64,000 nt of DNA from Roseobacter sp. SK209-2-6 (GTDB lineage: Bacteria; Pseudomonadota; Alphaproteobacteria; Rhodobacterales; Rhodobacteraceae): contig NZ_AAYC01000013.1 in the NCBI RefSeq assembly GCF_000169455.1, forward strand, positions 1 to 64,000, written 5' to 3'. Positions 1 to 64,000 of this stretch are shown one piece after another. Both the position numbers and the translations under genes were made by a program. The notes beneath the pieces were generated by a model. It made no database searches, was not told where the DNA came from, and saw only the letters and a program-made list of their open reading frames with translations. How positions within the stretch are numbered: the stretch's first letter is position 1; every line of letters starts with the position of its first letter.

Positions 1-1470
1 GCGCTGATACATCAATGCAATGACCTCTTGGTGCTCCGCGCTTTGCCCCAAATCCACCAATTCCTGCGGATCCTCCTGCATGTCAAACAGCATCGGCGGC
101 AGCCCGCCTTCGGCATGCATGAACTTCCAGCGCTGATCGGTCACCATGAAAAGCCGCGCATCCTTTGGCGCTAACCCCAGCTTTGCGCAGAGCGGCATGG
201 TGGAATAGTCGAACTCGGCCACTGCGAAGTCCCGCCACTGCGGTGTTTCCCCATGCAGCACAGGCGTAAGATCACGCCCCTCCAGGATATGGCCAACCGG
301 CTCGCCCCCTGCAAACTCCAGAAAAGTCGGTGCCAGATCGATGGCCTCGACCAGGGCATCAGACACGGAGCCCCGGGTGGCGTCAGCCGCTTGCCGCGGA
401 TCATAGACAATCAGCGGCACTTTGATCGAAGGCTCATGGAAAAGGTTCTTCTCCCCCAGCCAGTGATCTCCCAGATAATCCCCATGGTCCGAGGTCAGGA
501 CCACCATGGTATCCTCCATGCGGCCTGTCTCTTCCAGGTAGGCAAAGAGCCGGCCCATCTGGTCATCCGCTTGTTTGATCAGCCCCATATAGGCGGGGAT
601 CACCTTTTCGCGCACCTCATCGCGGCTGAAGGTCTTGCCGATCTGATTGTTCATCATGCCCGCAAAGACCGGGTGGGTGCCCTCGCGTTCCCCTTCTGAG
701 CGGACAACGGGCAGCATATGCTCCGGGCCATACATATCGTGGTAGGGCGCCGGCACAATATAAGGCCAATGGGGCTTGATATAGCTCAGATGCGCGCACC
801 AGGGGCCATCCTCCTTCCTGCGGCGCTCTTCCATGAACTCGATGGCCTTGGTGGTGAGCCAGGGCGTTTCGCTGTCTTCTTCGGCGATATTGGCGGGCTT
901 GTCCGCATTGACCATGAACCAGCCCGAAGCGATATCATTGCCCTCGATGCCGGCATTGGCGAAATCATTCCAGGGGTTCTCTCCTGGATACCCCCTGTCC
1001 TTGAGATACTCATTATAGGGGCTGCGTTTCTGGTCATAGAAACCATCCGGCCCCTCGGCCCAAAGCCCATCGTCGCGCACATAGGGGTCAAAGCCGCATT
1101 CGCTCTGCCGCACACCTATCACACTGTCTGGCGCCAAACCCAGGCGCTCCATGCCCGCGGCATCAGCCACCATATGGGTCTTGCCAATCAGATGGCAGCT
1201 CATCCCTGCCCCGCGCAGATGATCCCCCATGGTCCATTCGCCTACTTTCAGCGGGTAGCTGTTGAACTGCACGCCATGGCTGGAGGGGTAGCGCCCGGTA
1301 TAGCTCGACATCCGGGAGGAACCGCAGGTCGGCGATTGCACATAGGCCCGGGCAAAGCGCACCCCCTTGGCCGCAAGCCCATCAATATTGGGAGTATGCA
1401 GATGCGGATGCCCAGCACAGCTGAGGTAGTCAAACCGCAGCTGGTCAAACATGATATAGAGAATATTCAT
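1..1470 (-). CDS. Sulfatase family hydrolase (3' end outside window)
   Basis: Sulfatase/alkaline-phosphatase superfamily enzyme, expected to hydrolyse a sulfate ester (or phosphonate monoester) with a formylglycine nucleophile. The frame is open for 490 codons from ATG at 1470 to the window edge, so the C-terminus is missing. The first strand carries metal ligands Asp9-Gln10 in an MFDQLR context. The modification site reads T-C-G-S-S-R (Cys49, Arg53), with Ser where the classic C-x-P-S-R motif has Pro. A second metal-site segment, S-D-H-G-D-Y-L-G-D-H, lies near residue 327. No signal peptide is visible, so it is probably cytoplasmic, and no maturase gene is nearby. It lies 159 nt downstream of the nitronate monooxygenase gene on the same strand, with a hairpin between them. 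The family is clear; the substrate is not. Confidence 0.88.
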   Translation of the reverse strand, partial: MNILYIMFDQLRFDYLSCAGHPHLHTPNIDGLAAKGVRFARAYVQSPTCGSSRMSSYTGRYPSSHGVQFNSYPLKVGEWTMGDHLRGAGMSCHLIGKTHMVADAAGMERLGLAPDSVIGVRQSECGFDPYVRDDGLWAEGPDGFYDQKRSPYNEYLKDRGYPGENPWNDFANAGIEGNDIASGWFMVNADKPANIAEEDSETPWLTTKAIEFMEERRRKEDGPWCAHLSYIKPHWPYIVPAPYHDMYGPEHMLPVVRSEGEREGTHPVFAGMMNNQIGKTFSRDEVREKVIPAYMGLIKQADDQMGRLFAYLEETGRMEDTMVVLTSDHGDYLGDHWLGEKNLFHEPSIKVPLIVYDPRQAADATRGSVSDALVEAIDLAPTFLEFAGGEPVGHILEGRDLTPVLHGETPQWRDFAVAEFDYSTMPLCAKLGLAPKDARLFMVTDQRWKFMHAEGGLPPMLFDMQEDPQELVDLGQSAEHQEVIALMYQR

Positions 1471-1532
1471 CGCAGGGCCTCTCCGTCTTGCGCTCTAAGC
1501 CTTGCACAACTATTAAACATGTGAAGCAAAAT

Positions 1533-1566
1533 GGCGAGAGAGAAGAATCTCTCAGTGCCTCTCGCC
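1533..1566 (-). terminator. Candidate terminator after the carboxylase operon
   Basis: Inverted repeat with 8-bp perfect arms (GGCGAGAG at 1533-1540, CTCTCGCC at 1559-1566), with further pairing possible inside. Read on the minus strand it is followed by ATTTTGC. It lies about 60 nt past the stop of the nitronate monooxygenase gene and before the sulfatase start, so it may separate the two transcription units. The T-run is short. Confidence 0.45.
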
Positions 1567-1629
1567 TGGAAAAACCAGTATGCTTTGCCCAGAGTGAATA
1601 GCAACAAAGGGCCAATTCTTCACGCCCTG

Positions 1630-2766
1630 TTACTCCTCCAAGGCCGCTTGCAAGCGCTCAAAGGCATTCAGGAAATCTTCCTTGAACTCCTGGACCACTG
1701 CACCTGCCGACATCGACTGGTTCATCAGGCCCACGCCCTGCCCGACCCAATAGGTGGCCAGGCTTTGTGCGCCTTCATGCCCCTTCTGAGACATCTGATC
1801 TATCCGTTGCAAGGCGGGTTCGGAAACAAGAGTTTGCAAGGGCATCGGCAGAGGCTTGGGCGCATCTTTGCCCTCCCAGGCCTGGGTCCATGTGCTGACC
1901 AGTTGACGTGAGGGTTTCCCGGTTCTGGAACGTGAACGAGTGGTGTCGCGACTACTGGCCGCCAGCATTTTTCCCTTCACCACCGGGTTGGTCTCCGCCT
2001 CGGCAGTGGTTAGCCAGACCGAGCCGCACCAGGCCCCTGCCGCACCCATCGCCATAGCCGCTGCCATCTGAGCGCCGGTCGCGATGCCACCTGCGGCAAG
2101 CACAGGCACGCCGGATCCTGCAATCGCCTGCACCACCTCTGGCACTAGAACCATGGTCGAGATTTCACCGGTGTGGCCACCCGCTTCACCCCCTGCTGCG
2201 ATGATCACATCCACACCAGCGGCAACCTGCGCGCGGGCATGCTCGGCAGTACCGACCAGAGCGCCCACCGCAACGCCCGCCGCTTTCCCGCGTTCCAGCA
2301 TTTCCTTCGGCGGCAGGCCCAATGCATTGGCAATCAGCGCTATAGGATGGGAAAAGGCCACATCCAAGCTACGTCGCGCGCCCTCGGCGCTGATGTTTTC
2401 ACGAAAAATCAATTGCTCGGCCCGGATCGGGTCCAGATCACCCGGCTCCACCCCATGGGACTGCAGGACCTCATCGGCAAAGTTCTTATGCACCTCAGGC
2501 ACCATCGCCAAAATCTGGGCGTCGGGTATATCTTCACCCTTGGCCTCAAACTTGTTGGGCACAATCAAGTCCACCCCATAGGATTTACCCCCAACATGAG
2601 CGTCAATCCAAGCGAGCTCTTCTTCCAACTGCTCCGGAGACATCATGGCTGCCCCGAAGACACCCATTCCGCCAGCATTGGTGACCGCAGCCACCACATC
2701 TCGGCAATGAGAAAAAGCAAAGAGAGGAAACTCAATTCCGAGACGCTGACAAAGTTCATTGTTCAT
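1630..2766 (-). CDS. Nitronate monooxygenase / 2-nitropropane dioxygenase family flavoprotein
   Basis: FMN-dependent TIM-barrel enzyme of 378 residues, the usual size for the nitronate monooxygenase (NMO) family, whose members oxidise alkyl nitronates or act as related flavoenzymes. Family features seen: an N-terminal segment with LGIEFPLFAFSH, the phosphate-binding glycines of GGEAGGHTGEI, and the VLAAGGIATGAQMAAAMAMGA segment around residues 220-240. Its ATG overlaps the TAA of the biotin carboxylase gene by one base (TAATG), so the two are translationally coupled and belong to one operon. In that setting its substrate may be an acyl-CoA-pathway intermediate rather than a nitroalkane, but that is inference. 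The family is certain; the reaction is not. Confidence 0.9.
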   Translation of the reverse strand: MNNELCQRLGIEFPLFAFSHCRDVVAAVTNAGGMGVFGAAMMSPEQLEEELAWIDAHVGGKSYGVDLIVPNKFEAKGEDIPDAQILAMVPEVHKNFADEVLQSHGVEPGDLDPIRAEQLIFRENISAEGARRSLDVAFSHPIALIANALGLPPKEMLERGKAAGVAVGALVGTAEHARAQVAAGVDVIIAAGGEAGGHTGEISTMVLVPEVVQAIAGSGVPVLAAGGIATGAQMAAAMAMGAAGAWCGSVWLTTAEAETNPVVKGKMLAASSRDTTRSRSRTGKPSRQLVSTWTQAWEGKDAPKPLPMPLQTLVSEPALQRIDQMSQKGHEGAQSLATYWVGQGVGLMNQSMSAGAVVQEFKEDFLNAFERLQAALEE

Positions 2767-4733
2767 TATTCTGTCTCCTCAACTTCTATTTCGACCAAGA
2801 CATCGCCCAGTTTGACCTGCGCCCCGGACTGGGCATGAATAAATCGGGTAACACCCGCGTTGTACGTCAGGATTTCATGCTGCATTTTCATCGCCTCCAA
2901 CACGGCGATACGATCCCCGGCGGCGACCCGGTCGCCCGCTGCAACACAGATCTCCAGCAGGTTTCCATGCATTGGCGCACGGATTTCGCCACTCTTCTCT
3001 CCCCGATCGTCTGAGGCGCCAGCGCTTTGGAGGGTGACCTGAAACTGACGGTCGCCAAGCGCAACAAAGAGATTATCGCCTAAGATCAGCTGCCCCCGCA
3101 GATCGACCCGCCTACCATCCAGACGGATCTCCGCCGCGTCAAAGCAGACTGTGTGGCGCTTGTCCGCAATGGATGCCATCATTTCGCTACCATTTTGCTG
3201 CACCTGCACCAGTACGGGGCCGGACGATCCTTGCAAAGTCAGCCGGCTGTGTAGCGCGCCCTGGCTGGACCAGCCCAGCAGTTCCTTCGTGACGCCTGAC
3301 TTACTTGCTGAACTCTCTTGCTGCCCCCGGAGGAAAAGAGCAGCGGCAAGGGCCAGATCTTCAGAACCCAGCTCTTTCTCCGGCGGAGCATCAAAATGCG
3401 TCCCGATAAAATCCGTTGTGGCCGCGCCCTGCGCAAACTCCGGATGTTGCAAGACTTGAAGCAGGAAGTCCCGGTTGGTTGTCGGCCCAAAGAGATGGCA
3501 ATCCTGCAGCCCAGCAACCAATCTCTGGCGAGCCTCTTCACGATCTCTGCCATGGGCCACCAGCTTGGCCAGCATCGGATCATAAAAGGCAGAGATCTCC
3601 TGCCCGGTCGCAATTCCCGCATCTATCCGCAGACCCGCCCCCTTTGGCGAATGCCAGCGGTGGATCACCCCGGCCTGGGGCAAAAAATCCTGACCAGGAT
3701 CTTCGGCATAGAGCCGGACCTCTATCGCATGGCCCTGCAGGGTGACTTCTTCCTGCTCCAACGATAGCGGGGCCCCCTCTGCACTGCTGATTTGCAGGGC
3801 AACCAGGTCCAGACCAGTTACCAGTTCCGTCACCGGATGCTCGACCTGCAGGCGCGTATTCATTTCCAGGAAATAGAAGTCGCCACTCTCATCCAGCAGA
3901 AACTCAACCGTGCCCGCCCCCAGATAGCCAATCGCGCGCGCCGCCTCGACCGCAGCCTTCCCCATGCGCGCACGCAGCGCAGGGTCCAGCGCCGGCGAAG
4001 GTGCCTCTTCCACAACTTTCTGGTGTCGGCGCTGCACAGAGCAATCGCGTTCACCAAGGTGGATCACATGCCCATGCACATCTGCAAGGATCTGGATCTC
4101 CACATGACGCGGGTTTTGGACAGCCCGCTCCAAAATCATCTCATCTGACCCAAAAGCAGAGAGAGCCTCACTCTTGGCCAGCTCCAGAGAAGAAGTGAAA
4201 TCCGCCTCGGATGAAACCAACCGCATACCCCGGCCCCCACCACCGGCTGCGGCCTTGATCATCACCGGATAGCCGATCCGGGCGGCCTGTGTCTTCAAGG
4301 CTTCAGATGCTTGCTCAGCGCCTTCATAGCCCGGTACGCAGGGCACGCCCGCCTGCAGCATCTTGCCCTTAGCTGCAGCTTTGTTTCCCATCAAAGCAAT
4401 CGCATCAGGCCTAGGGCCGATGAAAATCAGCCCCGCCGCCGCACAAGCGCTGGCAAAATCTGCATTCTCTGACAAGAAGCCATATCCTGGATGCACGGCA
4501 TCAACACCCGCATCCAAGGCCGCCTGCACGATTTTTTCCGCATCGAGGTAGCTGGCGCCAACGGGTCCAGGACCAATAAGGATGGCTTGATCCGCAAATC
4601 GCCTATGCGGGCTATCCCGATCCGCTTCGGTGTAGACAGCAACACAAGCTATTCCCATGCTGCGGGCGCTTTGCATGATCCGCAGCGCGATTTCGCCGCG
4701 GTTTGCCACGAGGATAGAATTGATTTTCTGCAT
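2766..4733 (-). CDS. Acyl-CoA carboxylase, biotin carboxylase + biotin carrier subunit
   Basis: Alpha subunit (655 residues) of a biotin-dependent acyl-CoA carboxylase. It carboxylates biotin with ATP and bicarbonate and carries the carboxybiotin to the partner carboxyltransferase. N-terminal biotin carboxylase domain (ILVANRGEIALRI, ATP-grasp loop GGGGRGMR, catalytic-site stretch EMNTRLQVEHPVTE); C-terminal biotinyl domain with E-A-M-K-M, the biotinylated Lys at about residue 616. ATG 4733 is chosen because AGAGGGAAG lies just upstream and the family N-terminus starts there; a longer frame to 4823 would run into the upstream gene. It resembles the alpha subunits of 3-methylcrotonyl- and geranyl-CoA carboxylases. 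The AtuA-like neighbour favours a terpenoid or branched acyl-CoA substrate, but sequence alone cannot fix it. Confidence 0.93.
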   Translation of the reverse strand: MQKINSILVANRGEIALRIMQSARSMGIACVAVYTEADRDSPHRRFADQAILIGPGPVGASYLDAEKIVQAALDAGVDAVHPGYGFLSENADFASACAAAGLIFIGPRPDAIALMGNKAAAKGKMLQAGVPCVPGYEGAEQASEALKTQAARIGYPVMIKAAAGGGGRGMRLVSSEADFTSSLELAKSEALSAFGSDEMILERAVQNPRHVEIQILADVHGHVIHLGERDCSVQRRHQKVVEEAPSPALDPALRARMGKAAVEAARAIGYLGAGTVEFLLDESGDFYFLEMNTRLQVEHPVTELVTGLDLVALQISSAEGAPLSLEQEEVTLQGHAIEVRLYAEDPGQDFLPQAGVIHRWHSPKGAGLRIDAGIATGQEISAFYDPMLAKLVAHGRDREEARQRLVAGLQDCHLFGPTTNRDFLLQVLQHPEFAQGAATTDFIGTHFDAPPEKELGSEDLALAAALFLRGQQESSASKSGVTKELLGWSSQGALHSRLTLQGSSGPVLVQVQQNGSEMMASIADKRHTVCFDAAEIRLDGRRVDLRGQLILGDNLFVALGDRQFQVTLQSAGASDDRGEKSGEIRAPMHGNLLEICVAAGDRVAAGDRIAVLEAMKMQHEILTYNAGVTRFIHAQSGAQVKLGDVLVEIEVEETE

Positions 4734-4750
4734 CTTTTTCTTCCCTCTTC

Positions 4751-6367
4751 TCAGGCTCGTGCCACGCCAAAGGCATTGGGGTTTAGGTCGCGCTTGCGTG
4801 CTTCCATGCAGGTTGCCAGGCAAAATCCGATGATGGCGCGGGTATCACGCGGGTCGATCATGCCCATATCGAGCATCCGACCAGAGGTAAAAAATGCGTC
4901 GGATTGATTGTCAAAATGTGCAGTGATCCCTGCGCGCTGTTTCGCCAAGCGTGCTTCGTCTACCTCTACACCTTTTCGCGCAGCTGTTCGGCGCGCGACC
5001 TGCTCCATTGTCAGTGCCGCCTGTTCGCCGCCCATCACACCCGTCATGGCATTGGGCCAGGTAAAGAGGAAATCCGCTCCAAAGGCATAGCCGCACATGC
5101 CATAGTTCCCGGCCCCAAAGCTGGCCCCTGTGTAGAGAGAGATCTTAGGCACGCGCAGATTGGTCACCGCCTGGATCATCTTGGAGCCATGCTTGATCAT
5201 GCCCGCACGTTCATACTCCGTACCGACCATGTAGCCGGTGGTGTTTCCGAGAAAGACAACCGGCGTGCCAGCCTGGTCCATCGCCTGCAGAAAATGCGTC
5301 GCCTTGGTGGCTCCGTCTGGATCGATGGGACCATTGTTGCCCAAAATGCCTATGGCTTGCCCCATGAGATGGGCCTGCAGACAGAGGGTTGAACCCCCAT
5401 AGTGAGGTTTGAAATCTCGCAGTTTGGACCCATCGACGATACGTGCCGCCAGCTCTCTCATGTCATAGGGTCTGCGATAATCCACCGGGACCACGCCTGC
5501 CAGCTCATCGCTGGCATAGATCGGCGCCTCATAAACAGATGGCTCCGTTGCGCAACTCTTCCAACCCAGCCCAGCCACCACATCCCGGGCAATCTCCAGC
5601 GCTTGGGCATCATTCTCGGCCAGATATTCCACCAGGCCGGTGACCTCCGCGTGCATCTCAGCGCCACCGAGATCCGCATCCTTGGCGACTTCACCGGTAG
5701 CCGCTTGCACCAGAGCAGCACCGGCCAACATCGCCATACCGTTGCCTTTGACCCCGATCACATAGTCCGAAAGCCCCGGCTGATAGGCACCACCCGCCGT
5801 CGATGCCCCATGCAGCACGGTGATCACTGGATTACCCGCTGCGGATAGCCGCGCAAGTCCCGCAAACATGCCGCCCCCGTGGGCCCAGAGTTCAACCGTG
5901 TAGCGCATCAAATCCGCACCAGCGCTTTCAACCAAGTGAATAAAGGGGAGCTTCTGCTTCAGAGCAATTTCGATCGCGCCCAGCGCCTTATCAACAGACT
6001 TACCAGTCATTGCCCCGGCATTGATGCCCGCGTCATCGACAAACACCATGCTCCGCACGCCGGAGACATAGCCAATTCCCAAGATGATCGAAGCACCAGG
6101 AACGGAAGTCTCAGGATCCGGATCATCCACCAGGTATGACGCCAGATTGAACAGCTCCAGGAATGGCATGCCAGGATCCAGCAAGGCGGCCAGGCGCTCC
6201 CTCGGAGAGAGCTGGCCACGTTTGTCAAAAACCGCTCTGCGCTCCTCGGATTTTGCGGCCGCACGCGCCTCAAGGTCGCGCATCCGCTTGACCAGGGCCT
6301 CCATGGCTTCACGGTTTTGCTGAAAACTCTCGCTCTCAGGGCTGATCTTGCTTTGAAACTGTGTCAT
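4751..6367 (-). CDS. Acyl-CoA carboxylase, carboxyltransferase (beta) subunit
   Basis: Carboxyltransferase subunit of 538 residues, the usual size for methylcrotonyl/geranyl-CoA carboxylase beta chains. It transfers CO2 from carboxybiotin to an acyl-CoA. Visible crotonase-fold landmarks: FDKRGQLSPRERLAALLD near the N-terminus, the oxyanion-type glycine run HGASTAGGAYQPG in the N-terminal half, and GNTTGYMVGTEYERAGMIKHG followed by ASFGAGNYGMCGYAF in the C-terminal half. The stop lies 17 nt before the biotin carboxylase start, so the pair form a holoenzyme. The downstream alpha subunit and upstream AtuA-like gene match the gene content of acyclic-terpene (atu) loci; the dehydrogenase and hydratase genes of a full atu or liu cluster are not in this window. 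Confidence 0.92.
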   Translation of the reverse strand: MTQFQSKISPESESFQQNREAMEALVKRMRDLEARAAAKSEERRAVFDKRGQLSPRERLAALLDPGMPFLELFNLASYLVDDPDPETSVPGASIILGIGYVSGVRSMVFVDDAGINAGAMTGKSVDKALGAIEIALKQKLPFIHLVESAGADLMRYTVELWAHGGGMFAGLARLSAAGNPVITVLHGASTAGGAYQPGLSDYVIGVKGNGMAMLAGAALVQAATGEVAKDADLGGAEMHAEVTGLVEYLAENDAQALEIARDVVAGLGWKSCATEPSVYEAPIYASDELAGVVPVDYRRPYDMRELAARIVDGSKLRDFKPHYGGSTLCLQAHLMGQAIGILGNNGPIDPDGATKATHFLQAMDQAGTPVVFLGNTTGYMVGTEYERAGMIKHGSKMIQAVTNLRVPKISLYTGASFGAGNYGMCGYAFGADFLFTWPNAMTGVMGGEQAALTMEQVARRTAARKGVEVDEARLAKQRAGITAHFDNQSDAFFTSGRMLDMGMIDPRDTRAIIGFCLATCMEARKRDLNPNAFGVARA

Positions 6368-6429
6368 TCAGCCGTCCTCATATTCGACTTCCTTGTTGCC
6401 CAGGCTAAAAGCTGCATCATCTAGAGCCC

Positions 6430-8244
6430 CTAGGCCCCAGCCTTCAGTAGGGCCGCATCTATTGCGATTGGTGCTGCGAGTAGGAGCTGCGCATAGCCTT
6501 TTGCCTGTGGGTCATTGCGAAGGCTGGAGGTCCCCCCCCCGCCCAGCGCCGCATGCAAAAGGATATTCATTGATTGGCTTCCAGGCAGAAAGAACCTTTC
6601 GATCTGCTCAGCCCTCCCCTCGCCCTGGAAATGGCCAAAAACCTTTTGCAAATGCGCCTCATTCAGACCTTTCCAGATCCATGGCATAAAGTCAGGTCTG
6701 CGGGCCAAGACACCGATATTGGCAATATCCCCTTTGTCCCCGCTCCGCGCCCAGGCCAGTTGCACCAATGGCACCTCAACAAGCTGTTCCGCCCAAGGCT
6801 CCACTGGCGCGCCCACAGGAGTGGGAGTGGACGTGGGACACGCGCTGGGAGTATCATCAAACGCTTCAGTGCCTGCCTCATCGGTTATGGTCAGTTTCAG
6901 CTGATCCTTTGGCGTCAGATAGGAAAACAGTGCGAGCACAGGTGTTGGTTTTGGCCGCGCTCCGGCAAAGCCGCTAAGGCCTGGCGGGGAGGTCAGGCCT
7001 AGGCCCGTCGCCTCTTTAAGGAAGAGGCCAACCGCGCGCGCATCAGGATGACGCACTGCGATCTTGACCGCGACCTCCCGCACATCTGTGTTTTGCCGCA
7101 AAAGCCCAAACTGGCTTTCGGTCCCGATAATCTCAACACTGGTGTCGGCAAAATCCGGCGCCTGCATTCGGGCAAGCGCCGCACGGCACCGGGACAAAAC
7201 AGTCTTCGCAAAATGCTCTGCCTTCGCCTCTGCCTCCAACCCATAGAATGTAAAGAGATGCCCAGAACGATATCCATCTGACCAAGTCAGGCAGGTCTTG
7301 TAGCTCTGTGGCGCGCTATAGCCCTTGGCCCCGGTGACCAACACTCTGTTCTCGCCGCGATCCTCCAGAACCACATTAGAAAAGTCGCAGGTGACATCGG
7401 GCAACACATAGGCCTGCGGATCCCCGATCTCATAGAGCATCTGCTCGCCAACTGTCGCCCGGCTGACCAGTCCACCTGAAGACTTTGGTTTCGTAACTTC
7501 GAACTCTCCGGTGGCTGAGATTTCTGCAATCGGATAGCCAATCTCGCCGGAAGCCTCTAGCGCCTCTCGCCAGTCGGTAAAATTGCCACCGGTTGCCTGT
7601 GGTCCGCACTCGAGAATATGGCCCGCAAGGCTGCCAGCGGCGAGAGCATCCAGATCGCTCCTTTGCCAGCCAAAATGGTGAATTGCCGCGCCGAGTGTAA
7701 CCGCGCTGTCGACGCAGCGACCAGTTACCACGATATCGGCGCCCCTTTCCAATGCTCTGGCGATTGGGAAAGCCCCAAGGTAGGCATTGATGCTGGCAAT
7801 CTGTGCGACAGGAGGCATGGGGGCAGAGGAGAACATATCTCGTGGCGCGCCCTCCGCGATCTTCTCACGTTGTGCCAAGAGGTCATCCCCTTCGACCACC
7901 GCGACCTTCAGATGGAGCCCCTGCCGCTCAATCTCCTGCCGCAAAGCCGCAGCACAGGCCTTTGGGTTCACTCCTCCGGCATTGGAAACGATCCGCACGC
8001 CCTGACGGGCAATCTCCTGCAGGTTAGGCACCATGGCAGAGGTGACAAAATCCGTTGCAAAGCCCGCTGTCGCATCCTTGGCGCGCGCGCGTGCCAGAAC
8101 GGCCATCGTGATTTCAGCCAGGTAGTCATAGACTATGAAATCAAGATCCCCCTCTGCGAGGAGCTGTGGCGTCGCCATGGCAGCATCACCCCAGAAGCCG
8201 CTTGCCCCTCCGATACGCAATTTTCTTGTTTCTGACTGAACCAT
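6430..8244 (-). CDS. AtuA-like protein (DUF1446) fused to AtuA-like ferredoxin-fold domain
   Basis: 604-residue member of the AtuA/DUF1446 family, first described in acyclic terpene utilisation; its biochemical role is not established. The N-terminal domain starts RIGGASGFWGDA and includes SNAGGVNPKACA and TGRCVDSAVTLGAAIHHFGW. A C-terminal domain from about residue 500 (VQLAWARSGDKGDIANIGV) is the small domain often encoded separately, so this is a fused form. ATG 8244 is preferred because GGAGGAAG sits 7 nt upstream; a start at 8340 would add 32 unrelated residues. It is the first gene of the minus-strand operon, followed by both carboxylase subunits and a nitronate monooxygenase homologue. 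That order suggests it acts on or chaperones the same acyl-CoA intermediate. Confidence 0.88.
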   Translation of the reverse strand: MVQSETRKLRIGGASGFWGDAAMATPQLLAEGDLDFIVYDYLAEITMAVLARARAKDATAGFATDFVTSAMVPNLQEIARQGVRIVSNAGGVNPKACAAALRQEIERQGLHLKVAVVEGDDLLAQREKIAEGAPRDMFSSAPMPPVAQIASINAYLGAFPIARALERGADIVVTGRCVDSAVTLGAAIHHFGWQRSDLDALAAGSLAGHILECGPQATGGNFTDWREALEASGEIGYPIAEISATGEFEVTKPKSSGGLVSRATVGEQMLYEIGDPQAYVLPDVTCDFSNVVLEDRGENRVLVTGAKGYSAPQSYKTCLTWSDGYRSGHLFTFYGLEAEAKAEHFAKTVLSRCRAALARMQAPDFADTSVEIIGTESQFGLLRQNTDVREVAVKIAVRHPDARAVGLFLKEATGLGLTSPPGLSGFAGARPKPTPVLALFSYLTPKDQLKLTITDEAGTEAFDDTPSACPTSTPTPVGAPVEPWAEQLVEVPLVQLAWARSGDKGDIANIGVLARRPDFMPWIWKGLNEAHLQKVFGHFQGEGRAEQIERFFLPGSQSMNILLHAALGGGGTSSLRNDPQAKGYAQLLLAAPIAIDAALLKAGA

Positions 8245-8272
8245 TGCAGCTTCCTCCAAACGGCCAACAATC

Positions 8273-8290
8273 ACAGACCGATCGTTCTGT
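8273..8290. promoter_or_regulatory. 18-bp dyad upstream of the AtuA-like operon
   Basis: ACAGACCGATCGTTCTGT is an inverted repeat matching at 8 of 9 pairs and centred on GATC. It begins 29 nt upstream of the AtuA-like start codon, in the divergent region shared with paaJ. Size and symmetry are typical of a TetR-family operator. No regulator gene is adjacent, so the protein is unknown. Confidence 0.5.
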
Positions 8291-8447
8291 TTCCAGCATG
8301 GCTGAGCCGATCTACCCCTGGCAAGCCCAATTGGCTGCACAAAAGAAAGGACGTTAAGTCATCATCGGCGTTAATGTTACAAAAATTTCACCACTTACGA
8401 TTAACTCGTTACGTTTCTCTTGCCACGAATCATTCTTCAGCCTATTA

Positions 8448-8463
8448 CCGACCCAACGGTCGG
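8448..8463. promoter_or_regulatory. Perfect dyad upstream of paaJ
   Basis: CCGACC-CAAC-GGTCGG, perfect 6-bp arms with a 4-nt spacer, 35 nt before the paaJ start codon. The sequence differs from the dyad in front of the AtuA-like gene, suggesting separate control of the two divergent operons. It resembles operators of TetR-type repressors such as those controlling paa and acyl-CoA genes (inference). Confidence 0.55.
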
Positions 8464-8498
8464 CTTTTCTTGCCGCCAATCCAGGAGACGCGAACACC

Positions 8499-9701
8499 AT
8501 GGATGCATTCATTTGCGATGCCACCCGCACCCCGATTGGCCGCTACGGCGGCGCTCTTTCCCAGGTCCGCACCGATGATCTGGCAGCAGCCCCGATTGCA
8601 GCTCTTGCAGCGCGCAACCCACAGGTGGACTGGGCCAGCATCGACGACGTGATTTTTGGTGATGCAAATCAGGCTGGTGAAAGCAACCGCAACGTCGCCC
8701 GCATGGCCGCCCTTCTGGCCGGTCTGCCAGTGGATGTGCCCGGTACCACCATCAACCGCCTTTGCGCTTCGGGCATGGATGCAGTGGGCATGGCCTCACG
8801 CGGGATCCGCGCTGGCGACTATGACATGGCGATTGCTGGCGGCGTCGAAAGCATGAGCCGCGCGCCATTCGTGATGCCCAAGGCCACATCGGCCTTTACC
8901 CGCGCCAATGCGGTCTACGACACCACAATCGGCTGGCGTTTTGTGAACAAGAAGATGCAGGAAATGTATGGCACCGACTCGATGCCGCAGACTGCCGACA
9001 ATGTGGCAGAGGATTACGGCATCAACCGCGCCGATCAAGACGCCTTTGCCGCTCGCAGCCAGGCCCGCTGGGCCGCCGCGCATGAAGCAGGCATTTTTGC
9101 CGATGAAATCACCGCGGTCTCGGTCCCGCAGCGCAAGGGTGAGCCGATTGTGGTCGACACTGACGAACACCCCCGTCCCGGCACCGATGCTGAGAGGCTC
9201 GCCAAGCTGAAGGGCGTCAACGGTCCCGACCTAACTGTCACCGCAGGCAATGCCTCTGGTGTGAACGACGGCGCTGCCGCTATCCTAATGGCCAATGAGG
9301 CCGCAGCCGCCAAGAACGGGCTCAATCCCATGGCGCGCATCGTCGGTATGGCCGCCGCTGGGGTTGAACCCCGTGTCATGGGCATTGGCCCGGCACCCGC
9401 CACACGTAAAGTGCTGGCGCGCGCGGGCCTTAGCATTGAGCAGATGGATGTGATCGAGCTGAATGAGGCCTTCGCCAGCCAGGGGCTTGCTACCCTACGC
9501 GAACTTGGCATTCCCGACGATGCGCCCCATGTTAACCCTAACGGCGGCGCCATTGCCCTTGGCCACCCGCTTGGCATGTCCGGCGCGCGGCTGGTGCTGA
9601 CCGCCGCCTATCAATTGCAACGCACTGGCGGGCGCTATGCGCTCTGCACCATGTGCGTCGGCGTGGGACAGGGCACCGCCCTGATCCTGGAACGCGTCTA
9701 A
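8499..9701 (+). CDS. paaJ: Thiolase, beta-ketoadipyl-CoA / 3-oxo-5,6-dehydrosuberyl-CoA type
   Basis: Acetyl-CoA C-acyltransferase of 400 residues. In phenylacetate degradation PaaJ performs the two CoA-dependent cleavages that release acetyl-CoA; the PcaF paralogue cleaves 3-oxoadipyl-CoA. Thiolase landmarks: nucleophile Cys in [11 protein letters not shown] (about residue 90), [22 protein letters not shown] with the active His, and [12 protein letters not shown] with the second catalytic Cys near the C-terminus. It opens the paa operon, 30 nt before paaA, which favours paaJ over pcaF; no pca genes are present. An operator-like dyad sits 35 nt upstream. Paralogue assignment relies on context. 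Confidence 0.92.
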
Positions 9702-9731
9702 GCCAGTCAATCCCAAAGGGAGGAGCAAGTC

Positions 9732-10709
9732 ATGTATGCACAGATGGTTCAGTCCGAAGCCTCAAAGGATGATCCCGAGAAACTGGCCGAATTTCAGGCT
9801 CGTATCGATGCCGGGGAGAAGATCGAACCCAAGGATTGGATGCCTGCCGGTTACCGCAAGACCCTGATCCGCCAGATCGGCCAGCACGCCCATTCCGAGA
9901 TCGTCGGCCAGCTGCCCGAAGGCAATTGGATCACCCGCGCCCCAACTCTGGAGCGCAAGGCGATCCTGCTGGCCAAAGTGCAGGATGAGGCGGGCCATGG
10001 GCTGTATCTGTACTGCGCAGCCGAAACCATGGGCGTGTCGCGCGACGAGCTGACAGAGATGCTCCTGGATGGGCGGATGAAATATTCCTCTATCTTCAAC
10101 TACCCGACGCTAAACTGGGCCGACATTGGCGCGGTGGGCTGGCTGGTGGATGGCGCTGCCATCATGAACCAGGTGCCGCTGCAGCGGACCTCCTTTGGCC
10201 CCTACTCCCGCGCCATGATCCGCATCTGCAAGGAAGAGAGCTTCCACGCGCGCCAGGGCTTTGATGCCATCCGCAAGATGGCCGAAGGCACGCCTGCGCA
10301 AAAGAAAATGGCCCAGGACGCAGTCAACCGCCTCTGGTTCCCGGCGCTGATGATGTTCGGGCCTTCGGACAAGGACTCCACCCATTCGGAACAGTCGATG
10401 AAGTGGAAGATCAAGATCAACACCAATGACGAGCTGCGCCAGAAGTTTGTCGACCAGACGGTGCCGCAGATCGAATTCCTGGGTCTCGACCTGCCCGATC
10501 CGTCAATCAAATGGAACGAAGAGCGCGGCCACTATGACTACAGCGACCCGGACTGGGCGGAGTTCTTTGATGTGATCAAGGGCAATGGCCCCTGCAATGT
10601 CGACCGCCTCGCGGCCCGCAACAAAGCCTGGGACGAAGGCCAATGGGTGCGCGACGGGCTCTTGGCCCATGCCCGCAAAAAGGCCGCCGCCAAACACGCC
10701 GCCGAGTAA
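9732..10709 (+). CDS. paaA: Phenylacetyl-CoA 1,2-epoxidase subunit PaaA
   Basis: Catalytic diiron subunit (325 residues) of the PaaABCE monooxygenase, which converts phenylacetyl-CoA to the ring 1,2-epoxide with O2 and electrons from PaaE. Ferritin-like iron ligands are visible: E-A-G-H (Glu86, His89) and E-S-F-H (Glu169, His172). The segment [21 protein letters not shown] lies between them. An AGGGAGGAG ribosome site precedes the ATG. It is followed directly by paaB, paaC, paaD and paaE in the standard order. Confidence 0.97.
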
Positions 10710-10768
10710 CACGCAATTCATGCGGCAGGCCTTTCGAACGGCCCCCGCAACAGCCAGGAGAACGAGCT

Positions 10769-11053
10769 ATGAAAAATGAATGGCCCCTCTGGGAAATCTT
10801 TATCCGCGGCCAGCACGGGATGAGCCACCGTCATGTTGGCTCTCTGCATGCGCCGGACGCCGCCATGGCGATCAAGAATGCCCGCGACGTCTATACCCGC
10901 CGCAACGAAGGCGTGTCGATCTGGGTTGTCGAAGCCAATAACATCGCGGCCTCCTCACCCAGCGACAAAGGCCCGCTTTATGAGCCTTCGGAATCCAAAG
11001 TCTACCGCCACCCGACCTTCTTCGACATTCCCGACGAAGTGGGGGCAATGTGA
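10769..11053 (+). CDS. paaB: Phenylacetyl-CoA 1,2-epoxidase subunit PaaB
   Basis: Small structural subunit of the phenylacetyl-CoA epoxidase, 94 residues, matching the family size. The N-terminus WPLWEIFIRGQHGMSHRHVGSL is characteristic. The ATG at 10769 is preceded by CAGGAG with good spacing; an in-frame extension to 10643 overlaps paaA and lacks family similarity. Its TGA overlaps the paaC ATG by one base (TGATG), so paaB and paaC are translationally coupled. Confidence 0.95.
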   Translation: MKNEWPLWEIFIRGQHGMSHRHVGSLHAPDAAMAIKNARDVYTRRNEGVSIWVVEANNIAASSPSDKGPLYEPSESKVYRHPTFFDIPDEVGAM

Positions 11054-11826
11054 TGGCTGCTGCACTCACACAAAATGAGGCGCTGCTGCAGTTCCTCTTG
11101 CGCATGGGCGACAACACTCTGATCCTGGGACACCGGGTCAGCGAATGGTGCGGCCACGCGCCTGTCCTGGAAGAGGACATCGCACTGGCCAATACAGCAC
11201 TGGATCTGATTGGCCAGACCCAGATGTGGCTGGGCCTCGCTGGTGAGGTGGAGGGGACGGGCAAATCCGCCGATGAACTGGCCTTCCTCCGCGACGCCTG
11301 GGATTTCCGCAATGTGCTGCTGGTCGAAGTGCCCAATGGCGATTTTGGCCGCACCCTGATGCGCCAGTTCCTGTTTGATGCCTGGCATTCGATCCAGCTG
11401 GGTCATCTGATAAAATCCTCTGACGAGCGCGTTGCAGCGATTGCGGCCAAGGCCTCGAAAGAGGTGACCTATCACTTGGAGCGCTCTGCGGACACGGTTG
11501 TCGGCCTGGGCGATGGCACCGAGGAAAGCCATGGCTACATGCAGGCGGCACTCGACTACCTTTGGCCTTATGTGGGCGAAATGTTTGCCTCCGATGAAGT
11601 GGACGCAGCTTTGGTTGCAGTAGGTATTGCACCGGACCCTGCCTCGCTGCGTGCCGATTTCGATGCCCTTGCAGGCCGCGTGCTGAAAGAGGCAACGCTG
11701 ACCATCCCCGACAGCAGTTTCGGGCACAAGGGCGGGCGCAACGGCAAGATGCATACCGAACACCTGGGTCACCTGCTGACCCAGATGCAATGGCTGCAGC
11801 GCGCCTATCCCGGCGCCAAGTGGTAG
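11053..11826 (+). CDS. paaC: Phenylacetyl-CoA 1,2-epoxidase subunit PaaC
   Basis: Ferritin-like subunit of 257 residues that pairs with PaaA in the epoxidase core; in studied enzymes PaaC is structural and lacks a working diiron site. Recognisable segments are LGHRVSEWCGHAPVLEEDIALANTALDLIG and KEVTYHLERSADTVVGLGDGTEES. A GTG one codon earlier (11050) is possible, but the ATG overlapping the paaB stop is preferred. A large GC-rich hairpin lies between this gene and paaD. Confidence 0.95.
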   Translation: MAAALTQNEALLQFLLRMGDNTLILGHRVSEWCGHAPVLEEDIALANTALDLIGQTQMWLGLAGEVEGTGKSADELAFLRDAWDFRNVLLVEVPNGDFGRTLMRQFLFDAWHSIQLGHLIKSSDERVAAIAAKASKEVTYHLERSADTVVGLGDGTEESHGYMQAALDYLWPYVGEMFASDEVDAALVAVGIAPDPASLRADFDALAGRVLKEATLTIPDSSFGHKGGRNGKMHTEHLGHLLTQMQWLQRAYPGAKW

Positions 11827-11846
11827 GTAGGGCATCAATGATCTGA

Positions 11847-11908
11847 GGGCAGCCCCGACCTCGAGTGGGGGTGAAGCCCCCTCCCGTGGGGGAGGTCGGG
11901 GGCTGCCC
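11847..11908 (+). repeat. Large stem-loop between paaC and paaD
   Basis: Long inverted repeat: GGGCAGCCCCGACCTC at 11847-11862 pairs with GAGGTCGGGGGCTGCCC at 11892-11908, with one bulged base. The intervening 29 nt can form a second GC hairpin (GGGGG...CCCCC). It fills most of the 122-nt paaC-paaD gap and lacks a T-run, so it reads as an mRNA processing or stability element, or a dispersed palindromic repeat, rather than an intrinsic terminator. Confidence 0.75.
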
Positions 11909-11948
11909 GGCCTATCGTCCGGGCAATCTTTCCGGGAAGGATAATCGC

Positions 11949-12422
11949 ATGAGCCAAGTCACTACTCAGCCAAGCGTGGACCAGATCTGGGAATGGCTGG
12001 ATGCCGTTCCCGATCCGGAGATCCCCGTGATCAGCCTAGTGGATCTGGGCATCATCCGGGACGTGGAATGGCAAGGTGAAACGCTTGTTGTCGCGGTAAC
12101 ACCAACCTATTCGGGCTGCCCTGCCACCGCCATCATCAATCTGGATATCGAGACCGCTTTGCGCGACCGTGGGCTTGAGAAGATCCAGTTGAAGACGCAG
12201 ATCGCTCCGCCCTGGACCACCGATTGGCTGAGTGAAAAGGGCCGCTCCAAACTGGAAGAATACGGTATCGCCCCGCCGCAGCCCGCAGGCGGCCCCGAAC
12301 GCTGCCCCAATTGCAAAAGCACAAATCTCACCCGTGTGAGCCAGTTCGGCTCCACCCCCTGCAAGGCTCACTGGCGCTGCCAGGACTGCCTGGAACCCTT
12401 TGATTATTTCAAGTGCATCTGA
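11949..12422 (+). CDS. paaD: Fe-S assembly-type protein PaaD
   Basis: PaaD (157 residues) is required for an active phenylacetyl-CoA epoxidase, probably in Fe-S maturation of PaaE. The N-terminal DUF59/MIP18-like domain shows DPEIPVISLVDLGIIRDVEW and TYSGCPATAI. The C-terminus carries a Cys-rich zinc-ribbon-like part (RCPNCKS...STPCKAHWRCQDCLEPFDYFKC). ATG 11949 follows GGGAAGGATA; an in-frame extension to 11865 would be encoded by the upstream hairpin and is rejected. The stop is 11 nt before the paaE start. Confidence 0.94.
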   Translation: MSQVTTQPSVDQIWEWLDAVPDPEIPVISLVDLGIIRDVEWQGETLVVAVTPTYSGCPATAIINLDIETALRDRGLEKIQLKTQIAPPWTTDWLSEKGRSKLEEYGIAPPQPAGGPERCPNCKSTNLTRVSQFGSTPCKAHWRCQDCLEPFDYFKCI

Positions 12423-12433
12423 GGAGATCTTCG

Positions 12434-13507
12434 ATGGCGCGCTTTCACGAACTTGAAGTCACCGATGTCCGCAAGACCATCCGCGATGCGGTGGTTGTCA
12501 CGCTAAAGCCTGTGAATGGCGCAGCGGCGGAGTTTGAATTCACCCAAGGCCAGTATCTGACCTTCCGCCGCGATTTCGACGGCGAAGAGCTGCGCCGTAG
12601 CTATTCTATCTGTGCGGGCAAGGACGAGGGCGTGCTGCAGGTCGGCATAAAGCGGGTCGATGGCGGTGCCTTTTCGACCTGGGCCAATGCTGACCTGAAA
12701 ACGGGCGACCGCCTGGAAGCTATGCCCCCCATGGGTAGCTTTTTCACCCCGCTGGATGCGGGCAGCGGCAAGAATTATCTGGGCTTTGCCGGCGGCTCCG
12801 GCATCACGCCTGTCCTGTCGATCCTGAAGACCACCCTGGCGGCAGAGCCGGAGTCCTCCTTTACGCTGGTCTATGCCAACAAGGGCGTGAACACGATCAT
12901 GTTCCGCGAGGAGCTGGAGGATCTGAAGAACCTCTATATGGGCCGCTTCAACGTGATCCACATCTTGGAGAGCGACGCCCAGGAAATCGACCTTTTCACC
13001 GGCCTGGTGACAGAAGAAAAATGCGCCCAGCTCTTTGAGCACTGGATCGATATTGAAAGCACCGACACTGCCTTTATCTGCGGACCCGAGCCGATGATGC
13101 TGGGCATCGCCAGTGCCCTTCGCAATGCAGGATTGGACGACGCCCAGATCAAGTTCGAGCTCTTTGCCTCGGCTCAGCCAGGCCGCGCCAAGCGTAAGGC
13201 TTCTTCTGCCGAGGACAGCCGCGCGGGCAACCAGGCCCAGATGGCCATCACCTTGGATGGCGCCACCCAAACGCTGGAAGTCAGCAAGGACATGACGGTG
13301 CTGGATGCAGCACTCGGCAATGCGATGGACGCACCCTATGCCTGCAAGGCTGGCGTCTGCTCCACCTGCCGCTGCCGGGTACTGGAAGGCGAGGTGGAGA
13401 TGGTCGCCAACCACGCGCTGGAGGACTACGAGGTCGAAAAGGGCTATGTGCTCTCCTGCCAGGCCTATCCTGTCACAGACAACGTTGTTGTGGACTACGA
13501 TCAGTAA
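12434..13507 (+). CDS. paaE: Phenylacetyl-CoA 1,2-epoxidase reductase PaaE
   Basis: Electron-transfer subunit of the epoxidase, 357 residues, passing electrons from NADPH to the PaaA diiron centre. Domain order: FAD-binding domain with R-R-S-Y-S-I, NAD(P)-binding domain beginning GFAGGSGITPVLSI and ending CGPEPMM, then a plant-type 2Fe-2S ferredoxin domain with cysteines at about 304, 309, 312 and 342 (C-x4-C-x2-C-x29-C). GAGGAG lies upstream of the ATG. It is the last standard epoxidase gene and is followed after 26 nt by an extra PaaA/PaaC-like gene. Confidence 0.96.
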   Translation: MARFHELEVTDVRKTIRDAVVVTLKPVNGAAAEFEFTQGQYLTFRRDFDGEELRRSYSICAGKDEGVLQVGIKRVDGGAFSTWANADLKTGDRLEAMPPMGSFFTPLDAGSGKNYLGFAGGSGITPVLSILKTTLAAEPESSFTLVYANKGVNTIMFREELEDLKNLYMGRFNVIHILESDAQEIDLFTGLVTEEKCAQLFEHWIDIESTDTAFICGPEPMMLGIASALRNAGLDDAQIKFELFASAQPGRAKRKASSAEDSRAGNQAQMAITLDGATQTLEVSKDMTVLDAALGNAMDAPYACKAGVCSTCRCRVLEGEVEMVANHALEDYEVEKGYVLSCQAYPVTDNVVVDYDQ

Positions 13508-13533
13508 ACCGTTTTGCGAGGGAGGATTACCCC

Positions 13534-14295
13534 ATGGCTGAAGACATGAGCATTGAAAGCTACCTGGCGCAGGGCGGCAAACTAAGCAACCCCGCAAACG
13601 TGCCACCGCGCTACCGCGCGGAACTGTTGAAACTAATGACCAGCTTTGTGGACAGCGCCCTGGCCGGTGCCGCTGGTTTTGCGGATGTCATCAACGAAGG
13701 GCCAGGCATCAAGGCCCGGATCGCCGCCGCAAAGATCGTGCTGGAGAAAAGCGATAACGCTTATCAGGTTTTGCGACTCCTGGGCGAATTCGGTGCCGAC
13801 ACCAGGCGCTATGAAACACGGCACCCCTGGGCTGCCCGACTGGAACGCAGTGCCGATATTGGGCAGCGCAGAAGCAGCCAGGACATGCGCCTTGCGGTCT
13901 TCAACTACCCGCTCAAGGACTGGAGTGACGCGGTTGTCATGAACTTGCTCATGGGACGTGCGGTCACGCTGCAGTTGACGGAATACTCTCAGGTTTCCTA
14001 TCAGCCGCTCGCAGAGGTCTTTCGCGCCATCGCGCCGATCGAAACCCATCACGCCGAGCTGGCAGAAGAGGGTTTGGCACAGTTGGTAGAGCAATGCGAA
14101 AAAGACGCGTTGCAGGCCTCCGTTGACTATTGGCTCCCGCGTGTTGCGGCCAGTTTTGGCACCGGAGACTCCGCCAAGTTTGAGGCCCTCAAGGCCTTTG
14201 GTCTCCGTCAGACTCCGAATGAAGATCTGCGAGCACACTGGCAGGCGGTTGCGGCGGAAACTCTGGGGAAACACGGGCTATCCCTCAATCTGTGA
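13534..14295 (+). CDS. Phenylacetic acid catabolic (PaaA/PaaC-like) ferritin-like protein
   Basis: 253-residue protein of the PaaA/PaaC family (PF05138-like) at the end of the paa operon, beyond the usual A-E subunits. Homology to PaaA is visible: KIVLEKSDNAYQVLRLLGEFG aligns with the first ligand helix, FNYPLKDWSD with [10 protein letters not shown], and ETHHAELAEEG with the second ligand helix. The first E-x2-H is changed to E-x2-D (Glu71, Asp74), while the second E-x2-H is kept (Glu170, His173). It may therefore be a separate oxygenase, an accessory subunit or a metal-poor paralogue. GGGAGG precedes the ATG. The role is unknown; co-transcription with paa is likely. Confidence 0.85.
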   Translation: MAEDMSIESYLAQGGKLSNPANVPPRYRAELLKLMTSFVDSALAGAAGFADVINEGPGIKARIAAAKIVLEKSDNAYQVLRLLGEFGADTRRYETRHPWAARLERSADIGQRRSSQDMRLAVFNYPLKDWSDAVVMNLLMGRAVTLQLTEYSQVSYQPLAEVFRAIAPIETHHAELAEEGLAQLVEQCEKDALQASVDYWLPRVAASFGTGDSAKFEALKAFGLRQTPNEDLRAHWQAVAAETLGKHGLSLNL

Positions 14296-14302
14296 TCAGG
14301 AT

Positions 14303-14324
14303 GGGGCGGCGTGCTCTGCCCCTT
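14303..14324 (+). terminator. Weak hairpin after the paa operon
   Basis: GGGGC (14303-14307) and GCCCC (14318-14322) can pair around a 10-nt loop, 7 nt after the stop of the last paa-linked gene. Only two T residues follow, so it is at best a weak terminator. Confidence 0.3.
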
Positions 14325-14451
14325 CAAAACAAGATCAAATGTTTCCTTGGGCTGGTTTCGCACAATAGCACTGAAGAAAGGGTCTGGCCCTCTGACCTTT
14401 TCTTTCTTAGGCTCCGGAGCACAGGCATCTCCGGCAAGAGGAAACACAAGC

Positions 14452-15315
14452 ATGGCAGTGGGCAAAACAATCCGCACCTATTTTCAAGGCGCTTGGCATG
14501 ACGGTGATCTCCCTGTCATGAAGGCTGCCGACCATGGAATGTGGCTTGGGTCTTCGGTTTTTGACGGCGCGCGTTTCTTTGACGGAAAGCTGCCCGATCT
14601 GGATCTTCATTGCGCCCGAACCAATGCCTCAGCAGAGGCCCTGATGATGGCGCCCACTGTTGGCGCTGATGAGATGGTCGAGATCATCCGCGAGGGGCTG
14701 GCAGGCTTTGCCTCGGGTGCTGCTATCTATATTCGCCCCATGTACTGGGCCAGCGCTGGGGATGCCACGCTGATTGCACCGGAACCCGACAGCACCCAAT
14801 TTGCCATCAGTTTGGAAGAAATCCCGATGGCCCCGGCAGAGGCAAGCCTGACACTGACCCGCACCCGTTTTCGTCGACCCGTTCAGGAAAGCGCGGTGGT
14901 CAACGCCAAGGCGGGCTGCCTATATCCCAACAACGCGCGCATGCTGCGCGAAGCGCGCTCCAAGGGGTTTCACAACACCCTGACCTGCGACGTGATGGGC
15001 AATGTAGCCGAAACCGCAACCGCCAATGTCTTTATGGTCCGAGACGGCGAGATCTTCACCCCTGTGCCCAATGGAACATTCCTGGCTGGGATCACCAGAG
15101 CCCGCCACATATCCAATCTGCGGGCCGATGGGTATACGGTCCATGAAGGTGTCCTGTCATACCAGGATTTTGAAGCCGCAGATGAGGTCTTTACCTCGGG
15201 GAATATGAGCAAAGTCACTCCGGTGACCGCATTTGATGATCGCCAATATCAAGTTGGGCCAGTGGCAAAGCGCGTGCGGGAACTTTATTGGGACTGGGCC
15301 TCAAGCCAGCAGTGA
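14452..15315 (+). CDS. Branched-chain aminotransferase-type class IV aminotransferase
   Basis: PLP-dependent fold-type IV aminotransferase, 287 residues. It probably transaminates branched-chain amino acids, but the D-amino-acid aminotransferase and ADC-lyase relatives share the fold. The PLP lysine sits in V-V-N-A-K-A-G at about residue 147. Other landmarks are GSSVFDGARFF, NVAETATANVFMV, TFLAGITRA and DEVFTSGNMSKVTPV. ATG 14452 follows AAGAGG; the longer frame from 14311 has no family similarity upstream. It stands 156 nt after the paa operon and 126 nt before a universal stress gene, so it may have its own promoter. Confidence 0.85.
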   Translation: MAVGKTIRTYFQGAWHDGDLPVMKAADHGMWLGSSVFDGARFFDGKLPDLDLHCARTNASAEALMMAPTVGADEMVEIIREGLAGFASGAAIYIRPMYWASAGDATLIAPEPDSTQFAISLEEIPMAPAEASLTLTRTRFRRPVQESAVVNAKAGCLYPNNARMLREARSKGFHNTLTCDVMGNVAETATANVFMVRDGEIFTPVPNGTFLAGITRARHISNLRADGYTVHEGVLSYQDFEAADEVFTSGNMSKVTPVTAFDDRQYQVGPVAKRVRELYWDWASSQQ

Positions 15316-15441
15316 GACCTTCGTCAGAACAGCTGACATTCAAGGCCAGTGCGTCAAGAATGATAAGTCCTGTTCGCGCGCTCTATTGCACCGGCCCTCC
15401 GCTTGGGTCATGATCCAACCTGCAACAATCAGAGGCCGAAA

Positions 15442-15897
15442 ATGCGCAAATTTCTTGTTGTTCTGGATGACAGCCGCGAATGCCTAAATGCGATGCGCTT
15501 TGCGGCTATGCGGGCTGCAAAGACTGGCGGTGGTGTCGCCATCCTCTCCATCATTCCACCAGATGATTTCAACCACTGGATCGGAGTTGGAGAAGTAATG
15601 CGCGAAGAAGCCAGAGAGCGGATACATGCCCATTTCGAGGTCTTCGCCAAATGGATGCGCGACCGTCAGGGCGTGGACCCAGAGCTGGTAATCCGTGAAG
15701 GTGATGCGGTTCCGGAGATCATGGGGCAAATCGAGTCTGATCCGGAAATCGGTGTCTTGGTCCTTGGCGCAGGGACTGACAGAAAAGGACCGGGCCCATT
15801 GGTCAGCCAGCTCAGCAAGAGCTCCGGTAGCCTGCCCGTTCCCATTACAGTCGTTCCTGGGGATCTGTCCAAAGAGCGCCTTGAAGCGATTACTTAG
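15442..15897 (+). CDS. Universal stress protein (UspA family)
   Basis: Cytoplasmic UspA-fold protein of 151 residues. The N-terminus KFLVVLDDSRECLNAMRFAAMRA is the first strand-helix of the fold, and IGVLVLGAGTD followed by GPGPLVSQL and PVPITVVPG covers the nucleotide-loop region, so an ATP-binding type is plausible. ATG 15442 is used because AGAGG precedes it and it starts the fold; a frame from 15403 adds an unrelated leader. It lies between an aminotransferase and an Nfu-type Fe-S gene, all on the same strand. Physiological role unknown. Confidence 0.87.
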   Translation: MRKFLVVLDDSRECLNAMRFAAMRAAKTGGGVAILSIIPPDDFNHWIGVGEVMREEARERIHAHFEVFAKWMRDRQGVDPELVIREGDAVPEIMGQIESDPEIGVLVLGAGTDRKGPGPLVSQLSKSSGSLPVPITVVPGDLSKERLEAIT

Positions 15898-16083
15898 CAA
15901 AGAGCATTCTGGTCTGTCTGAGACAGGCCGGAATAGTCAACTTAAGAATAGGTTCAGTTTCGCTTCTAGCGCGGGTTCTTCAAAGATGGTTGTGCCCCGT
16001 CACCAATCAGTTTAGAATGGTTCTAAATGTTGACTCTGATCTCACCAGGGCGCATATCGTGACGACAGTCTTTGGAGGCTCCG

Positions 16084-16647
16084 ATGTTCATTCAGACAGA
16101 ATCCACCCCAAACCCGGCAACACTCAAGTTTCTGCCAGGCCAAACCGTCCTTGAAACAGGAACGGCAGATTTCCCCAATGCCGAAGCTGCAGAGAACTCC
16201 CCTCTGGCACAAAGGGTTTTTGCCGCCGCTGGGGTAACCGGTGTGTTTTTTGGCAATGATTTCGTCACAGTGACCAAATCTGAAGATGTGGAATGGGATC
16301 ACATCAAACCGGCAATCCTTGGCGCTATAATGGAGCATTTCCAATCGGGTCAACCGGTGCTGAATGCCGGTGGTGCGCAATCGTCTGGCCATGCTGAGCA
16401 TAGCGGTGAAGACGCAGAGGTTGTGAACCAGATCAAAGATCTGCTGGATAGCCGGGTGCGACCAGCAGTGGCACAGGATGGGGGCGATATCACCTTCCAT
16501 GGCTTTGATCGCGGCGTTGTCTATCTCCATATGCAAGGCGCCTGCGCGGGCTGCCCCTCTTCGACCCTGACCTTGAAAATGGGCATCGAAAACCTACTGC
16601 GCCATTATATTCCTGAGGTCACGGAAGTGCGCCCGGTCGCTGTTTGA
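16084..16647 (+). CDS. NifU-like Fe-S cluster scaffold/carrier (Nfu type)
   Basis: 187-residue Nfu protein that carries and delivers Fe-S clusters. The N-terminal Nfu domain starts MFIQTESTPNPATLKFLPG. The C-terminal NifU domain contains DGGDITFHGF and the cluster motif C-A-G-C at residues 154 and 157. This two-domain form is typical of alphaproteobacteria and mitochondria (NFU1). The gene sits 37 nt before tsaB on the same strand. GGAGGC lies upstream of the ATG. Confidence 0.93.
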   Translation: MFIQTESTPNPATLKFLPGQTVLETGTADFPNAEAAENSPLAQRVFAAAGVTGVFFGNDFVTVTKSEDVEWDHIKPAILGAIMEHFQSGQPVLNAGGAQSSGHAEHSGEDAEVVNQIKDLLDSRVRPAVAQDGGDITFHGFDRGVVYLHMQGACAGCPSSTLTLKMGIENLLRHYIPEVTEVRPVAV

Positions 16648-16684
16648 CCATAAGCGCTTCCCATCGCTTGAAAGAGGGGTATGG

Positions 16685-17281
16685 ATGGCTACTGAGCCCT
16701 TAGTTCTGGCCTTTGATTGTTCGGCCGCGCATTGCGCGGCCGCTTTGCTCAAGGGAGATCAGGTCCTTTGCGAGCGCCTAGAGGAAATGAACCGTGGTCA
16801 GGCTGAGCGGCTGATGCCGCTCTTGGAAGAACTTCTGTTTGACTGCGCACAGAGCTGGCAGGATCTGGATGCGATTGGTGTCGGCGTTGGTCCCGGGAAT
16901 TTTACCGGCATCCGCATCGCCGTTTCAGCAGCGCGTGGGCTCGCATTAGGTTTGAACAGGCCAGCAGTTGGCGTTTCTGGCCTGGAAGCCAGACAAAAAC
17001 CTGGCGTCCTGCCCGCCGTCCCCGCCCCCCGCGATCAGGTCTACATAGAGATGCCAGGGGAAGCACCGCGTCTTACCTCTTGCGCTGAGGCAGAGGAATG
17101 CGCACGCGGTGCCGCGCTAGCCTTTGCGCCTGTTGCCTCCCCCGTTGATTTGGCTCGCCGTATCGCCGAACTCACCCGAGACAGATACCAAAAGACTTCA
17201 AGCCCACCAGCGCCGCTCTACCTTCGCGCGGCTGATGCAGCCCCAGCCCGAGACTTGCCTCCAAAGCTTCTCGATGACTGA
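16685..17281 (+). CDS. tsaB: tRNA threonylcarbamoyladenosine biosynthesis protein TsaB
   Basis: TsaB (198 residues) is the partner that activates TsaD in forming the t6A37 modification of ANN-decoding tRNAs. The ASKHA-fold N-terminus VLAFDCSAAHCAAALL and the G-V-G-V-G-P-G-N-F-T-G-I-R-I motif identify it. It is somewhat shorter than the E. coli protein (about 230 residues), mainly in the C-terminal half. Its TGA overlaps the start of the rimI-like gene by 8 nt, a common tsaB-rimI pairing. Confidence 0.92.
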   Translation: MATEPLVLAFDCSAAHCAAALLKGDQVLCERLEEMNRGQAERLMPLLEELLFDCAQSWQDLDAIGVGVGPGNFTGIRIAVSAARGLALGLNRPAVGVSGLEARQKPGVLPAVPAPRDQVYIEMPGEAPRLTSCAEAEECARGAALAFAPVASPVDLARRIAELTRDRYQKTSSPPAPLYLRAADAAPARDLPPKLLDD

Positions 17282-17699
17282 AATTGCAACATCAGCTGAG
17301 ATGGCGACCACGCATCAGCTTACCTTCACCCGGTCGCGCCCCTGGACGCAAGCAGAGTTCGAAGCGCTCCTGGAAAGCCCCCTGGTTTTCGCCACTGGTG
17401 ACGCAAAGTGCTTTGCCATGGTGCGCGTGATCGCCGATGAAGCGGAATTGCTCACCCTAGCAACGCATCCCAAGTACCGCAGGCAGGGACTGGCTATTGT
17501 GGTGATGCAAAACTGGCATAGGCGGGCTCTACAGCGGGGCGCGAAGACCGCTTTTTTGGAAGTCGCGTCCGACAATCAGCCTGCCCTCTCTCTCTATCGT
17601 TCCTGCGGCTATGAGGAAACCGGCCTGCGCAAGGCCTATTACGCCCGAGGCGATGGTTCTGCTGCAGATGCCATTCTCTTACGGCGAAGCCTAATATAG
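17274..17699 (+). CDS. rimI: GNAT acetyltransferase, RimI-like
   Basis: GNAT-family N-acetyltransferase of 141 residues; RimI acetylates the N-terminal residue of ribosomal protein S18. The acetyl-CoA loop reads HPKYRRQGLAIVVMQNW, and the C-terminal part reads EVASDNQPALSLYRSCGYEETGLRKAYY, both typical. The ATG at 17274 overlaps the tsaB end; a second ATG at 17301 is also possible. RimI is assigned from family and the tsaB pairing; other GNAT substrates are not excluded. Confidence 0.85.
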   Translation: MTEIATSAEMATTHQLTFTRSRPWTQAEFEALLESPLVFATGDAKCFAMVRVIADEAELLTLATHPKYRRQGLAIVVMQNWHRRALQRGAKTAFLEVASDNQPALSLYRSCGYEETGLRKAYYARGDGSAADAILLRRSLI

Positions 17700-17852
17700 G
17701 TCCCTCATATATCTGGTTTTCAAGATACTGTTTCAAAAATTTCTGAAAGAACGCTCATTGAGTGCTGGATTTTCGAGGGAAATCTGCTTGAGCCAAAGCA
17801 CGACAACCGAGCCAAGAATGTTACCGAATCTGTGCGTATATCGACAGATTCT

Positions 17853-17864
17853 GGTAGCGCTACC
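17853..17864. promoter_or_regulatory. 12-bp perfect palindrome, LacI-type operator candidate
   Basis: GGTAGCGCTACC, fully symmetric with a central GCGC, the pattern typical of LacI/GalR-family operators. It lies about 250 nt upstream of the binding-protein start codon. No lacI-type gene is in the window. Confidence 0.5.
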
Positions 17865-17953
17865 GGCATTTTAGATGACTTGCTATGCTTTCCAGCCCCT
17901 ACTCGAAATCTGCGCAAAGGCAAGCAAGGACTTGCGCTAACGCAAGGAAGTCG

Positions 17954-17971
17954 GCAATTGGCGCCAATTGC
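17954..17971. promoter_or_regulatory. 18-bp perfect palindrome upstream of the nucleoside importer
   Basis: GCAATTGGCGCCAATTGC, perfect over 18 bp, ends about 33 nt before a candidate -35 hexamer and 145 nt before the binding-protein ATG. Length and perfection make it a strong operator candidate for a dimeric regulator. Confidence 0.6.
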
Positions 17972-18116
17972 ACCCCCGGAATCTAACTAATTGGTCAAAA
18001 AGCGGTTGACCCTATGCCCCAGCTCACTGCTAAATTGCCGCACCTTTTTGGCTCAAAAAAGCCAAGCAGTGGCACCAGCTGCTGCATCCAACAAAAATGA
18101 AAATGGGAGTAACCTG

Positions 18117-19115
18117 ATGACTCTGATGAAATCGCTGATGGGCGCGGCTGCGTCTTTGGCTCTGACAGCTGGTGCCGCATTGGCGGAACCTGCGCTGATC
18201 TTCGACCTGGGCGGAAAATTCGACAAGAGCTTTAACGAAGCTGCCCACAATGGTGCGAGCCGCTGGGCGGAAGAAACCGGTGGCAGCTACCGCGAAATCG
18301 AACTGCAGTCCGAAGCCCAGCGTGAGCAGGCGCTGCGCCGCTTTGCCGAAGCAGGTGCAAACCCGGTTATCACCATGGGCTTTGCCATGGCAGATCCTCT
18401 CAGCACTGTTGCGGCGGACTACCCTGACACCAAGTTTGTTGCGGTCGACGTGACCTGGTTGGACGCAAACAACATCCGCCAGATCGGCTTTGCCGAGCAT
18501 GAGGGCTCTTACCTCGTTGGTATGATGGCAGCGATGGCGTCGAAGTCCGACACCGTTGGCTTTATCGGCGGTATGGATATCCCCCTGATCCGTCACTTTG
18601 CCTGCGGCTATGCCCAAGGTGCCAAAGCCGTAAACCCTGACATCAACATCGTTGCAAACATGACCGGCACCACCCCTGCGGCCTGGAATGACCCGGTAAA
18701 AGGCTCCGAGCTGACCAAAGCGCAGATCAGCCAGGGTGCTGATGTGATCTATGCTGCCGCCGGCGGCACCGGTGTAGGCGTTCTGCAGACTGCGGCGGAT
18801 GAAGGCATCCTGTCGATCGGCGTAGACAGCAACCAGAACCACCTGCACCCTGGCAAGGTCCTGACCTCTATGCTGAAGCGCGTGGACGTGGCTGTCTATG
18901 AAGCCATGAAAGCCGGTACCGATCTTGAAACCGGTGTCTTCACCATGGGTCTGGCCGAAGAAGGTGTGGGCTATGCACTGGATGACAACAACGCTCCCCT
19001 AGTCTCCAGCGACATGCAGAGCGCAGTTGACGATGCCCGTTCGAAGATCATCAGCGGCGACATCAACGTGGCCAGCTACTACGAAAATGATAGCTGCCCA
19101 GCCCTGAGCTTCTGA
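18117..19115 (+). CDS. BMP-family ABC transporter substrate-binding protein
   Basis: Periplasmic binding protein of the basic membrane protein (BMP/PnrA) family, 332 residues, expected to capture nucleosides for import. A signal peptide is visible (MTLMKSLMGAAASLALTAGAALA, cleavage before Glu-Pro); there is no lipobox Cys. The mature start LIFDLGGKFDKSFNEAAHNG carries the G-x-F-D-x-S-F-N signature of the family. ATG 18117 follows GGGAG; the longer frame to 17991 would place the signal peptide internally. It is the first gene of an operon with an NTF2-like gene, an ATPase and two permeases. Confidence 0.93.
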   Translation: MTLMKSLMGAAASLALTAGAALAEPALIFDLGGKFDKSFNEAAHNGASRWAEETGGSYREIELQSEAQREQALRRFAEAGANPVITMGFAMADPLSTVAADYPDTKFVAVDVTWLDANNIRQIGFAEHEGSYLVGMMAAMASKSDTVGFIGGMDIPLIRHFACGYAQGAKAVNPDINIVANMTGTTPAAWNDPVKGSELTKAQISQGADVIYAAAGGTGVGVLQTAADEGILSIGVDSNQNHLHPGKVLTSMLKRVDVAVYEAMKAGTDLETGVFTMGLAEEGVGYALDDNNAPLVSSDMQSAVDDARSKIISGDINVASYYENDSCPALSF

Positions 19116-19134
19116 TCTGAGAAAGCCCCAGGCC

Positions 19135-19488
19135 ATGACTACGTGTATTCATACGTTTTTTGAGGCCTGGGGCGTTACATCGCCCGAACTGCGTGCGGAA
19201 AAAACCGCTGCCGCTATCGGGCCAAACTTCTACTATTCTGATCCCAACGCAGTTGAACCCATCCGGGGACAAGAGGCCTATCTGGACTATATCGCGCAGT
19301 TTTCTGCGATGATGCCAGGCGCTTCTGCCCGGGTTCTTTCGGTTTCTCAGCACCATGGCCACCTAAGGGCCACGGTCGAATTTGCAAAAGACGGCAAGCG
19401 CATGATGCTGGGCCAGTATTTTGCCGATTTGACCGATGGGAAGCTCTGTCGCGTGATCGGATTTACAGGCATGGGAGAGCCCGATTGA
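19135..19488 (+). CDS. NTF2-like / SnoaL-fold small protein
   Basis: 117-residue protein with the pattern of the NTF2/SnoaL cone fold: an N-terminal helix (CIHTFFEAWGVTS), YYSDPNAVEPIRGQEAYLDYIAQF, and alternating strands to the end. Many such proteins are small hydrolases, isomerases or ligand binders; no catalytic assignment can be made. It lies between the binding-protein and ATPase genes of a nucleoside importer and overlaps the latter by 4 nt, so it is part of the operon. Whether it processes the imported substrate is unknown. Confidence 0.8.
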   Translation: MTTCIHTFFEAWGVTSPELRAEKTAAAIGPNFYYSDPNAVEPIRGQEAYLDYIAQFSAMMPGASARVLSVSQHHGHLRATVEFAKDGKRMMLGQYFADLTDGKLCRVIGFTGMGEPD

Positions 19489-21014
19489 CCGCGCCCGCCA
19501 TTGAACTCAAAGGCATTTCCAAAGCCTTTGGCCCTGTACAGGCAAACAAAGATATCTCTATCAGTGTCGCACCCGGAACCATCCATGGGATCATCGGTGA
19601 AAACGGCGCTGGAAAATCCACACTGATGTCGATTCTTTACGGCTTTTACAAAGCCGACAAAGGTGAAGTCTGGATCAACGGTAAGAAAACCGAAATTCCC
19701 GATAGCCAGGCCGCCATCGCCGCTGGCATCGGCATGGTGTTCCAGCACTTCAAGCTGGTGGAGAATTTCACCGTTCTGGAGAATATCATCCTCGGCGCAG
19801 AGGATGGCGGGCTGCTGAAGCCCTCGCTCTCCAAGGCGCGTAAGATCCTGAAAGAACTGGCCGCCGAATATGAGCTGAACGTAGATCCTGACAAGCGGAT
19901 CGACGAGATCGGCGTTGGCATGCAGCAGCGAGTCGAAATCCTAAAAGCCCTTTACCGTCAGGCCGACATCCTGATCCTTGATGAACCGACCGGTGTTTTG
20001 ACCCCGGCCGAGGCCGATCAGCTGTTCCGCATCCTCGACCGGCTGCGCGGCGAAGGCAAGACCATCATCCTGATCACCCATAAACTACGGGAGATCATGG
20101 AGTACACCGATACAGTTTCGGTGATGCGGCGCGGTCAGATGACCGCGACAGTCAAAACCGCAGAGACCAGTCCCGAGCATCTGGCCGAACTGATGGTCGG
20201 GCGTAAAGTCTTGCTGCAAGTCGACAAAGTCCCCGCCAACCCCGGCAAGCCAATTCTGGAGATTGAAAAACTCCGGGTCATAGACGAGGCCGGTGTCGAA
20301 CGGGTGAAGGGCATCGACCTCACCGTGCGTGCCGGAGAGATCCTCGGAATCGCCGGGGTTGCCGGCAATGGCCAGTCCGAGCTGCTGGAGGTCCTAGGCG
20401 GCATGCGCGAGGGTATGGGTTCAATCCGGCTGAATGGAACGCCTCTGCCCCTTTCCGGTTCTGGATCCGATGCCCGTGCACGGCGCGCGGCCCATGTGGC
20501 CCATGTGCCCGAAGATCGGCAGCGCGAAGGTCTGATCATGGATTTCCACGCCTGGGAAAACGTCGCCTTTGGCTATCACCATGCGCCCGAATACCAAAAG
20601 GGCCTGTTGATGGATAACACCGCCCTGCGCGCGGATACCGAAGCCAAGATGGAAAAATTCGATGTGCGCCCGCCGGACCCTTGGCTGGCGGCCAAAAGCT
20701 TCTCCGGCGGCAACCAGCAAAAGGTGGTTGTGGCGCGCGAGATTGAGCGCAACCCGGATCTTTTGCTGATCGGCCAGCCCACCCGAGGGGTGGATATCGG
20801 CGCCATCGAATTCATTCACAAACAGATCGTCGAACTGCGCGACCAGGGCAAAGCCATCCTGCTGGTCTCGGTCGAACTGGAAGAGATCCTGTCCCTCTCC
20901 GACCGCGTCGCCGTCATGTTTGACGGTATGATCATGGGTGAGCGCATGGCCGCAGAGACTGACGAAAAAGAACTCGGCCTGTTGATGGCCGGTGTCGCGG
21001 GGGAGGCCGCGTAA
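19485..21014 (+). CDS. ABC transporter ATP-binding protein, nucleoside (BMP-type) importer
   Basis: Double-ABC ATPase of 509 residues like RbsA/NupA-type proteins. First domain: Walker A G-E-N-G-A-G-K-S, Q-loop VFQHFKLVENFTV, signature GVGMQQRVEILKAL, Walker B LILDEPT. Second domain: divergent Walker A GVAGNGQSE, signature S-G-G-N-Q-Q-K and L-L-I-G-Q-P-T with Gln in place of the catalytic Glu, the usual pattern in this family. The start is TTG at 19485, overlapping the preceding TGA; it gives the family N-terminus with no better alternative. It energises the two permeases that follow without gaps. Confidence 0.95.
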   Translation: MTAPAIELKGISKAFGPVQANKDISISVAPGTIHGIIGENGAGKSTLMSILYGFYKADKGEVWINGKKTEIPDSQAAIAAGIGMVFQHFKLVENFTVLENIILGAEDGGLLKPSLSKARKILKELAAEYELNVDPDKRIDEIGVGMQQRVEILKALYRQADILILDEPTGVLTPAEADQLFRILDRLRGEGKTIILITHKLREIMEYTDTVSVMRRGQMTATVKTAETSPEHLAELMVGRKVLLQVDKVPANPGKPILEIEKLRVIDEAGVERVKGIDLTVRAGEILGIAGVAGNGQSELLEVLGGMREGMGSIRLNGTPLPLSGSGSDARARRAAHVAHVPEDRQREGLIMDFHAWENVAFGYHHAPEYQKGLLMDNTALRADTEAKMEKFDVRPPDPWLAAKSFSGGNQQKVVVAREIERNPDLLLIGQPTRGVDIGAIEFIHKQIVELRDQGKAILLVSVELEEILSLSDRVAVMFDGMIMGERMAAETDEKELGLLMAGVAGEAA

Positions 21015-22109
21015 ATGGAAAAAATGCCTAAATGGGCCGATGTGGTTCTGATCCCGCTGATCAGCCTCTTCCTGGCCGCAGTGCTCTCTGCCCTGGTGAT
21101 CCTGGGTATCGGCGAAGATCCGGTGGCGGCTGTCAAACTCATGGTCGACGGCGCCCTAGGCTCCAGCTATGGCTGGGGCTATACGCTCTACTATGCCACC
21201 AACTTCATGTTCACCGGACTTGCGGTGGCGGTGGCAGCTCATGCGGGTCTGTTTAACATCGGCGGCGAAGGCCAGGCGATGCTGGGCGGCTTGGGTGTGG
21301 CTGTTATCTGCCTCTTCATTCCCTGGCCGCATTGGTCGCTGGCGCTGATCTTTGCTGCGCTGGCAGCTGGCCTCTTTGGCGCTGCCTGGGCAGCAATCCC
21401 GGCCTATCTTCAGGCCAAGCGCGGCAGCCATATCGTGATCACCACTATCATGTTCAACTTCATCGCGGCTGCGGTACTGAACTACCTGCTGGTAAACCAA
21501 TTGCGCCCCGTAGGATCAATGGATCCGGCTAGCGCCCGCTTTGCAGAGGCTGTGCATCTGCCCTCGCTGCATGAAATGCTGGCGCCTTTGGGGATTGCCT
21601 TCTCCAAGTCGGCCCCTGCCAATGTCAGCCTGCTGGTTGCCCTGGCCGCCTGTATTCTGGTCTGGGTGCTGATCTGGCGCACTTCGCTGGGTTTCGAGAT
21701 CCGCGCCTTTGGCAAATCCGAACCCGGCGCGCGCTATGCCGGCATTTCGCCAGTCAAGATCACGATGATCGCCATGCTGATTTCCGGCGCACTGGCCGGC
21801 ATGATGGCGACCAACAACGTGATGGGTGAGGCCGAGCGCCTGGTACTGAACTCCACCGAGGGGGCGGGCTTCATCGGCATCGCTGTGGCCCTGATGGGCC
21901 GCAACCACCCCTTTGGCGTCTTCCTGGCTGCGATCCTCTTTGGCTTTCTCTATCAAGGCGGTGCTGAGCTGGCACTCTGGACCAAGATCCCGCGTGAGCT
22001 GATCGTGGTGATCCAGGCCCTGGTGATCCTCTTCACCGGTGCGCTGGACAATATGGTACGGATGCCGCTTGAGCGTATCTTCCTGGCCTTCCGCAAGGAG
22101 GCGAAGTGA
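21015..22109 (+). CDS. ABC transporter permease, nucleoside importer subunit 1
   Basis: Integral membrane permease, 364 residues, of the branched-chain/BMP permease superfamily (BPD_transp_2). About eight hydrophobic segments are visible. The conserved cytoplasmic loop region reads GLFNIGGEGQAMLGGLGVAV, typical of NupB-like permeases, and RAFGKSEPGARYAGISPVK is the coupling helix region. The ATG follows the ATPase stop directly, and the gene overlaps the next permease by one base (TGATG). It forms the channel with the second permease. Confidence 0.95.
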   Translation: MEKMPKWADVVLIPLISLFLAAVLSALVILGIGEDPVAAVKLMVDGALGSSYGWGYTLYYATNFMFTGLAVAVAAHAGLFNIGGEGQAMLGGLGVAVICLFIPWPHWSLALIFAALAAGLFGAAWAAIPAYLQAKRGSHIVITTIMFNFIAAAVLNYLLVNQLRPVGSMDPASARFAEAVHLPSLHEMLAPLGIAFSKSAPANVSLLVALAACILVWVLIWRTSLGFEIRAFGKSEPGARYAGISPVKITMIAMLISGALAGMMATNNVMGEAERLVLNSTEGAGFIGIAVALMGRNHPFGVFLAAILFGFLYQGGAELALWTKIPRELIVVIQALVILFTGALDNMVRMPLERIFLAFRKEAK

Positions 22110-23119
22110 TGGATTTTCTCACTCTGATCCAGGTGCTCGATAGCACTGTACGCCTTGCCACTCCTCTGCTGCTGGCCTGTCTTGCAGGCCTCTACTCGGA
22201 ACGCGCTGGCATCTTCGACATCGGTCTGGAAGGCAAGATGCTGATGGCGGCCTTCTTCTCAGCAGCTGTAGCAGCCGTCACTGGCAATGTCTGGCTCGGT
22301 CTGCTGGCAGGCATCGGCTCTTCCATGCTGCTGGCCGGCCTGCACGGGGTGGCCTCAATCACCTTCCGGGGCAACCAGCTGATCTCTGGTGTGGCGATCA
22401 ACTTCCTGGCGGCAGGCATGACAGTGCTGATCGCGCAGGACTGGTTCCAGCAGGGCGGACGCACACCCTCGCTGATCGGCGGCGGGCGCTTTGTCCCGAT
22501 CGAGCTGCCCTTTGCCATCGGCCCTGCGGATGCGGCAGCTGCTGGCGTGCCGCTGACGCAGATGCTGAAAGAGGCGGGCTGGGTCTCGCAGATCTATTCC
22601 GAGCTGATCTCGGGCCATTCGATCCTGGTCTATCTGACCTTCCTCTTTGTGCCGCTGACAGCCTGGATCCTGTTTGGTACCCGCTTCGGGTTGCGTCTGC
22701 GCGCCGTGGGTGAAAACCCGGCTGCGGTGGATACCGCCGGCGTCTCAGTGGTGGGCCTACGCTTTGCTGCGGTAGCCATCTGCGGCGTGCTCTGCGGCAT
22801 TGCCGGCAGCTACCTGGCCACCGCCCTGCAGGCCGGTTTTGTCAAGGACATGTCGGCAGGCCGCGGCTTTATCGCCCTGGCAGCGCTGATCTTTGCCAAA
22901 TGGCGCCCCTGGCACGCCCTTGGCGCCTGCCTGCTCTTCGGTTTATTCCAGGCGCTCGAACTTCGTCCCGACGTACTGGAAGCCGCTTTCGGCATGAAAA
23001 TCCAGGCCCAGTTCCTTGGCGCCCTACCCTATGTCATGACAGTCGTCATCTTGGCTGGCTTTGTTGGCAAGGCCATCCCGCCCAAGGCCGGCGGAGAGCC
23101 TTATGTAAAAGAGCGCTAA
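22109..23119 (+). CDS. ABC transporter permease, nucleoside importer subunit 2
   Basis: Second permease of the importer, 336 residues, NupC-like. It shows the paired motif YSERAGIFDIGLEGKMLMAAF, the FRGNQLISGVAINFLAAG segment and the coupling region RLRAVGENPAAVDTAGVSV. ATG 22109 overlaps the stop of the first permease; a GTG at 22106 is the alternative. It ends the operon, and a strong intrinsic terminator follows 22 nt later. Confidence 0.95.
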   Translation: MDFLTLIQVLDSTVRLATPLLLACLAGLYSERAGIFDIGLEGKMLMAAFFSAAVAAVTGNVWLGLLAGIGSSMLLAGLHGVASITFRGNQLISGVAINFLAAGMTVLIAQDWFQQGGRTPSLIGGGRFVPIELPFAIGPADAAAAGVPLTQMLKEAGWVSQIYSELISGHSILVYLTFLFVPLTAWILFGTRFGLRLRAVGENPAAVDTAGVSVVGLRFAAVAICGVLCGIAGSYLATALQAGFVKDMSAGRGFIALAALIFAKWRPWHALGACLLFGLFQALELRPDVLEAAFGMKIQAQFLGALPYVMTVVILAGFVGKAIPPKAGGEPYVKER

Positions 23120-23141
23120 GGCGGCCTTTCAGATCACAAAC

Positions 23142-23175
23142 AAGACCCGGCAGAGACATTCTGGCGGGTCTTTTT
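23142..23175 (+). terminator. Intrinsic terminator of the nucleoside importer operon
   Basis: AAGACCCG (23142-23149) pairs with CGGGTCTT (23165-23172), with additional CAGA/TCTG pairing inside, followed by a T-run (TCTTTTTC). It is a textbook rho-independent terminator 22 nt after the second permease gene. Confidence 0.9.
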
Positions 23176-23331
23176 CTTGCTTTGACTTTGCAAACGGCAA
23201 GGTTCTCCCCCATAGATTGTGAAGCACAATGCGGGGACCTTAAGTCCAGTTTTTCACATCAAATCAGTCCTGCGTGCTGCAAAGCGGCATAGTCAGTTGA
23301 TTTTGTCCTATTGCTGAGCTTAAAGAGGAAC

Positions 23332-24252
23332 ATGCAAATATACCTCCCCATCGCCGAAGTATCGGTCAATGCCTTCCTCCTCCTGGGTCTGGGTGGAATT
23401 GTGGGCGTTCTTTCGGGCATGTTTGGTGTGGGCGGCGGCTTCTTGATGACGCCGCTGCTGTTCTTTATCGGCATTCCCCCGACCGTCGCAGTTGCAACAG
23501 AGGCCAACCAGATCGTGGCCTCATCCTTCTCTGGGGTTCTTGCACATTTCCGAAGGCGAACCGTCGATATCAAGATGGGGGTTGTCCTGCAAATCGGCGG
23601 CGTCATTGGCGCAGCCCTTGGTGTGGTGGTCTTCAACTACCTCAAGAGCCTTGGGCAGGTCGATCTGCTGGTAAAGCTTTGCTACGTTGTCTTTCTTGGC
23701 GTTGTGGGTGGGTTGATGTTCATCGAGAGCCTCAACGCCATGCGCAAATCCAAGCGCAGCGGCGGTGCTACCCCGGTGCGGCGCCAGCGCGGTTGGGTCC
23801 ACGTCCTGCCCTTCAAGATGCGCTTTCGTACCTCTGGCCTCTATATTTCCGTAATCCCGCCCATTCTGGTTGGGGTCTGCGTTGGTATCCTGGCTGCCAT
23901 CATGGGTGTCGGTGGCGGGTTCATCATGGTCCCCGCAATGATCTATATCCTGGGCATGCCCACAAAGGTCGTGGTTGGCACCTCTCTGTTCCAGATCATT
24001 CTGGTCACCGCCTTCACCACCATGCTGCATGCCACCACCAACTACACGGTTGATATCGTTCTGGCGGTGCTCTTGCTTGTTGGCGGCGTGATTGGCGCCC
24101 AGATTGGCACCCGAATTGGCGTCTACCTCAAAGCCGAACAGTTGCGCATTCTGCTGGCCCTCATGGTGATCGCGGTCTGCGCCAAACTGGGACTTGATCT
24201 GCTTCTCATGCCTGCCGAGCTTTACTCGCTTGGTCCAGCAGGAGGGCATTGA
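23332..24252 (+). CDS. TSUP (TauE/SafE) family membrane permease
   Basis: Sulfite exporter TauE/SafE family protein, 306 residues with about eight membrane segments. The family repeats are clear: GIVGVLSGMFGVGGGFLMTPLLFFIG in the first half and VGILAAIMGVGGGFIMVPAMIYILG in the second. The family exports sulfite, sulfonates or other organic anions; the substrate here is unknown. ATG 23332 follows AGAGGAAC, and a start at 23311 is less likely. Its stop is immediately followed by a TIGR02186 gene, a frequent pair in Rhodobacterales, suggesting a two-component membrane system. Confidence 0.92.
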   Translation: MQIYLPIAEVSVNAFLLLGLGGIVGVLSGMFGVGGGFLMTPLLFFIGIPPTVAVATEANQIVASSFSGVLAHFRRRTVDIKMGVVLQIGGVIGAALGVVVFNYLKSLGQVDLLVKLCYVVFLGVVGGLMFIESLNAMRKSKRSGGATPVRRQRGWVHVLPFKMRFRTSGLYISVIPPILVGVCVGILAAIMGVGGGFIMVPAMIYILGMPTKVVVGTSLFQIILVTAFTTMLHATTNYTVDIVLAVLLLVGGVIGAQIGTRIGVYLKAEQLRILLALMVIAVCAKLGLDLLLMPAELYSLGPAGGH

Positions 24253-24254
24253 TC

Positions 24255-25034
24255 ATGATCCGCTCTCTCATTGCCTCTCTCTCGCTTGGGATCGCGGCGC
24301 TGGCCTATCCCGCCACAGCCGGAGAAGAAGAGGTCGTCCTTGGCCTCAGCCAGGACCGGGTTGCTATCACCGCGACCTTTGACGGATCAGAAATCCTGAT
24401 TTTTGGCGCAGTCAAACGCGAAACCCCAATTCCGGATGGTGACCCGTTGCAAGTGATCGTTGCTGTCTCCGGTCCCAGTTCGCCGGTCACCGTGCGCCGC
24501 AAGGAAAAGAAATTTGGCATCTGGGTCAATACCGACAGCGTATTGGTCGACTCCGCACCCAGTTTCTACGCTATCGCGACCAGTGCGCCCTTTGCTCAGG
24601 TGATCTCTGACACTGAGGATCTGCGGTACAGTGTTTCTATTGAACGTGCGATCCGGTCTGTTGGCGCCGCAATGCACATTCGTGGCGCACAAGATTTTGC
24701 AGAGGCCGTGGTTCGCATCCGCGAGAACCGCGATCTCTACTCCCTTCGCGAGAATACGGTTGCGGTGGATCAACAAACCCTGTTCCGTACCGCAATCGAC
24801 ATGCCCGCCGATCTGACCGAAGGCGAGTATAAGGCGCGTATTCTGCTCACCCGCAGCGGTGAGGTCGTCTCTCATTTCGAAACCGATATTGACGTGCGCA
24901 AAGTTGGACTCGAGCGTTTTCTCTTTGCGCTCTCGCGTGAGCAGCCCTTTGTCTACGGGCTAATGTCCCTGGCCATCGCCATAGCCGCGGGCTGGGGCGC
25001 CTCTGCAGCTTTCCGGCTTCTGCGCAACAGCTGA
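24255..25034 (+). CDS. TIGR02186-family membrane-anchored periplasmic protein
   Basis: 259-residue protein of the conserved TIGR02186 family, function unknown. It has an N-terminal signal peptide (cleavage around ATAGEEE), a beta-rich periplasmic region with SPVTVRRKEKKFGIWVN, and one C-terminal membrane helix (FVYGLMSLAIAIAAGWGASAAF). ATG 24255 is preferred over TTG 24249 because the GGAGG at 24241-24245 is 9 nt from the ATG but only 3 nt from the TTG. It is coupled to the upstream TSUP permease and probably forms a complex with it. Confidence 0.88.
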   Translation: MIRSLIASLSLGIAALAYPATAGEEEVVLGLSQDRVAITATFDGSEILIFGAVKRETPIPDGDPLQVIVAVSGPSSPVTVRRKEKKFGIWVNTDSVLVDSAPSFYAIATSAPFAQVISDTEDLRYSVSIERAIRSVGAAMHIRGAQDFAEAVVRIRENRDLYSLRENTVAVDQQTLFRTAIDMPADLTEGEYKARILLTRSGEVVSHFETDIDVRKVGLERFLFALSREQPFVYGLMSLAIAIAAGWGASAAFRLLRNS

Positions 25035-25103
25035 GAGACTGCCCGAATTTTCGGCATCAGCGAGGCCGTGCGCCGGATGCATTCCAGTTGCTTCAATGCG
25101 CTG

Positions 25104-25129
25104 CAGCGCCGCGCACAAGCGCGGCGCTG
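25104..25129. repeat. Perfect 11-bp hairpin in convergent intergenic region
   Basis: CAGCGCCGCGC and GCGCGGCGCTG flank a 4-nt ACAA loop. It lies between the convergent TIGR02186 and short-chain dehydrogenase genes, with further GC-rich palindromes up to 25200. No T-run follows on either strand. It could be a rho-assisted end signal or a dispersed GC-rich repeat. Confidence 0.6.
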
Positions 25130-25210
25130 GGCCCAAGGGGATGCGATGCGCGTCAGCGCGTCAAATCCGGGCGGGAGCCCCGCCTGCGCCAGACAAATTC
25201 CCCGCCGAAT

Positions 25211-25948
25211 TCATCCTCTGCCGATATAGGGCATCTTGGTGGCCATGACGGTCATGAACTGCACATTGGCCTCCAGCGGCAGATTTGCCATATGCAGCAC
25301 AGACCGCGCCGCGTCCTCCACCGCAAAGCTCTGCATCGGCTCTGCCTCAGGGTCTGCTTGGGCCTGACGATGGCTCAGGTCTTCCACCATGGGTGTGCGC
25401 GCATTACCGATATCGATCTGGCCGCAGGCAATGTCAAAAGGACGCCCGTCTAGTGATAGGCTGCGGGTCAGGCCTGTTATGGCGGATTTGGTCGAGGCAT
25501 AAGGCACCGAATGCGGGCGCGGCACATGGGCCGCAATCGACCCGTTGTTGATGATCCGCCCGCCCTGAGGCTTCTGCCGCCGCATCTGCCGAAAAGAGGC
25601 GCGCGCTGCCAGAAACATGCCATTGAGGTTCACATTGACCGAAGCATACCAATCCTCCAGTGCAATTTCATCAATGGTACCGCCAGGGGTAAAGATCCCG
25701 GCATTGTTAAACAGCACATCCAACCGCCCCGCCTGCATGGCAAACTGGTTGACCGCATGGTCCACCGCCGCCGCATCCGTAACATCGGCAGGCAGCACCA
25801 TGGCGCGGCTATGGCCCAATGCCACCTCTTCCAGCGCCGCTTGGCGACGCGCCAGAAGCCCCACGGTCCAGCCCTCAGCCAGGAACAGCTCCGCCACGGC
25901 CCGGCCAATGCCGGAACTTGCACCGGTTACCAATATGGATTTCGTCAT
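25211..25948 (-). CDS. Short-chain dehydrogenase/reductase (SDR)
   Basis: Classical SDR of 245 residues. NAD(P) motif T-G-A-S-S-G-I-G at residues 8-15, N-N-A-G, catalytic Ser in NNGSIAAH and Y-A-S-T-K active-site pair. The Asn-Asn-Gly-Ser context and the later GQIDIGNARTPM are typical of oxidoreductases acting on small alcohols; the substrate is unknown. Its ATG overlaps the stop of the helicase gene by 4 nt (ATGA), so the two are co-transcribed despite unrelated functions. Confidence 0.9.
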   Translation of the reverse strand: MTKSILVTGASSGIGRAVAELFLAEGWTVGLLARRQAALEEVALGHSRAMVLPADVTDAAAVDHAVNQFAMQAGRLDVLFNNAGIFTPGGTIDEIALEDWYASVNVNLNGMFLAARASFRQMRRQKPQGGRIINNGSIAAHVPRPHSVPYASTKSAITGLTRSLSLDGRPFDIACGQIDIGNARTPMVEDLSHRQAQADPEAEPMQSFAVEDAARSVLHMANLPLEANVQFMTVMATKMPYIGRG

Positions 25949-27480
25949 AGAGGTGCTTCCTCTTGCATTTTCAATGTCAGCGCCGCCGCCGGGGCGGCCT
26001 TCAGATCATCCACCCGCAGCGGTCCGGTGGGTTTGGCTAGTCGGTTGCGCACGACCCAGATCAGGCGTTCCTGCGCCCGGGTGATGGCCACATATGCCAG
26101 CCGCTTCCATAGCGGCTGCCCGGCCTCCACCCGCCCCATGCGCGCGGCAGCATAGATGTCCGGTGCAAAGACCTGGGTGGTGTCCCATTGCGAGCCCTGG
26201 GCCTTATGGATCGTTACCGCCGCCCCGTGCAGAAAGGCCGCGCCCATGCGGGCGGCAAAGGGGATGAAGGGCTCTTCCTGATCCGGTTTCTCGATCTTCA
26301 CAATTGAGGCCGCAGAGACCTGCGGGTCCTCAGCTCCCATCACGTGCAGCCGGGAGAAACCCGGTTTGCGGCCCGGCCCCAGATAGACCACCTGCGCGCC
26401 CTTGATCAGGCCGCGAGCCTCAAGATCCAGGCGTTTTTTGCGGTGCTTCAGCGGCAGTTCAATACCGTCGCAAATCAAGGGCTCGCCTTCGATCAGCGCG
26501 TCCTCCGGGGCACCATGCACCTGCCGGAAGGCATTGATCAGGCGGATCCGGGTGTTGTTGCGCCAGACCAGCACCGGCGAGCGCGCCATCAGGTCCACCT
26601 CAACCCGCTGCCCCCAGACCACCCGTTCGTCGCGCCGGGCAGTCTCTTCGATCATGCGCTCAAACTCCTCAAACCCCAACGACGGGTCCGCCAGCGCATG
26701 CGCGAGATCTAGGATCGGGTTATCCGCATCCTGGCGATGCACCCGCTGCAGCTGCAGCTGCCGGTTCTGCGGCAGAGTCTCAAACACCATCGAGCCCGAT
26801 TGGTTGACCGGCGCCAACTGCGCCGGATCACCAAAGAGCACCAAATTTGGAAAAATCTCTTTCAGATCTTCGAACTGGCGGTCATCCAACATCGAAGCTT
26901 CATCAATGAAGCCAATATCCAACGGATCATCCCGCCGCTTCCAGCCGGTGATAAAATCCGAGCCTCGAAGGCCAGCAGCGGCCAGCGCGCCGGGGATGGA
27001 TTTATTGACCTCATAAAAGGCATGGGCACGGGCCAGAGCCTCCGGTGTCACCCCTTCGATCTCCGGCTCTTCGCCATTGCCAGTCAGCCATTCAGCAATG
27101 CGCTCATACTCAGGGTCATAGACCGGGGTATAGAGAATACGGTGAATGGTGGTCGCAGGCACACCGCGCAGACGCAAGACGCTCGCGGCCTTATTGGTAG
27201 GTGCCAGGATCGCCAGTGAACGGCGCCCAGTTTTCTTGCGGCTCTCGTAATCGCCCGAGACCACTTCAACCCCGGCCTGTTCCAAGGCCTTGTACAGCTC
27301 AGCCAAAAGCAGGGTTTTTCCTGAGCCCGCCTTGCCAATGACGGCCATCACCCCCGCTTCACCTTTTGGAGGTTGCAGCAATCCATCATCCATATCAACG
27401 CCCGCTTGTCGAAGCAGGGCGGATACGCTGTCATAGGCCTGGGCCTGATCTTCTGAAAACTGCAAAGCCTGATCTGTCAT
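25945..27480 (-). CDS. ATP-dependent DNA helicase, Dda/RecD-like (SF1B)
   Basis: 511-residue superfamily 1 helicase with Walker A G-K-A-G-S-G-K-T (about residues 49-56), APTNKAASVLR motif Ia, Walker B I-D-E-A-S-M-L, motif III GDPAQLAPV, motif IV-V region TIHKAQGSQWDTTQVF and motif VI YVAITRAQERLIWV. The layout matches Dda/RecD2-like 5'-3' helicases with a UvrD-type C-terminal domain. It is stand-alone; no recBC or addAB lies near. It probably acts in DNA repair or replication restart. It forms an operon with a downstream SDR. Confidence 0.9.
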   Translation of the reverse strand: MTDQALQFSEDQAQAYDSVSALLRQAGVDMDDGLLQPPKGEAGVMAVIGKAGSGKTLLLAELYKALEQAGVEVVSGDYESRKKTGRRSLAILAPTNKAASVLRLRGVPATTIHRILYTPVYDPEYERIAEWLTGNGEEPEIEGVTPEALARAHAFYEVNKSIPGALAAAGLRGSDFITGWKRRDDPLDIGFIDEASMLDDRQFEDLKEIFPNLVLFGDPAQLAPVNQSGSMVFETLPQNRQLQLQRVHRQDADNPILDLAHALADPSLGFEEFERMIEETARRDERVVWGQRVEVDLMARSPVLVWRNNTRIRLINAFRQVHGAPEDALIEGEPLICDGIELPLKHRKKRLDLEARGLIKGAQVVYLGPGRKPGFSRLHVMGAEDPQVSAASIVKIEKPDQEEPFIPFAARMGAAFLHGAAVTIHKAQGSQWDTTQVFAPDIYAAARMGRVEAGQPLWKRLAYVAITRAQERLIWVVRNRLAKPTGPLRVDDLKAAPAAALTLKMQEEAPL

Positions 27481-27538
27481 GGCGCGACACTACAGGGCCG
27501 CCGCAGCAGGCACCAGTCGCAAAGCCTGGGCTTTGCTC

Positions 27539-28258
27539 TCAGATCACAATCAGCCCGCAACTGATAGCACGTGCAATGGCATGGGTGGTGTTAAGTGCAC
27601 CCAGTTTGAAACGCGCGCTCTCGATATAGACCCGCAGTGTATGCTCGGAAATCGAAAGCGTCTTAGCGACCTGAGCCCGGTTATACCCGATAGCCAAAAG
27701 GGTCAAAGCATCCATCTCTCGGGGAGAAAGCGGAGGCGTATGCTCGGGTTTGCGCTTTGGCTCGAACTCCAGGGCTTTACGGTTGAAGTAATGCCCGACC
27801 AGGATCAGCTCCTGACTAAAGGTATCGATAAACTCATCCCAGTTGGCATCGTTGCAGCTATGACTAACCGTAAAGAGGGCAAATTGACCATTGGGACCCC
27901 GGATCGGCACCGAATACCCCTGATTGCCAACACCATAGTTTTGCGCATCCGAGCGAAACTCCTTTGCCTGACGGGTCGTCCAATCCAACCTGCGCCAGTC
28001 AACTGGGTGAAAGCGCTGATAGCACCCCGCAATGACCGGGTCTGAACGCACATATCCTTTGTCCAGATAGCGCTGGATCCAAGCCTGTTTGTAGGTGCCG
28101 CACCCATATTGATCACCTGCGCTGTCGACCCAATGGTACATGGCATCGTCAACACCAAAGGCTTGGCATACTTCTTCAATAATGGATTGCAGCCCATCAA
28201 GAGACTCTGTCAGATCAAGTGCCTGCAGAATATCATCTAGATCCACCGGTCTTCCCAT
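27539..28258 (-). CDS. LuxR-family regulator with autoinducer-binding domain
   Basis: 239-residue quorum-sensing type regulator. The N-terminal acyl-homoserine lactone domain keeps all six residues invariant in TraR/LuxR proteins: Trp60, Tyr64, Asp73, Pro74, Trp88 and Gly114, with nearly the same spacing. The C-terminal HTH reads LSPREMDALTLLAIGYNRAQVAKTLSISEHTLRVYI. No luxI gene is in the window, so it is a LuxR solo locally. ATG 28258 is used; a GTG at 28267 is an alternative, and neither has a strong ribosome site. A 16-bp dyad about 130 nt upstream may be an operator. Confidence 0.9.
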   Translation of the reverse strand: MGRPVDLDDILQALDLTESLDGLQSIIEEVCQAFGVDDAMYHWVDSAGDQYGCGTYKQAWIQRYLDKGYVRSDPVIAGCYQRFHPVDWRRLDWTTRQAKEFRSDAQNYGVGNQGYSVPIRGPNGQFALFTVSHSCNDANWDEFIDTFSQELILVGHYFNRKALEFEPKRKPEHTPPLSPREMDALTLLAIGYNRAQVAKTLSISEHTLRVYIESARFKLGALNTTHAIARAISCGLIVI

Positions 28259-28387
28259 ATCGCACACGTCAAAAATGATAGAGCCGCCCTGATTGAGGCC
28301 GAAGCCTTGGGCGATCTAATTGTTTTGAATTTCGTCCATCCCGAGTTTCCTTTTGCCGTGCGTAAGGGGCACAGGTCAATGCATGCA

Positions 28388-28403
28388 TTATCATAAATGA
28401 TAA
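28388..28403. promoter_or_regulatory. 16-bp dyad upstream of the LuxR-type gene
   Basis: TTATCAT-AA-ATGATAA, perfect 7-bp arms, in an AT-rich stretch 130 nt upstream of the regulator start. Its size is close to a lux box (18-20 bp), but the sequence is not the classic one. It is a candidate autoregulatory site. Confidence 0.45.
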
Positions 28404-28579
28404 AAATAGCAGTGGAAACTCGCCAAAAGTAGGAGTCATGCATGCGCCGCAGCATTGGAGCAAAGCCTCACTCACCCAAGGGGTTGAGCGGAAATGACCC
28501 GCCCAATCTATACGCGCATTTTCATCTTCCCAAAAAGGCAAAGCAGCGCGGATTGCCAATGACAATCTACGCTGCTTTC

Positions 28580-28596
28580 AGTCCCTTTGTGGGACC
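28580..28596 (-). terminator. Short hairpin at the ccr 3' end
   Basis: GTCCC (28581-28585) and GGGAC (28591-28595) with a 5-nt loop, 23 nt past the ccr stop on the minus strand. No clear T-run follows, so it is a weak terminator candidate. Confidence 0.35.
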
Positions 28597-28618
28597 TCTA
28601 CTTCAACTCGCCTCGGCG

Positions 28619-29899
28619 TTAACCCGCCAAGACCTCAGCCAATGTTCGCATTCCGGTCTTTGGCGCCTGGACCAGAACAGACATATTGCCTGGCAGATGC
28701 TCATTGCGCAGCATCTTCATGTGGGCTTCTGGAAGGTCGTTCCAGGTAAAGACCTCTGACATGCAGGGATCTAGGCGACGCTCTACCATCAGCTTGTTCG
28801 CGGCAGCCGCCTGTTTCAGATGGGCAAAATGCGAGCCTTGCAGACGCTTCTGGTGCATCCACATGTAGCGCACGTCGAAAGTCAGGTTGTAGCCGGTGGT
28901 CCCGGCACAGATCACAACCATACCGCCCTTTTTCACCACAAAGGTGGAGACCGGAAAGGTGCTTTCGCCAGGGTGCTCGAACACCATATCAACGTTGTTG
29001 CCCTTGCCGGTGATGTCCCAGATCGCCTTGCCGAATTTGCGGGCTTCCTTGAACCACTCGGCATATTCCGGGGTGTTCACCGTAGGCAGCTGGCCCCAGC
29101 AGTTGAAATCTTTGCGGTTCAGAACGCCTTTGGCGCCAAGCCCCATGACAAAGTCGCGCTTGCTCTCGTCCGAGATCACGCCGATGGCGTTGGCGCCGGC
29201 GGTGTTGATCAGCTGGATCGCATAAGAGCCCAGACCTCCGGAGGCGCCCCAGACCAGAACATTCTGGCCCGGCTTCAGATCATGCGGTTCATGGCCGAAG
29301 AGCATCCGGTAGGCGGTGGCCAGCGTCAGCGTGTAGCAAGCGGCCTCTTCCCAGGTCAGATGCTTGGGGCGCGGCATCAGCTGCTGGGCCTGCACATTGG
29401 TGAACTGGGCAAAGGAGCCATCCGGGGTCTCGTAGCCCCAGATCCGCTGGCTAGGAGAATACATCGGATCGCCACCGTTGCATTCTTCATCGTCGCCGTC
29501 ATCTTGGTTACAGTGGATTACAACTTCGTCGCCAACTTTCCAGCGGGTCACCTTGGAGCCAACCGCCCAAACAATGCCCGAAGCATCGGAACCGGCGATG
29601 TGGTAAGGTGCCTTATGGCCATCGAATGGTGAGATCGGTTTGCCCAAAGAGGCCCAGACGCCATTATAGTTAACGCCTGCCGCCATCACCAGAACCAGCA
29701 CCTCGTGGCTGTCCAGTTCTGGCACGTCCACGACCTCCTGCACCATGGCCGTATTGGGCTCACCATGGCGTTCCTTGCGGATCGCCCAAGCGTACATTTT
29801 CTTGGGCACAAAGCCCATCGGGGGGATTTCGCCCATCTCATAGAGATCTTTTTCGGGCGCCTCATAAGACATGATGTCGGTCTGGGTGTCCAATGCCAT
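28619..29899 (-). CDS. ccrA: Crotonyl-CoA carboxylase/reductase
   Basis: Key enzyme of the ethylmalonyl-CoA pathway: NADPH-dependent reductive carboxylation of crotonyl-CoA to ethylmalonyl-CoA. 426 residues, the usual length. It belongs to the medium-chain reductase superfamily, with the cofactor-binding glycines in VLVWGASGGLGSYAIQL. The diagnostic N-terminus YEMGEIPPMGFVPKKMYAWAIR, GYETPDGSFAQF and FEHPGESTFPVSTFV separate it from ordinary crotonyl-CoA reductases. AAGGAGG precedes the ATG. ecm lies about 1.5 kb away in the opposite direction, and mch and mcl2 are elsewhere in the window, so acetyl-CoA assimilation through this pathway is well supported. Confidence 0.97.
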   Translation of the reverse strand: MALDTQTDIMSYEAPEKDLYEMGEIPPMGFVPKKMYAWAIRKERHGEPNTAMVQEVVDVPELDSHEVLVLVMAAGVNYNGVWASLGKPISPFDGHKAPYHIAGSDASGIVWAVGSKVTRWKVGDEVVIHCNQDDGDDEECNGGDPMYSPSQRIWGYETPDGSFAQFTNVQAQQLMPRPKHLTWEEAACYTLTLATAYRMLFGHEPHDLKPGQNVLVWGASGGLGSYAIQLINTAGANAIGVISDESKRDFVMGLGAKGVLNRKDFNCWGQLPTVNTPEYAEWFKEARKFGKAIWDITGKGNNVDMVFEHPGESTFPVSTFVVKKGGMVVICAGTTGYNLTFDVRYMWMHQKRLQGSHFAHLKQAAAANKLMVERRLDPCMSEVFTWNDLPEAHMKMLRNEHLPGNMSVLVQAPKTGMRTLAEVLAG

Positions 29900-30128
29900 G
29901 ATGGCCTCCTTCGTCCTGCGCGTTTGCCGCGATGCAGAATCGCGGCGATTACCTAGGGAATAGGATCGGCAAAGTAATATTGCAACCTCTTTCGGCTTAT
30001 ATTTGAAATTTTATAACCCTGCAGATGCAGCATGACCCTTTGCAATTGCAGAATACGTCCCTCATCCAGTATCAGGCTCACAGCATTGGGACCACTCAAA
30101 ATAGAGGATCTCTTGGGCTCTGGCGCCT

Positions 30129-31211
30129 CTAACTTGTCTGCGTTGTCAACGGATCGGGTGAACTGGCAACTTTTGGCTTGGCCCATCTACGGGCCAAGGC
30201 CTGCGCAGGCTTTTCTACCCAGAGATAGACACAGGCGGAGATCAGCAAGATCAGCGCAAAAATCCCCGCAAGGCAGAGAAGGTAAACCGCAGAGTGCGCC
30301 CCCGGTGGAAACAAGGAAATCAGCGCATTGCCGATATTGTTGTGCAACAAATAGACAGAATAGCTGCCCAACCCCAATGTCGCTAAGGGCCAGCTTCCCA
30401 GCCATTGAACAAACCGCAACCGCAATGCACAAGCCAGGACCAAGAGATATATCCCAGCCAAAACACTCGCCTGAACAAGACCTTCGGAGATATACTGCGA
30501 AACAGCGAAACTCCAAAGCAGCAAGGCCAAGCTGCGCGTTTTCACACCTTCCTGGTAAATCTGAGAAAACAGCATACCGGCGGCAAACAGATGTAGGTAC
30601 TCACTGGACAGAAAGCGATAGTATATCTTTGGCATCATCCCCGGTAGAAAACTCTCCGAAGCTGATAGAGAAAATTGCGCTAACAAAAGACAAAAAGCCC
30701 CGCGTTCGCAAAATCGCTGCCGTCCGAGCATTGCGAATAAGGCCGCAATTATCAGATAGAATTGTGCTTCGATCGCCAGTGTCCAATAGACAGGATCGAT
30801 GTAGTTATCCAAGGCAAAGCTGCCCGGCCAGATCTCTGGCCTGGTAAAGGTCAACGAAGGTACAAAGGCCGTTATCTCCCTGCGGGCAAATAGGGCAAAG
30901 TCAGTACTCAGCACCTGCATCACCAAGAATGTCAGCGCAGAACAGACAGCTAAAGCGGGCCACAACCGCAGGAAACGTTTCAGCAGAAAGCGAGCTCCCC
31001 CACCACCTGAAAGCAGTGAGATCGGGATCACAAATCCGGAAATTATAAAGAATAGATGCACCCCGAGATTACCGTAACTAGCCCAAGGTAACAACGTGTC
31101 ACCATAGGGGTAGAACTTTGGGTAGCTCTGAAAATAGTGGAAAAAGACAACTGCGAGCACCGCAAGAGCACGCAGTCCGTCAAAAACGGAAAGCCGGGTT
31201 GGAAACAGCAC
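30129..31211 (-). CDS. Acyltransferase 3 family membrane protein
   Basis: Multi-pass membrane acyltransferase (OafA/AT3 family) of about 360 residues, which O-acetylates cell-surface glycans. The family start F-D-G-L-R-A-L-A-V is followed by VVFFHYF, then VHLFFIISGFVIPISLL and FLLKRFLRLWPALAVC; about ten hydrophobic segments follow. GTG 31211 is chosen because GAGG lies 5 nt upstream; a TTG at 31250 would add 13 residues. The base composition is lower in GC than ccr and ecm on either side. No other surface-polysaccharide genes are near, so it looks like an insertion between two pathway genes. Confidence 0.82.
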   Translation of the reverse strand: MLFPTRLSVFDGLRALAVLAVVFFHYFQSYPKFYPYGDTLLPWASYGNLGVHLFFIISGFVIPISLLSGGGGARFLLKRFLRLWPALAVCSALTFLVMQVLSTDFALFARREITAFVPSLTFTRPEIWPGSFALDNYIDPVYWTLAIEAQFYLIIAALFAMLGRQRFCERGAFCLLLAQFSLSASESFLPGMMPKIYYRFLSSEYLHLFAAGMLFSQIYQEGVKTRSLALLLWSFAVSQYISEGLVQASVLAGIYLLVLACALRLRFVQWLGSWPLATLGLGSYSVYLLHNNIGNALISLFPPGAHSAVYLLCLAGIFALILLISACVYLWVEKPAQALARRWAKPKVASSPDPLTTQTS

Positions 31212-31412
31212 GAAAACCTCAATGAGTTTAACGAATAAAATTTCTATCAACTTATAGGTGCAACTTCAAAAGAAGCAACCCGGAGGCGAGGAAGACATGC
31301 TCTCTCGAATCCACGAATGCCGCAACGCAGCGAATTGACAAGGGTGTAAAATTGCAGTTTACATCAGCTTGACGTAATAAAATTACCCACACACTGACTC
31401 GCGAGGCCCGTA

Positions 31413-33365
31413 ATGCCGCAGATGCAAAAAGACCGCCCCTGGCTGATCCGTACCTATGCAGGCCATTCCACCGCCAAGGCTTCGAACGAGCTTTATCGCG
31501 CGAACCTGGCCAAGGGGCAGACCGGCCTTTCGGTGGCCTTCGATCTGCCAACGCAGACCGGCTATGATAGTGACCATGTGCTGGCGCGCGGTGAGGTGGG
31601 TAAAGTTGGGGTGCCAATCTGTCATCTGGGTGACATGCGCACGCTGTTTGAAGAGATCCCTCTAGAGCAGATGAACACCTCAATGACGATCAACGCTACA
31701 GCCCCCTGGCTGCTGTCACTGTACATAGCGGTGGCTGAGGAGCAGGGCGCGGATGTATCCAAGCTGCAGGGCACCGTGCAGAATGACTTGATCAAGGAAT
31801 ACCTATCGCGCGGCACCTATGTCTGCCCGCCCAAACCCAGCCTCAAGATGATCGCCGATGTAGCTGAATACTGCTACACCAACGTGCCCAAGTGGAACCC
31901 GATGAACGTCTGTTCATACCACCTGCAGGAAGCTGGCGCGACACCGGAGCAGGAACTGGCCTTCGCCTTGGCGACCGCACAGGCGGTTCTGGACGAGCTG
32001 AAACCGCGCATCGCGCCTGAGGCCTTCCCGGCGATGGTCGGCCGCATCTCTTTCTTTGTGAACGCGGGCATCCGCTTCGTGACCGAAATGTGTAAGATGC
32101 GGGCCTTTGTCGATCTGTGGGACGAGATCTGCGAGAAACGCTATGGCGTTGCTGATCCGAAATTCCGCCGCTTCCGTTACGGGGTGCAGGTAAACTCACT
32201 GGGCCTGACCGAGCAGCAGCCGGAAAACAATGTCTACCGCATCCTGATCGAGATGCTGGCAGTGACCTTGTCGAAAAAGGCCCGCGCCCGCGCGGTGCAG
32301 CTGCCCGCCTGGAACGAAGCGCTGGGCCTGCCCCGCCCCTGGGACCAGCAGTGGTCCATGCGTATGCAGCAGATCCTGGCCTATGAGACCGACCTTCTGG
32401 AATACGGCGATCTCTTCGACGGCAACCCGGCGGTCGATGCCAAGGTTGAAGAGCTGAAAGAAGGCGCCCGCGCCGAGCTGGCTAACCTGGAATCCATGGG
32501 CGGCGCGGTTGCTTCGATCGAATACATGAAGGGCCGTTTGGTCGATTCCAACGCAGAACGCCTGAACCGGATCGAAAAGAACGAAACCGTTGTGGTTGGC
32601 GTCAACAAATGGACGGAAGGTGAACCCTCGCCGCTGCAGACCGAAGATGGTGGCATTATGGTGGTTGATCCGGCGGTGGAGCAGGAGCAGGCAAGCCGCT
32701 TGGCAACCTGGCGTGCGAGCCGTGACAATGATGCAGTTCAATCCGCTCTGGCAGCACTTCGCGCAGCTGCAAAAGATGGTAGCAATATCATGGAGCCTTC
32801 CATCGCAGCCGCAAAAGCAGGCGTAACCACCGGCGAATGGGCTGAGGAAATGCGGAAAGCCTATGGAACCTATCGGGGACCAACCGGCGTTTCGGCCTCT
32901 GTCTCGAATAAGACTGAAGGATTGGAAGACCTCCGCGACGCAGTAAATGCAGTCAGCGATCAACTGGGACGTCGGCTGAAATTTGTGGTTGGAAAACCTG
33001 GCCTCGACGGGCACTCAAACGGAGCCGAGCAAATTGCATTCCGTGCGCGCGATTGTGGCATGGATATCACCTACGACGGGATCCGCATGACCCCGGAGGA
33101 ACTGGTCACCCAGGCTCAGGATGACGGGGCTCATGTTGTGGGGCTCTCAATCCTATCTGGCAGTCACCTTCCCTTGGTTGAAGATCTGATGCAACGTATG
33201 GAGCAGGCCGATCTTAACCACATTCCCGTGGTTGTAGGTGGGATTATCCCTGAAGAAGATGCCGAGAAGTTGCGCCAAATGGGCGTGACCCGGGTTTACA
33301 CTCCCAAAGACTTTGAATTGAACGCAATTATGGGGGATATTATCGAATTAGCAAAACCCTCATAG
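31413..33365 (+). CDS. ecm: Ethylmalonyl-CoA mutase
   Basis: Adenosylcobalamin-dependent mutase converting ethylmalonyl-CoA to methylsuccinyl-CoA. It has 650 residues, in the range for single-chain Ecm/MeaA enzymes. The N-terminal TIM barrel contains RPWLIRTYAGHSTAKASNELY and SVAFDLPTQTGYDSDH. The C-terminal B12 domain has GLDGHSNGAEQIA (D-x-H-x2-G, base-off His), GLSILSGSH and VVVGGIIP. The DNA shifts to more A/T-ending codons from about 32,700 to the 3' end. It is transcribed divergently from ccr with an acyltransferase gene between them. Related methylmalonyl-CoA mutases share the fold; context supports Ecm. Confidence 0.93.
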   Translation: MPQMQKDRPWLIRTYAGHSTAKASNELYRANLAKGQTGLSVAFDLPTQTGYDSDHVLARGEVGKVGVPICHLGDMRTLFEEIPLEQMNTSMTINATAPWLLSLYIAVAEEQGADVSKLQGTVQNDLIKEYLSRGTYVCPPKPSLKMIADVAEYCYTNVPKWNPMNVCSYHLQEAGATPEQELAFALATAQAVLDELKPRIAPEAFPAMVGRISFFVNAGIRFVTEMCKMRAFVDLWDEICEKRYGVADPKFRRFRYGVQVNSLGLTEQQPENNVYRILIEMLAVTLSKKARARAVQLPAWNEALGLPRPWDQQWSMRMQQILAYETDLLEYGDLFDGNPAVDAKVEELKEGARAELANLESMGGAVASIEYMKGRLVDSNAERLNRIEKNETVVVGVNKWTEGEPSPLQTEDGGIMVVDPAVEQEQASRLATWRASRDNDAVQSALAALRAAAKDGSNIMEPSIAAAKAGVTTGEWAEEMRKAYGTYRGPTGVSASVSNKTEGLEDLRDAVNAVSDQLGRRLKFVVGKPGLDGHSNGAEQIAFRARDCGMDITYDGIRMTPEELVTQAQDDGAHVVGLSILSGSHLPLVEDLMQRMEQADLNHIPVVVGGIIPEEDAEKLRQMGVTRVYTPKDFELNAIMGDIIELAKPS

Positions 33366-33498
33366 GTTGCTAATACCCTTGGAAACTTCAATTCCTCACA
33401 TTTATGCTAAATTTATGGGGTGAAATCCTCAATTTGATTTGGCATGAATGCGAATGACCTGCAGAATGCAGTGCAATACCTGGAATTGGAGTATCAAA

Positions 33499-33816
33499 AT
33501 GAGCATTGACCTAACGGCAATGTCCCGCAAAGAGCTTCTCGAACTTAAAAGCGGTATCGATGTAGCGCTGAAAGAAGCTGAATTGCGCGAACGTAGCGAA
33601 GCAATTAAGGCCGCGGAAGAAGCCGCTGCAAAATATGGCTTCTCTCTTGAAGAAATCACTGGTTCGGCCAAGTCAGCTGTTAAGAAGCAAAAAGCCGCCG
33701 CAAAATACCGCAATCCCAGCAATCCAGACGAAACTTGGAGCGGGCGCGGGCGTAAACCACATTGGGTCCACGCAGCTTTGACCTCTGGTAAAGACATTTC
33801 GGAACTGGAAATTTAG
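33499..33816 (+). CDS. H-NS family nucleoid protein (HvrA-like)
   Basis: 105-residue H-NS/HvrA/BpH3-type DNA-binding protein. It has an N-terminal oligomerisation helix ([32 protein letters not shown]), then a linker and the C-terminal DNA-binding motif Y-R-N-P[16 protein letters not shown]. ATG 33499 follows TTGGAG; the longer frame from 33448 adds a non-family leader. The flanking DNA is AT-rich, a usual context for such genes. It could silence local AT-rich DNA or act in redox control as HvrA does in Rhodobacter; no target is shown here. Confidence 0.93.
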
Positions 33817-33836
33817 ACACGGCGAGGAGTCGCTTT

Positions 33837-34541
33837 ATGACTGTCCATATTGGTGCGGAAAGTGGTGATATTGCTGAAACCGTCTTGATGCCTGGGGATC
33901 CCTATCGTGCAAAGTGGGCTGCAGAGAATTTTCTGCAAGATGCCCGCCTCGTAAATGAAGTGCGTGGAATGCTGGGGTACACGGGGACCTGGAACGGAAA
34001 TCCGGTAACAATTCAGGGCAGCGGAATGGGTATGCCTTCCCTGTCTATTTATGCAAATGAATTAATACGTGATTTCGGTGCCAAAACCCTTATCCGAATT
34101 GGCTCCTGCGGTGGAATGCAGCCACAGGTGAAGTTGCGTGATGTTATCCTCGCAATGAGTGCGAGCACGCTGGGCTCCCCTTCTCGCGGTATATTCCGGG
34201 AATTGAATTTTGCCCCTGTTGCCGATTGGGGTTTGCTTCAGGCGGCGGCAAAAGCGGCAGAAAAGCACGAAGCAAACTTGCATGTCGGCGGCATCTATTC
34301 TTCGGATGTCTTTTACGACGAACGTCCTGATCTGAACGAACAGATGGTGCGTCACGGTATTCTTGGTGTCGAAATGGAGGCAGCAGAACTCTATACGCTC
34401 GCAGCCCGGCATGGTTGCCGTGCCCTCGCCGTCCTCACCGTTTCTGATCATCTGGGAACCGGAGAGGCCCTGCCATCGGATCAGCGTGAGCGCAGCTTTG
34501 GCGATATGGTTGAGATCGCTCTTGAGGCAGCTTTCGCCTGA
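33837..34541 (+). CDS. deoD: Purine-nucleoside phosphorylase, DeoD type
   Basis: Hexameric purine nucleoside phosphorylase of 234 residues, cleaving purine (deoxy)ribonucleosides with phosphate. Signatures: N-terminus [24 protein letters not shown], phosphate site R-I-G-S-C-G-G and the substrate-binding [11 protein letters not shown]-terminal V-S-D-H-L carries the catalytic Asp. GAGGAG precedes the ATG, 20 nt after the H-NS-like gene. It could use nucleosides imported by the transporter 14 kb upstream, but the two are not linked in one operon. An intrinsic terminator follows. Confidence 0.95.
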
Positions 34542-34583
34542 GTAGACTTTCAACGCCCAATGGTGCGTGAAGTAAAACCTTTT

Positions 34584-34611
34584 GAAGCAGCCCCAGGGCT
34601 GCTTCTTTTCA
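34584..34611 (+). terminator. Intrinsic terminator after deoD
   Basis: GAAGCAGCCC (34584-34593) and GGGCTGCTTC (34596-34605) form a near-perfect stem followed by TTTTC, 42 nt past the deoD stop. Confidence 0.85.
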
Positions 34612-34665
34612 TTCTAAACCTCATACAGCCCGAAACACGCAGCTGATCGGCCTCACTATGAAGTG

Positions 34666-35511
34666 CTATCGGCCATGGCTCTGATCATAGCCGTTCAACG
34701 CCGGGCTCTGCCAGTTTTCCAGCGCGCCTTCCTTTGGCGCAAACACCTCAACAAGAAGTGGGAAACATGCGGCGGTGTCGCTGGAGTGCTCAGAGGAGCA
34801 ATCCCCTCCTGGGCAAGCACTCAATGCACCAAGCAGTGGAATCTCTGCGAAAAACTCCAGGTAATCGCCGGGACGCACCGGGCTGGCTTTCATAAAATAC
34901 TGGCCGGTATCCCGCGTGAAGCCTGTGCACATAAAGACATTCAAAACATCATGCACATAGGGCTCGGCTTCGCTCAGACTCATCCCTGTGTGATCAGCCA
35001 GGGCCCGGATCAGGTTAGAATGGCAACAATGGTGATATTGACTGCCTGCAAGCAGGTTCCCTGTATAGGGGTCGCAACGGGTGCCAATCACATCATGAAC
35101 CGAGCCACCAAACTCATCCATGCCATACCAGCCAAGGCTATCCTCAATTATGGTCGCCATCGGGCGCATCTGCGGAAAAGAGGACCACATGCGTTCTCCG
35201 GTGGTGATGTGCGTTCCATGGAGCGCGCGCGTCTTGCCAGAGTAAAACCGTTCTTTCAGATCATCGCGGTTCCACAGGTTAAGGTCCCCAACCTGGGCTC
35301 CCTCAACCGAAGAAATGCGAAAGAAGTAACCAGCTGGCACCTCGAAACAACCTGCATCACGGGGCTCTACAAGAGTTTCAGAGATCTTTTGCGCACCGGC
35401 GCGTGCTGTGCGGTAAAGATCCAGATCGGGTTTCGGCAGAGAGTTGTTCGGGTAGCAGATCACCGGCTTAACGGCACGCCGCGCAGCCGCATCCATTGGG
35501 GCAGTGGTCAT
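34666..35511 (-). CDS. DUF1989 / urea carboxylase-associated family protein
   Basis: 281-residue DUF1989 protein. The family is found beside urea carboxylase and aminomethyltransferase-like genes and has no firm biochemical role. Recognisable stretches include VPAGYFFRISSVEGAQVGDLNLW, GTRCDPYTGNLLAGSQYHHCCHSNL and a Cys-rich segment SACPGGDCSS near residue 230. No urea carboxylase gene is in the window, and its upstream neighbour is a PLP-dependent decarboxylase on the same strand, 85 nt away. An amine or amino-acid related role is possible but unproven. Confidence 0.85.
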   Translation of the reverse strand: MTTAPMDAAARRAVKPVICYPNNSLPKPDLDLYRTARAGAQKISETLVEPRDAGCFEVPAGYFFRISSVEGAQVGDLNLWNRDDLKERFYSGKTRALHGTHITTGERMWSSFPQMRPMATIIEDSLGWYGMDEFGGSVHDVIGTRCDPYTGNLLAGSQYHHCCHSNLIRALADHTGMSLSEAEPYVHDVLNVFMCTGFTRDTGQYFMKASPVRPGDYLEFFAEIPLLGALSACPGGDCSSEHSSDTAACFPLLVEVFAPKEGALENWQSPALNGYDQSHGR

Positions 35512-35596
35512 TAATGAGGCCTTCCTGTTGTTTGGCCTCAGCTAGCCTCATTTCCGGGGGCCACTGCAAGCCAAAACCAACAGCTTTTGGCAGGCC

Positions 35597-36766
35597 TCAG
35601 ATCACAATCACATCCAGCGGCGGAAACCCGTTGAAACCGATAGAGGCATAGGTCGAGGTATATGCCCCACAGGAATGGATCACCACACGGTCGCCCGCCT
35701 TTAGGCCTGTCGGCAGCTGATAGGGCTGCTTTTCATAGAGCACATCAACACTGTCACAGGAGGGTCCGGCCACAACGCAGGGGCCTTTTGCCTCATGATC
35801 GCGGTCAGTGGTGATGCGATAGCGGATCGCCTCATCCATGGTTTCGGCGAGGCCCGAGAACTTACCGACATCCAAATAGACCCAACGATGGAGGTCATTC
35901 TCATGTTTCTTCGAGACCAGCAGGACCTCGGCGGCAATGGCCCCAGCCTCTGCCACAAGACCCCTACCCGGTTCGGCCATGATCTCGGCAGCCTCGCCAA
36001 AGCGGGCTTCGACCTGTTTCATGACCTCACGCGCATAGGCTTCTGCTCCCTGCATCTGCTGATCGTAGCTGGCGGGGAAACCACCACCGATGTTGACCAG
36101 GCGGAGGGCATGACCCGCTTCCCGCGCCTGCCGCCAGATCGCTGCGGCCTGATCCAACACCGGCACCCACATGTCTGGCTCCCGGGTCTGCGAACCGACG
36201 TGAAAGGACAAGCCATTGACCACCAAGCCCAGTCCTCGCGCCTGGTCCATCAACCTCAGGGCATCTTCGGGTGCACAGCCAAACTTCCGGCTCAGTGGCC
36301 AATCTGCTTCGCAGTTTTCCACGATGATACGCAGGCAGACCTCTGCCCCCGGTGCATGGGTCGCGATTTTCTCCAGCTCTTCACTGGCATCAAAGGCAAA
36401 ATGGGTGATGCCACAGGCATGCGCGTAGGCGATATCGGCAGGACGTTTGATGGTATTGCCAAAGCTGATTTGTGCAGCAGTCGCGCCTGCCGCAAGGCAC
36501 ATATCAATCTCTGCCCGCCCCGCCGCATCAAAATGCGCGCCCAGCGCCACCAGGCGTTTTAGAATGGCCGCTTCTGGGTTCGCCTTGACCGCATAGTGAA
36601 TACGCGCACGCCCCAGCCCGGCCTCCAAGGCCCTGTATTGCGCGGCTACCGCATCCAGATCCACAACCAGCGTAGGCCGTGCAAAACGGTTCTGGGCGAT
36701 ATACGCTAGGTGACGTGAAAGAGGTTTGGTCGCGCGGGCAGCCTGCCCAGCTACGTTTGCGTTCAT
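35597..36766 (-). CDS. Ornithine/lysine-type PLP decarboxylase (alanine racemase fold)
   Basis: Fold-type III PLP decarboxylase of 389 residues, like eukaryotic-type ornithine decarboxylases of alphaproteobacteria, which make putrescine (or cadaverine). PLP Lys in Y-A-V-K-A-N-P, the Gly-rich phosphate site VNIGGGFPASY, E-P-G-R-G and catalytic Cys in G-P-S-C-D-S-V-D are all present. ATG 36766 is chosen because GGAG lies 6 nt upstream; an ATG at 36772 would leave no spacing. Diaminopimelate and carboxynorspermidine decarboxylases share the fold, but C-D-S-V-D favours ornithine/lysine specificity. Confidence 0.88.
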   Translation of the reverse strand: MNANVAGQAARATKPLSRHLAYIAQNRFARPTLVVDLDAVAAQYRALEAGLGRARIHYAVKANPEAAILKRLVALGAHFDAAGRAEIDMCLAAGATAAQISFGNTIKRPADIAYAHACGITHFAFDASEELEKIATHAPGAEVCLRIIVENCEADWPLSRKFGCAPEDALRLMDQARGLGLVVNGLSFHVGSQTREPDMWVPVLDQAAAIWRQAREAGHALRLVNIGGGFPASYDQQMQGAEAYAREVMKQVEARFGEAAEIMAEPGRGLVAEAGAIAAEVLLVSKKHENDLHRWVYLDVGKFSGLAETMDEAIRYRITTDRDHEAKGPCVVAGPSCDSVDVLYEKQPYQLPTGLKAGDRVVIHSCGAYTSTYASIGFNGFPPLDVIVI

Positions 36767-36984
36767 GGTCATCTCCAAAAGACCCGGCCATATATGACCG
36801 CTCAGTTCCATCAGAGACGTTACCGTCGCTACGTAACCACGGGGGTGCTAAGCCCTTGGGACAGAGGCGCGTGCGTTGGCGTCCTGCCCGTCCTATCGGA
36901 CATGCTGCTGAGTCTTTCAAGAGTTTTCTTGCATAGACTCCACTCACAAGCCCTCTACAGCAGAGTTCTCGCACCCTCGGCACC

Positions 36985-37173
36985 TTACTTTTTCAGGTGA
37001 CAGTACCTAGGTTCAATTAGCCCATCACTCGTGGCACCACAGCTTGCACAGCGCCAGCATCCATTCTTGCGCTCTTCGCGCCAGCGACAGGTCCGCGACA
37101 GATTGCTGGTTTTGTGACGCCAGAGAAAATAGGCAAGAACACCTAGCAAGAGAAGAAGAAGTAAGATCGGCAT
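36985..37173 (-). CDS. Small membrane protein with Cys-rich tail
   Basis: 62-residue predicted protein. It begins with one very hydrophobic helix (MPILLLLLLLGVLAYFLW) and ends in a basic, Cys-rich segment containing C-R-W-R, C-W-R-C-A-S-C-G and a last Cys near the C-terminus, which could bind zinc. A good ribosome site (AAGGAAGG) precedes the ATG, supporting a real gene. No family recognised. It is followed by the decarboxylase on the same strand after about 220 nt. Confidence 0.6.
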   Translation of the reverse strand: MPILLLLLLLGVLAYFLWRHKTSNLSRTCRWREERKNGCWRCASCGATSDGLIEPRYCHLKK

Positions 37174-37228
37174 GGCCTTCCTTACTTCGCCCTCATCTCA
37201 CTCTCAATCCCCTCGAAGAAACAGATCT

Positions 37229-37405
37229 TTAGGCTGCTCTGAAATAGGGCACATAGCCTAGGGGTTGTTGGATTTCCTGATCCGCCGGTTTGGCTTCGGG
37301 CATGTAATAGGCCCAGGCTTGATCCAGGTCCTTCAGGGCTGCCTCAGCTTTTTGCTTGGCGATGGTTTCGGCGATGCGGTCGGTAAGATCTACAGCGGTT
37401 TTCAC
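37229..37405 (-). CDS. Small conserved-looking protein, 58 residues, GTG start
   Basis: Short gene found by direct reading. GTG at 37405, preceded by GAGGA at good spacing, encodes 58 residues ending at TAA 37229-37231. The first half is a charged amphipathic helix (TDRIAETIAKQKAEAALKDL); the second half has the aromatic/proline pattern AWAYYMPEAKP...PLGYVPYF. It is codon-biased like the neighbours and has no hydrophobic segment. It reads as a genuine small cytoplasmic protein of unknown function, 55 nt upstream of the small membrane protein gene on the same strand. Confidence 0.65.
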   Translation of the reverse strand: MKTAVDLTDRIAETIAKQKAEAALKDLDQAWAYYMPEAKPADQEIQQPLGYVPYFRAA

Positions 37406-37520
37406 GGCTTTTTCCTCTGCACGGTTTGACTGCCTCCCTCGGAAGACAACTTAGGTCAGAAGCCCTTGAACTGCATGTTACAATTTCGCATGGCCGTCAT
37501 GCCCGAAACTCAAGGCAATA

Positions 37521-38318
37521 ATGCCTCTTGTTTCCGGGGGCGCTCTCCTGCTTTCTACGCCCATGTTGATGTTTTTCTTTCACGCTTTCCTTTTCCTGTT
37601 GCTCACCGCCGTTACGCAGCTAGGCGGAATTGCCTGGCTGCTGGCCCTTTGCTTCAAAAGGCGCCTGCCAGTCTTTCTAGGTCTTTATCTTCTATCGACC
37701 ATTGCAGCCCATATGCTGGCACCCCATACCGGGCGCGTTCCGGTTAGCTGTTTTGCCAAGGAAAGCCTGCAAGTGCAAAGCTGGTTCTACTGTCTCAGCA
37801 ATCGGAACTATGTCAGCGCCGATCTAGCGGAGGTCCTGCAAGAGGCGGCATCACAAGTAGAAGCACAGTATCCCGGTACCCAGACCCTACTGTTGGATGC
37901 CAACTTCCCGTTTTTGGATGGTTTTCCTTTGCTGCCGCATCTCTCCCACAAAGATGGCCGCAAAGCTGACCTCGCTTTCTATTATCAAGACCAGAACGGT
38001 GGGTATTTGCCTGGGCATCTGCCCTCACCCATAGGCTACTTTGCTTTCGAAGACGGGCCGACAGAATGCCCAGATGCTTGGCCCACCCTGCGTTGGGATC
38101 TGGCTTTTCTTCAGCCTTACTGGCGCGACTATTCCCTTGAACCTGAACGGCTCAAACTTGTGGTCCAGACCCTTGCCGGGAATGAACGGGTAGAGAAGAT
38201 CTTTCTGGAACCACATCTCCAACAAAGACTGGGCCTTCGGGACGCCAAGCTCCGTTTCCAGGGCTGTCGCGCCGCCCGGCACGACGATCACCTGCATCTG
38301 CAGATCTTTCCAGAATAA
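37521..38318 (+). CDS. Membrane-anchored protein with LAS-type zinc peptidase motifs
   Basis: 265-residue protein with two N-terminal hydrophobic helices (about residues 10-65) and a globular domain. The globular part has His143-x6-Asp150 in HLSHKDGRKAD, then His254, His257 and His259 in RHDDHLHLQI at the C-terminus. This pattern matches metal ligands and active site of MepA-like (M74/LAS) murein endopeptidases. It is therefore a candidate peptidoglycan peptidase facing the periplasm, although overall similarity beyond the motifs is not obvious. ATG 37521 follows AAGG; ATG 37563 is an alternative. It is convergent with sdhB. Confidence 0.65.
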   Translation: MPLVSGGALLLSTPMLMFFFHAFLFLLLTAVTQLGGIAWLLALCFKRRLPVFLGLYLLSTIAAHMLAPHTGRVPVSCFAKESLQVQSWFYCLSNRNYVSADLAEVLQEAASQVEAQYPGTQTLLLDANFPFLDGFPLLPHLSHKDGRKADLAFYYQDQNGGYLPGHLPSPIGYFAFEDGPTECPDAWPTLRWDLAFLQPYWRDYSLEPERLKLVVQTLAGNERVEKIFLEPHLQQRLGLRDAKLRFQGCRAARHDDHLHLQIFPE

Positions 38319-38320
38319 GA

Positions 38321-38351
38321 AACCCCCGGCAGGAGTGACCTGCCGGGGGTT
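38321..38351. terminator. Bidirectional terminator between the unknown gene and sdhB
   Basis: AACCCCCGGCAGG and CCTGCCGGGGGTT form a perfect 13-bp stem with a 5-nt loop, 3 nt past the stop of the plus-strand gene and 33 nt past the sdhB stop. The A/T ends allow function on both strands. Confidence 0.85.
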
Positions 38352-38383
38352 CTAACTAGCCACCAAAAAGATGCGCCTTCGGA

Positions 38384-39163
38384 TCAGACCGCGCGATCGA
38401 CCATCATATGCTTGATATGGGCAATCGCCTTGGCCGGATTCAGGCCTTTGGGGCAAGTCTTGGTGCAGTTCATGATGGTGTGGCAACGGTAGAGCTTGAA
38501 GGGATCCTCCAGCTGGTCCAACCGTTCGGGCGTCGCCTCATCTCTGCTGTCAATGATCCAGCGGTAGGCATGCAGCAGTGCTGCTGGCCCAAGGTATTTG
38601 TCGCCATTCCACCAGTAGCTGGGGCAAGAAGTGGAACAGCTGGCACACATGACGCATTCATACAGACCATCCAGCTTTTTGCGGTCCTCAATGGACTGCT
38701 TCCACTCTTTGGCGGGCGCGTTAGTCTTGGTTTCCAGCCAGGGCATGATCGAGGCATGCTGCGCATAGAAATGGGTGAGATCCGGGATCAAGTCCTTGAC
38801 CACCGGCATATGCGGCAGCGGGTAGATCTTTACGTCACCCTTCACCTCATCCATGCCATAGATACAGGCCAGAGTATTGATGCCGCCGATATTCATAGCG
38901 CAAGAACCACAGATCCCTTCGCGGCAGGAGCGGCGGAAGGTCAGCGTCGGATCAATCTCATTCTTGATCTTGATCAGCGCGTCCAGGATCATCGGGCCGC
39001 AATTGTCCATATCGACAAAATAGGTATCAACGCTGGGGTTCTTGCCGTCGTCGGGGTTCCAGCGATAGATCTTGAACTTACGGACATTGGTCGCACCCTG
39101 AGGCTTCGGCCAGGTCTTGCCCGTTGTGATCTTCGAGTTCTTTGGAAGTGCAAATTCGACCAT
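38384..39163 (-). CDS. sdhB: Succinate dehydrogenase iron-sulfur subunit
   Basis: Iron-sulfur subunit (259 residues) of respiratory complex II, transferring electrons from the flavoprotein to quinone. The 2Fe-2S ligands are in [15 protein letters not shown], and the 4Fe-4S and 3Fe-4S ligands in [16 protein letters not shown] and [17 protein letters not shown]. It is the last gene of sdhCDAB, 12 nt after sdhA. A strong hairpin terminator follows. Confidence 0.97.
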
Positions 39164-39175
39164 CTGGGCGTCTCC

Positions 39176-40981
39176 TTAGAAGGTGCGTGCCTTGGGGGCG
39201 ATTTTCTTCAGGCTGATGCCGCCCTCGTCTTCGGTGGTGAGCGGGTCAACGATCACCGGGCGGTAGCTGAGGTCAACCTTCTCACCCTCCACGCGAGAGA
39301 CGGTATGGACGCGCCAGTTCTCGTCATCGCGGGTGGCGTAATCCTCATGGGCATGGGCGCCCCGGCTCTCTTTGCGTGCTTCGGCGCCATGGATTGTGGC
39401 CAGAGCGTTGGGCATCAGGTTGGTGAGCTCGAGGGTTTCCATCAGGTCGGAGTTCCAGACCAGCGAGCGGTCGGTGACCTTGAGGTCACCCATCTTGCCC
39501 GCAATCTCGGTCATCTTCTCAACACCTTCCTTCAGGGTCTTGTCTGTCCGGAAGACTGCCGCGTCGGACTGCATGGTCCGTTGCATCTCCAGCCGCAGAT
39601 CCGCAGTCGCCACCGCGCCGTTTGCGTTGCGCAAACCATCAAAACGGTCGAATGCAGCATCAACCGAGGCCTGGTTCAGCACTGGGTTGGGGGCTTCCGC
39701 ATCCACCACCTTACCCGCACGGATCGCCGCCGCACGGCCAAAGACCACAAGGTCAATCAGAGAGTTGGAGCCCAGACGGTTCGCACCATGCACCGAGGCA
39801 CAGCCCGCTTCGCCCACAGCCATAAGGCCGGGCACAACACCGGTTGGATCTTCCGCGGTTGGGTTCAGCACCTCACCCCAATAGTTGGTGGGGATACCGC
39901 CCATGTTGTAGTGCACGGTGGGCAGAACCGGGATCGGCTCTTTGGTGACATCAACACCGGCAAAGATTTTCGCACTTTCCGAAATACCCGGCAGGCGTTC
40001 CGCCAGTGCCTCGGCTGGCAGGTGGGAGAGGTTCAAGTGGATGTGATCACCTTCAGCGCCCACACCGCGGCCTTCGCGGATTTCCATGGTCATCGAACGC
40101 GAAACATAGTCGCGCGGTGCAAGGTCTTTATACTGCGGCGCATAGCGCTCCATGAAGCGCTCGCCTTCGGAGTTGGTGAGGTATCCACCCTCGCCGCGCG
40201 CGCCTTCGGTAATCAGGCAGCCGGAGCCATAGATGCCGGTTGGGTGGAACTGCACGAATTCCATGTCCTGCAGCGCCAAGCCAGCGCGCGCCACCATGCC
40301 GCCGCCGTCACCGGTGCAGGTATGGGCGGAAGTGGCGGAGAAATAGGCGCGGCCGTAACCACCGGTCGCCAGCACCACCATCTTGGCGTTGAAGACATGC
40401 ATGGTGCCGTCATCGAGCTTCCAGCAGACTACGCCCTGGCACTGCCCGTCCTCGGACATGATCAGGTCGATGGCGAAATACTCGATATAGAATTCCGCGT
40501 TGTTCTTGAGACTCTGACCATAAAGCGTGTGCAAGATGGCGTGGCCGGTCCGGTCGGCGGCGGCACAGGTGCGCTGCACCGCAGGGCCTTCACCGTATTC
40601 GGTGGTATGGCCGCCAAAGGGGCGCTGATAGATCTTGCCCTCTTCGGTGCGGCTGAAGGGCACGCCGTAGTGCTCCAGCTCATAGACCGCCTTGGGGGCT
40701 TCACGTGCGAGGTATTCCATCGCGTCTGTGTCACCCAGCCAGTCAGAGCCCTTGACGGTGTCATACATATGCCACTGCCAGCTGTCCGGACCCATGTTGC
40801 CCAGAGAGGCCGCAATGCCGCCCTGCGCTGCCACGGTGTGGGAGCGGGTTGGGAAAACCTTGGTGACACAGGCGGTACGCAACCCCTGCTCCGCCATGCC
40901 CAATGTTGCGCGTAGGCCGGCACCGCCGGCACCCACGACCACGACGTCATAATCATGCGTCTCGTATTCGTATGCAGCCAT
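39176..40981 (-). CDS. sdhA: Succinate dehydrogenase flavoprotein subunit
   Basis: Catalytic FAD subunit of complex II, 601 residues. FAD-binding start [20 protein letters not shown], the flavinylated His in H-T-V-A-A-Q-G-G, and active-site segments [25 protein letters not shown] and [12 protein letters not shown] are all present. It oxidises succinate to fumarate at the membrane surface. It lies between sdhD and sdhB with short gaps, so it shares the operon promoter upstream of sdhC. Confidence 0.98.
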
Positions 40982-40993
40982 GTCTCTTGTCCC

Positions 40994-41365
40994 TTACAGC
41001 GCAATCTTGGCCAGAGCAAAAACCCCGGTCGCAATGGTGGTATAGCTTAACCCGATGACAAATATGATCAGTGCCTTGCGCATGGAGCCCCGCGCATAGT
41101 CCTCGATCATCATCTGAGCACCTTTGTTGAAGTGCATCACGCCCGCATAAAGCGTGAGACCGGTCAGAATTGCGGGAAAGGGCCGCGAGAAGGTCGCCAG
41201 AACCTCTTCATGGCTGCTGCCAATGGCAGACCCCACAACATAGAGGAAAGCAGGAACCAGAAAGGCCAAAGCAACAGCGCTGGCCTGCATGTACCAATGG
41301 TGCTCCGTACCGGTTCCAGAAGCCCCTTTGCCCTCGGCGCGTTTGCGAGCAGTCAAATAACGCAT
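40994..41365 (-). CDS. sdhD: Succinate dehydrogenase membrane anchor subunit
   Basis: Hydrophobic anchor of 123 residues with three membrane helices. It holds the GTGTEHHWYMQASAVALAFLVPAFLY start typical of alphaproteobacterial SdhD, and a mid-helix His (LYAGVMHFNKG) suited to haem or quinone binding. ATG 41365 follows AAGGAGG; an extension to 41386 overlaps sdhC and is not preferred. It anchors SdhAB to the membrane with SdhC. Confidence 0.93.
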   Translation of the reverse strand: MRYLTARKRAEGKGASGTGTEHHWYMQASAVALAFLVPAFLYVVGSAIGSSHEEVLATFSRPFPAILTGLTLYAGVMHFNKGAQMMIEDYARGSMRKALIIFVIGLSYTTIATGVFALAKIAL

Positions 41366-41375
41366 GGTTGCCTCC

Positions 41376-41759
41376 TTAAACCACAAGCACGGTAATGGCG
41401 GTCAAGACAAACGAACCGGCTATACAGCCCCAACCGAGCTTTTCAGCGGTTTCGATATCTAGGCCATGACCCGCATCAAAGTAGAGGTGCCGCAGGCCTG
41501 CCAGGAAGTGGTACCAAATGCCCAAAGTTGAGAGCAGCAATACGATGCGCCCAAACCAGGATGTCAAAAGACCATTCGCAAGTTCAAAATATTCGGCCGA
41601 GGTCGCAGCCGCCAAGAGCCACCAGACAACCATGATCACCGCGATGATCAGTGCGTTGCCAGTGATCCGTGTCAAGATCGAGGACATTGATGTCATTTGT
41701 GGACGGTAGATCGACAAATGTGGCGAAAGCGGGCGCTCGCCCCGATTTACATCGGCCAT
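41376..41759 (-). CDS. sdhC: Succinate dehydrogenase cytochrome b556 subunit
   Basis: Cytochrome b subunit of complex II, 127 residues, three helices. Diagnostic motif R-P-L-S-P-H-L-S-I-Y-R-P near the N-terminus, and haem-ligand His in GLRHLYFDAGHG. ATG 41759 follows AAAGGAGCC; the upstream extension to 41819 lacks family similarity. It is the first gene of the sdh operon. A two-box palindromic element lies 111 nt upstream of the ATG, the same element found before sucC. Confidence 0.95.
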   Translation of the reverse strand: MADVNRGERPLSPHLSIYRPQMTSMSSILTRITGNALIIAVIMVVWWLLAAATSAEYFELANGLLTSWFGRIVLLLSTLGIWYHFLAGLRHLYFDAGHGLDIETAEKLGWGCIAGSFVLTAITVLVV

Positions 41760-41870
41760 GTTGGCTCCTTTCCGGTTAGCTGACGACGTTTTAGCGTTTT
41801 TTTGCGTCCTGTCACGCAAACGAGTGGTAAATTCCTGCAGTTATTTGACCAGAGTTAGCGAAAACAATGC

Positions 41871-41907
41871 ATTTGTGATCACACGCATTCAATAAGTGAT
41901 CACAAAT
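41871..41907. promoter_or_regulatory. Two-box palindromic operator upstream of sdhC
   Basis: ATTTGTGATCAC (41871-41882) and GTGATCACAAAT (41896-41907), perfect 12-bp inverted arms with a 13-nt spacer. Each arm contains a GTGATCAC palindrome, and the box centres are 21 bp apart, about two helical turns. It lies 111 nt before the sdhC start codon. The identical element occurs upstream of sucC. Confidence 0.8.
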
Positions 41908-41911
41908 TAAC

Positions 41912-42655
41912 TCACTGAAAAACTTTTGCAGAATCAGCCCCCCTTTCTGCAAATTCTTGCAAATCCGGCGCCGGCTCGTTGAAAGGCGGCAGGAAATCAG
42001 CGGTTTTTTCCGCCACCTCTCTGATCAGCTTTCTGCGAATTTTCTGCGGGTAGTCGCGGAAGTTTGCTGCGGTCTCAACAAAGGCGCCTTCCCCGCGGAT
42101 GACGTTTTCATAGAAGTAGGCGGTCAGCTCTGGCTCGCTCTGCTCAATGGCAATGGCATTGACAGTGATCCCTTTGGCGCCAAGTTCCGGATGGAGCGCC
42201 CTGGGAGCAATGCCTTCATTGGAAAACCCATCCCCAGACAAATCGATCACGCGGCGTTGGCACTCGGTAACTTGGTTGAACTGCAAGGAGGCTAATTCCA
42301 GCGCCTCGCCCAGCGCCGTGGAAAAATTGCGCCAGGGTCGCGGGGTCAGTTCAACCCGCTGGGCCAGGGCCTCAACATCTTCAAAAGTTTGCAAGGCAGT
42401 CCAAGGGATGGAAATCTCTTGTCGCCTGGTTCCAGACCACTGTATCAAGAGAATCTGAGCTTCGGCTCGCACCAGTGCTTCGGAAACGATTCCGTCCCGC
42501 AGCCCCTCTGCCAGCCCATCCATCTGGATCCGATACTCCGTCTCATCCACAGACCCGGAAACATCCACCGCCAAAACCAGCGCCAGATCGCAGGCAGTTG
42601 CCAAACGCGGCAACAGCAAGGAAAGACAACAGATCAAAACACGCAAATATTGCAT
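41912..42655 (-). CDS. DUF1194 protein with von Willebrand A-like domain
   Basis: Exported 247-residue DUF1194 protein. A signal peptide (LRVLICCLSLLLPRLATA) precedes a vWA-type domain with the MIDAS start V-D-V-S-G-S-V-D, RRVIDLSGDGFSNEG and a Thr/Ser-rich metal loop near RNFSTALGEAL. Such domains bind protein ligands through a divalent metal; the family's partner is unknown. It is on the same strand as sdhC but upstream of the sdh operator, and is probably an independent unit. Confidence 0.85.
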   Translation of the reverse strand: MQYLRVLICCLSLLLPRLATACDLALVLAVDVSGSVDETEYRIQMDGLAEGLRDGIVSEALVRAEAQILLIQWSGTRRQEISIPWTALQTFEDVEALAQRVELTPRPWRNFSTALGEALELASLQFNQVTECQRRVIDLSGDGFSNEGIAPRALHPELGAKGITVNAIAIEQSEPELTAYFYENVIRGEGAFVETAANFRDYPQKIRRKLIREVAEKTADFLPPFNEPAPDLQEFAERGADSAKVFQ

Positions 42656-42849
42656 GAGATCAAGTTAGATCCTCATCATGGTTGCGTCACCCTCTTTTCG
42701 GCTGGATTTCTTTGCTCTCTCACTATTGCTTGGCAAAGTGGCAGATACCACTCACAGTCAGCCCTTGCCCCTAGGGTAAGGTTCACCTTCTGGCCGAAGG
42801 CCCCATTGCTGGCCTGAAAATGCCGGTCTGCAACCTCCCAAGCTCTCAG

Positions 42850-43896
42850 TTATTTGGGCATCAGCACCCAGTAATCGAGATCCAGCAGCACGTCGGGCAA
42901 GTATTTGCCATCATCGCCTTTGAGTTCAAAGGGCGCCCCGCCTTTGGTCGCAACCAAGCGCAAACGCAGAGCTCCTACTCCAGGAGCCTCTGTATCAGCT
43001 TTGTCCAGCACCTCGCTCCAGGCGCGAATGGTGGTGCCAGAGAGGCAGGGGTTGGCATGAGCACCGCCATTGAGGCCAACTATCATCTGCGCGTTGGCCA
43101 GCCCGTTGAACGACAGCGCCCGCGCCATCGAAATCACGTGACCGCCATAGATCAGCCGGGTCCCATCGGGGCGCGCCGTAGTGTCGAAATGCACCTTGGC
43201 TGTATTCTGCCAAAGACGCGTGGCCAGCATATGCTCCGCCTCTTCCACGGTGACACCGTCGACGTGGTCAATGGTTTCACCAATCTCATAGTCGCCCCAA
43301 CGATGCGACTCACCGGCCAGACCGAAATCATAATCGGAGAAGTCGAGCCCGGCAGGCACCACCAGCTGGTCCGCCGGGATGACTTTTGTCAGCTCCGGCA
43401 CATGGGTTTCCGGCGCGGGCGCATCCAGGTCGCGCTTGCGCACCATGACCCAGCGCACATATGCCATGACGCATTCATCGCGCTGGTTCAGCCCGCGAGT
43501 GCGGACATAGACCACCCCGGTCTTGCCGTTGGAGTTCTGCTTAAGCCCGATCACTTCGGATTCAGACCGCAGTGTATCGCCCTCGTAGACCGGCAGCAGC
43601 CAGCGCCCTTCGGCATAGCCAAGATTTGCCACCGCATTGAGAGAGACATCGGGAACCGTCTTGCCAAAGACCACATGGAATGCCACCAGATCATCCAGCG
43701 GCGCCCCTGGCAGACCGGAGCGGCGGGCAAATTCATCCGAGGAATAAAGCGCATGGCGCGCAGGGTATAGCGCATGATAGAGCGCCCGCTCGCCGCCCGA
43801 CACAGTGCGTGGCACCGCGTGGGTGATCACTTCACCCAGCTTGTAGTCCTCAAAGAACCGGCCCGGATTGGTTTTTGCCGCTCTGGTCTTTGCCAT
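42850..43896 (-). CDS. mch: Mesaconyl-CoA hydratase (beta-methylmalyl-CoA dehydratase)
   Basis: Ethylmalonyl-CoA pathway enzyme interconverting mesaconyl-CoA and beta-methylmalyl-CoA. 348 residues made of two MaoC-like hot-dog domains, the Mch length. The N-terminus GRFFEDYKLGEVITHAVPRTVSGGERALYHALYPAR and second-half hydratase stretch KVHFDTTARPDGTRLIYGGHVISMARALSFNG are characteristic. ATG 43896 follows CTGGGAG and overlaps the TGA of the DUF1737 gene (TGATG). It sits downstream of mcl2-NnrU-DUF1737 on the same strand, so at least two pathway genes may be in one transcript. Confidence 0.93.
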   Translation of the reverse strand: MAKTRAAKTNPGRFFEDYKLGEVITHAVPRTVSGGERALYHALYPARHALYSSDEFARRSGLPGAPLDDLVAFHVVFGKTVPDVSLNAVANLGYAEGRWLLPVYEGDTLRSESEVIGLKQNSNGKTGVVYVRTRGLNQRDECVMAYVRWVMVRKRDLDAPAPETHVPELTKVIPADQLVVPAGLDFSDYDFGLAGESHRWGDYEIGETIDHVDGVTVEEAEHMLATRLWQNTAKVHFDTTARPDGTRLIYGGHVISMARALSFNGLANAQMIVGLNGGAHANPCLSGTTIRAWSEVLDKADTEAPGVGALRLRLVATKGGAPFELKGDDGKYLPDVLLDLDYWVLMPK

Positions 43897-44099
43897 CAGT
43901 GTTCTCCCAGCTTTGTTTCGCGCGTGTAGGTGCCATCCACATCCTTGACCACCGCCTGACCGCAACGCATGACACCCTTCACCGGATCAAAGGCCTGGGT
44001 CGGGCTGCCATGCAGCTCCCAGCCCTTGTTCAAGGCATCCGTCACCTTGTGGCAAAAGTCCGAGGTGTCGTCCTCGCTCAGAAATCGATAGAGTTTCAT
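43896..44099 (-). CDS. DUF1737 domain small protein
   Basis: 67-residue DUF1737 protein, beginning MKLYRFLSEDDTSDFCHKVTDALNKGWELHGSPTQAF, a one-domain family of unknown role common in Rhodobacterales beside acyl-CoA genes. It starts 6 nt after the NnrU stop and overlaps mch by one base, so it is co-translated with mch. A regulatory or chaperone role for the hydratase is possible but not shown. Confidence 0.87.
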   Translation of the reverse strand: MKLYRFLSEDDTSDFCHKVTDALNKGWELHGSPTQAFDPVKGVMRCGQAVVKDVDGTYTRETKLGEH

Positions 44100-44105
44100 C
44101 CGTCA

Positions 44106-44654
44106 CTACCCTGGAAATGGAGAAGGCCCCACGAGGCCATGGACATAGCCGATCACGGCCAAAAGTATGATTGAAGCAACCAAGAACATCCCGTCCTTGG
44201 CAATGCTGCCCTTGGCGGGCGCGGTCCAATTGGGCTCTGCCCGGTTGATCACGACCATCTCCAACAGTGCCCAGGCCAGCATGCTGCCAAAGAGCACGAA
44301 TGAAGCGGGATCCCAATTGACCAAGAGGTGCGCGATGGCCCAGAGCGAGAAGCCAAAGAGCATTGGATGGCGCATCCGGTAGAAGAGCGCCCCTTTGCTA
44401 GGGCCAGGGCTGGTGAAATAGAGCGCCAGCAGCATCAACAGGTTATTCACATGCTGCAGGAAGGGCGGATATAGCGCCAACTCATAAGATTCAGCCGAGC
44501 GATAGCCAAGAACCATCAGAACCACACCAGCCAGCAAGGCCAAGGCGACGAGCCCTTTGCCGCGCTGCCCCATAGGTTCGCGGATGCCCGGCGCCACCCG
44601 CTTGAACAGGTGCGCGCCCCACCAGATTAGGATGCCTAGGACCAAAAGTGTCAT
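44106..44654 (-). CDS. NnrU family membrane protein
   Basis: 182-residue integral membrane protein with about five helices, related to NnrU and to the isoprenylcysteine methyltransferase-like membrane fold (FYRMRHPMLFGFSLWAIAHLL, LYFTSPGPSKGALF). NnrU proteins were first noted near nitrite/NO reductase genes; no denitrification gene is in this window. It lies between mcl2 and the DUF1737-mch pair on the same strand, suggesting cotranscription but no obvious functional link. Confidence 0.85.
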   Translation of the reverse strand: MTLLVLGILIWWGAHLFKRVAPGIREPMGQRGKGLVALALLAGVVLMVLGYRSAESYELALYPPFLQHVNNLLMLLALYFTSPGPSKGALFYRMRHPMLFGFSLWAIAHLLVNWDPASFVLFGSMLAWALLEMVVINRAEPNWTAPAKGSIAKDGMFLVASIILLAVIGYVHGLVGPSPFPG

Positions 44655-44688
44655 GTCAGTCTCCCCGAGATGTTAATATGTTTAACAC

Positions 44689-45543
44689 CTACGTCGAAAG
44701 GGCCGCGATTGCATCCGCTTTTGCAAGAATTTCACGTGCGGTCACCACGTGAAGATTCTCCACGATCTTGCCATCGACCACTGCAACGCCCTGCCCTGCG
44801 GCTTCGACCTCTTCAAAGGCCGTGATCTGACGCTTGGAGAGATCGATTTCCTCTTCGCTGGGTGCAAATGCGTTATTCGCCACCTCTACCTGCGCAGGGT
44901 GGATAAGGGTTTTGCCGTCAAACCCCATGTCCCGACCCTGGTTACATTCCAGCCTCAGCCCCTCAGCGTCCTTGAAAGCATTGTAGACGCCATCAACAAT
45001 TATCAACCCTTCTGCTTTTGCAGCCAAAAGGCAAAGGCCTAGGCCCGACATCAGGGGCAGACGATCTGAACGGAACCGGGTCTGCAGCTCTTTGGCCAAA
45101 TCATTGGTCCCCATGACCATCCCTTGCAAGCGCGGATGCGCTGCAATCGCAGGGGCATTCAGCATGCCACGCGGGGTCTCCATCATGGCCCAGATCGGCT
45201 TATCCCCAATCAGATCTGCCAGCGCATCCAGATCTTGCGGAGAGGAGACCTTTGGCAGCAGGACCGCATCACAGTCCATCTCGGCTGCGGCGCGTGCATC
45301 CGCCTCACCCCATTGTGTATCCAGGCCATTGATCCGCACAATCTTGACCCGATCTCCATACCCGCCTTGCACCAGAGCCTCGGCAAGGGTGGCACGGGCA
45401 GTGGTTTTCTCATCCGCCGCCACCGCATCTTCGAGATCAAATATCACCGCATCCACAGGCAGGCTGCGCGCCTTGTCCAGCGCCCTCGGCTTGGATCCAG
45501 GGATATATAGAACCGAACGGTATGGGCGGTTGCGCGGGTCCAT
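44689..45543 (-). CDS. mcl2: (3S)-malyl-CoA thioesterase / HpcH-HpaI family (Mcl2-like)
   Basis: CitE-like HpcH/HpaI family enzyme of 284 residues. It matches the shorter Mcl2 type, which hydrolyses (3S)-malyl-CoA to malate in Rhodobacter, rather than the longer Mcl1 lyase (about 318 residues). Start RSVLYIPGSKPRALDKARSLPVDAVIFDLEDAVA and metal-site residues in MMETPRGMLNA and GTNDLAKEL are seen. ATG 45543 has GGAG just upstream; a TTG 15 nt earlier is rejected. With mch nearby it completes the malate end of the pathway; mcl1 is not in the window. Citrate-lyase beta-like relatives are the alternative reading. Confidence 0.82.
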   Translation of the reverse strand: MDPRNRPYRSVLYIPGSKPRALDKARSLPVDAVIFDLEDAVAADEKTTARATLAEALVQGGYGDRVKIVRINGLDTQWGEADARAAAEMDCDAVLLPKVSSPQDLDALADLIGDKPIWAMMETPRGMLNAPAIAAHPRLQGMVMGTNDLAKELQTRFRSDRLPLMSGLGLCLLAAKAEGLIIVDGVYNAFKDAEGLRLECNQGRDMGFDGKTLIHPAQVEVANNAFAPSEEEIDLSKRQITAFEEVEAAGQGVAVVDGKIVENLHVVTAREILAKADAIAALST

Positions 45544-45558
45544 GAGGTGCTCCTGCAA

Positions 45559-45912
45559 GTTATTTTGTTGCGCAAATGGCTATATGCGAGAGAAGAAACT
45601 TTCAAGAGAAATCACGCCGCAGCGCAGAATGTTTTCCTATGGAAGGTTCAACTCATTGAAAATAAGTGAGAAAAATGCCAGCCCGGTTTGTTAACACTAT
45701 TTCAGCAACTTACTGGCACAGTTTTAATGTCGCAGGGCTTCCAGGCAAGAACTCCTTACCCTGCTGCCGGAGAAATAGTCCGGCTGGGAACTACCGGGCC
45801 AAAGGCCCGAATAACAATTACGTCACAGCAACCGGCTCAGTCTTGAGGGCACGGAGAGAGGCTAGTCTCGCCACTCTCCCTTGAGGAAGCCGTTCCGGAA
45901 AGGGTAAAACCC
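45559..45912. other. Divergent non-coding region with two hairpins
   Basis: Region between mcl2 (minus) and a secreted-protein gene (plus). It contains CCGGA-N7-TCCGG (45767-45783) and CGGGCC-AAA-GGCCCG (45795-45809) close together. They lie about 100-150 nt upstream of the plus-strand gene and may be leader-RNA structures. No coding sequence or known RNA family was recognised. Confidence 0.45.
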
Positions 45913-46245
45913 ATGAAAAAGACGATGTTTAAAACCGCATTTGGCCTGACTGCTCTTAGCTTGGCCATGACTCTCACAACTGCAGCACCTTCGGCCGCAC
46001 AGGGCCGCAACTGTGCACCACGCGATGTGGTGGTTCAACGCCTCGCTGATAAATATGGCGAAAGCCGTCAGAGCATTGGCCTTGGTCAGCAAGGCATGGT
46101 GATGGAAACTTTTGCCTCCGCCGAAAGCGGCAGCTGGACAATCACCGTAACGATGCCCACTGGAATGACTTGCCTTATGGCATCGGGTCAGTCTTTTGAA
46201 GCCTTGGCAGAAGCGCTTCCTGCACCAGCGGATAACGACGCCTAA
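45913..46245 (+). CDS. Secreted hypothetical protein
   Basis: 110-residue protein with a clear signal peptide (MKKTMFKTAFGLTALSLAMTLTTAAPSAAQ) and a small mature domain of about 80 residues: GRNCAPRDVVVQRLADKYGESRQSIGL, then a beta-like C-terminal part (SWTITVTMPTGMTCLMASG) with two Cys that could form a disulfide. AAAGGG lies upstream of the ATG. The pattern of an N-terminal helix and a Thr/Cys strand suggests a periplasmic protein of unknown role. No family name recognised. Confidence 0.75.
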   Translation: MKKTMFKTAFGLTALSLAMTLTTAAPSAAQGRNCAPRDVVVQRLADKYGESRQSIGLGQQGMVMETFASAESGSWTITVTMPTGMTCLMASGQSFEALAEALPAPADNDA

Positions 46246-48048
<1,803 letters not shown>

Positions 48049-48091
48049 CCCGCGAAGAAACAAACCTGCTGCCTTGGCAGCAAAGACTAGG

Positions 48092-48125
48092 AAGCACGGC
48101 CCATCTTGGCCGTGCTTTTCTTTTT
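48092..48125 (+). terminator. Intrinsic terminator after mdh
   Basis: AAGCACGGCC (48092-48101) and GGCCGTGCTT (48108-48117) with a 6-nt loop, followed by TTCTTTTT. It ends the mdh transcript 43 nt past its stop. Confidence 0.92.
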
Positions 48126-48254
48126 CCTATCTCTTCCTCTCCGGTCCTGACACCACCAGCCCCAACTGCGAGACACAAAGGGCGTTTCCCCGCTTGAAAC
48201 GTCGCATTTCCCCTATTTCCAAACTCACGAATCAAATCCGCTAAGGATTTATAA

Positions 48255-48291
48255 ATTTGTGATCACACGATTAAAAAGCGTGATCACAAAT
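48255..48291. promoter_or_regulatory. Two-box palindromic operator upstream of sucC
   Basis: ATTTGTGATCAC (48255-48266) and GTGATCACAAAT (48280-48291), arms identical to those upstream of sdhC and the same 13-nt spacer length. It lies 108 nt before the sucC start codon, compared with 111 nt at sdhC. The spacers differ except for the first bases, so the conservation is confined to the arms. Confidence 0.82.
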
Positions 48292-48399
48292 GCGGAAAAT
48301 CTTCATCATTTCCCCGTGAAGCATCAAAAAACCCTTTAAAAATGTAGGTTATGACGGCGTTATGACAAAGACAAATGAAGCCAGACGGGACAGTTTCTC

Positions 48400-49593
48400 A
48401 TGAACATCCACGAATATCAGGCCAAGGCCCTTCTTCGCAGCTACGGTGCGCCGGTTTCCGACGGACGCGTGGTGCTGAAGGCCGATGAAGCCAAAACCGC
48501 TGCAGGCGAGCTTGACGGCCCGCTTTGGGTGGTGAAGGCACAGATCCATGCCGGCGGTCGCGGCAAGGGCTCCTTCAAGGAGGCCGATGCAGGCGAAAAA
48601 GGCGGCGTGCGCCTGACCAAATCGGTGGAGGAAGCCGCCGAGGAAGCCAAGAAGATGCTGGGGCGCACCCTGGTCACCCATCAGACCGGCCCCGCAGGCA
48701 AGCAGGTCAACCGGATCTACATCGAAGCGGGCTCGGGCATTCAAAGCGAGCTTTACCTCGCCCTGCTGGTAGATCGTCAGACCTCGCGCATCTCCTTTGT
48801 CTGCTCCACCGAAGGCGGCATGGACATTGAGGAAGTGGCGGCTGAGACCCCGGAAAAGATCCTCTCCTTCTCTGTTGATCCGGCTACCGGCTATCAACCC
48901 TATCACGGCCGCCGCGTTGCCTTCTCGCTGGGGCTTGCGGGTGCCCAGGTAAAGCAATGCGTCAAGCTGATGGGCCAACTCTACCAGGCCTTTGTCGACA
49001 AAGACATGGAGATGCTGGAGATCAACCCGCTGATCATCGCGGATGATGGCAACCTCAAGGTGCTGGACGCCAAGGTCGGCTTTGACGGCAACGCGGTCTA
49101 CCGCCACGCCGATGTGGCCGAGCTGCGCGACACCACAGAGGAAGACCCCAAAGAGCTGGAAGCCTCCAAGTATGACCTGAACTACATCGCGCTCGACGGT
49201 GAGATCGGCTGCATGGTGAACGGCGCGGGGCTGGCGATGGCCACCATGGACATCATCAAGCTTTACGGCGCTGAGCCTGCAAACTTCCTCGACGTGGGCG
49301 GCGGCGCCACCAAAGAGAAAGTCACCGAGGCCTTCAAGATCATCACCTCTGACCCCAACGTCAAAGGCATCCTGGTCAATATCTTCGGCGGCATCATGCG
49401 CTGTGATGTGATTGCCGAGGGCGTGGTTGCCGCGGTGAAGGAAGTCGGCCTGCAGGTTCCGCTGGTTGTCCGCCTTGAGGGCACTAATGTGGAAGCCGGC
49501 AAAGACATCATCAACAACTCCGACGTTGATGTGATCGCCGCCGACGACCTGTCTGACGGCGCCGAGAAAATCGTGAAAGCGGTGAAGGGTTAA
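48400..49593 (+). CDS. sucC: Succinyl-CoA synthetase beta subunit
   Basis: ADP-forming succinate-CoA ligase beta subunit, 397 residues. The ATP-grasp domain starts [22 protein letters not shown], has the nucleotide loop [19 protein letters not shown], and the C-terminal CoA-ligase domain shows [15 protein letters not shown]. It works with SucD in substrate-level phosphorylation. It is the first gene of a long TCA unit and is preceded by the shared two-box operator. Unusually, a low-GC membrane-protein gene separates it from sucD. Confidence 0.97.
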
Positions 49594-49604
49594 AGCCTAC
49601 TTCG

Positions 49605-49919
49605 ATGCTAACGATGTTTTTGCCCCATACAGCTTTGTACTGGCTCGCTGCGTCAGGCCTTTTACTAGTCTTCTACGGACTAGTAAAAGTGGGCATCGCA
49701 GCCAGTCGTATGGTTGTAGACCCTGAAGGTAAGTTCGAACTAACCGTTCTATACCCAGAGAGTTACCAACCAAAATCTTGGGGCGTAAAGCACGCAACAT
49801 ATCGGATCGATCAAGCCATCTATGAAAAAGTACTCAGACTTGCGTCCAGAGTTTTAGGGCTTTTTGCTTTAGTTTCTTTTCTTGGCTTTCTGATCGCGGT
49901 TTCATCAAAATCTATCTAG
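49605..49919 (+). CDS. Low-GC two-helix membrane protein between sucC and sucD
   Basis: Predicted 104-residue protein with an N-terminal membrane helix ([24 protein letters not shown]), a short soluble loop, and a C-terminal helix ([17 protein letters not shown]). GC content is visibly lower (mid-40s percent by eye) than sucC and sucD (about 60), and codons are A/T-ending. No strong ribosome site is seen, so translation may be coupled to sucC, 11 nt upstream. It contains an 11-bp inverted repeat. No family recognised. It looks like a later insertion into sucCD, but the frame is intact. Confidence 0.65.
49659..49689. repeat. 11-bp perfect inverted repeat inside the sucC-sucD insert gene
   Basis: CTTTTACTAGT (49659-49669) and ACTAGTAAAAG (49679-49689) with a 9-nt loop, within the coding sequence of the low-GC gene. 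It could fold in the polycistronic mRNA between sucC and sucD. Confidence 0.7.
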
Positions 49920-49932
49920 GAGACTCCTAAAA

Positions 49933-50817
49933 ATGGCAGTCCTCATCGACGAAAACACCAAGGTCATCTGTCAGGGCTTCACCGGCTCGCAGGGCACCTT
50001 TCACTCTGAACAGGCCATCGCCTATGGCACCAAGATGGTTGGCGGCGTCACGCCGGGCAAGGGCGGGCAGAGCCACCTGAACCTGCCGGTCTTCAACTCC
50101 GTGCACGAAGCCAAGCATGTGACCGAGGCCAATGCCTCCGTCATCTACGTGCCGCCCCCCTTTGCAGCAGACTCGATCCTCGAAGCCATCGATGCCGAGA
50201 TGGAACTCATCGTTTGCATCACCGAAGGCATCCCGGTTCTGGACATGATGCGGGTGCAGCGCGCGCTCGAAGGCAGCAGCTCGCGCCTCATCGGCCCCAA
50301 CTGCCCCGGCGTGATCACTCCGGACGCCTGCAAAATCGGCATCATGCCTGGCCATATCCACAAACGCGGCTCGGTCGGCGTGGTTTCCCGCTCCGGCACC
50401 TTGACCTATGAGGCGGTGAAGCAGACTTCTGACATCGGGCTTGGCCAGTCCTCTGCTGTGGGTATCGGCGGCGACCCCATCAAGGGCACCGAGCATATCG
50501 ACGTGCTGGACCTGTTCCTGGACGATGATGAGACCGAGTCCATCATCATGATCGGTGAAATCGGTGGCTCTGCCGAAGAGGAAGCAGCCGAATTCCTCGC
50601 CGAGCAGAAGAAAAAAGGCCGCTGGAAGCCGGTTGCAGGCTTCATCGCCGGACGTACCGCCCCTCCCGGCCGCCGAATGGGCCACGCGGGCGCCATTGTT
50701 GCCGGCGGCAAAGGCGGTGCTGAGGACAAGATCGAAGCAATGAAAGCCGCAGGTATCGTAGTCGCCGAAAGCCCCGCGGGCCTGGGCGAAGCCGTGCTGA
50801 AAGCGATCAAAGGCTAA
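49933..50817 (+). CDS. sucD: Succinyl-CoA synthetase alpha subunit
   Basis: Alpha subunit of succinate-CoA ligase, 294 residues. The CoA-binding N-terminus [22 protein letters not shown] and the phosphohistidine motif [10 protein letters not shown] near residue 250 are clear. A TAGGAGACTCC ribosome site lies before the ATG. It is separated from sucC by an inserted small gene but remains in the same orientation. A GC-rich hairpin follows its stop. Confidence 0.97.
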
Positions 50818-50826
50818 AGAACTTTT

Positions 50827-50848
50827 GGGGCGGCGCAGATGCCGCCCC
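50827..50848 (+). repeat. GC hairpin after sucD
   Basis: GGGGCGGC (50827-50834) and GCCGCCCC (50841-50848) with a 6-nt loop, 9 nt past the sucD stop. There is no T-run, so partial attenuation or mRNA 3'-end protection is more likely than full termination. Confidence 0.6.
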
Positions 50849-50876
50849 AATTGCCCATTTGGAAACGGCAGGTTCA

Positions 50877-51230
50877 ATGACACTGAAATCCCTACCTCTC
50901 GCGCTGATGGCCACCGCCCTGCTTGCAGGCTGCGATGCAGGTAATCAGCGCGTTGCCTATGTCGGCGACGGCGACAACTGGCAGCAGGTCTCACTGAAAG
51001 AAGCCGCGCAATTTAAGGCGCTTCAACAAGGGATCGAGGCCAAACCGGAACTGGTAGCGGCGGTTGCCCGCAACCCGGATGAAGCAGAGGTTCTGGCACA
51101 ACTGAATGCAAAGGATCCCGGTGATTGGACCGAGGAAGACTTTGCAAACATGTCCGTAATCATTGCGAAAGACGTCTGCAATATACCTGACGGCCAAGTC
51201 ATTACACCAACCACCACATGCAATTTCTGA
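50877..51230 (+). CDS. Small lipoprotein, hypothetical
   Basis: 117-residue predicted lipoprotein. The signal peptide ends in a lipobox L-L-A-G-C (Cys at about residue 19), so the mature protein would be membrane-attached. The mature part is mostly helical and acidic, with QVSLKEAAQFKALQQGIEAKPELVAAVARNPDE, and ends TTTCNF with a second Cys pair. ATG 50877 gives the signal peptide; an upstream TTG adds residues without one. It lies between sucD and sucA in a TCA operon. No family recognised. Confidence 0.75.
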   Translation: MTLKSLPLALMATALLAGCDAGNQRVAYVGDGDNWQQVSLKEAAQFKALQQGIEAKPELVAAVARNPDEAEVLAQLNAKDPGDWTEEDFANMSVIIAKDVCNIPDGQVITPTTTCNF

Positions 51231-51264
51231 TCCTCGCCTCCAGCCCCACGCAGTGAGATCCTCC

Positions 51265-54216
51265 ATGACCGATCAAAGCCCAAACGACCTGTTCCACGCC
51301 TCCTCCTTCATGCAGGGGCACAATGCGGAATATCTGGAGCAGCTCTATGCTCAATATGCCAATGACCCGAGCGCAGTGGATGCGGCCTGGGCAGAGTTCT
51401 TTCGCCAGATGGGCGATGCCGAACTAGATGTGAAGGCCGAGGCCGCTGGTCCCTCCTGGGCCCGTGGCGACTGGCCACCTGCTCCGAATGACGACTTGAC
51501 CGGCGCTCTGACGGGTGAATGGCCCGCTCCGGTGGAGACCAAGGCTGCAGGCAAGAAGATCGCCGAGAAGGCACAATCGGCCGGGGTTGAGATCTCCAAT
51601 GATCAGATCCAGCGCGCTGTCTTGGACTCGATCCGGGCTCTGATGTTGATCCGCGCCTACCGGATCCGGGGGCATCTGGCGGCCAATCTGGACCCATTGG
51701 GCATGCATGGCAGCACCCCACATCCCGAACTGGACCCGGTGAGTTATGGCTTCACTGAGGATGATTTGGATCGCCCGATCTTTATCGACAATGTTCTTGG
51801 CCTCCAGGTCGCCACCATGCGCCAGATCGTCGAGATCGTGAAGCGCACCTATTGCGGTACCTTTGCGCTGCAATACATGCATATCTCTGATCCCGCACAA
51901 TCGGCCTGGCTGAAGGAACGGATCGAGGGCTACGACAAGGAAATCAAGTTCACCCGCGAAGGCCGCAAGGCGATCCTGAACAAGATGGTCGAAGCCGAGG
52001 GTTTTGAGAAATTCCTACACGTCAAATATACCGGCACCAAACGCTTTGGTCTGGATGGCGGTGAGAGCCTTATCCCGGCGATGGAACAGATCATCAAACG
52101 CGGCGGCGCTCTGGGTGTGCAGGATATCGTCATCGGCATGCCGCACCGCGGCCGTTTGAACATCCTGGCAAACGTAATGCAAAAGCCCTATCGGGCAATC
52201 TTCAACGAGTTCCAGGGCGGATCGTTCAAACCCGAAGATGTAGATGGTTCCGGCGATGTGAAATACCACCTTGGTGCCTCCTCGGACCGGGCCTTTGATG
52301 GAAATAATGTGCACCTCTCGTTGACGGCCAACCCTTCGCACCTGGAAGCGGTCAACCCGGTTGTCATCGGCAAGGTCCGCGCCAAGCAGGACCAATTGAA
52401 GGATGACAGCCGCACCAAAGTAATGCCGATCCTCTTGCATGGCGATGCGGCCTTTGCAGGTCAGGGTGTTGTGGCAGAGTGTTTTGCGCTTTCGGGCCTC
52501 AAGGGTCACAAGACCGGCGGCACCATGCATATCGTGGTGAACAACCAGATCGGTTTCACCACGGCGCCGCATTTCTCACGCTCCTCGCCCTATCCCACCG
52601 ACAATGCGCTGGTGGTTGAAGCGCCGATCTTCCACGTCAATGGGGATGATCCTGAAGCGGTTGTACATGCGGCTAAGGTTGCGACCGAATTCCGCCAGAA
52701 ATTCGGGCGCGACGTGGTGCTGGATATCTTTTGCTATCGCCGCTTTGGTCACAACGAAGGCGACGAGCCGATGTTCACCAACCCTTTGATGTACAAGAAA
52801 ATCAAAGGGCATAAGACCACGCTCAGCCTCTATACCGAACGACTGGTCAAGGATGGTCTGATCCCCGAAGGTGAGATCGAGGACATGAAGGCCGCTTTCC
52901 AGGCCATGCTGAACGAAGAGTTCGAGATCGGCAAAGACTACAAACCCAATAAGGCCGACTGGCTGGATGGGCGCTGGTCGCATCTGGACAAGAAGGATGA
53001 GGATTATCAGCGCGGTCGCACGGCAATTCCGCCTGAAACGTTTGCTGAAATCGGCAAATCGCTTTCCTCGGTCCCTGAGGGCTTTCCAATGCATCGCACC
53101 GTTGGCCGGGTTCTGGATACCCGTGGCAAGATGTTCGAAAGTGGAGAGGGCTTTGACTGGGCTACCGGCGAAGCACTGGCCTTTGGGTCCCTGCTGACCG
53201 AGGGCTTCCCGGTTCGCCTGGCTGGGCAGGACGCCACACGCGGCACCTTCTCTCAGCGTCATTCCGGTATCATCAACCAGGAAACCGAAGAGCGTTACTA
53301 CCCGCTGAATAACATTCGCCCGGGTCAGTCCCAATATGAGGTGATCGATTCTGCACTGTCGGAATATGCGGTACTGGGCTTTGAATATGGCTACTCCCTG
53401 GCAGAGCCCAATGCCCTGACCCTCTGGGAAGCGCAGTTTGGCGATTTCGCCAATGGTGCGCAGATCATGTTCGACCAGTTCATCTCCTCGGGGGAGAGCA
53501 AATGGCTGCGGATGTCAGGTCTGGTCTGTCTGCTGCCTCATGGCTTTGAAGGCCAGGGGCCTGAGCACTCCTCTGCGCGGCTGGAACGCTTCCTGCAGAT
53601 GTGTGGCCAGGACAATTGGATCGTCGCAAACTGCACCACGCCTGCAAACTATTTCCACATCCTGCGTCGGCAGCTGCATCGGACCTTCCGCAAGCCATTG
53701 ATCATGGTGACCCCTAAGTCTCTGCTGCGTCACAAATTGGCGGTCAGCAAAGCGGAAGAGTTCACCACAGGCTCCAGCTTCCACCGGGTGCTCTGGGATG
53801 ACGCCCAGCACGGCAACTCCGATACTCAGCTCGTCACAGATGACAAGATCAAGCGCGTCGTCATGTGCTCGGGCAAGGTCTACTACGACCTCCTAGAAGA
53901 GCGCGATGCCCGTGGTATCGACGATGTCTACCTTATGCGGATCGAACAGTATTATCCCTTCCCGGCGATCTCCATGGTCAAGGAATTGGAGCGCTTCAAG
54001 CAGGCTGAAATGGTCTGGTGCCAGGAAGAGCCTAAGAACCAGGGTGCCTGGACCTTTATTGAACCCAATATCGAATGGGTGCTGAGCCGCATCAAGGCCA
54101 AGCATACCCGGCCCCAATATGTGGGCCGCGCCACCTCGGCGTCTCCGGCCACCGGTCTCGCCAGCCAACATAAAGCCCAACAAGCCGCGCTCGTGAATGA
54201 CGCGCTGAGCATCTGA
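51265..54216 (+). CDS. sucA: 2-oxoglutarate dehydrogenase E1 component
   Basis: Thiamine-diphosphate-dependent E1 of the 2-oxoglutarate dehydrogenase complex, 983 residues, the usual length. N-terminus [34 protein letters not shown], catalytic region with [16 protein letters not shown] and the Th[10 protein letters not shown] motif, and [21 protein letters not shown] in the C-terminal domain. ATG 51265 gives the family start; the frame extends to 51163 but overlaps the lipoprotein gene. It is followed 12 nt later by sucB. Confidence 0.97.
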
Positions 54217-54227
54217 GGAAGACAGAC

Positions 54228-55736
54228 ATGACCACCGAAGTTCGCGTGCCCACTCTGGGCGAATCCGTGACCGAAGCCACCGTTGCCACTTGGTTCAAGA
54301 AACCCGGTGACGCCATTGCGCAGGACGAAATGCTCTGTGAGCTGGAAACGGATAAGGTCACCGTTGAGGTCCCTGCCCCCGCTGCCGGCGTGCTGGCAGA
54401 GATTGTCGCCAATGAGGGCGATACCGTGGGTGTTGACGCTCTGCTGGCAAATATCTCAGCAGATGGCGCCGCCGCAGCCCCTGCAAGCGCTCCGGCCACC
54501 GCACCTGCGCCTGCTGCAGACAGCGGCGCAGCGACCGATGTGATGGTGCCCACTCTGGGTGAGTCTGTGACCGAGGCCACCGTCTCCGTCTGGTTCAAGA
54601 AAGTCGGCGACACGGTTGCGCAGGACGAAATGCTCTGCGAGTTGGAAACCGACAAAGTCTCGGTTGAAGTGCCCGCCCCAGCATCTGGCGTATTGGCTGA
54701 AATCACCGCCGCAGAGGGCGCCACCGTTGAAGCCAGCGCCAAATTGGGCGTGATCTCGGGTTCTGGAGCAGCCGTAGCGGCGGCGCCAACCGCAGCCTCC
54801 GCAGCCGCTGCCGCTCCTGCCGCCGCGAGCAAGGACATCGCCAATGCGCCATCGGCGGAAAAGGCCATGGCTGAAGCCGGGCTTTCTGCTGCTCAGGTCG
54901 CCGGCAGCGGTCGTGACGGCCGCATCATGAAAGAAGATGTCTCACGCGCGGTTGCCGCCGCCGCAGCAGCGCCTGCCCCGGCGCCAGCCCCGGCTGTAGC
55001 CGCAACCCCACGGGCACCGGTGACTGCCGACGATGCTGCACGTGAGGAACGGGTCAAGATGACCCGCCTTCGTCAAACCATCGCCAAGCGTCTGAAAGAC
55101 AGCCAGAACACCGCAGCTATGCTGACCACCTACAATGAGGTGGACATGACCGAGGTGATGGCCCTGCGCAATGAGTACAAGGACCTCTTCCAGAAGAAGC
55201 ACGGCGTGAAGCTCGGCTTCATGTCCTTCTTTACCAAGGCCTGCTGCCACGCGCTGAAAGAAGTGCCAGAGGTCAACGCAGAGATTGACGGCACCGACAT
55301 CGTCTACAAGAACTTCGTCCACATGGGCGTCGCGGCCGGTACGCCGACCGGTCTGGTGGTTCCGGTGATCCGCGACGCGGATGCGATGTCCTTTGCCGCG
55401 ATCGAAAAGGCCATTGCCGAAAAAGGCGCGCGCGCCCGCGATGGTAAGCTTTCGATGGCAGAGATGCAGGGCGGCACCTTCACCATCTCCAACGGTGGCG
55501 TCTACGGCTCACTGATGTCTTCGCCGATCCTGAACCCGCCGCAATCCGGTATCCTGGGCATGCACAAGATCCAGGACCGCCCCATGGCCATCAACGGTGA
55601 GGTGGTGATCCGCCCGATGATGTATCTGGCGCTCTCCTATGATCACCGCATCGTCGACGGCAAAGGTGCTGTGACCTTCCTGGTCCGCGTTAAAGAAGCC
55701 CTGGAAGATCCCCGCCGCCTGCTGATGGATCTGTGA
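54228..55736 (+). CDS. sucB: 2-oxoglutarate dehydrogenase E2, two lipoyl domains
   Basis: Dihydrolipoyl succinyltransferase of 502 residues. It has two N-terminal lipoyl domains, each with E-L-E-T-D-K (lipoyl Lys43 and Lys143, exactly 100 residues apart), whereas E. coli SucB has one. Ala/Pro-rich linkers flank them, followed by an E1/E3-binding domain ([28 protein letters not shown]) and a catalytic domain ending [11 protein letters not shown]. The two lipoyl domains are nearly identical at DNA level over part of their length, implying a recent or homogenised duplication. It is co-transcribed with sucA. Confidence 0.97.
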
Positions 55737-55745
55737 TCGAAATTC

Positions 55746-55772
55746 AGCTTAGTCGCCTTTGGCGGCTAAGCT
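55746..55772 (+). terminator. Stem-loop after sucB
   Basis: AGCTTAG (55746-55752) pairs with CTAAGCT (55766-55772), with CGCC/GGCG inside and a TTT loop, 10 nt after the sucB stop. It lacks a T-run, so it may limit read-through into the following small genes. Confidence 0.55.
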
Positions 55773-55782
55773 CCCAGGCAGG

Positions 55783-56139
55783 ATGCCCAAGATGCCGCGC
55801 CGCAGCCGAGAACAGGTATTGAACGAATTTCACTACCTCTACGACTGTTTTGAGGCAGCTTTGGTTTCTGCGGCTCAAATCGAGGACTTCTTCGATGCAT
55901 CTGAATACAGAGAATTTGTCCTCTCACGCGGTGACATGCTAATTTTGGTGAGCGAAGGCAAAGCGACGGCAACACAGATCTGCACTGGCACAAAAGCCGC
56001 TCTTGGAGATATCAAGCAGGGCCTGAAAGATCTCCAACGTCGCCGCCCGCCAGCCTATGATCTATTCCAGAAGACCTACCGGAACCTGCGCGACATTTCT
56101 TTTGCGGACGACATTTCCCTCACAATTCACGTAGGGTGA
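55783..56139 (+). CDS. Hypothetical small helical protein downstream of sucB
   Basis: 118-residue soluble protein. It is mostly helical: MPRRSREQVLNEFHYLYDCFEAALVSAAQIEDFFDASEYREFVLSRG, then TGTKAALGDIKQGLKDLQRRRPPAYDLFQKTYRNLRD. No hydrophobic segment and no known motif. Two ATGs (55783 and 55792) share AGG ribosome-site candidates, and the first is used. It is lower in GC than sucB, lies between sucB and a MAPEG gene, and its stop is 8 nt before the latter. It has no recognised family; an operon relation with suc is likely. Confidence 0.6.
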   Translation: MPKMPRRSREQVLNEFHYLYDCFEAALVSAAQIEDFFDASEYREFVLSRGDMLILVSEGKATATQICTGTKAALGDIKQGLKDLQRRRPPAYDLFQKTYRNLRDISFADDISLTIHVG

Positions 56140-56146
56140 ACCTCCA

Positions 56147-56536
56147 ATGGCCACTGAACTCACAGTCCTTACCCTCGCCGCCCTGCTGCAATGCCTGCAG
56201 TTCTTTGCCTATTCTATTACCGCAAACCGGCAGGTCAGCCGTAAGATTGCATTGGGTCCACGCGATGAACCGGTGCAACTCACTGGCACCGCAGGTCGCC
56301 TTAAACGGGCGATGGAAAACCATTTTGAGGGACTCACGCTTTTCGCAATCGCCTGCCTGATCATCACACTTGGTGATCAATCTAGTGCTGCAACCCAAAG
56401 CTGCGCTTGGATCTATCTTTGCGCCCGCATCGCCTATGTCCCCGCCTATGCCCTGGGGCTCTCGCCCTGGCGCTCCCTCATCTGGGCCATAGGTTTCTTC
56501 GCAACACTCATCATGCTGATTGCGGCGCTGATATGA
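56147..56536 (+). CDS. MAPEG family membrane protein
   Basis: 129-residue four-helix membrane protein of the MAPEG superfamily (microsomal glutathione transferase-like). The family signature is visible: [37 protein letters not shown], then [21 protein letters not shown]. Bacterial MAPEG proteins have uncertain roles, some in glutathione or lipid-peroxide chemistry. It is located between sucB and lpd on the same strand, with unexplained co-location rather than a known functional link. Confidence 0.87.
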
Positions 56537-56567
56537 GTTTTCATTTTGCCGCAAATACCTCGGGGGA

Positions 56568-56596
56568 GGCCCGCACGGGCCGGGGGCAGCGCCCCC
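56568..56596. repeat. Two GC hairpins before lpd
   Basis: GGCCCG-CA-CGGGCC (56568-56581) followed by GGGGGC-AGC-GCCCCC (56582-56596), back to back in the gap upstream of lpd. Similar GC palindromes occur at 11847-11908, suggesting a dispersed palindromic element family. Confidence 0.6.
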
Positions 56597-56630
56597 TCCT
56601 CTCCCTTCAACCACAAAGGACCCTGTGAAC

Positions 56631-58022
56631 ATGGCATCCTATGACGTAATCATCATCGGCGCGGGCCCCGGCGGCTATGTCAGCGCTATCCGCTGCGCGC
56701 AGCTTGGCCTCAAAACCGCAGTGGTCGAGGGCCGCGAGACGCTGGGCGGTACCTGCCTGAACGTGGGCTGTATCCCCTCCAAGGCGCTTCTACATGCCAC
56801 CCATTTGCTGCATGAGGCAGAGCACAATTTTGCTGGCATGGGCCTCAAAGGCAAATCCCCATCTGTCGACTGGAAACAGATGAAGAGCTACAAGGAAGAT
56901 GTAATCAGCCAGAACACCGGCGGCATTGAATTCCTGTTCAAAAAGAACAAGGTGGACTGGATCAAAGGCTGGGCCTCGATCCCGGCGGCTGGCAAGGTTC
57001 AGGTTGGCGATGAGGTCCATGAGGCCAAGAACATTGTGATTGCCTCCGGCTCCGTTCCCTCTTCACTGCCCGGTGTTGAAGTGGATGAGAAAGTGGTCGT
57101 CACTTCCACCGGTGCGCTGGAACTCCCCAAGATCCCCAAGAAAATGGTGGTGATCGGCGCGGGCGTCATCGGGTTGGAGCTGGGCTCTGTCTATGCCCGC
57201 CTTGGCTCGGAAGTGACCGTGGTCGAATACATGGATGCGGTTTGCCCCGGCATGGACAAGGACGTCCAGCGCGGTTTCAAGCGTATCCTTGAAAAGCAAG
57301 GGCTTAACTTCATCATGGGCGCCGCCGTACAGGGGGTTGAGGCCTCCAAAACCAAGGCCAAGGTCAAATATCAGCCCAAGAAGGGCGGCGATGAGGCCAT
57401 CATCGACGCCGATGTGGTGCTGGTTGCCACTGGCCGCAAACCCTATGCCGAGGGCCTGGGCCTGGATGCCTTGGGTGTCAATATGACCGAACGCGGCCAG
57501 ATCGCAACCGATGCCCAATGGCGCACTAATGTACCTGGCATCTATGCCATCGGCGATGTGATCGAAGGTCCGATGCTGGCGCATAAGGCTGAAGACGAGG
57601 GCATGGCAGTCGCCGAAGTCATCGCGGGCAAGCACGGCCATGTGAACTATGGCGTCATCCCCGGCGTGGTCTACACCACTCCGGAAGTGGCCACTGTCGG
57701 CGCCACCGAAGACGCGCTGAAGGCCGAGGGCCGCAAGGTCAAGGTTGGCAAATTCATGTTCATGGGCAATGCCCGCGCCAAGGCAGTACACCAAGCCGAA
57801 GGCGGCTTTGTGAAACTGATCGCCGACAAAGAGACCGACCGCATCCTGGGTGCCGCCATCATCGGACCCGGCGCCGGGGACATGATCCACGAGATCTGCG
57901 TTGCAATGGAGTTTGGCGCCTCCGCCGAGGATATCGCGCTGACCTGCCACGCGCATCCCACCTATTCGGAAGCGGTACGCGAAGCCGCCCTCGCCTGCGG
58001 CGACGGCGCCATCCACAGCTAG
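56631..58022 (+). CDS. lpdA: Dihydrolipoyl dehydrogenase (E3)
   Basis: Flavoprotein disulfide reductase of 463 residues that reoxidises lipoyl groups of the 2-oxoglutarate (and possibly other) dehydrogenase complexes. FAD motif [20 protein letters not shown], redox disulfide [16 protein letters not shown] motif [19 protein letters not shown] and C-terminal active-site His in [11 protein letters not shown] 56631 is used; a GTG at 56625 is an alternative closer to AAGGA. It ends the TCA unit, and a terminator follows. Confidence 0.96.
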
Positions 58023-58032
58023 AACCAACAGC

Positions 58033-58060
58033 GCCCCGGCTTTTTCAAGCCGGGGCATTC
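58033..58060 (+). terminator. Terminator after lpd
   Basis: GCCCCGGC (58033-58040) and GCCGGGGC (58049-58056) with an 8-nt T-rich loop, 10 nt past the lpd stop and followed by ATTCTT. The stem is strong and the T-tract modest. Confidence 0.75.
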
Positions 58061-58078
58061 TTAAACTGAGCCCTCCAT

Positions 58079-58621
58079 TTGAAAAAACAAATATTGATCC
58101 CAGTTGTTCTAACCGGCCTATTGATCGGCTTTCTCTCGGCTTCGCAACTTTGGCCCCGTCCCAGCAGAGCAGAAGGCATAGCCCGGCTCTTTGTTGAGTA
58201 TTGCCTGCCCCATCACCACGGCAAAGACATGCGGCCTAAGGCCATGGCCGAATTTGTCGCAGAGAGGAGTGACCTGGCAGAGACACGCTGGATCGACAAT
58301 GAAACCGCCAGCTATCTGTCCCTTAAGGCCGATAAATGCGGTATCAACACCATTCATCCATTCGCCATCTCCCGCGAAGACGCAGAAGAATTGCTCAATC
58401 TTGTGGAAGCTATCGTTCAGGAATCCTTTCCAGAATTGCCCTTTGACCCCAAGGCCACCATGGGCCCGAATTCGATCAGCAAAGGCTGGATGCAGGGTTC
58501 ATCCTTTTCGCCTGACCGCTGGGGCGTCTTTTTTTGGGCCTTTCCCGATTGGGGAGAGTCGTCAGGAAGTACTCTCTTTCTTGCATCCCCGCGCCTTAAG
58601 ACCGATCTTGGTGCCAACTGA
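58079..58621 (+). CDS. Membrane-anchored hypothetical protein
   Basis: 180-residue protein, TTG start. One N-terminal hydrophobic helix (ILIPVVLTGLLIGFLSASQLW) anchors or exports it; the rest is soluble: ARLFVEYCLPHHHGKDMRPKAMAEFV, a middle acidic helical part and a C-terminal stretch with several Trp and aromatic residues. No family recognised. The start codon is weakly supported, so the N-terminus is uncertain. It follows the lpd terminator and is the first of a short plus-strand pair with an EthD gene. Confidence 0.6.
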   Translation: MKKQILIPVVLTGLLIGFLSASQLWPRPSRAEGIARLFVEYCLPHHHGKDMRPKAMAEFVAERSDLAETRWIDNETASYLSLKADKCGINTIHPFAISREDAEELLNLVEAIVQESFPELPFDPKATMGPNSISKGWMQGSSFSPDRWGVFFWAFPDWGESSGSTLFLASPRLKTDLGAN

Positions 58622-58641
58622 CCAACAGAGGACGCACCCTA

Positions 58642-58956
58642 ATGCCCATCACCCTGCAAGTGATCTACCCCGCAAGTGCCGATGCCAGTTTCGACTATGA
58701 TTACTACCTCGACAGTCATCTGCCGCTGGTGCAGGAACACTGGGGAGAGATGATCGAAGGGGTCGAGGTCGCCAAAGGACTGGCCAGCGGGCCGGATGTC
58801 CCCCCGGCCTATCTGGTGATTACCACCATCACTTTCCCCGACATGGAGACGCTGGACAAAGCCATGGGGGAGGCCGGAGGGGTGATCGTCGATGACGTTC
58901 CAAACTTCACCAACGTGCGGCCTCAGATCCTGATTGGCGAGCTGATCCACGGATAG
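58642..58956 (+). CDS. EthD-family small protein
   Basis: 104-residue EthD-type ferredoxin-fold (dimeric alpha-beta barrel) protein. The start MPITLQVIYPASADASFDYDYYLDSHLPLVQEHWG and the C-terminal VPNFTNVRPQILIGELI fit the family, which includes accessory proteins for ring or ether degradation and some small isomerases. No catalytic assignment. It is 20 nt after the preceding hypothetical gene. Confidence 0.85.
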   Translation: MPITLQVIYPASADASFDYDYYLDSHLPLVQEHWGEMIEGVEVAKGLASGPDVPPAYLVITTITFPDMETLDKAMGEAGGVIVDDVPNFTNVRPQILIGELIHG

Positions 58957-58987
58957 CGACCGCTATCATGTAGCACTAAGCAGTCCT

Positions 58988-59016
58988 GTTGCGGGCCACC
59001 CTCTTTGGCCCACAAC
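58988..59016. terminator. Bidirectional hairpin between convergent genes
   Basis: GTTG-C-GGGCCA (58988-58998) pairs with TGGCCC-A-CAAC (59006-59016), a 10-bp stem with an internal mismatch and a 7-nt loop, between the EthD gene and a minus-strand membrane-protein gene. It is a likely shared terminator. Confidence 0.65.
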
Positions 59017-59032
59017 ATTGCTGAGAACCCTG

Positions 59033-59278
59033 TCATCCGGATGCCTGTTCACTCGCAAACAGGACTGCTGGGATCAGAAAATAGGCAAGAGTAAAGATCA
59101 GGAACCAAAAGTTCCTGCTCCAAAAGCGCAGGCCCAAGGGGTCTCTAAAGGTCATCCACTGCAGAAAATCGCCGCGAAACCGAGGCGATAGACATAAGAG
59201 CAGCAGATAGATCGTAAGATACCCAGATAGCCAAATCCAAAAGAGGGTGATTTCTGAAGCTTGGCTGAGGCCTCCCAT
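59033..59278 (-). CDS. Small two-helix membrane protein
   Basis: 81-residue hydrophobic protein with two predicted membrane helices (EITLFWIWLSGYLTIYLLLLCL and FWFLIFTLAYFLIPAVLF) joined by a basic loop (SPRFRGDFLQWMTFRDPLGLRFWSR). It starts at ATG 59278 (or GTG 59287 overlapping the PPOX gene stop), so translational coupling is probable. Family unknown. It is the last gene of the minus-strand ftsE-ftsX-plsC-PPOX unit. Confidence 0.6.
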   Translation of the reverse strand: MGGLSQASEITLFWIWLSGYLTIYLLLLCLSPRFRGDFLQWMTFRDPLGLRFWSRNFWFLIFTLAYFLIPAVLFASEQASG

Positions 59279-59280
59279 GA

Positions 59281-59886
59281 TTACCACATGGTCTGGGCCG
59301 CGCGGGCATTCCAGGCCTGATCATAGTCATGGCCGCCCTCTTCGCCATCTGTCTGCTCGGCCAGGATTTCACCCATGGTGGGCAGGCCTTCGCTCTCATC
59401 GAGACCGCTCCACGTTCCTGCTCGCAGCATGGCGCGGGCGCATTGACTGTAGATCTCACCGATCGAGATCACAATGACCGTGGCGGGCAGTTTGCCCTTC
59501 TTTTCAAAGCGCGCGCGCAGCTCGGCATCTACGGATAGGCGGGCCTTGCCATTGATGCGCACCACATTGTTGGAACCGGGCACCAGAAACATCAGTGAAA
59601 CCCGCCCATCGCGCACAATATTGCGCAGGGAATCCAGCCGGTTATTACCCCGCCAATCCGGCAAGGCCAGGGTTCCGGGATCCAGTTCCAGTACCACCGG
59701 ACCATCGTCCCCGCGCGGACTGTCATCGGTCCCCTCGGGCCCTACGGTCGCCAGCATGCACAGCTTTGAAGCCATGATCCATTGCCGGTACTTCGGCGTC
59801 ATACGCCGTGCCACCTTACGTAAAGAAGGCGCTCCCGGTTCCCCGTAAAGCGCCTCCAGCTGTTCTATGCTGTCAATGTAGTCCAT
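59281..59886 (-). CDS. Pyridoxamine 5'-phosphate oxidase-like FMN protein
   Basis: 201-residue split-barrel flavin protein of the PPOX family (MSMEG_1061-like). Seen: RQWIMASKLCMLATVGPEGTDDSPRGDDGPVVLELDPGTLALPDWRGNNRLDSLRNI, the FMN/substrate region, and FLVPGSNNVVRINGKARLS. It binds FMN or F420 and reduces or oxidises an unknown substrate. ATG 59886 overlaps the plsC stop (59873), so it is co-transcribed. Confidence 0.86.
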   Translation of the reverse strand: MDYIDSIEQLEALYGEPGAPSLRKVARRMTPKYRQWIMASKLCMLATVGPEGTDDSPRGDDGPVVLELDPGTLALPDWRGNNRLDSLRNIVRDGRVSLMFLVPGSNNVVRINGKARLSVDAELRARFEKKGKLPATVIVISIGEIYSQCARAMLRAGTWSGLDESEGLPTMGEILAEQTDGEEGGHDYDQAWNARAAQTMW

Positions 59887-60613
59887 CTGGATCAAATCCT
59901 GCTTCTCTCATCAATTCATTTGACTTGGCCTCAACCCGGTCTTCAAGGATCCGCATGAATTCCTTGCGCTCCACCCCCGCTTCGATCGGGTCGAGGAATT
60001 CAACCACGGCCACACCGGGCTTGCGCATGATCCCGGTACGGGGCCAAAGTACTCCAACATTGGTGGCAACGGGGACGCAGGTCTGGTTCAGTTGCTCATA
60101 GAGCACCCCGGTGCCAACCTTGTATTCCTTCTTGGCGCCCGGTGCGACGCGGGTACCTTGCGAATAGATGATCAACTGGCCTGGATCCTGGTTACCTGCC
60201 TTCACGTCCTTGACCATCTTCTCGATCGCGGCACCGCGTTTGCCACGATCTACGGCAACGCAGCCCAGCAGCTTGGCATATTGGCCAATGACCGGTGTGA
60301 TCAGGATTTCCTTTTTCATAATGAACTTTGCCCCAGGCAGAGCAGTAAAGATCATCATGATATCAAGGAAGGATTGATGCTTGGCGGCGATCAGGATTTC
60401 GCCTTCGGGCACGGGTCCGCGCACTTCGCAGCGAATTCCGACCATCCAACGGGCGGTCCAGAAGACCCAGCGCGAATAGGTCTTACAGCAAACCCGCGCG
60501 CCCCTACGGCTGAACATCGCCCAGGGGGCAAAGGCCAGACCGATGATGGGCATCATCAGATAGATCTGAAAGACAAAGAACAGTGACCGCAGCCATTGGA
60601 CAGCAAATTTCAC
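59873..60613 (-). CDS. plsC: 1-acyl-sn-glycerol-3-phosphate acyltransferase
   Basis: PlsC-type acyltransferase of 246 residues, making phosphatidic acid at the inner membrane. N-terminal hydrophobic helix, then the catalytic H-x4-D motif in K-H-Q-S-F-L-D, GCVAVDRGKRGAAI and the second glycerol-phosphate site YSQGTRVAPG. The start is GTG 60613, overlapping the ftsX stop by 4 nt (GTGA), with GGAG upstream. Its place after ftsEX is a common Rhodobacterales arrangement. Confidence 0.93.
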   Translation of the reverse strand: MKFAVQWLRSLFFVFQIYLMMPIIGLAFAPWAMFSRRGARVCCKTYSRWVFWTARWMVGIRCEVRGPVPEGEILIAAKHQSFLDIMMIFTALPGAKFIMKKEILITPVIGQYAKLLGCVAVDRGKRGAAIEKMVKDVKAGNQDPGQLIIYSQGTRVAPGAKKEYKVGTGVLYEQLNQTCVPVATNVGVLWPRTGIMRKPGVAVVEFLDPIEAGVERKEFMRILEDRVEAKSNELMREAGFDPDGLH

Positions 60614-61509
60614 GTGAGATCTCCAAGACGTTTATTGGCGGCACGGGTCGTGGCCATAAAGGCGACGGCGGCCGCAAGCAGCGGGATCAGCAATGGCAAA
60701 AGCCAGCCCCAGCCCTGAAAGCCGAGCCCGGTGAGAAAGCCACCCTCGTTCGAGGCCTCGGGCATCAGCCAGACCCCGATCATGCCAAGGGCAACCCCAG
60801 CTGCAGATCCGCCCAGAGCCCGAAGGGTAAAACGGCGCACAAAGGCATGGGCGATATAGGAATCCAAAGCACCCACAAGGCGCAGAACCTCAATGACCTG
60901 GGCATTGGCCGCTAGGGCCGCATTGGCAGCCAGCGTCACCATCGCCGCCATGGCTCCTGCAATCAGCAGGATCGAGACCGCGCCTAGACGGCGTAGGGCC
61001 CGGGCCGCATCCACCAGCGGGGCGCGCCAACGGGTGTGATCATCCAAAACCGCGCCCGGCACCTCTGCCTGCAATCGCAGGCGCAGCCCGGTGCTATCAT
61101 AGCCCTGCTCATCCTCGATCACTTCGATCAATTGTGGCACGGGCAGGCGATCTATCGGTAGCGACGAGCCGAACCAGGGCGCCAGGAGTGCTGCCTGCTC
61201 TTCGCTGCTCAGCGCGCGGGCAGAAGCCACACCGGGAGTTTGATTGAGGATGGTCAGCGCCTGACGTGTCTGGGCATCGCGTTGTTCAAGTGGCGCATTG
61301 ATCCGCAGGGTTGCCGCGCGGGCCAGCTCTTCGGCCCAGCGATCCGCAAGGCGTCCGGATGCCAGCGACAAGGCCAGCGCAAAAACCGCCAGAAAGGCCA
61401 TCGCCCCCGAAGCAAAAAGGGTCAGATGCGCGGTAAAGCCGCTTGGGGGAACCACGCGGTCCGCCTGAGCATCCCCGATGATCAACTTGCGCAGGCGTCC
61501 TTCGCTCAT
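60610..61509 (-). CDS. ftsX: Cell division permease FtsX
   Basis: Membrane partner of FtsE, 299 residues, which couples the divisome to peptidoglycan hydrolase control. Topology: one N-terminal helix (LTLFASGAMAFLAVFALALSLA), a periplasmic domain of about 110 residues, then three helices in the C-terminal half (AVSILLIAGAMAAMVTLAANA and others). It lacks a long N-terminal cytoplasmic extension. Its ATG overlaps the ftsE stop (61506) by 4 nt and the gene overlaps plsC. Confidence 0.93.
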   Translation of the reverse strand: MSEGRLRKLIIGDAQADRVVPPSGFTAHLTLFASGAMAFLAVFALALSLASGRLADRWAEELARAATLRINAPLEQRDAQTRQALTILNQTPGVASARALSSEEQAALLAPWFGSSLPIDRLPVPQLIEVIEDEQGYDSTGLRLRLQAEVPGAVLDDHTRWRAPLVDAARALRRLGAVSILLIAGAMAAMVTLAANAALAANAQVIEVLRLVGALDSYIAHAFVRRFTLRALGGSAAGVALGMIGVWLMPEASNEGGFLTGLGFQGWGWLLPLLIPLLAAAVAFMATTRAANKRLGDLT

Positions 61510-62183
61510 AGATCCGCTCCTGCCAGGTGCAATTGCTTGGAGGAAATCCGCAAGACCCGTGCCTGCACTTGATTTTTAGCAGCGCGGATCAACGCCATAT
61601 CATGGGTCGCAACAAGTATCGTTTTTCCCATGCGATTGAGTTCGACCAATAGCTGCAAGAGCCGCTGCGACATCTCCCAGTCAACATTACCCGTTGGCTC
61701 ATCCGCGATAATCACATCCGGTGACAGGATCACAGAACGCGCCAGTGCGGCCCGCTGCCGTTCCCCACCAGAGAGTTCCGGAGGCAGAGCATCCGCGCGT
61801 GAGGAAAGACCAACCCAGTTCAGCAATTCGCGCAGGTTCGCTTCCTCGCCGCCCAGATCCTTGCCAGAGACAATCAGGGGCAATGCGATATTCTCGATCA
61901 CCGGCAGGTGATCCAGAAAGCGGCAATCCTGATGCACAACCCCGACCCGACGGCGCAGATGCGCCATCTGATCCCGGTCCAGACCCTGCACATCCATGTT
62001 GAAGGCACGCACCCGACCCGAAGTTGGGGTGAGCGCACCATAACAGAGTTTGAGCAGCGTCGTTTTCCCGGCACCGGAGGGGCCAGTCAAAAAGTGAAAC
62101 GAGCCGGGCGCCAACTTCACTGAGACATTCGTCAGCAGTTCGCCGCCCCCATAATTGTATCCTACATTCTCCAGCTCGATCAC
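61506..62183 (-). CDS. ftsE: Cell division ATP-binding protein FtsE
   Basis: ABC ATPase of 225 residues driving FtsX. Walker A G-P-S-G-A-G-K-T, signature L-S-G-G-E-R-Q-R, Walker B V-I-I-A-D-E-P-T and H-loop A-T-H-D. GTG 62183 is chosen because it starts the family N-terminus VIELENVGYNYGG with GAGGGG upstream; a TTG at 62237 would add 18 unrelated residues. It is divergent from the zinc-ribbon gene. Confidence 0.93.
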   Translation of the reverse strand: MIELENVGYNYGGGELLTNVSVKLAPGSFHFLTGPSGAGKTTLLKLCYGALTPTSGRVRAFNMDVQGLDRDQMAHLRRRVGVVHQDCRFLDHLPVIENIALPLIVSGKDLGGEEANLRELLNWVGLSSRADALPPELSGGERQRAALARSVILSPDVIIADEPTGNVDWEMSQRLLQLLVELNRMGKTILVATHDMALIRAAKNQVQARVLRISSKQLHLAGADL

Positions 62184-62385
62184 GGCCTGCCCCTCATTGC
62201 GCAAAGGAGTTTTGCCCCAGCCGGACGCCAGTTTCAATGGGCCAAGGCTCAGGAGATGGTAGAAGCCGCAACAGGTCAGGTCTGATCTTTGAATTCACCC
62301 TTCCCCGATTGCCTCGAACTGCTTATTGTTACTTAAAAATCTTGCTACCAGCAGACCGGAAGCTTCCGGTTCCAAGGAGATCTTG

Positions 62386-63579
<1,194 letters not shown>

Positions 63580-63824
63580 CTGGCAGCCTTCTGTTCCCGG
63601 CCAAAATCCAGAAAAACTTTGGGCTGGCGGCTCGCGCCTGCCCAATTTCTTTGGTCGAAACCCCAAGAGACTGTTAGGCGGCCTCTAAAGCTCCCCGCTG
63701 AAAAGCAAGTTGAAACGCCTTACCCGCCTTCATAACCCAAGGCGAGAACTCCTATGGGAATTTCCCAGCAGGACCATTGTGCCTCCGGTGGACTGGTGAT
63801 CTCAAAAAATCAGGCAGCGTTGGA

Positions 63825-64000
63825 TCAGAATTTCTCCAGCAGGCGTTGGAAGTAGCTGCGTTCCTCCTCGCTCCGCTCTTGCTCACCGGAACGACGGCGC
63901 AATTCCTCTAACAGTTCCCAGGCTCTGCGGTGGGCGCGCTGAGTTTGACCGATACGGCCATTTGTCTCCGTTGAACCATCGCTGCTGGAGCGTCCAAGAG
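63825..64000 (-). CDS. DUF4175-like protein, C-terminal part (partial)
   Basis: Minus-strand frame entering from the right edge and ending at TGA 63825-63827; only the last 57 or so residues are in the window. The visible tail reads QTQRAHRRAWELLEELRRRSGEQERSEEERSYFQRLLEKF, matching the helical C-terminus of DUF4175 (TIGR02302) proteins of Rhodobacterales. The N-terminal membrane part lies outside, so the assignment is tentative. Confidence 0.55.
   Translation of the reverse strand, partial: LGRSSSDGSTETNGRIGQTQRAHRRAWELLEELRRRSGEQERSEEERSYFQRLLEKF

Follow-up and report, generated by a model that had tools for sequence, protein, structure and literature searches.

The 64,000-nucleotide stretch of Roseobacter sp. 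SK209-2-6 DNA considered here (the window) raises the question of why the sdh and suc operons carry the same two-box palindrome in front of their first genes, which protein acts on it, and with what effect. An earlier note on this DNA had claimed that the palindrome is identical at sdhC and sucC, with two arms and a 13-nt spacer, that the box centers lie 21 bp apart, and that the distances to the start codons are 111 and 108 nt. All three claims hold. The pattern ATTTGTGATCAC-N13-GTGATCACAAAT is present before both genes with identical arms; its core centers are at 41878.5 and 41899.5 (sdhC) and at 48262.5 and 48283.5 (sucC), at each operon 21 bp, or two helical turns, apart; and the operator lies 111 nt from the ATG of sdhC, which is at 41759 on the minus strand, and, at sucC, 108 nt from the ATG at 48400. 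The features concerned are as follows.

41871..41907, minus strand: putative paired operator of the sdhC promoter (pattern search and shuffles; conserved upstream of sdhC in relatives)
41875-41882 (proximal) and 41896-41903 (distal), minus strand: sdhC operator cores GTGATCAC (pattern search)
41376..41759, minus strand: the gene that we take, from its place and sequence, to be sdhC (ORF list; tblastn to relatives)
40994..41365, minus strand: sdhD (ORF list)
39176..40981, minus strand: sdhA (ORF list)
38384..39163, minus strand: sdhB (ORF list)
48255..48291, plus strand: putative paired operator of the sucC promoter (pattern search; kept in front of sucC in relatives)
48259-48266 (distal) and 48280-48287 (proximal), plus strand: sucC operator cores GTGATCAC (pattern search)
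48400..49593, plus strand: sucC (ORF list; tblastn to relatives)
49933..50817, plus strand: sucD (ORF list)
51265..54216, plus strand: sucA (chosen start; the listed ORF opens earlier)
54228..55736, plus strand: sucB (ORF list)

Within the suc operon, an ORF for a membrane-like protein of 104 aa (49605-49919) separates sucC from sucD, which are directly adjacent in some relatives, and a small lipoprotein-like ORF (50859-51230) separates sucD from sucA. A VWA-type gene (41912-42655), presumably DUF1194-like, lies on the same strand as sdhC and ends 4 bp from the sdhC operator, while mdh precedes the operator at sucC.

The earlier note had also judged a chance origin of the palindrome to be unlikely, and this judgment is borne out. 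None of 100 dinucleotide shuffles of the window contained a match to the paired pattern, and a search of all 4,553,096 bases of the genome gave the exact pair at these two sites only and the reversed pattern not at all; allowing three mismatches added one site, which lies within an open frame. The single 8-mer GTGATCAC is less distinctive: it occurs nine times in the window, with 0.8 expected, and four of the nine belong to the two operators; the others are at 5820, 21435, 40043, 43823 and 50311. Outside the window, the genome has seven further copies of TTGTGATCAC, six of them within open frames and one directly upstream of a GntR gene.

The pair is conserved in relatives. We searched 390 genomes of the order, which are all listed under one family, for the exact pair with a spacer of 8-18 nt allowed; 309 of them, from 120 of 139 genera, contain it, and none contains the reversed control. 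The genes downstream, which the earlier note had proposed to list across Rhodobacterales, are those expected: all 30 exact-pair loci that were fetched precede sucC (23), sdhC (6) or sucA (1). At the sucA locus (L019), the operator lies between mdh and sucA with no intervening sucC and was apparently retained along with the suc promoter. For 80 of the 81 genomes lacking the exact pair (G383 was left out), we located sucC and sdhA and read the upstream DNA. With a cut of at least 16 of 20 letters, chosen once the distributions had been seen, a near-perfect pair was present at sucC in 76/80 and at sdhC in 70/80, while the best of 161 mononucleotide-shuffled 400-base stretches matched 15 of 20 letters. 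The count at sucC takes the best match per genome and leaves out second matches of 49-61% identity; a second close sucC match in G184, which has no pair, was excluded from the 80. Among spacers of 11-15 nt, the near-perfect pairs had 13 nt in 73 (sucC) and 67 (sdhC) cases and 12 nt in three at each operon. Six of the ten sdhC upstream regions without a pair come from genomes that retain the sucC pair and the regulator described below. Ten genomes reached via named loci all have the core pair, at two sites each in eight of them, at one in Rhodovulum visakhapatnamense and at three in Tritonibacter mobilis, where the third core pair (G778:C17:129314-129342) is beyond the two expected.

Among 385 genomes drawn from the class, the pair was present in 5/5 genomes of the family and in 2/380 others, with the reversed control matching one genome (G462). 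Both pairs outside the family (L135 and L141) have a 14-nt spacer, belong to two other alphaproteobacterial families and lie beside unrelated genes, i.e. a TonB-receptor-like gene and a hydrolase at one and an aminotransferase and a chemoreceptor at the other, as named from reading translations; we judged them unrelated to the element described here, and they are perhaps the site of another GntR regulator. Thus, the element is found throughout much of the family and seldom beyond it. Absence of the pair upstream of sdhC and sucC in relatives, the finding that the earlier note had set against its own proposal, is not what relatives show; most of them keep the pairs. The 37-bp pair is, therefore, supported as a real regulatory element shared by sdh and suc.

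Which protein, then, would bind there? The AkgR regulon of Rhodobacter sphaeroides was reportedly described by Imam et al. in mBio in 2015, and we take AkgR to be RSP_0981. The earlier note did not recognize the motif as a known TCA operator. This view has to be corrected, as the available part of PMC6365646 gives GTGATCAC among the binding sites of the GntR activator AkgR of R. sphaeroides, while PMC4344238, in the part available, predicts that sucCD, sdh and the genes for alpha-ketoglutarate dehydrogenase are under the control of the GntR regulator RSP_0981. As text strings, TTGTGATCACAA had no literature match, TGTGATCACA had a sole bacterial match, which concerns Sphingobium and bisphenol F, and GTGATCAC combined with succinate dehydrogenase and Alphaproteobacteria had none. 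The elements described here share with the AkgR regulon, as it appears in the available parts of these papers, the core palindrome GTGATCAC in the operator (PMC6365646) and the predicted targets sdh, sucCD and sucAB (PMC4344238), and the genome encodes a GntR regulator tied to the site by its own box and by co-occurrence (P0001). Three further features come from the present analysis and may be new, namely the constant box spacing of 12-13 nt, the occurrence of the sdhC −35 at either of two places separated by one helical turn, and the solitary box of the regulator gene, usually with a −35 exactly 18 nt ahead of it. The paired palindrome is most likely best filed as an AkgR-type operator of TCA genes, and hence as already largely explained, although its rigid spacing gives a clue to the mechanism. 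The idea of the earlier note that the motif may define a regulon of succinate-metabolizing genes survives with regard to a regulon shared by sdh and suc. The succinate label does not survive, because sucA and sucB follow sucC and sucD, and we prefer to speak of a TCA-segment regulon.

The candidate regulator is encoded elsewhere in the genome.

G000:C25:170484-171143, outside the window: P0001, candidate AkgR ortholog (220 aa, GntR and FCD domains)

Among 30 GntR matches in the genome (28 above the cut-off), only P0001 has a box directly upstream of its start; in another match (L069) a box lies ~240 bp upstream. The arrangement recurs in orthologs: of 80 regulator loci, 61 have a single box core between −120 and +45 relative to the reference start, and 19 lack it. 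At 51 of these 61 loci, TTGAC starts exactly 18 nt before the core, and in the named regulator set TTGAC was found at the same distance in 44/59, plus one with a second TTGAC; the two sets (L075-L134/L308-L327 and L328-L407) draw partly on the same organisms and do not count as independent. In 48/61 own-box loci, the core start is followed at 16-18 nt by the first ATG or GTG in frame. With a 17-nt spacer, the −10 would fall inside the box and the transcription start site approximately at the start codon, from which we infer that the regulator gene is leaderless and self-repressed. A comparable arrangement is described in the available part of PMC6365646 for PS417_07240, a GntR protein of the deoxyribonate cluster of Pseudomonas simiae that is stated to be 32% identical to AkgR and has the 8-bp palindrome GTGATCAC near its own start codon (−47 to −40); it differs in having a single site, a local catabolic cluster and other targets.

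P0001 is likely the ortholog of AkgR, as judged from motif, co-occurrence and synteny. Of the 80 named loci, 26 of which are shorter than 20 kb, 39 have the regulator gene facing the end of the suc operon. In Gemmobacter lanyuensis, it lies ~5.3 kb past sdhB, in agreement with the numbering of RSP_0974-6 versus RSP_0981; by contrast, in Cereibacter ovatus and C. flavus no sdh or suc gene was found within 10 kb of the regulator. Because synteny agrees in the former species and not in the latter two, the assignment is likely and falls short of proof. A Ruegeria ortholog was modeled five times (alignment of 32), with a mean pLDDT of 84 for the best model and of 64-73 for the other four. McbR/YncC of E. 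coli, whose targets differ from sdh and suc, is both the closest solved sequence to P0001 (PDB 4p9f) and the closest solved fold to the Ruegeria model (one chain; Foldseek E 1e-11, 25% identity); other GntR regulators are also near this model, including the Agrobacterium VanR with a fortuitous citrate. N137, H141, H184 and D206, which we take to line the FCD ligand pocket, are invariant across 20 aligned orthologs.

We suggest, with a probability of about 0.86, that each 37-bp palindrome forms a two-site operator for a factor of the GntR/FCD type, most likely the AkgR ortholog P0001, that activates sdhC and sucC and represses itself. In this model, one dimer would bind each GTGATCAC palindrome, so that two dimers would sit 21 bp apart on the same face of the helix. 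From their position far upstream, they would activate sdhC and sucC by touching RNA polymerase. At the regulator's own gene, the single box would cover the −10 of a probably leaderless promoter, giving rise to self-repression. The ligand is perhaps a TCA intermediate. Computation shows the conservation, the spacing and the association of regulator and site, whereas the bound protein, activation, self-repression and the ligand belong to the model.

The direction of regulation can be assessed from the geometry of the predicted promoters.

41810..41815, minus strand: predicted sdhC −35, GTGACA (top-scoring promoter candidate; the position recurs across genomes)
41788..41793, minus strand: predicted sdhC −10, TAAAAC (promoter scoring; 16 nt from the −35)
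48335..48340, plus strand: weak predicted sucC −35, TTTAAA (by eye; 45 nt after the operator)
48360..48365, plus strand: weak predicted sucC −10, TTATGA (by eye; 19 nt from the −35)

Counted from the operator in the form TTGTGATCAC...GTGATCACAA, the predicted sdhC −35 follows at 57 nt. In 76 sdhC upstream regions (69 from genomes without the exact pair and seven exact-pair loci; that of G377 was excluded from the promoter analyses on account of a start codon misfit), a −35-like NTGAC follows the operator at 45-47 nt in 23 and at 55-59 nt in 47; six have neither and none has both. Between these classes, at 48-54 nt, NTGAC is confined to two nearer-class sequences, each of which has it as an additional word at 52. 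The two −35 classes differ by approximately one helical turn. The nearer class of 23 sequences comes from six genera; because 14 of the 23 are from one genus, shared descent explains much of it, and it does not represent 23 independent events. At sdhC, the mean promoter score was 8.92 versus 7.72 for shuffled sequences. The sucC promoter is weak and is suggested by positional clustering: in 100 sucC upstream regions (76 from genomes without the exact pair and 24 exact-pair loci), 45 have a TTTA or TTAA that begins at 44-46 and 20 have a TATA that begins at 69-70, while promoter scores were no better than shuffled (mean 7.82 versus 7.77), and the −35 picked by eye is within 1 nt of the third-ranked scored candidate, not the top one. 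Assuming transcription to start 7 nt after the predicted −10, the box centers would be at about −98 and −119 (sdhC) and −88 and −109 (sucC). This would put both boxes on the upstream side of the polymerase, which is the arrangement expected of an activator, and contact with the polymerase from upstream would explain why the sdhC −35 positions are one whole turn apart.

The same AkgR-like protein might instead repress sdhC and sucC, for instance through looping between the boxes or through blockage of a promoter further upstream. Repression is the usual mode of GntR proteins, and at the regulator's own gene the box follows the −35 so closely that it should cover the −10. We nevertheless consider repression of the two operons unlikely, since both operons have their boxes well ahead of the predicted −35, the −35 of sdhC is found at either of two distances that differ by one turn, and AkgR is termed an activator in print (PMC6365646, available part).

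Regulator and operator were also compared in their occurrence across genomes. An ortholog with at least 66% identity, a cut chosen once the distributions had been seen, was present among the matches listed in 80/80 exact-pair genomes, which were hand-chosen and include the window's own genome, and in 75/80 genomes without the exact pair. The five genomes with no such ortholog among the matches listed are G023 and G231 (no match at E 1e-25), G140 (34%), G109 (50%) and G226 (49%). Four of the five, i.e. all except G023, have no pair at either operon, and two congeners of G231 retain two exact pairs each. Absence of the pair at sucC is associated with absence of the ortholog (Fisher 3e-6, ignoring kinship; three genera). 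In the four pairless genomes, no paired 8-bp palindrome at 19-23 bp was found near the start of sdhC or sucC; two chance-like palindrome pairs in G231 are both inside the gene. Thus, with the exception of G023, site and factor are missing together. G023 has both operators (L218 and L258) and no regulator match at E 1e-25, reflecting either an assembly gap or a recent loss of the regulator. G109 and G226 encode a 49-50% identical relative with its own GTGATCAC box (L323 and L324), while their sdhC and sucC lack the pair; this diverged factor may have changed targets.

A different owner of the site, be it another GntR protein such as the 40% identical paralog at L066, or CceR, CRP or FNR, is less probable still than repression by an AkgR-like protein. 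CRP and FNR sites have the form TGTGA-N6-TCACA or TTGAT-N4-ATCAA, and the operator fits neither, as the gap is 0 nt in each box and 13 nt between boxes; the earlier note had excluded a CRP site on the same grounds and was right to do so. Relatives of P0001 with 31-42% identity exist in many of the genomes searched, but the L066 locus lacks a box, and the sucC pair is absent in 4/5 genomes in which the P0001 ortholog is absent or replaced. For TCA genes of Alphaproteobacteria, regulation by CceR/GapR and PckR has been predicted or reported (PMC4344238, PMC4052901 and PMC11323563, available parts); these proteins differ from AkgR in belonging to the LacI family and in recognizing another motif. 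CceR (RSP_1663) is predicted at sdh in R. sphaeroides (PMC4344238, available part), and according to the available part of PMC11323563, succinate dehydrogenase and 2-oxoglutarate dehydrogenase belong to the CceR regulon in this species and not in Paracoccus denitrificans. However, GTGATCAC does not match the RSP_1663 consensus [A/G/T]GTT N6-8 AAC[A/C/T] given in the available part of PMC4344238, and the conserved operator does not match the CceR/GapR consensus. A word that fits this consensus, AGTTAGCGAAAACA, adjoins the sdhC operator at 41853-41866. As a family-wide co-site at sdhC, such a word was rejected: it occurs within 45 nt after the operator in 3/76 upstream regions (shuffled mean 0.9).

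An RNA hairpin, acting as terminator of the upstream gene or as leader element, is very improbable: the arms could pair and the sdhC copy lies 4 bp beyond the DUF1194-like gene, but sucC is preceded by the same element, there located behind mdh; at sdhC the predicted promoter comes after the element; the spacer is variable in sequence and hardly in length; and of the three weak matches in an Rfam search of 36000-56000, none lay at the element and all scored far below the gathering threshold.

Based on these results, a seemingly unknown TCA operator is now tied to a known regulator, and the likely regulator gene is named in the genome. The rules of spacing and phasing can be tested on two natural promoters, and the genomes that lack both the regulator and the sites represent natural controls. 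We speculate, at even odds, that a single operator code operates throughout the family, in which paired dimers with a spacing of exactly 20-21 bp, set in whole helical turns relative to the promoter, would bring about activation of sdh and suc and one dimer over the −10 of a leaderless promoter self-repression, so that the number and placement of sites alone would determine the sign of regulation. If this operator code is true, it would amount to a self-limiting switch for a segment of the TCA cycle across the family.
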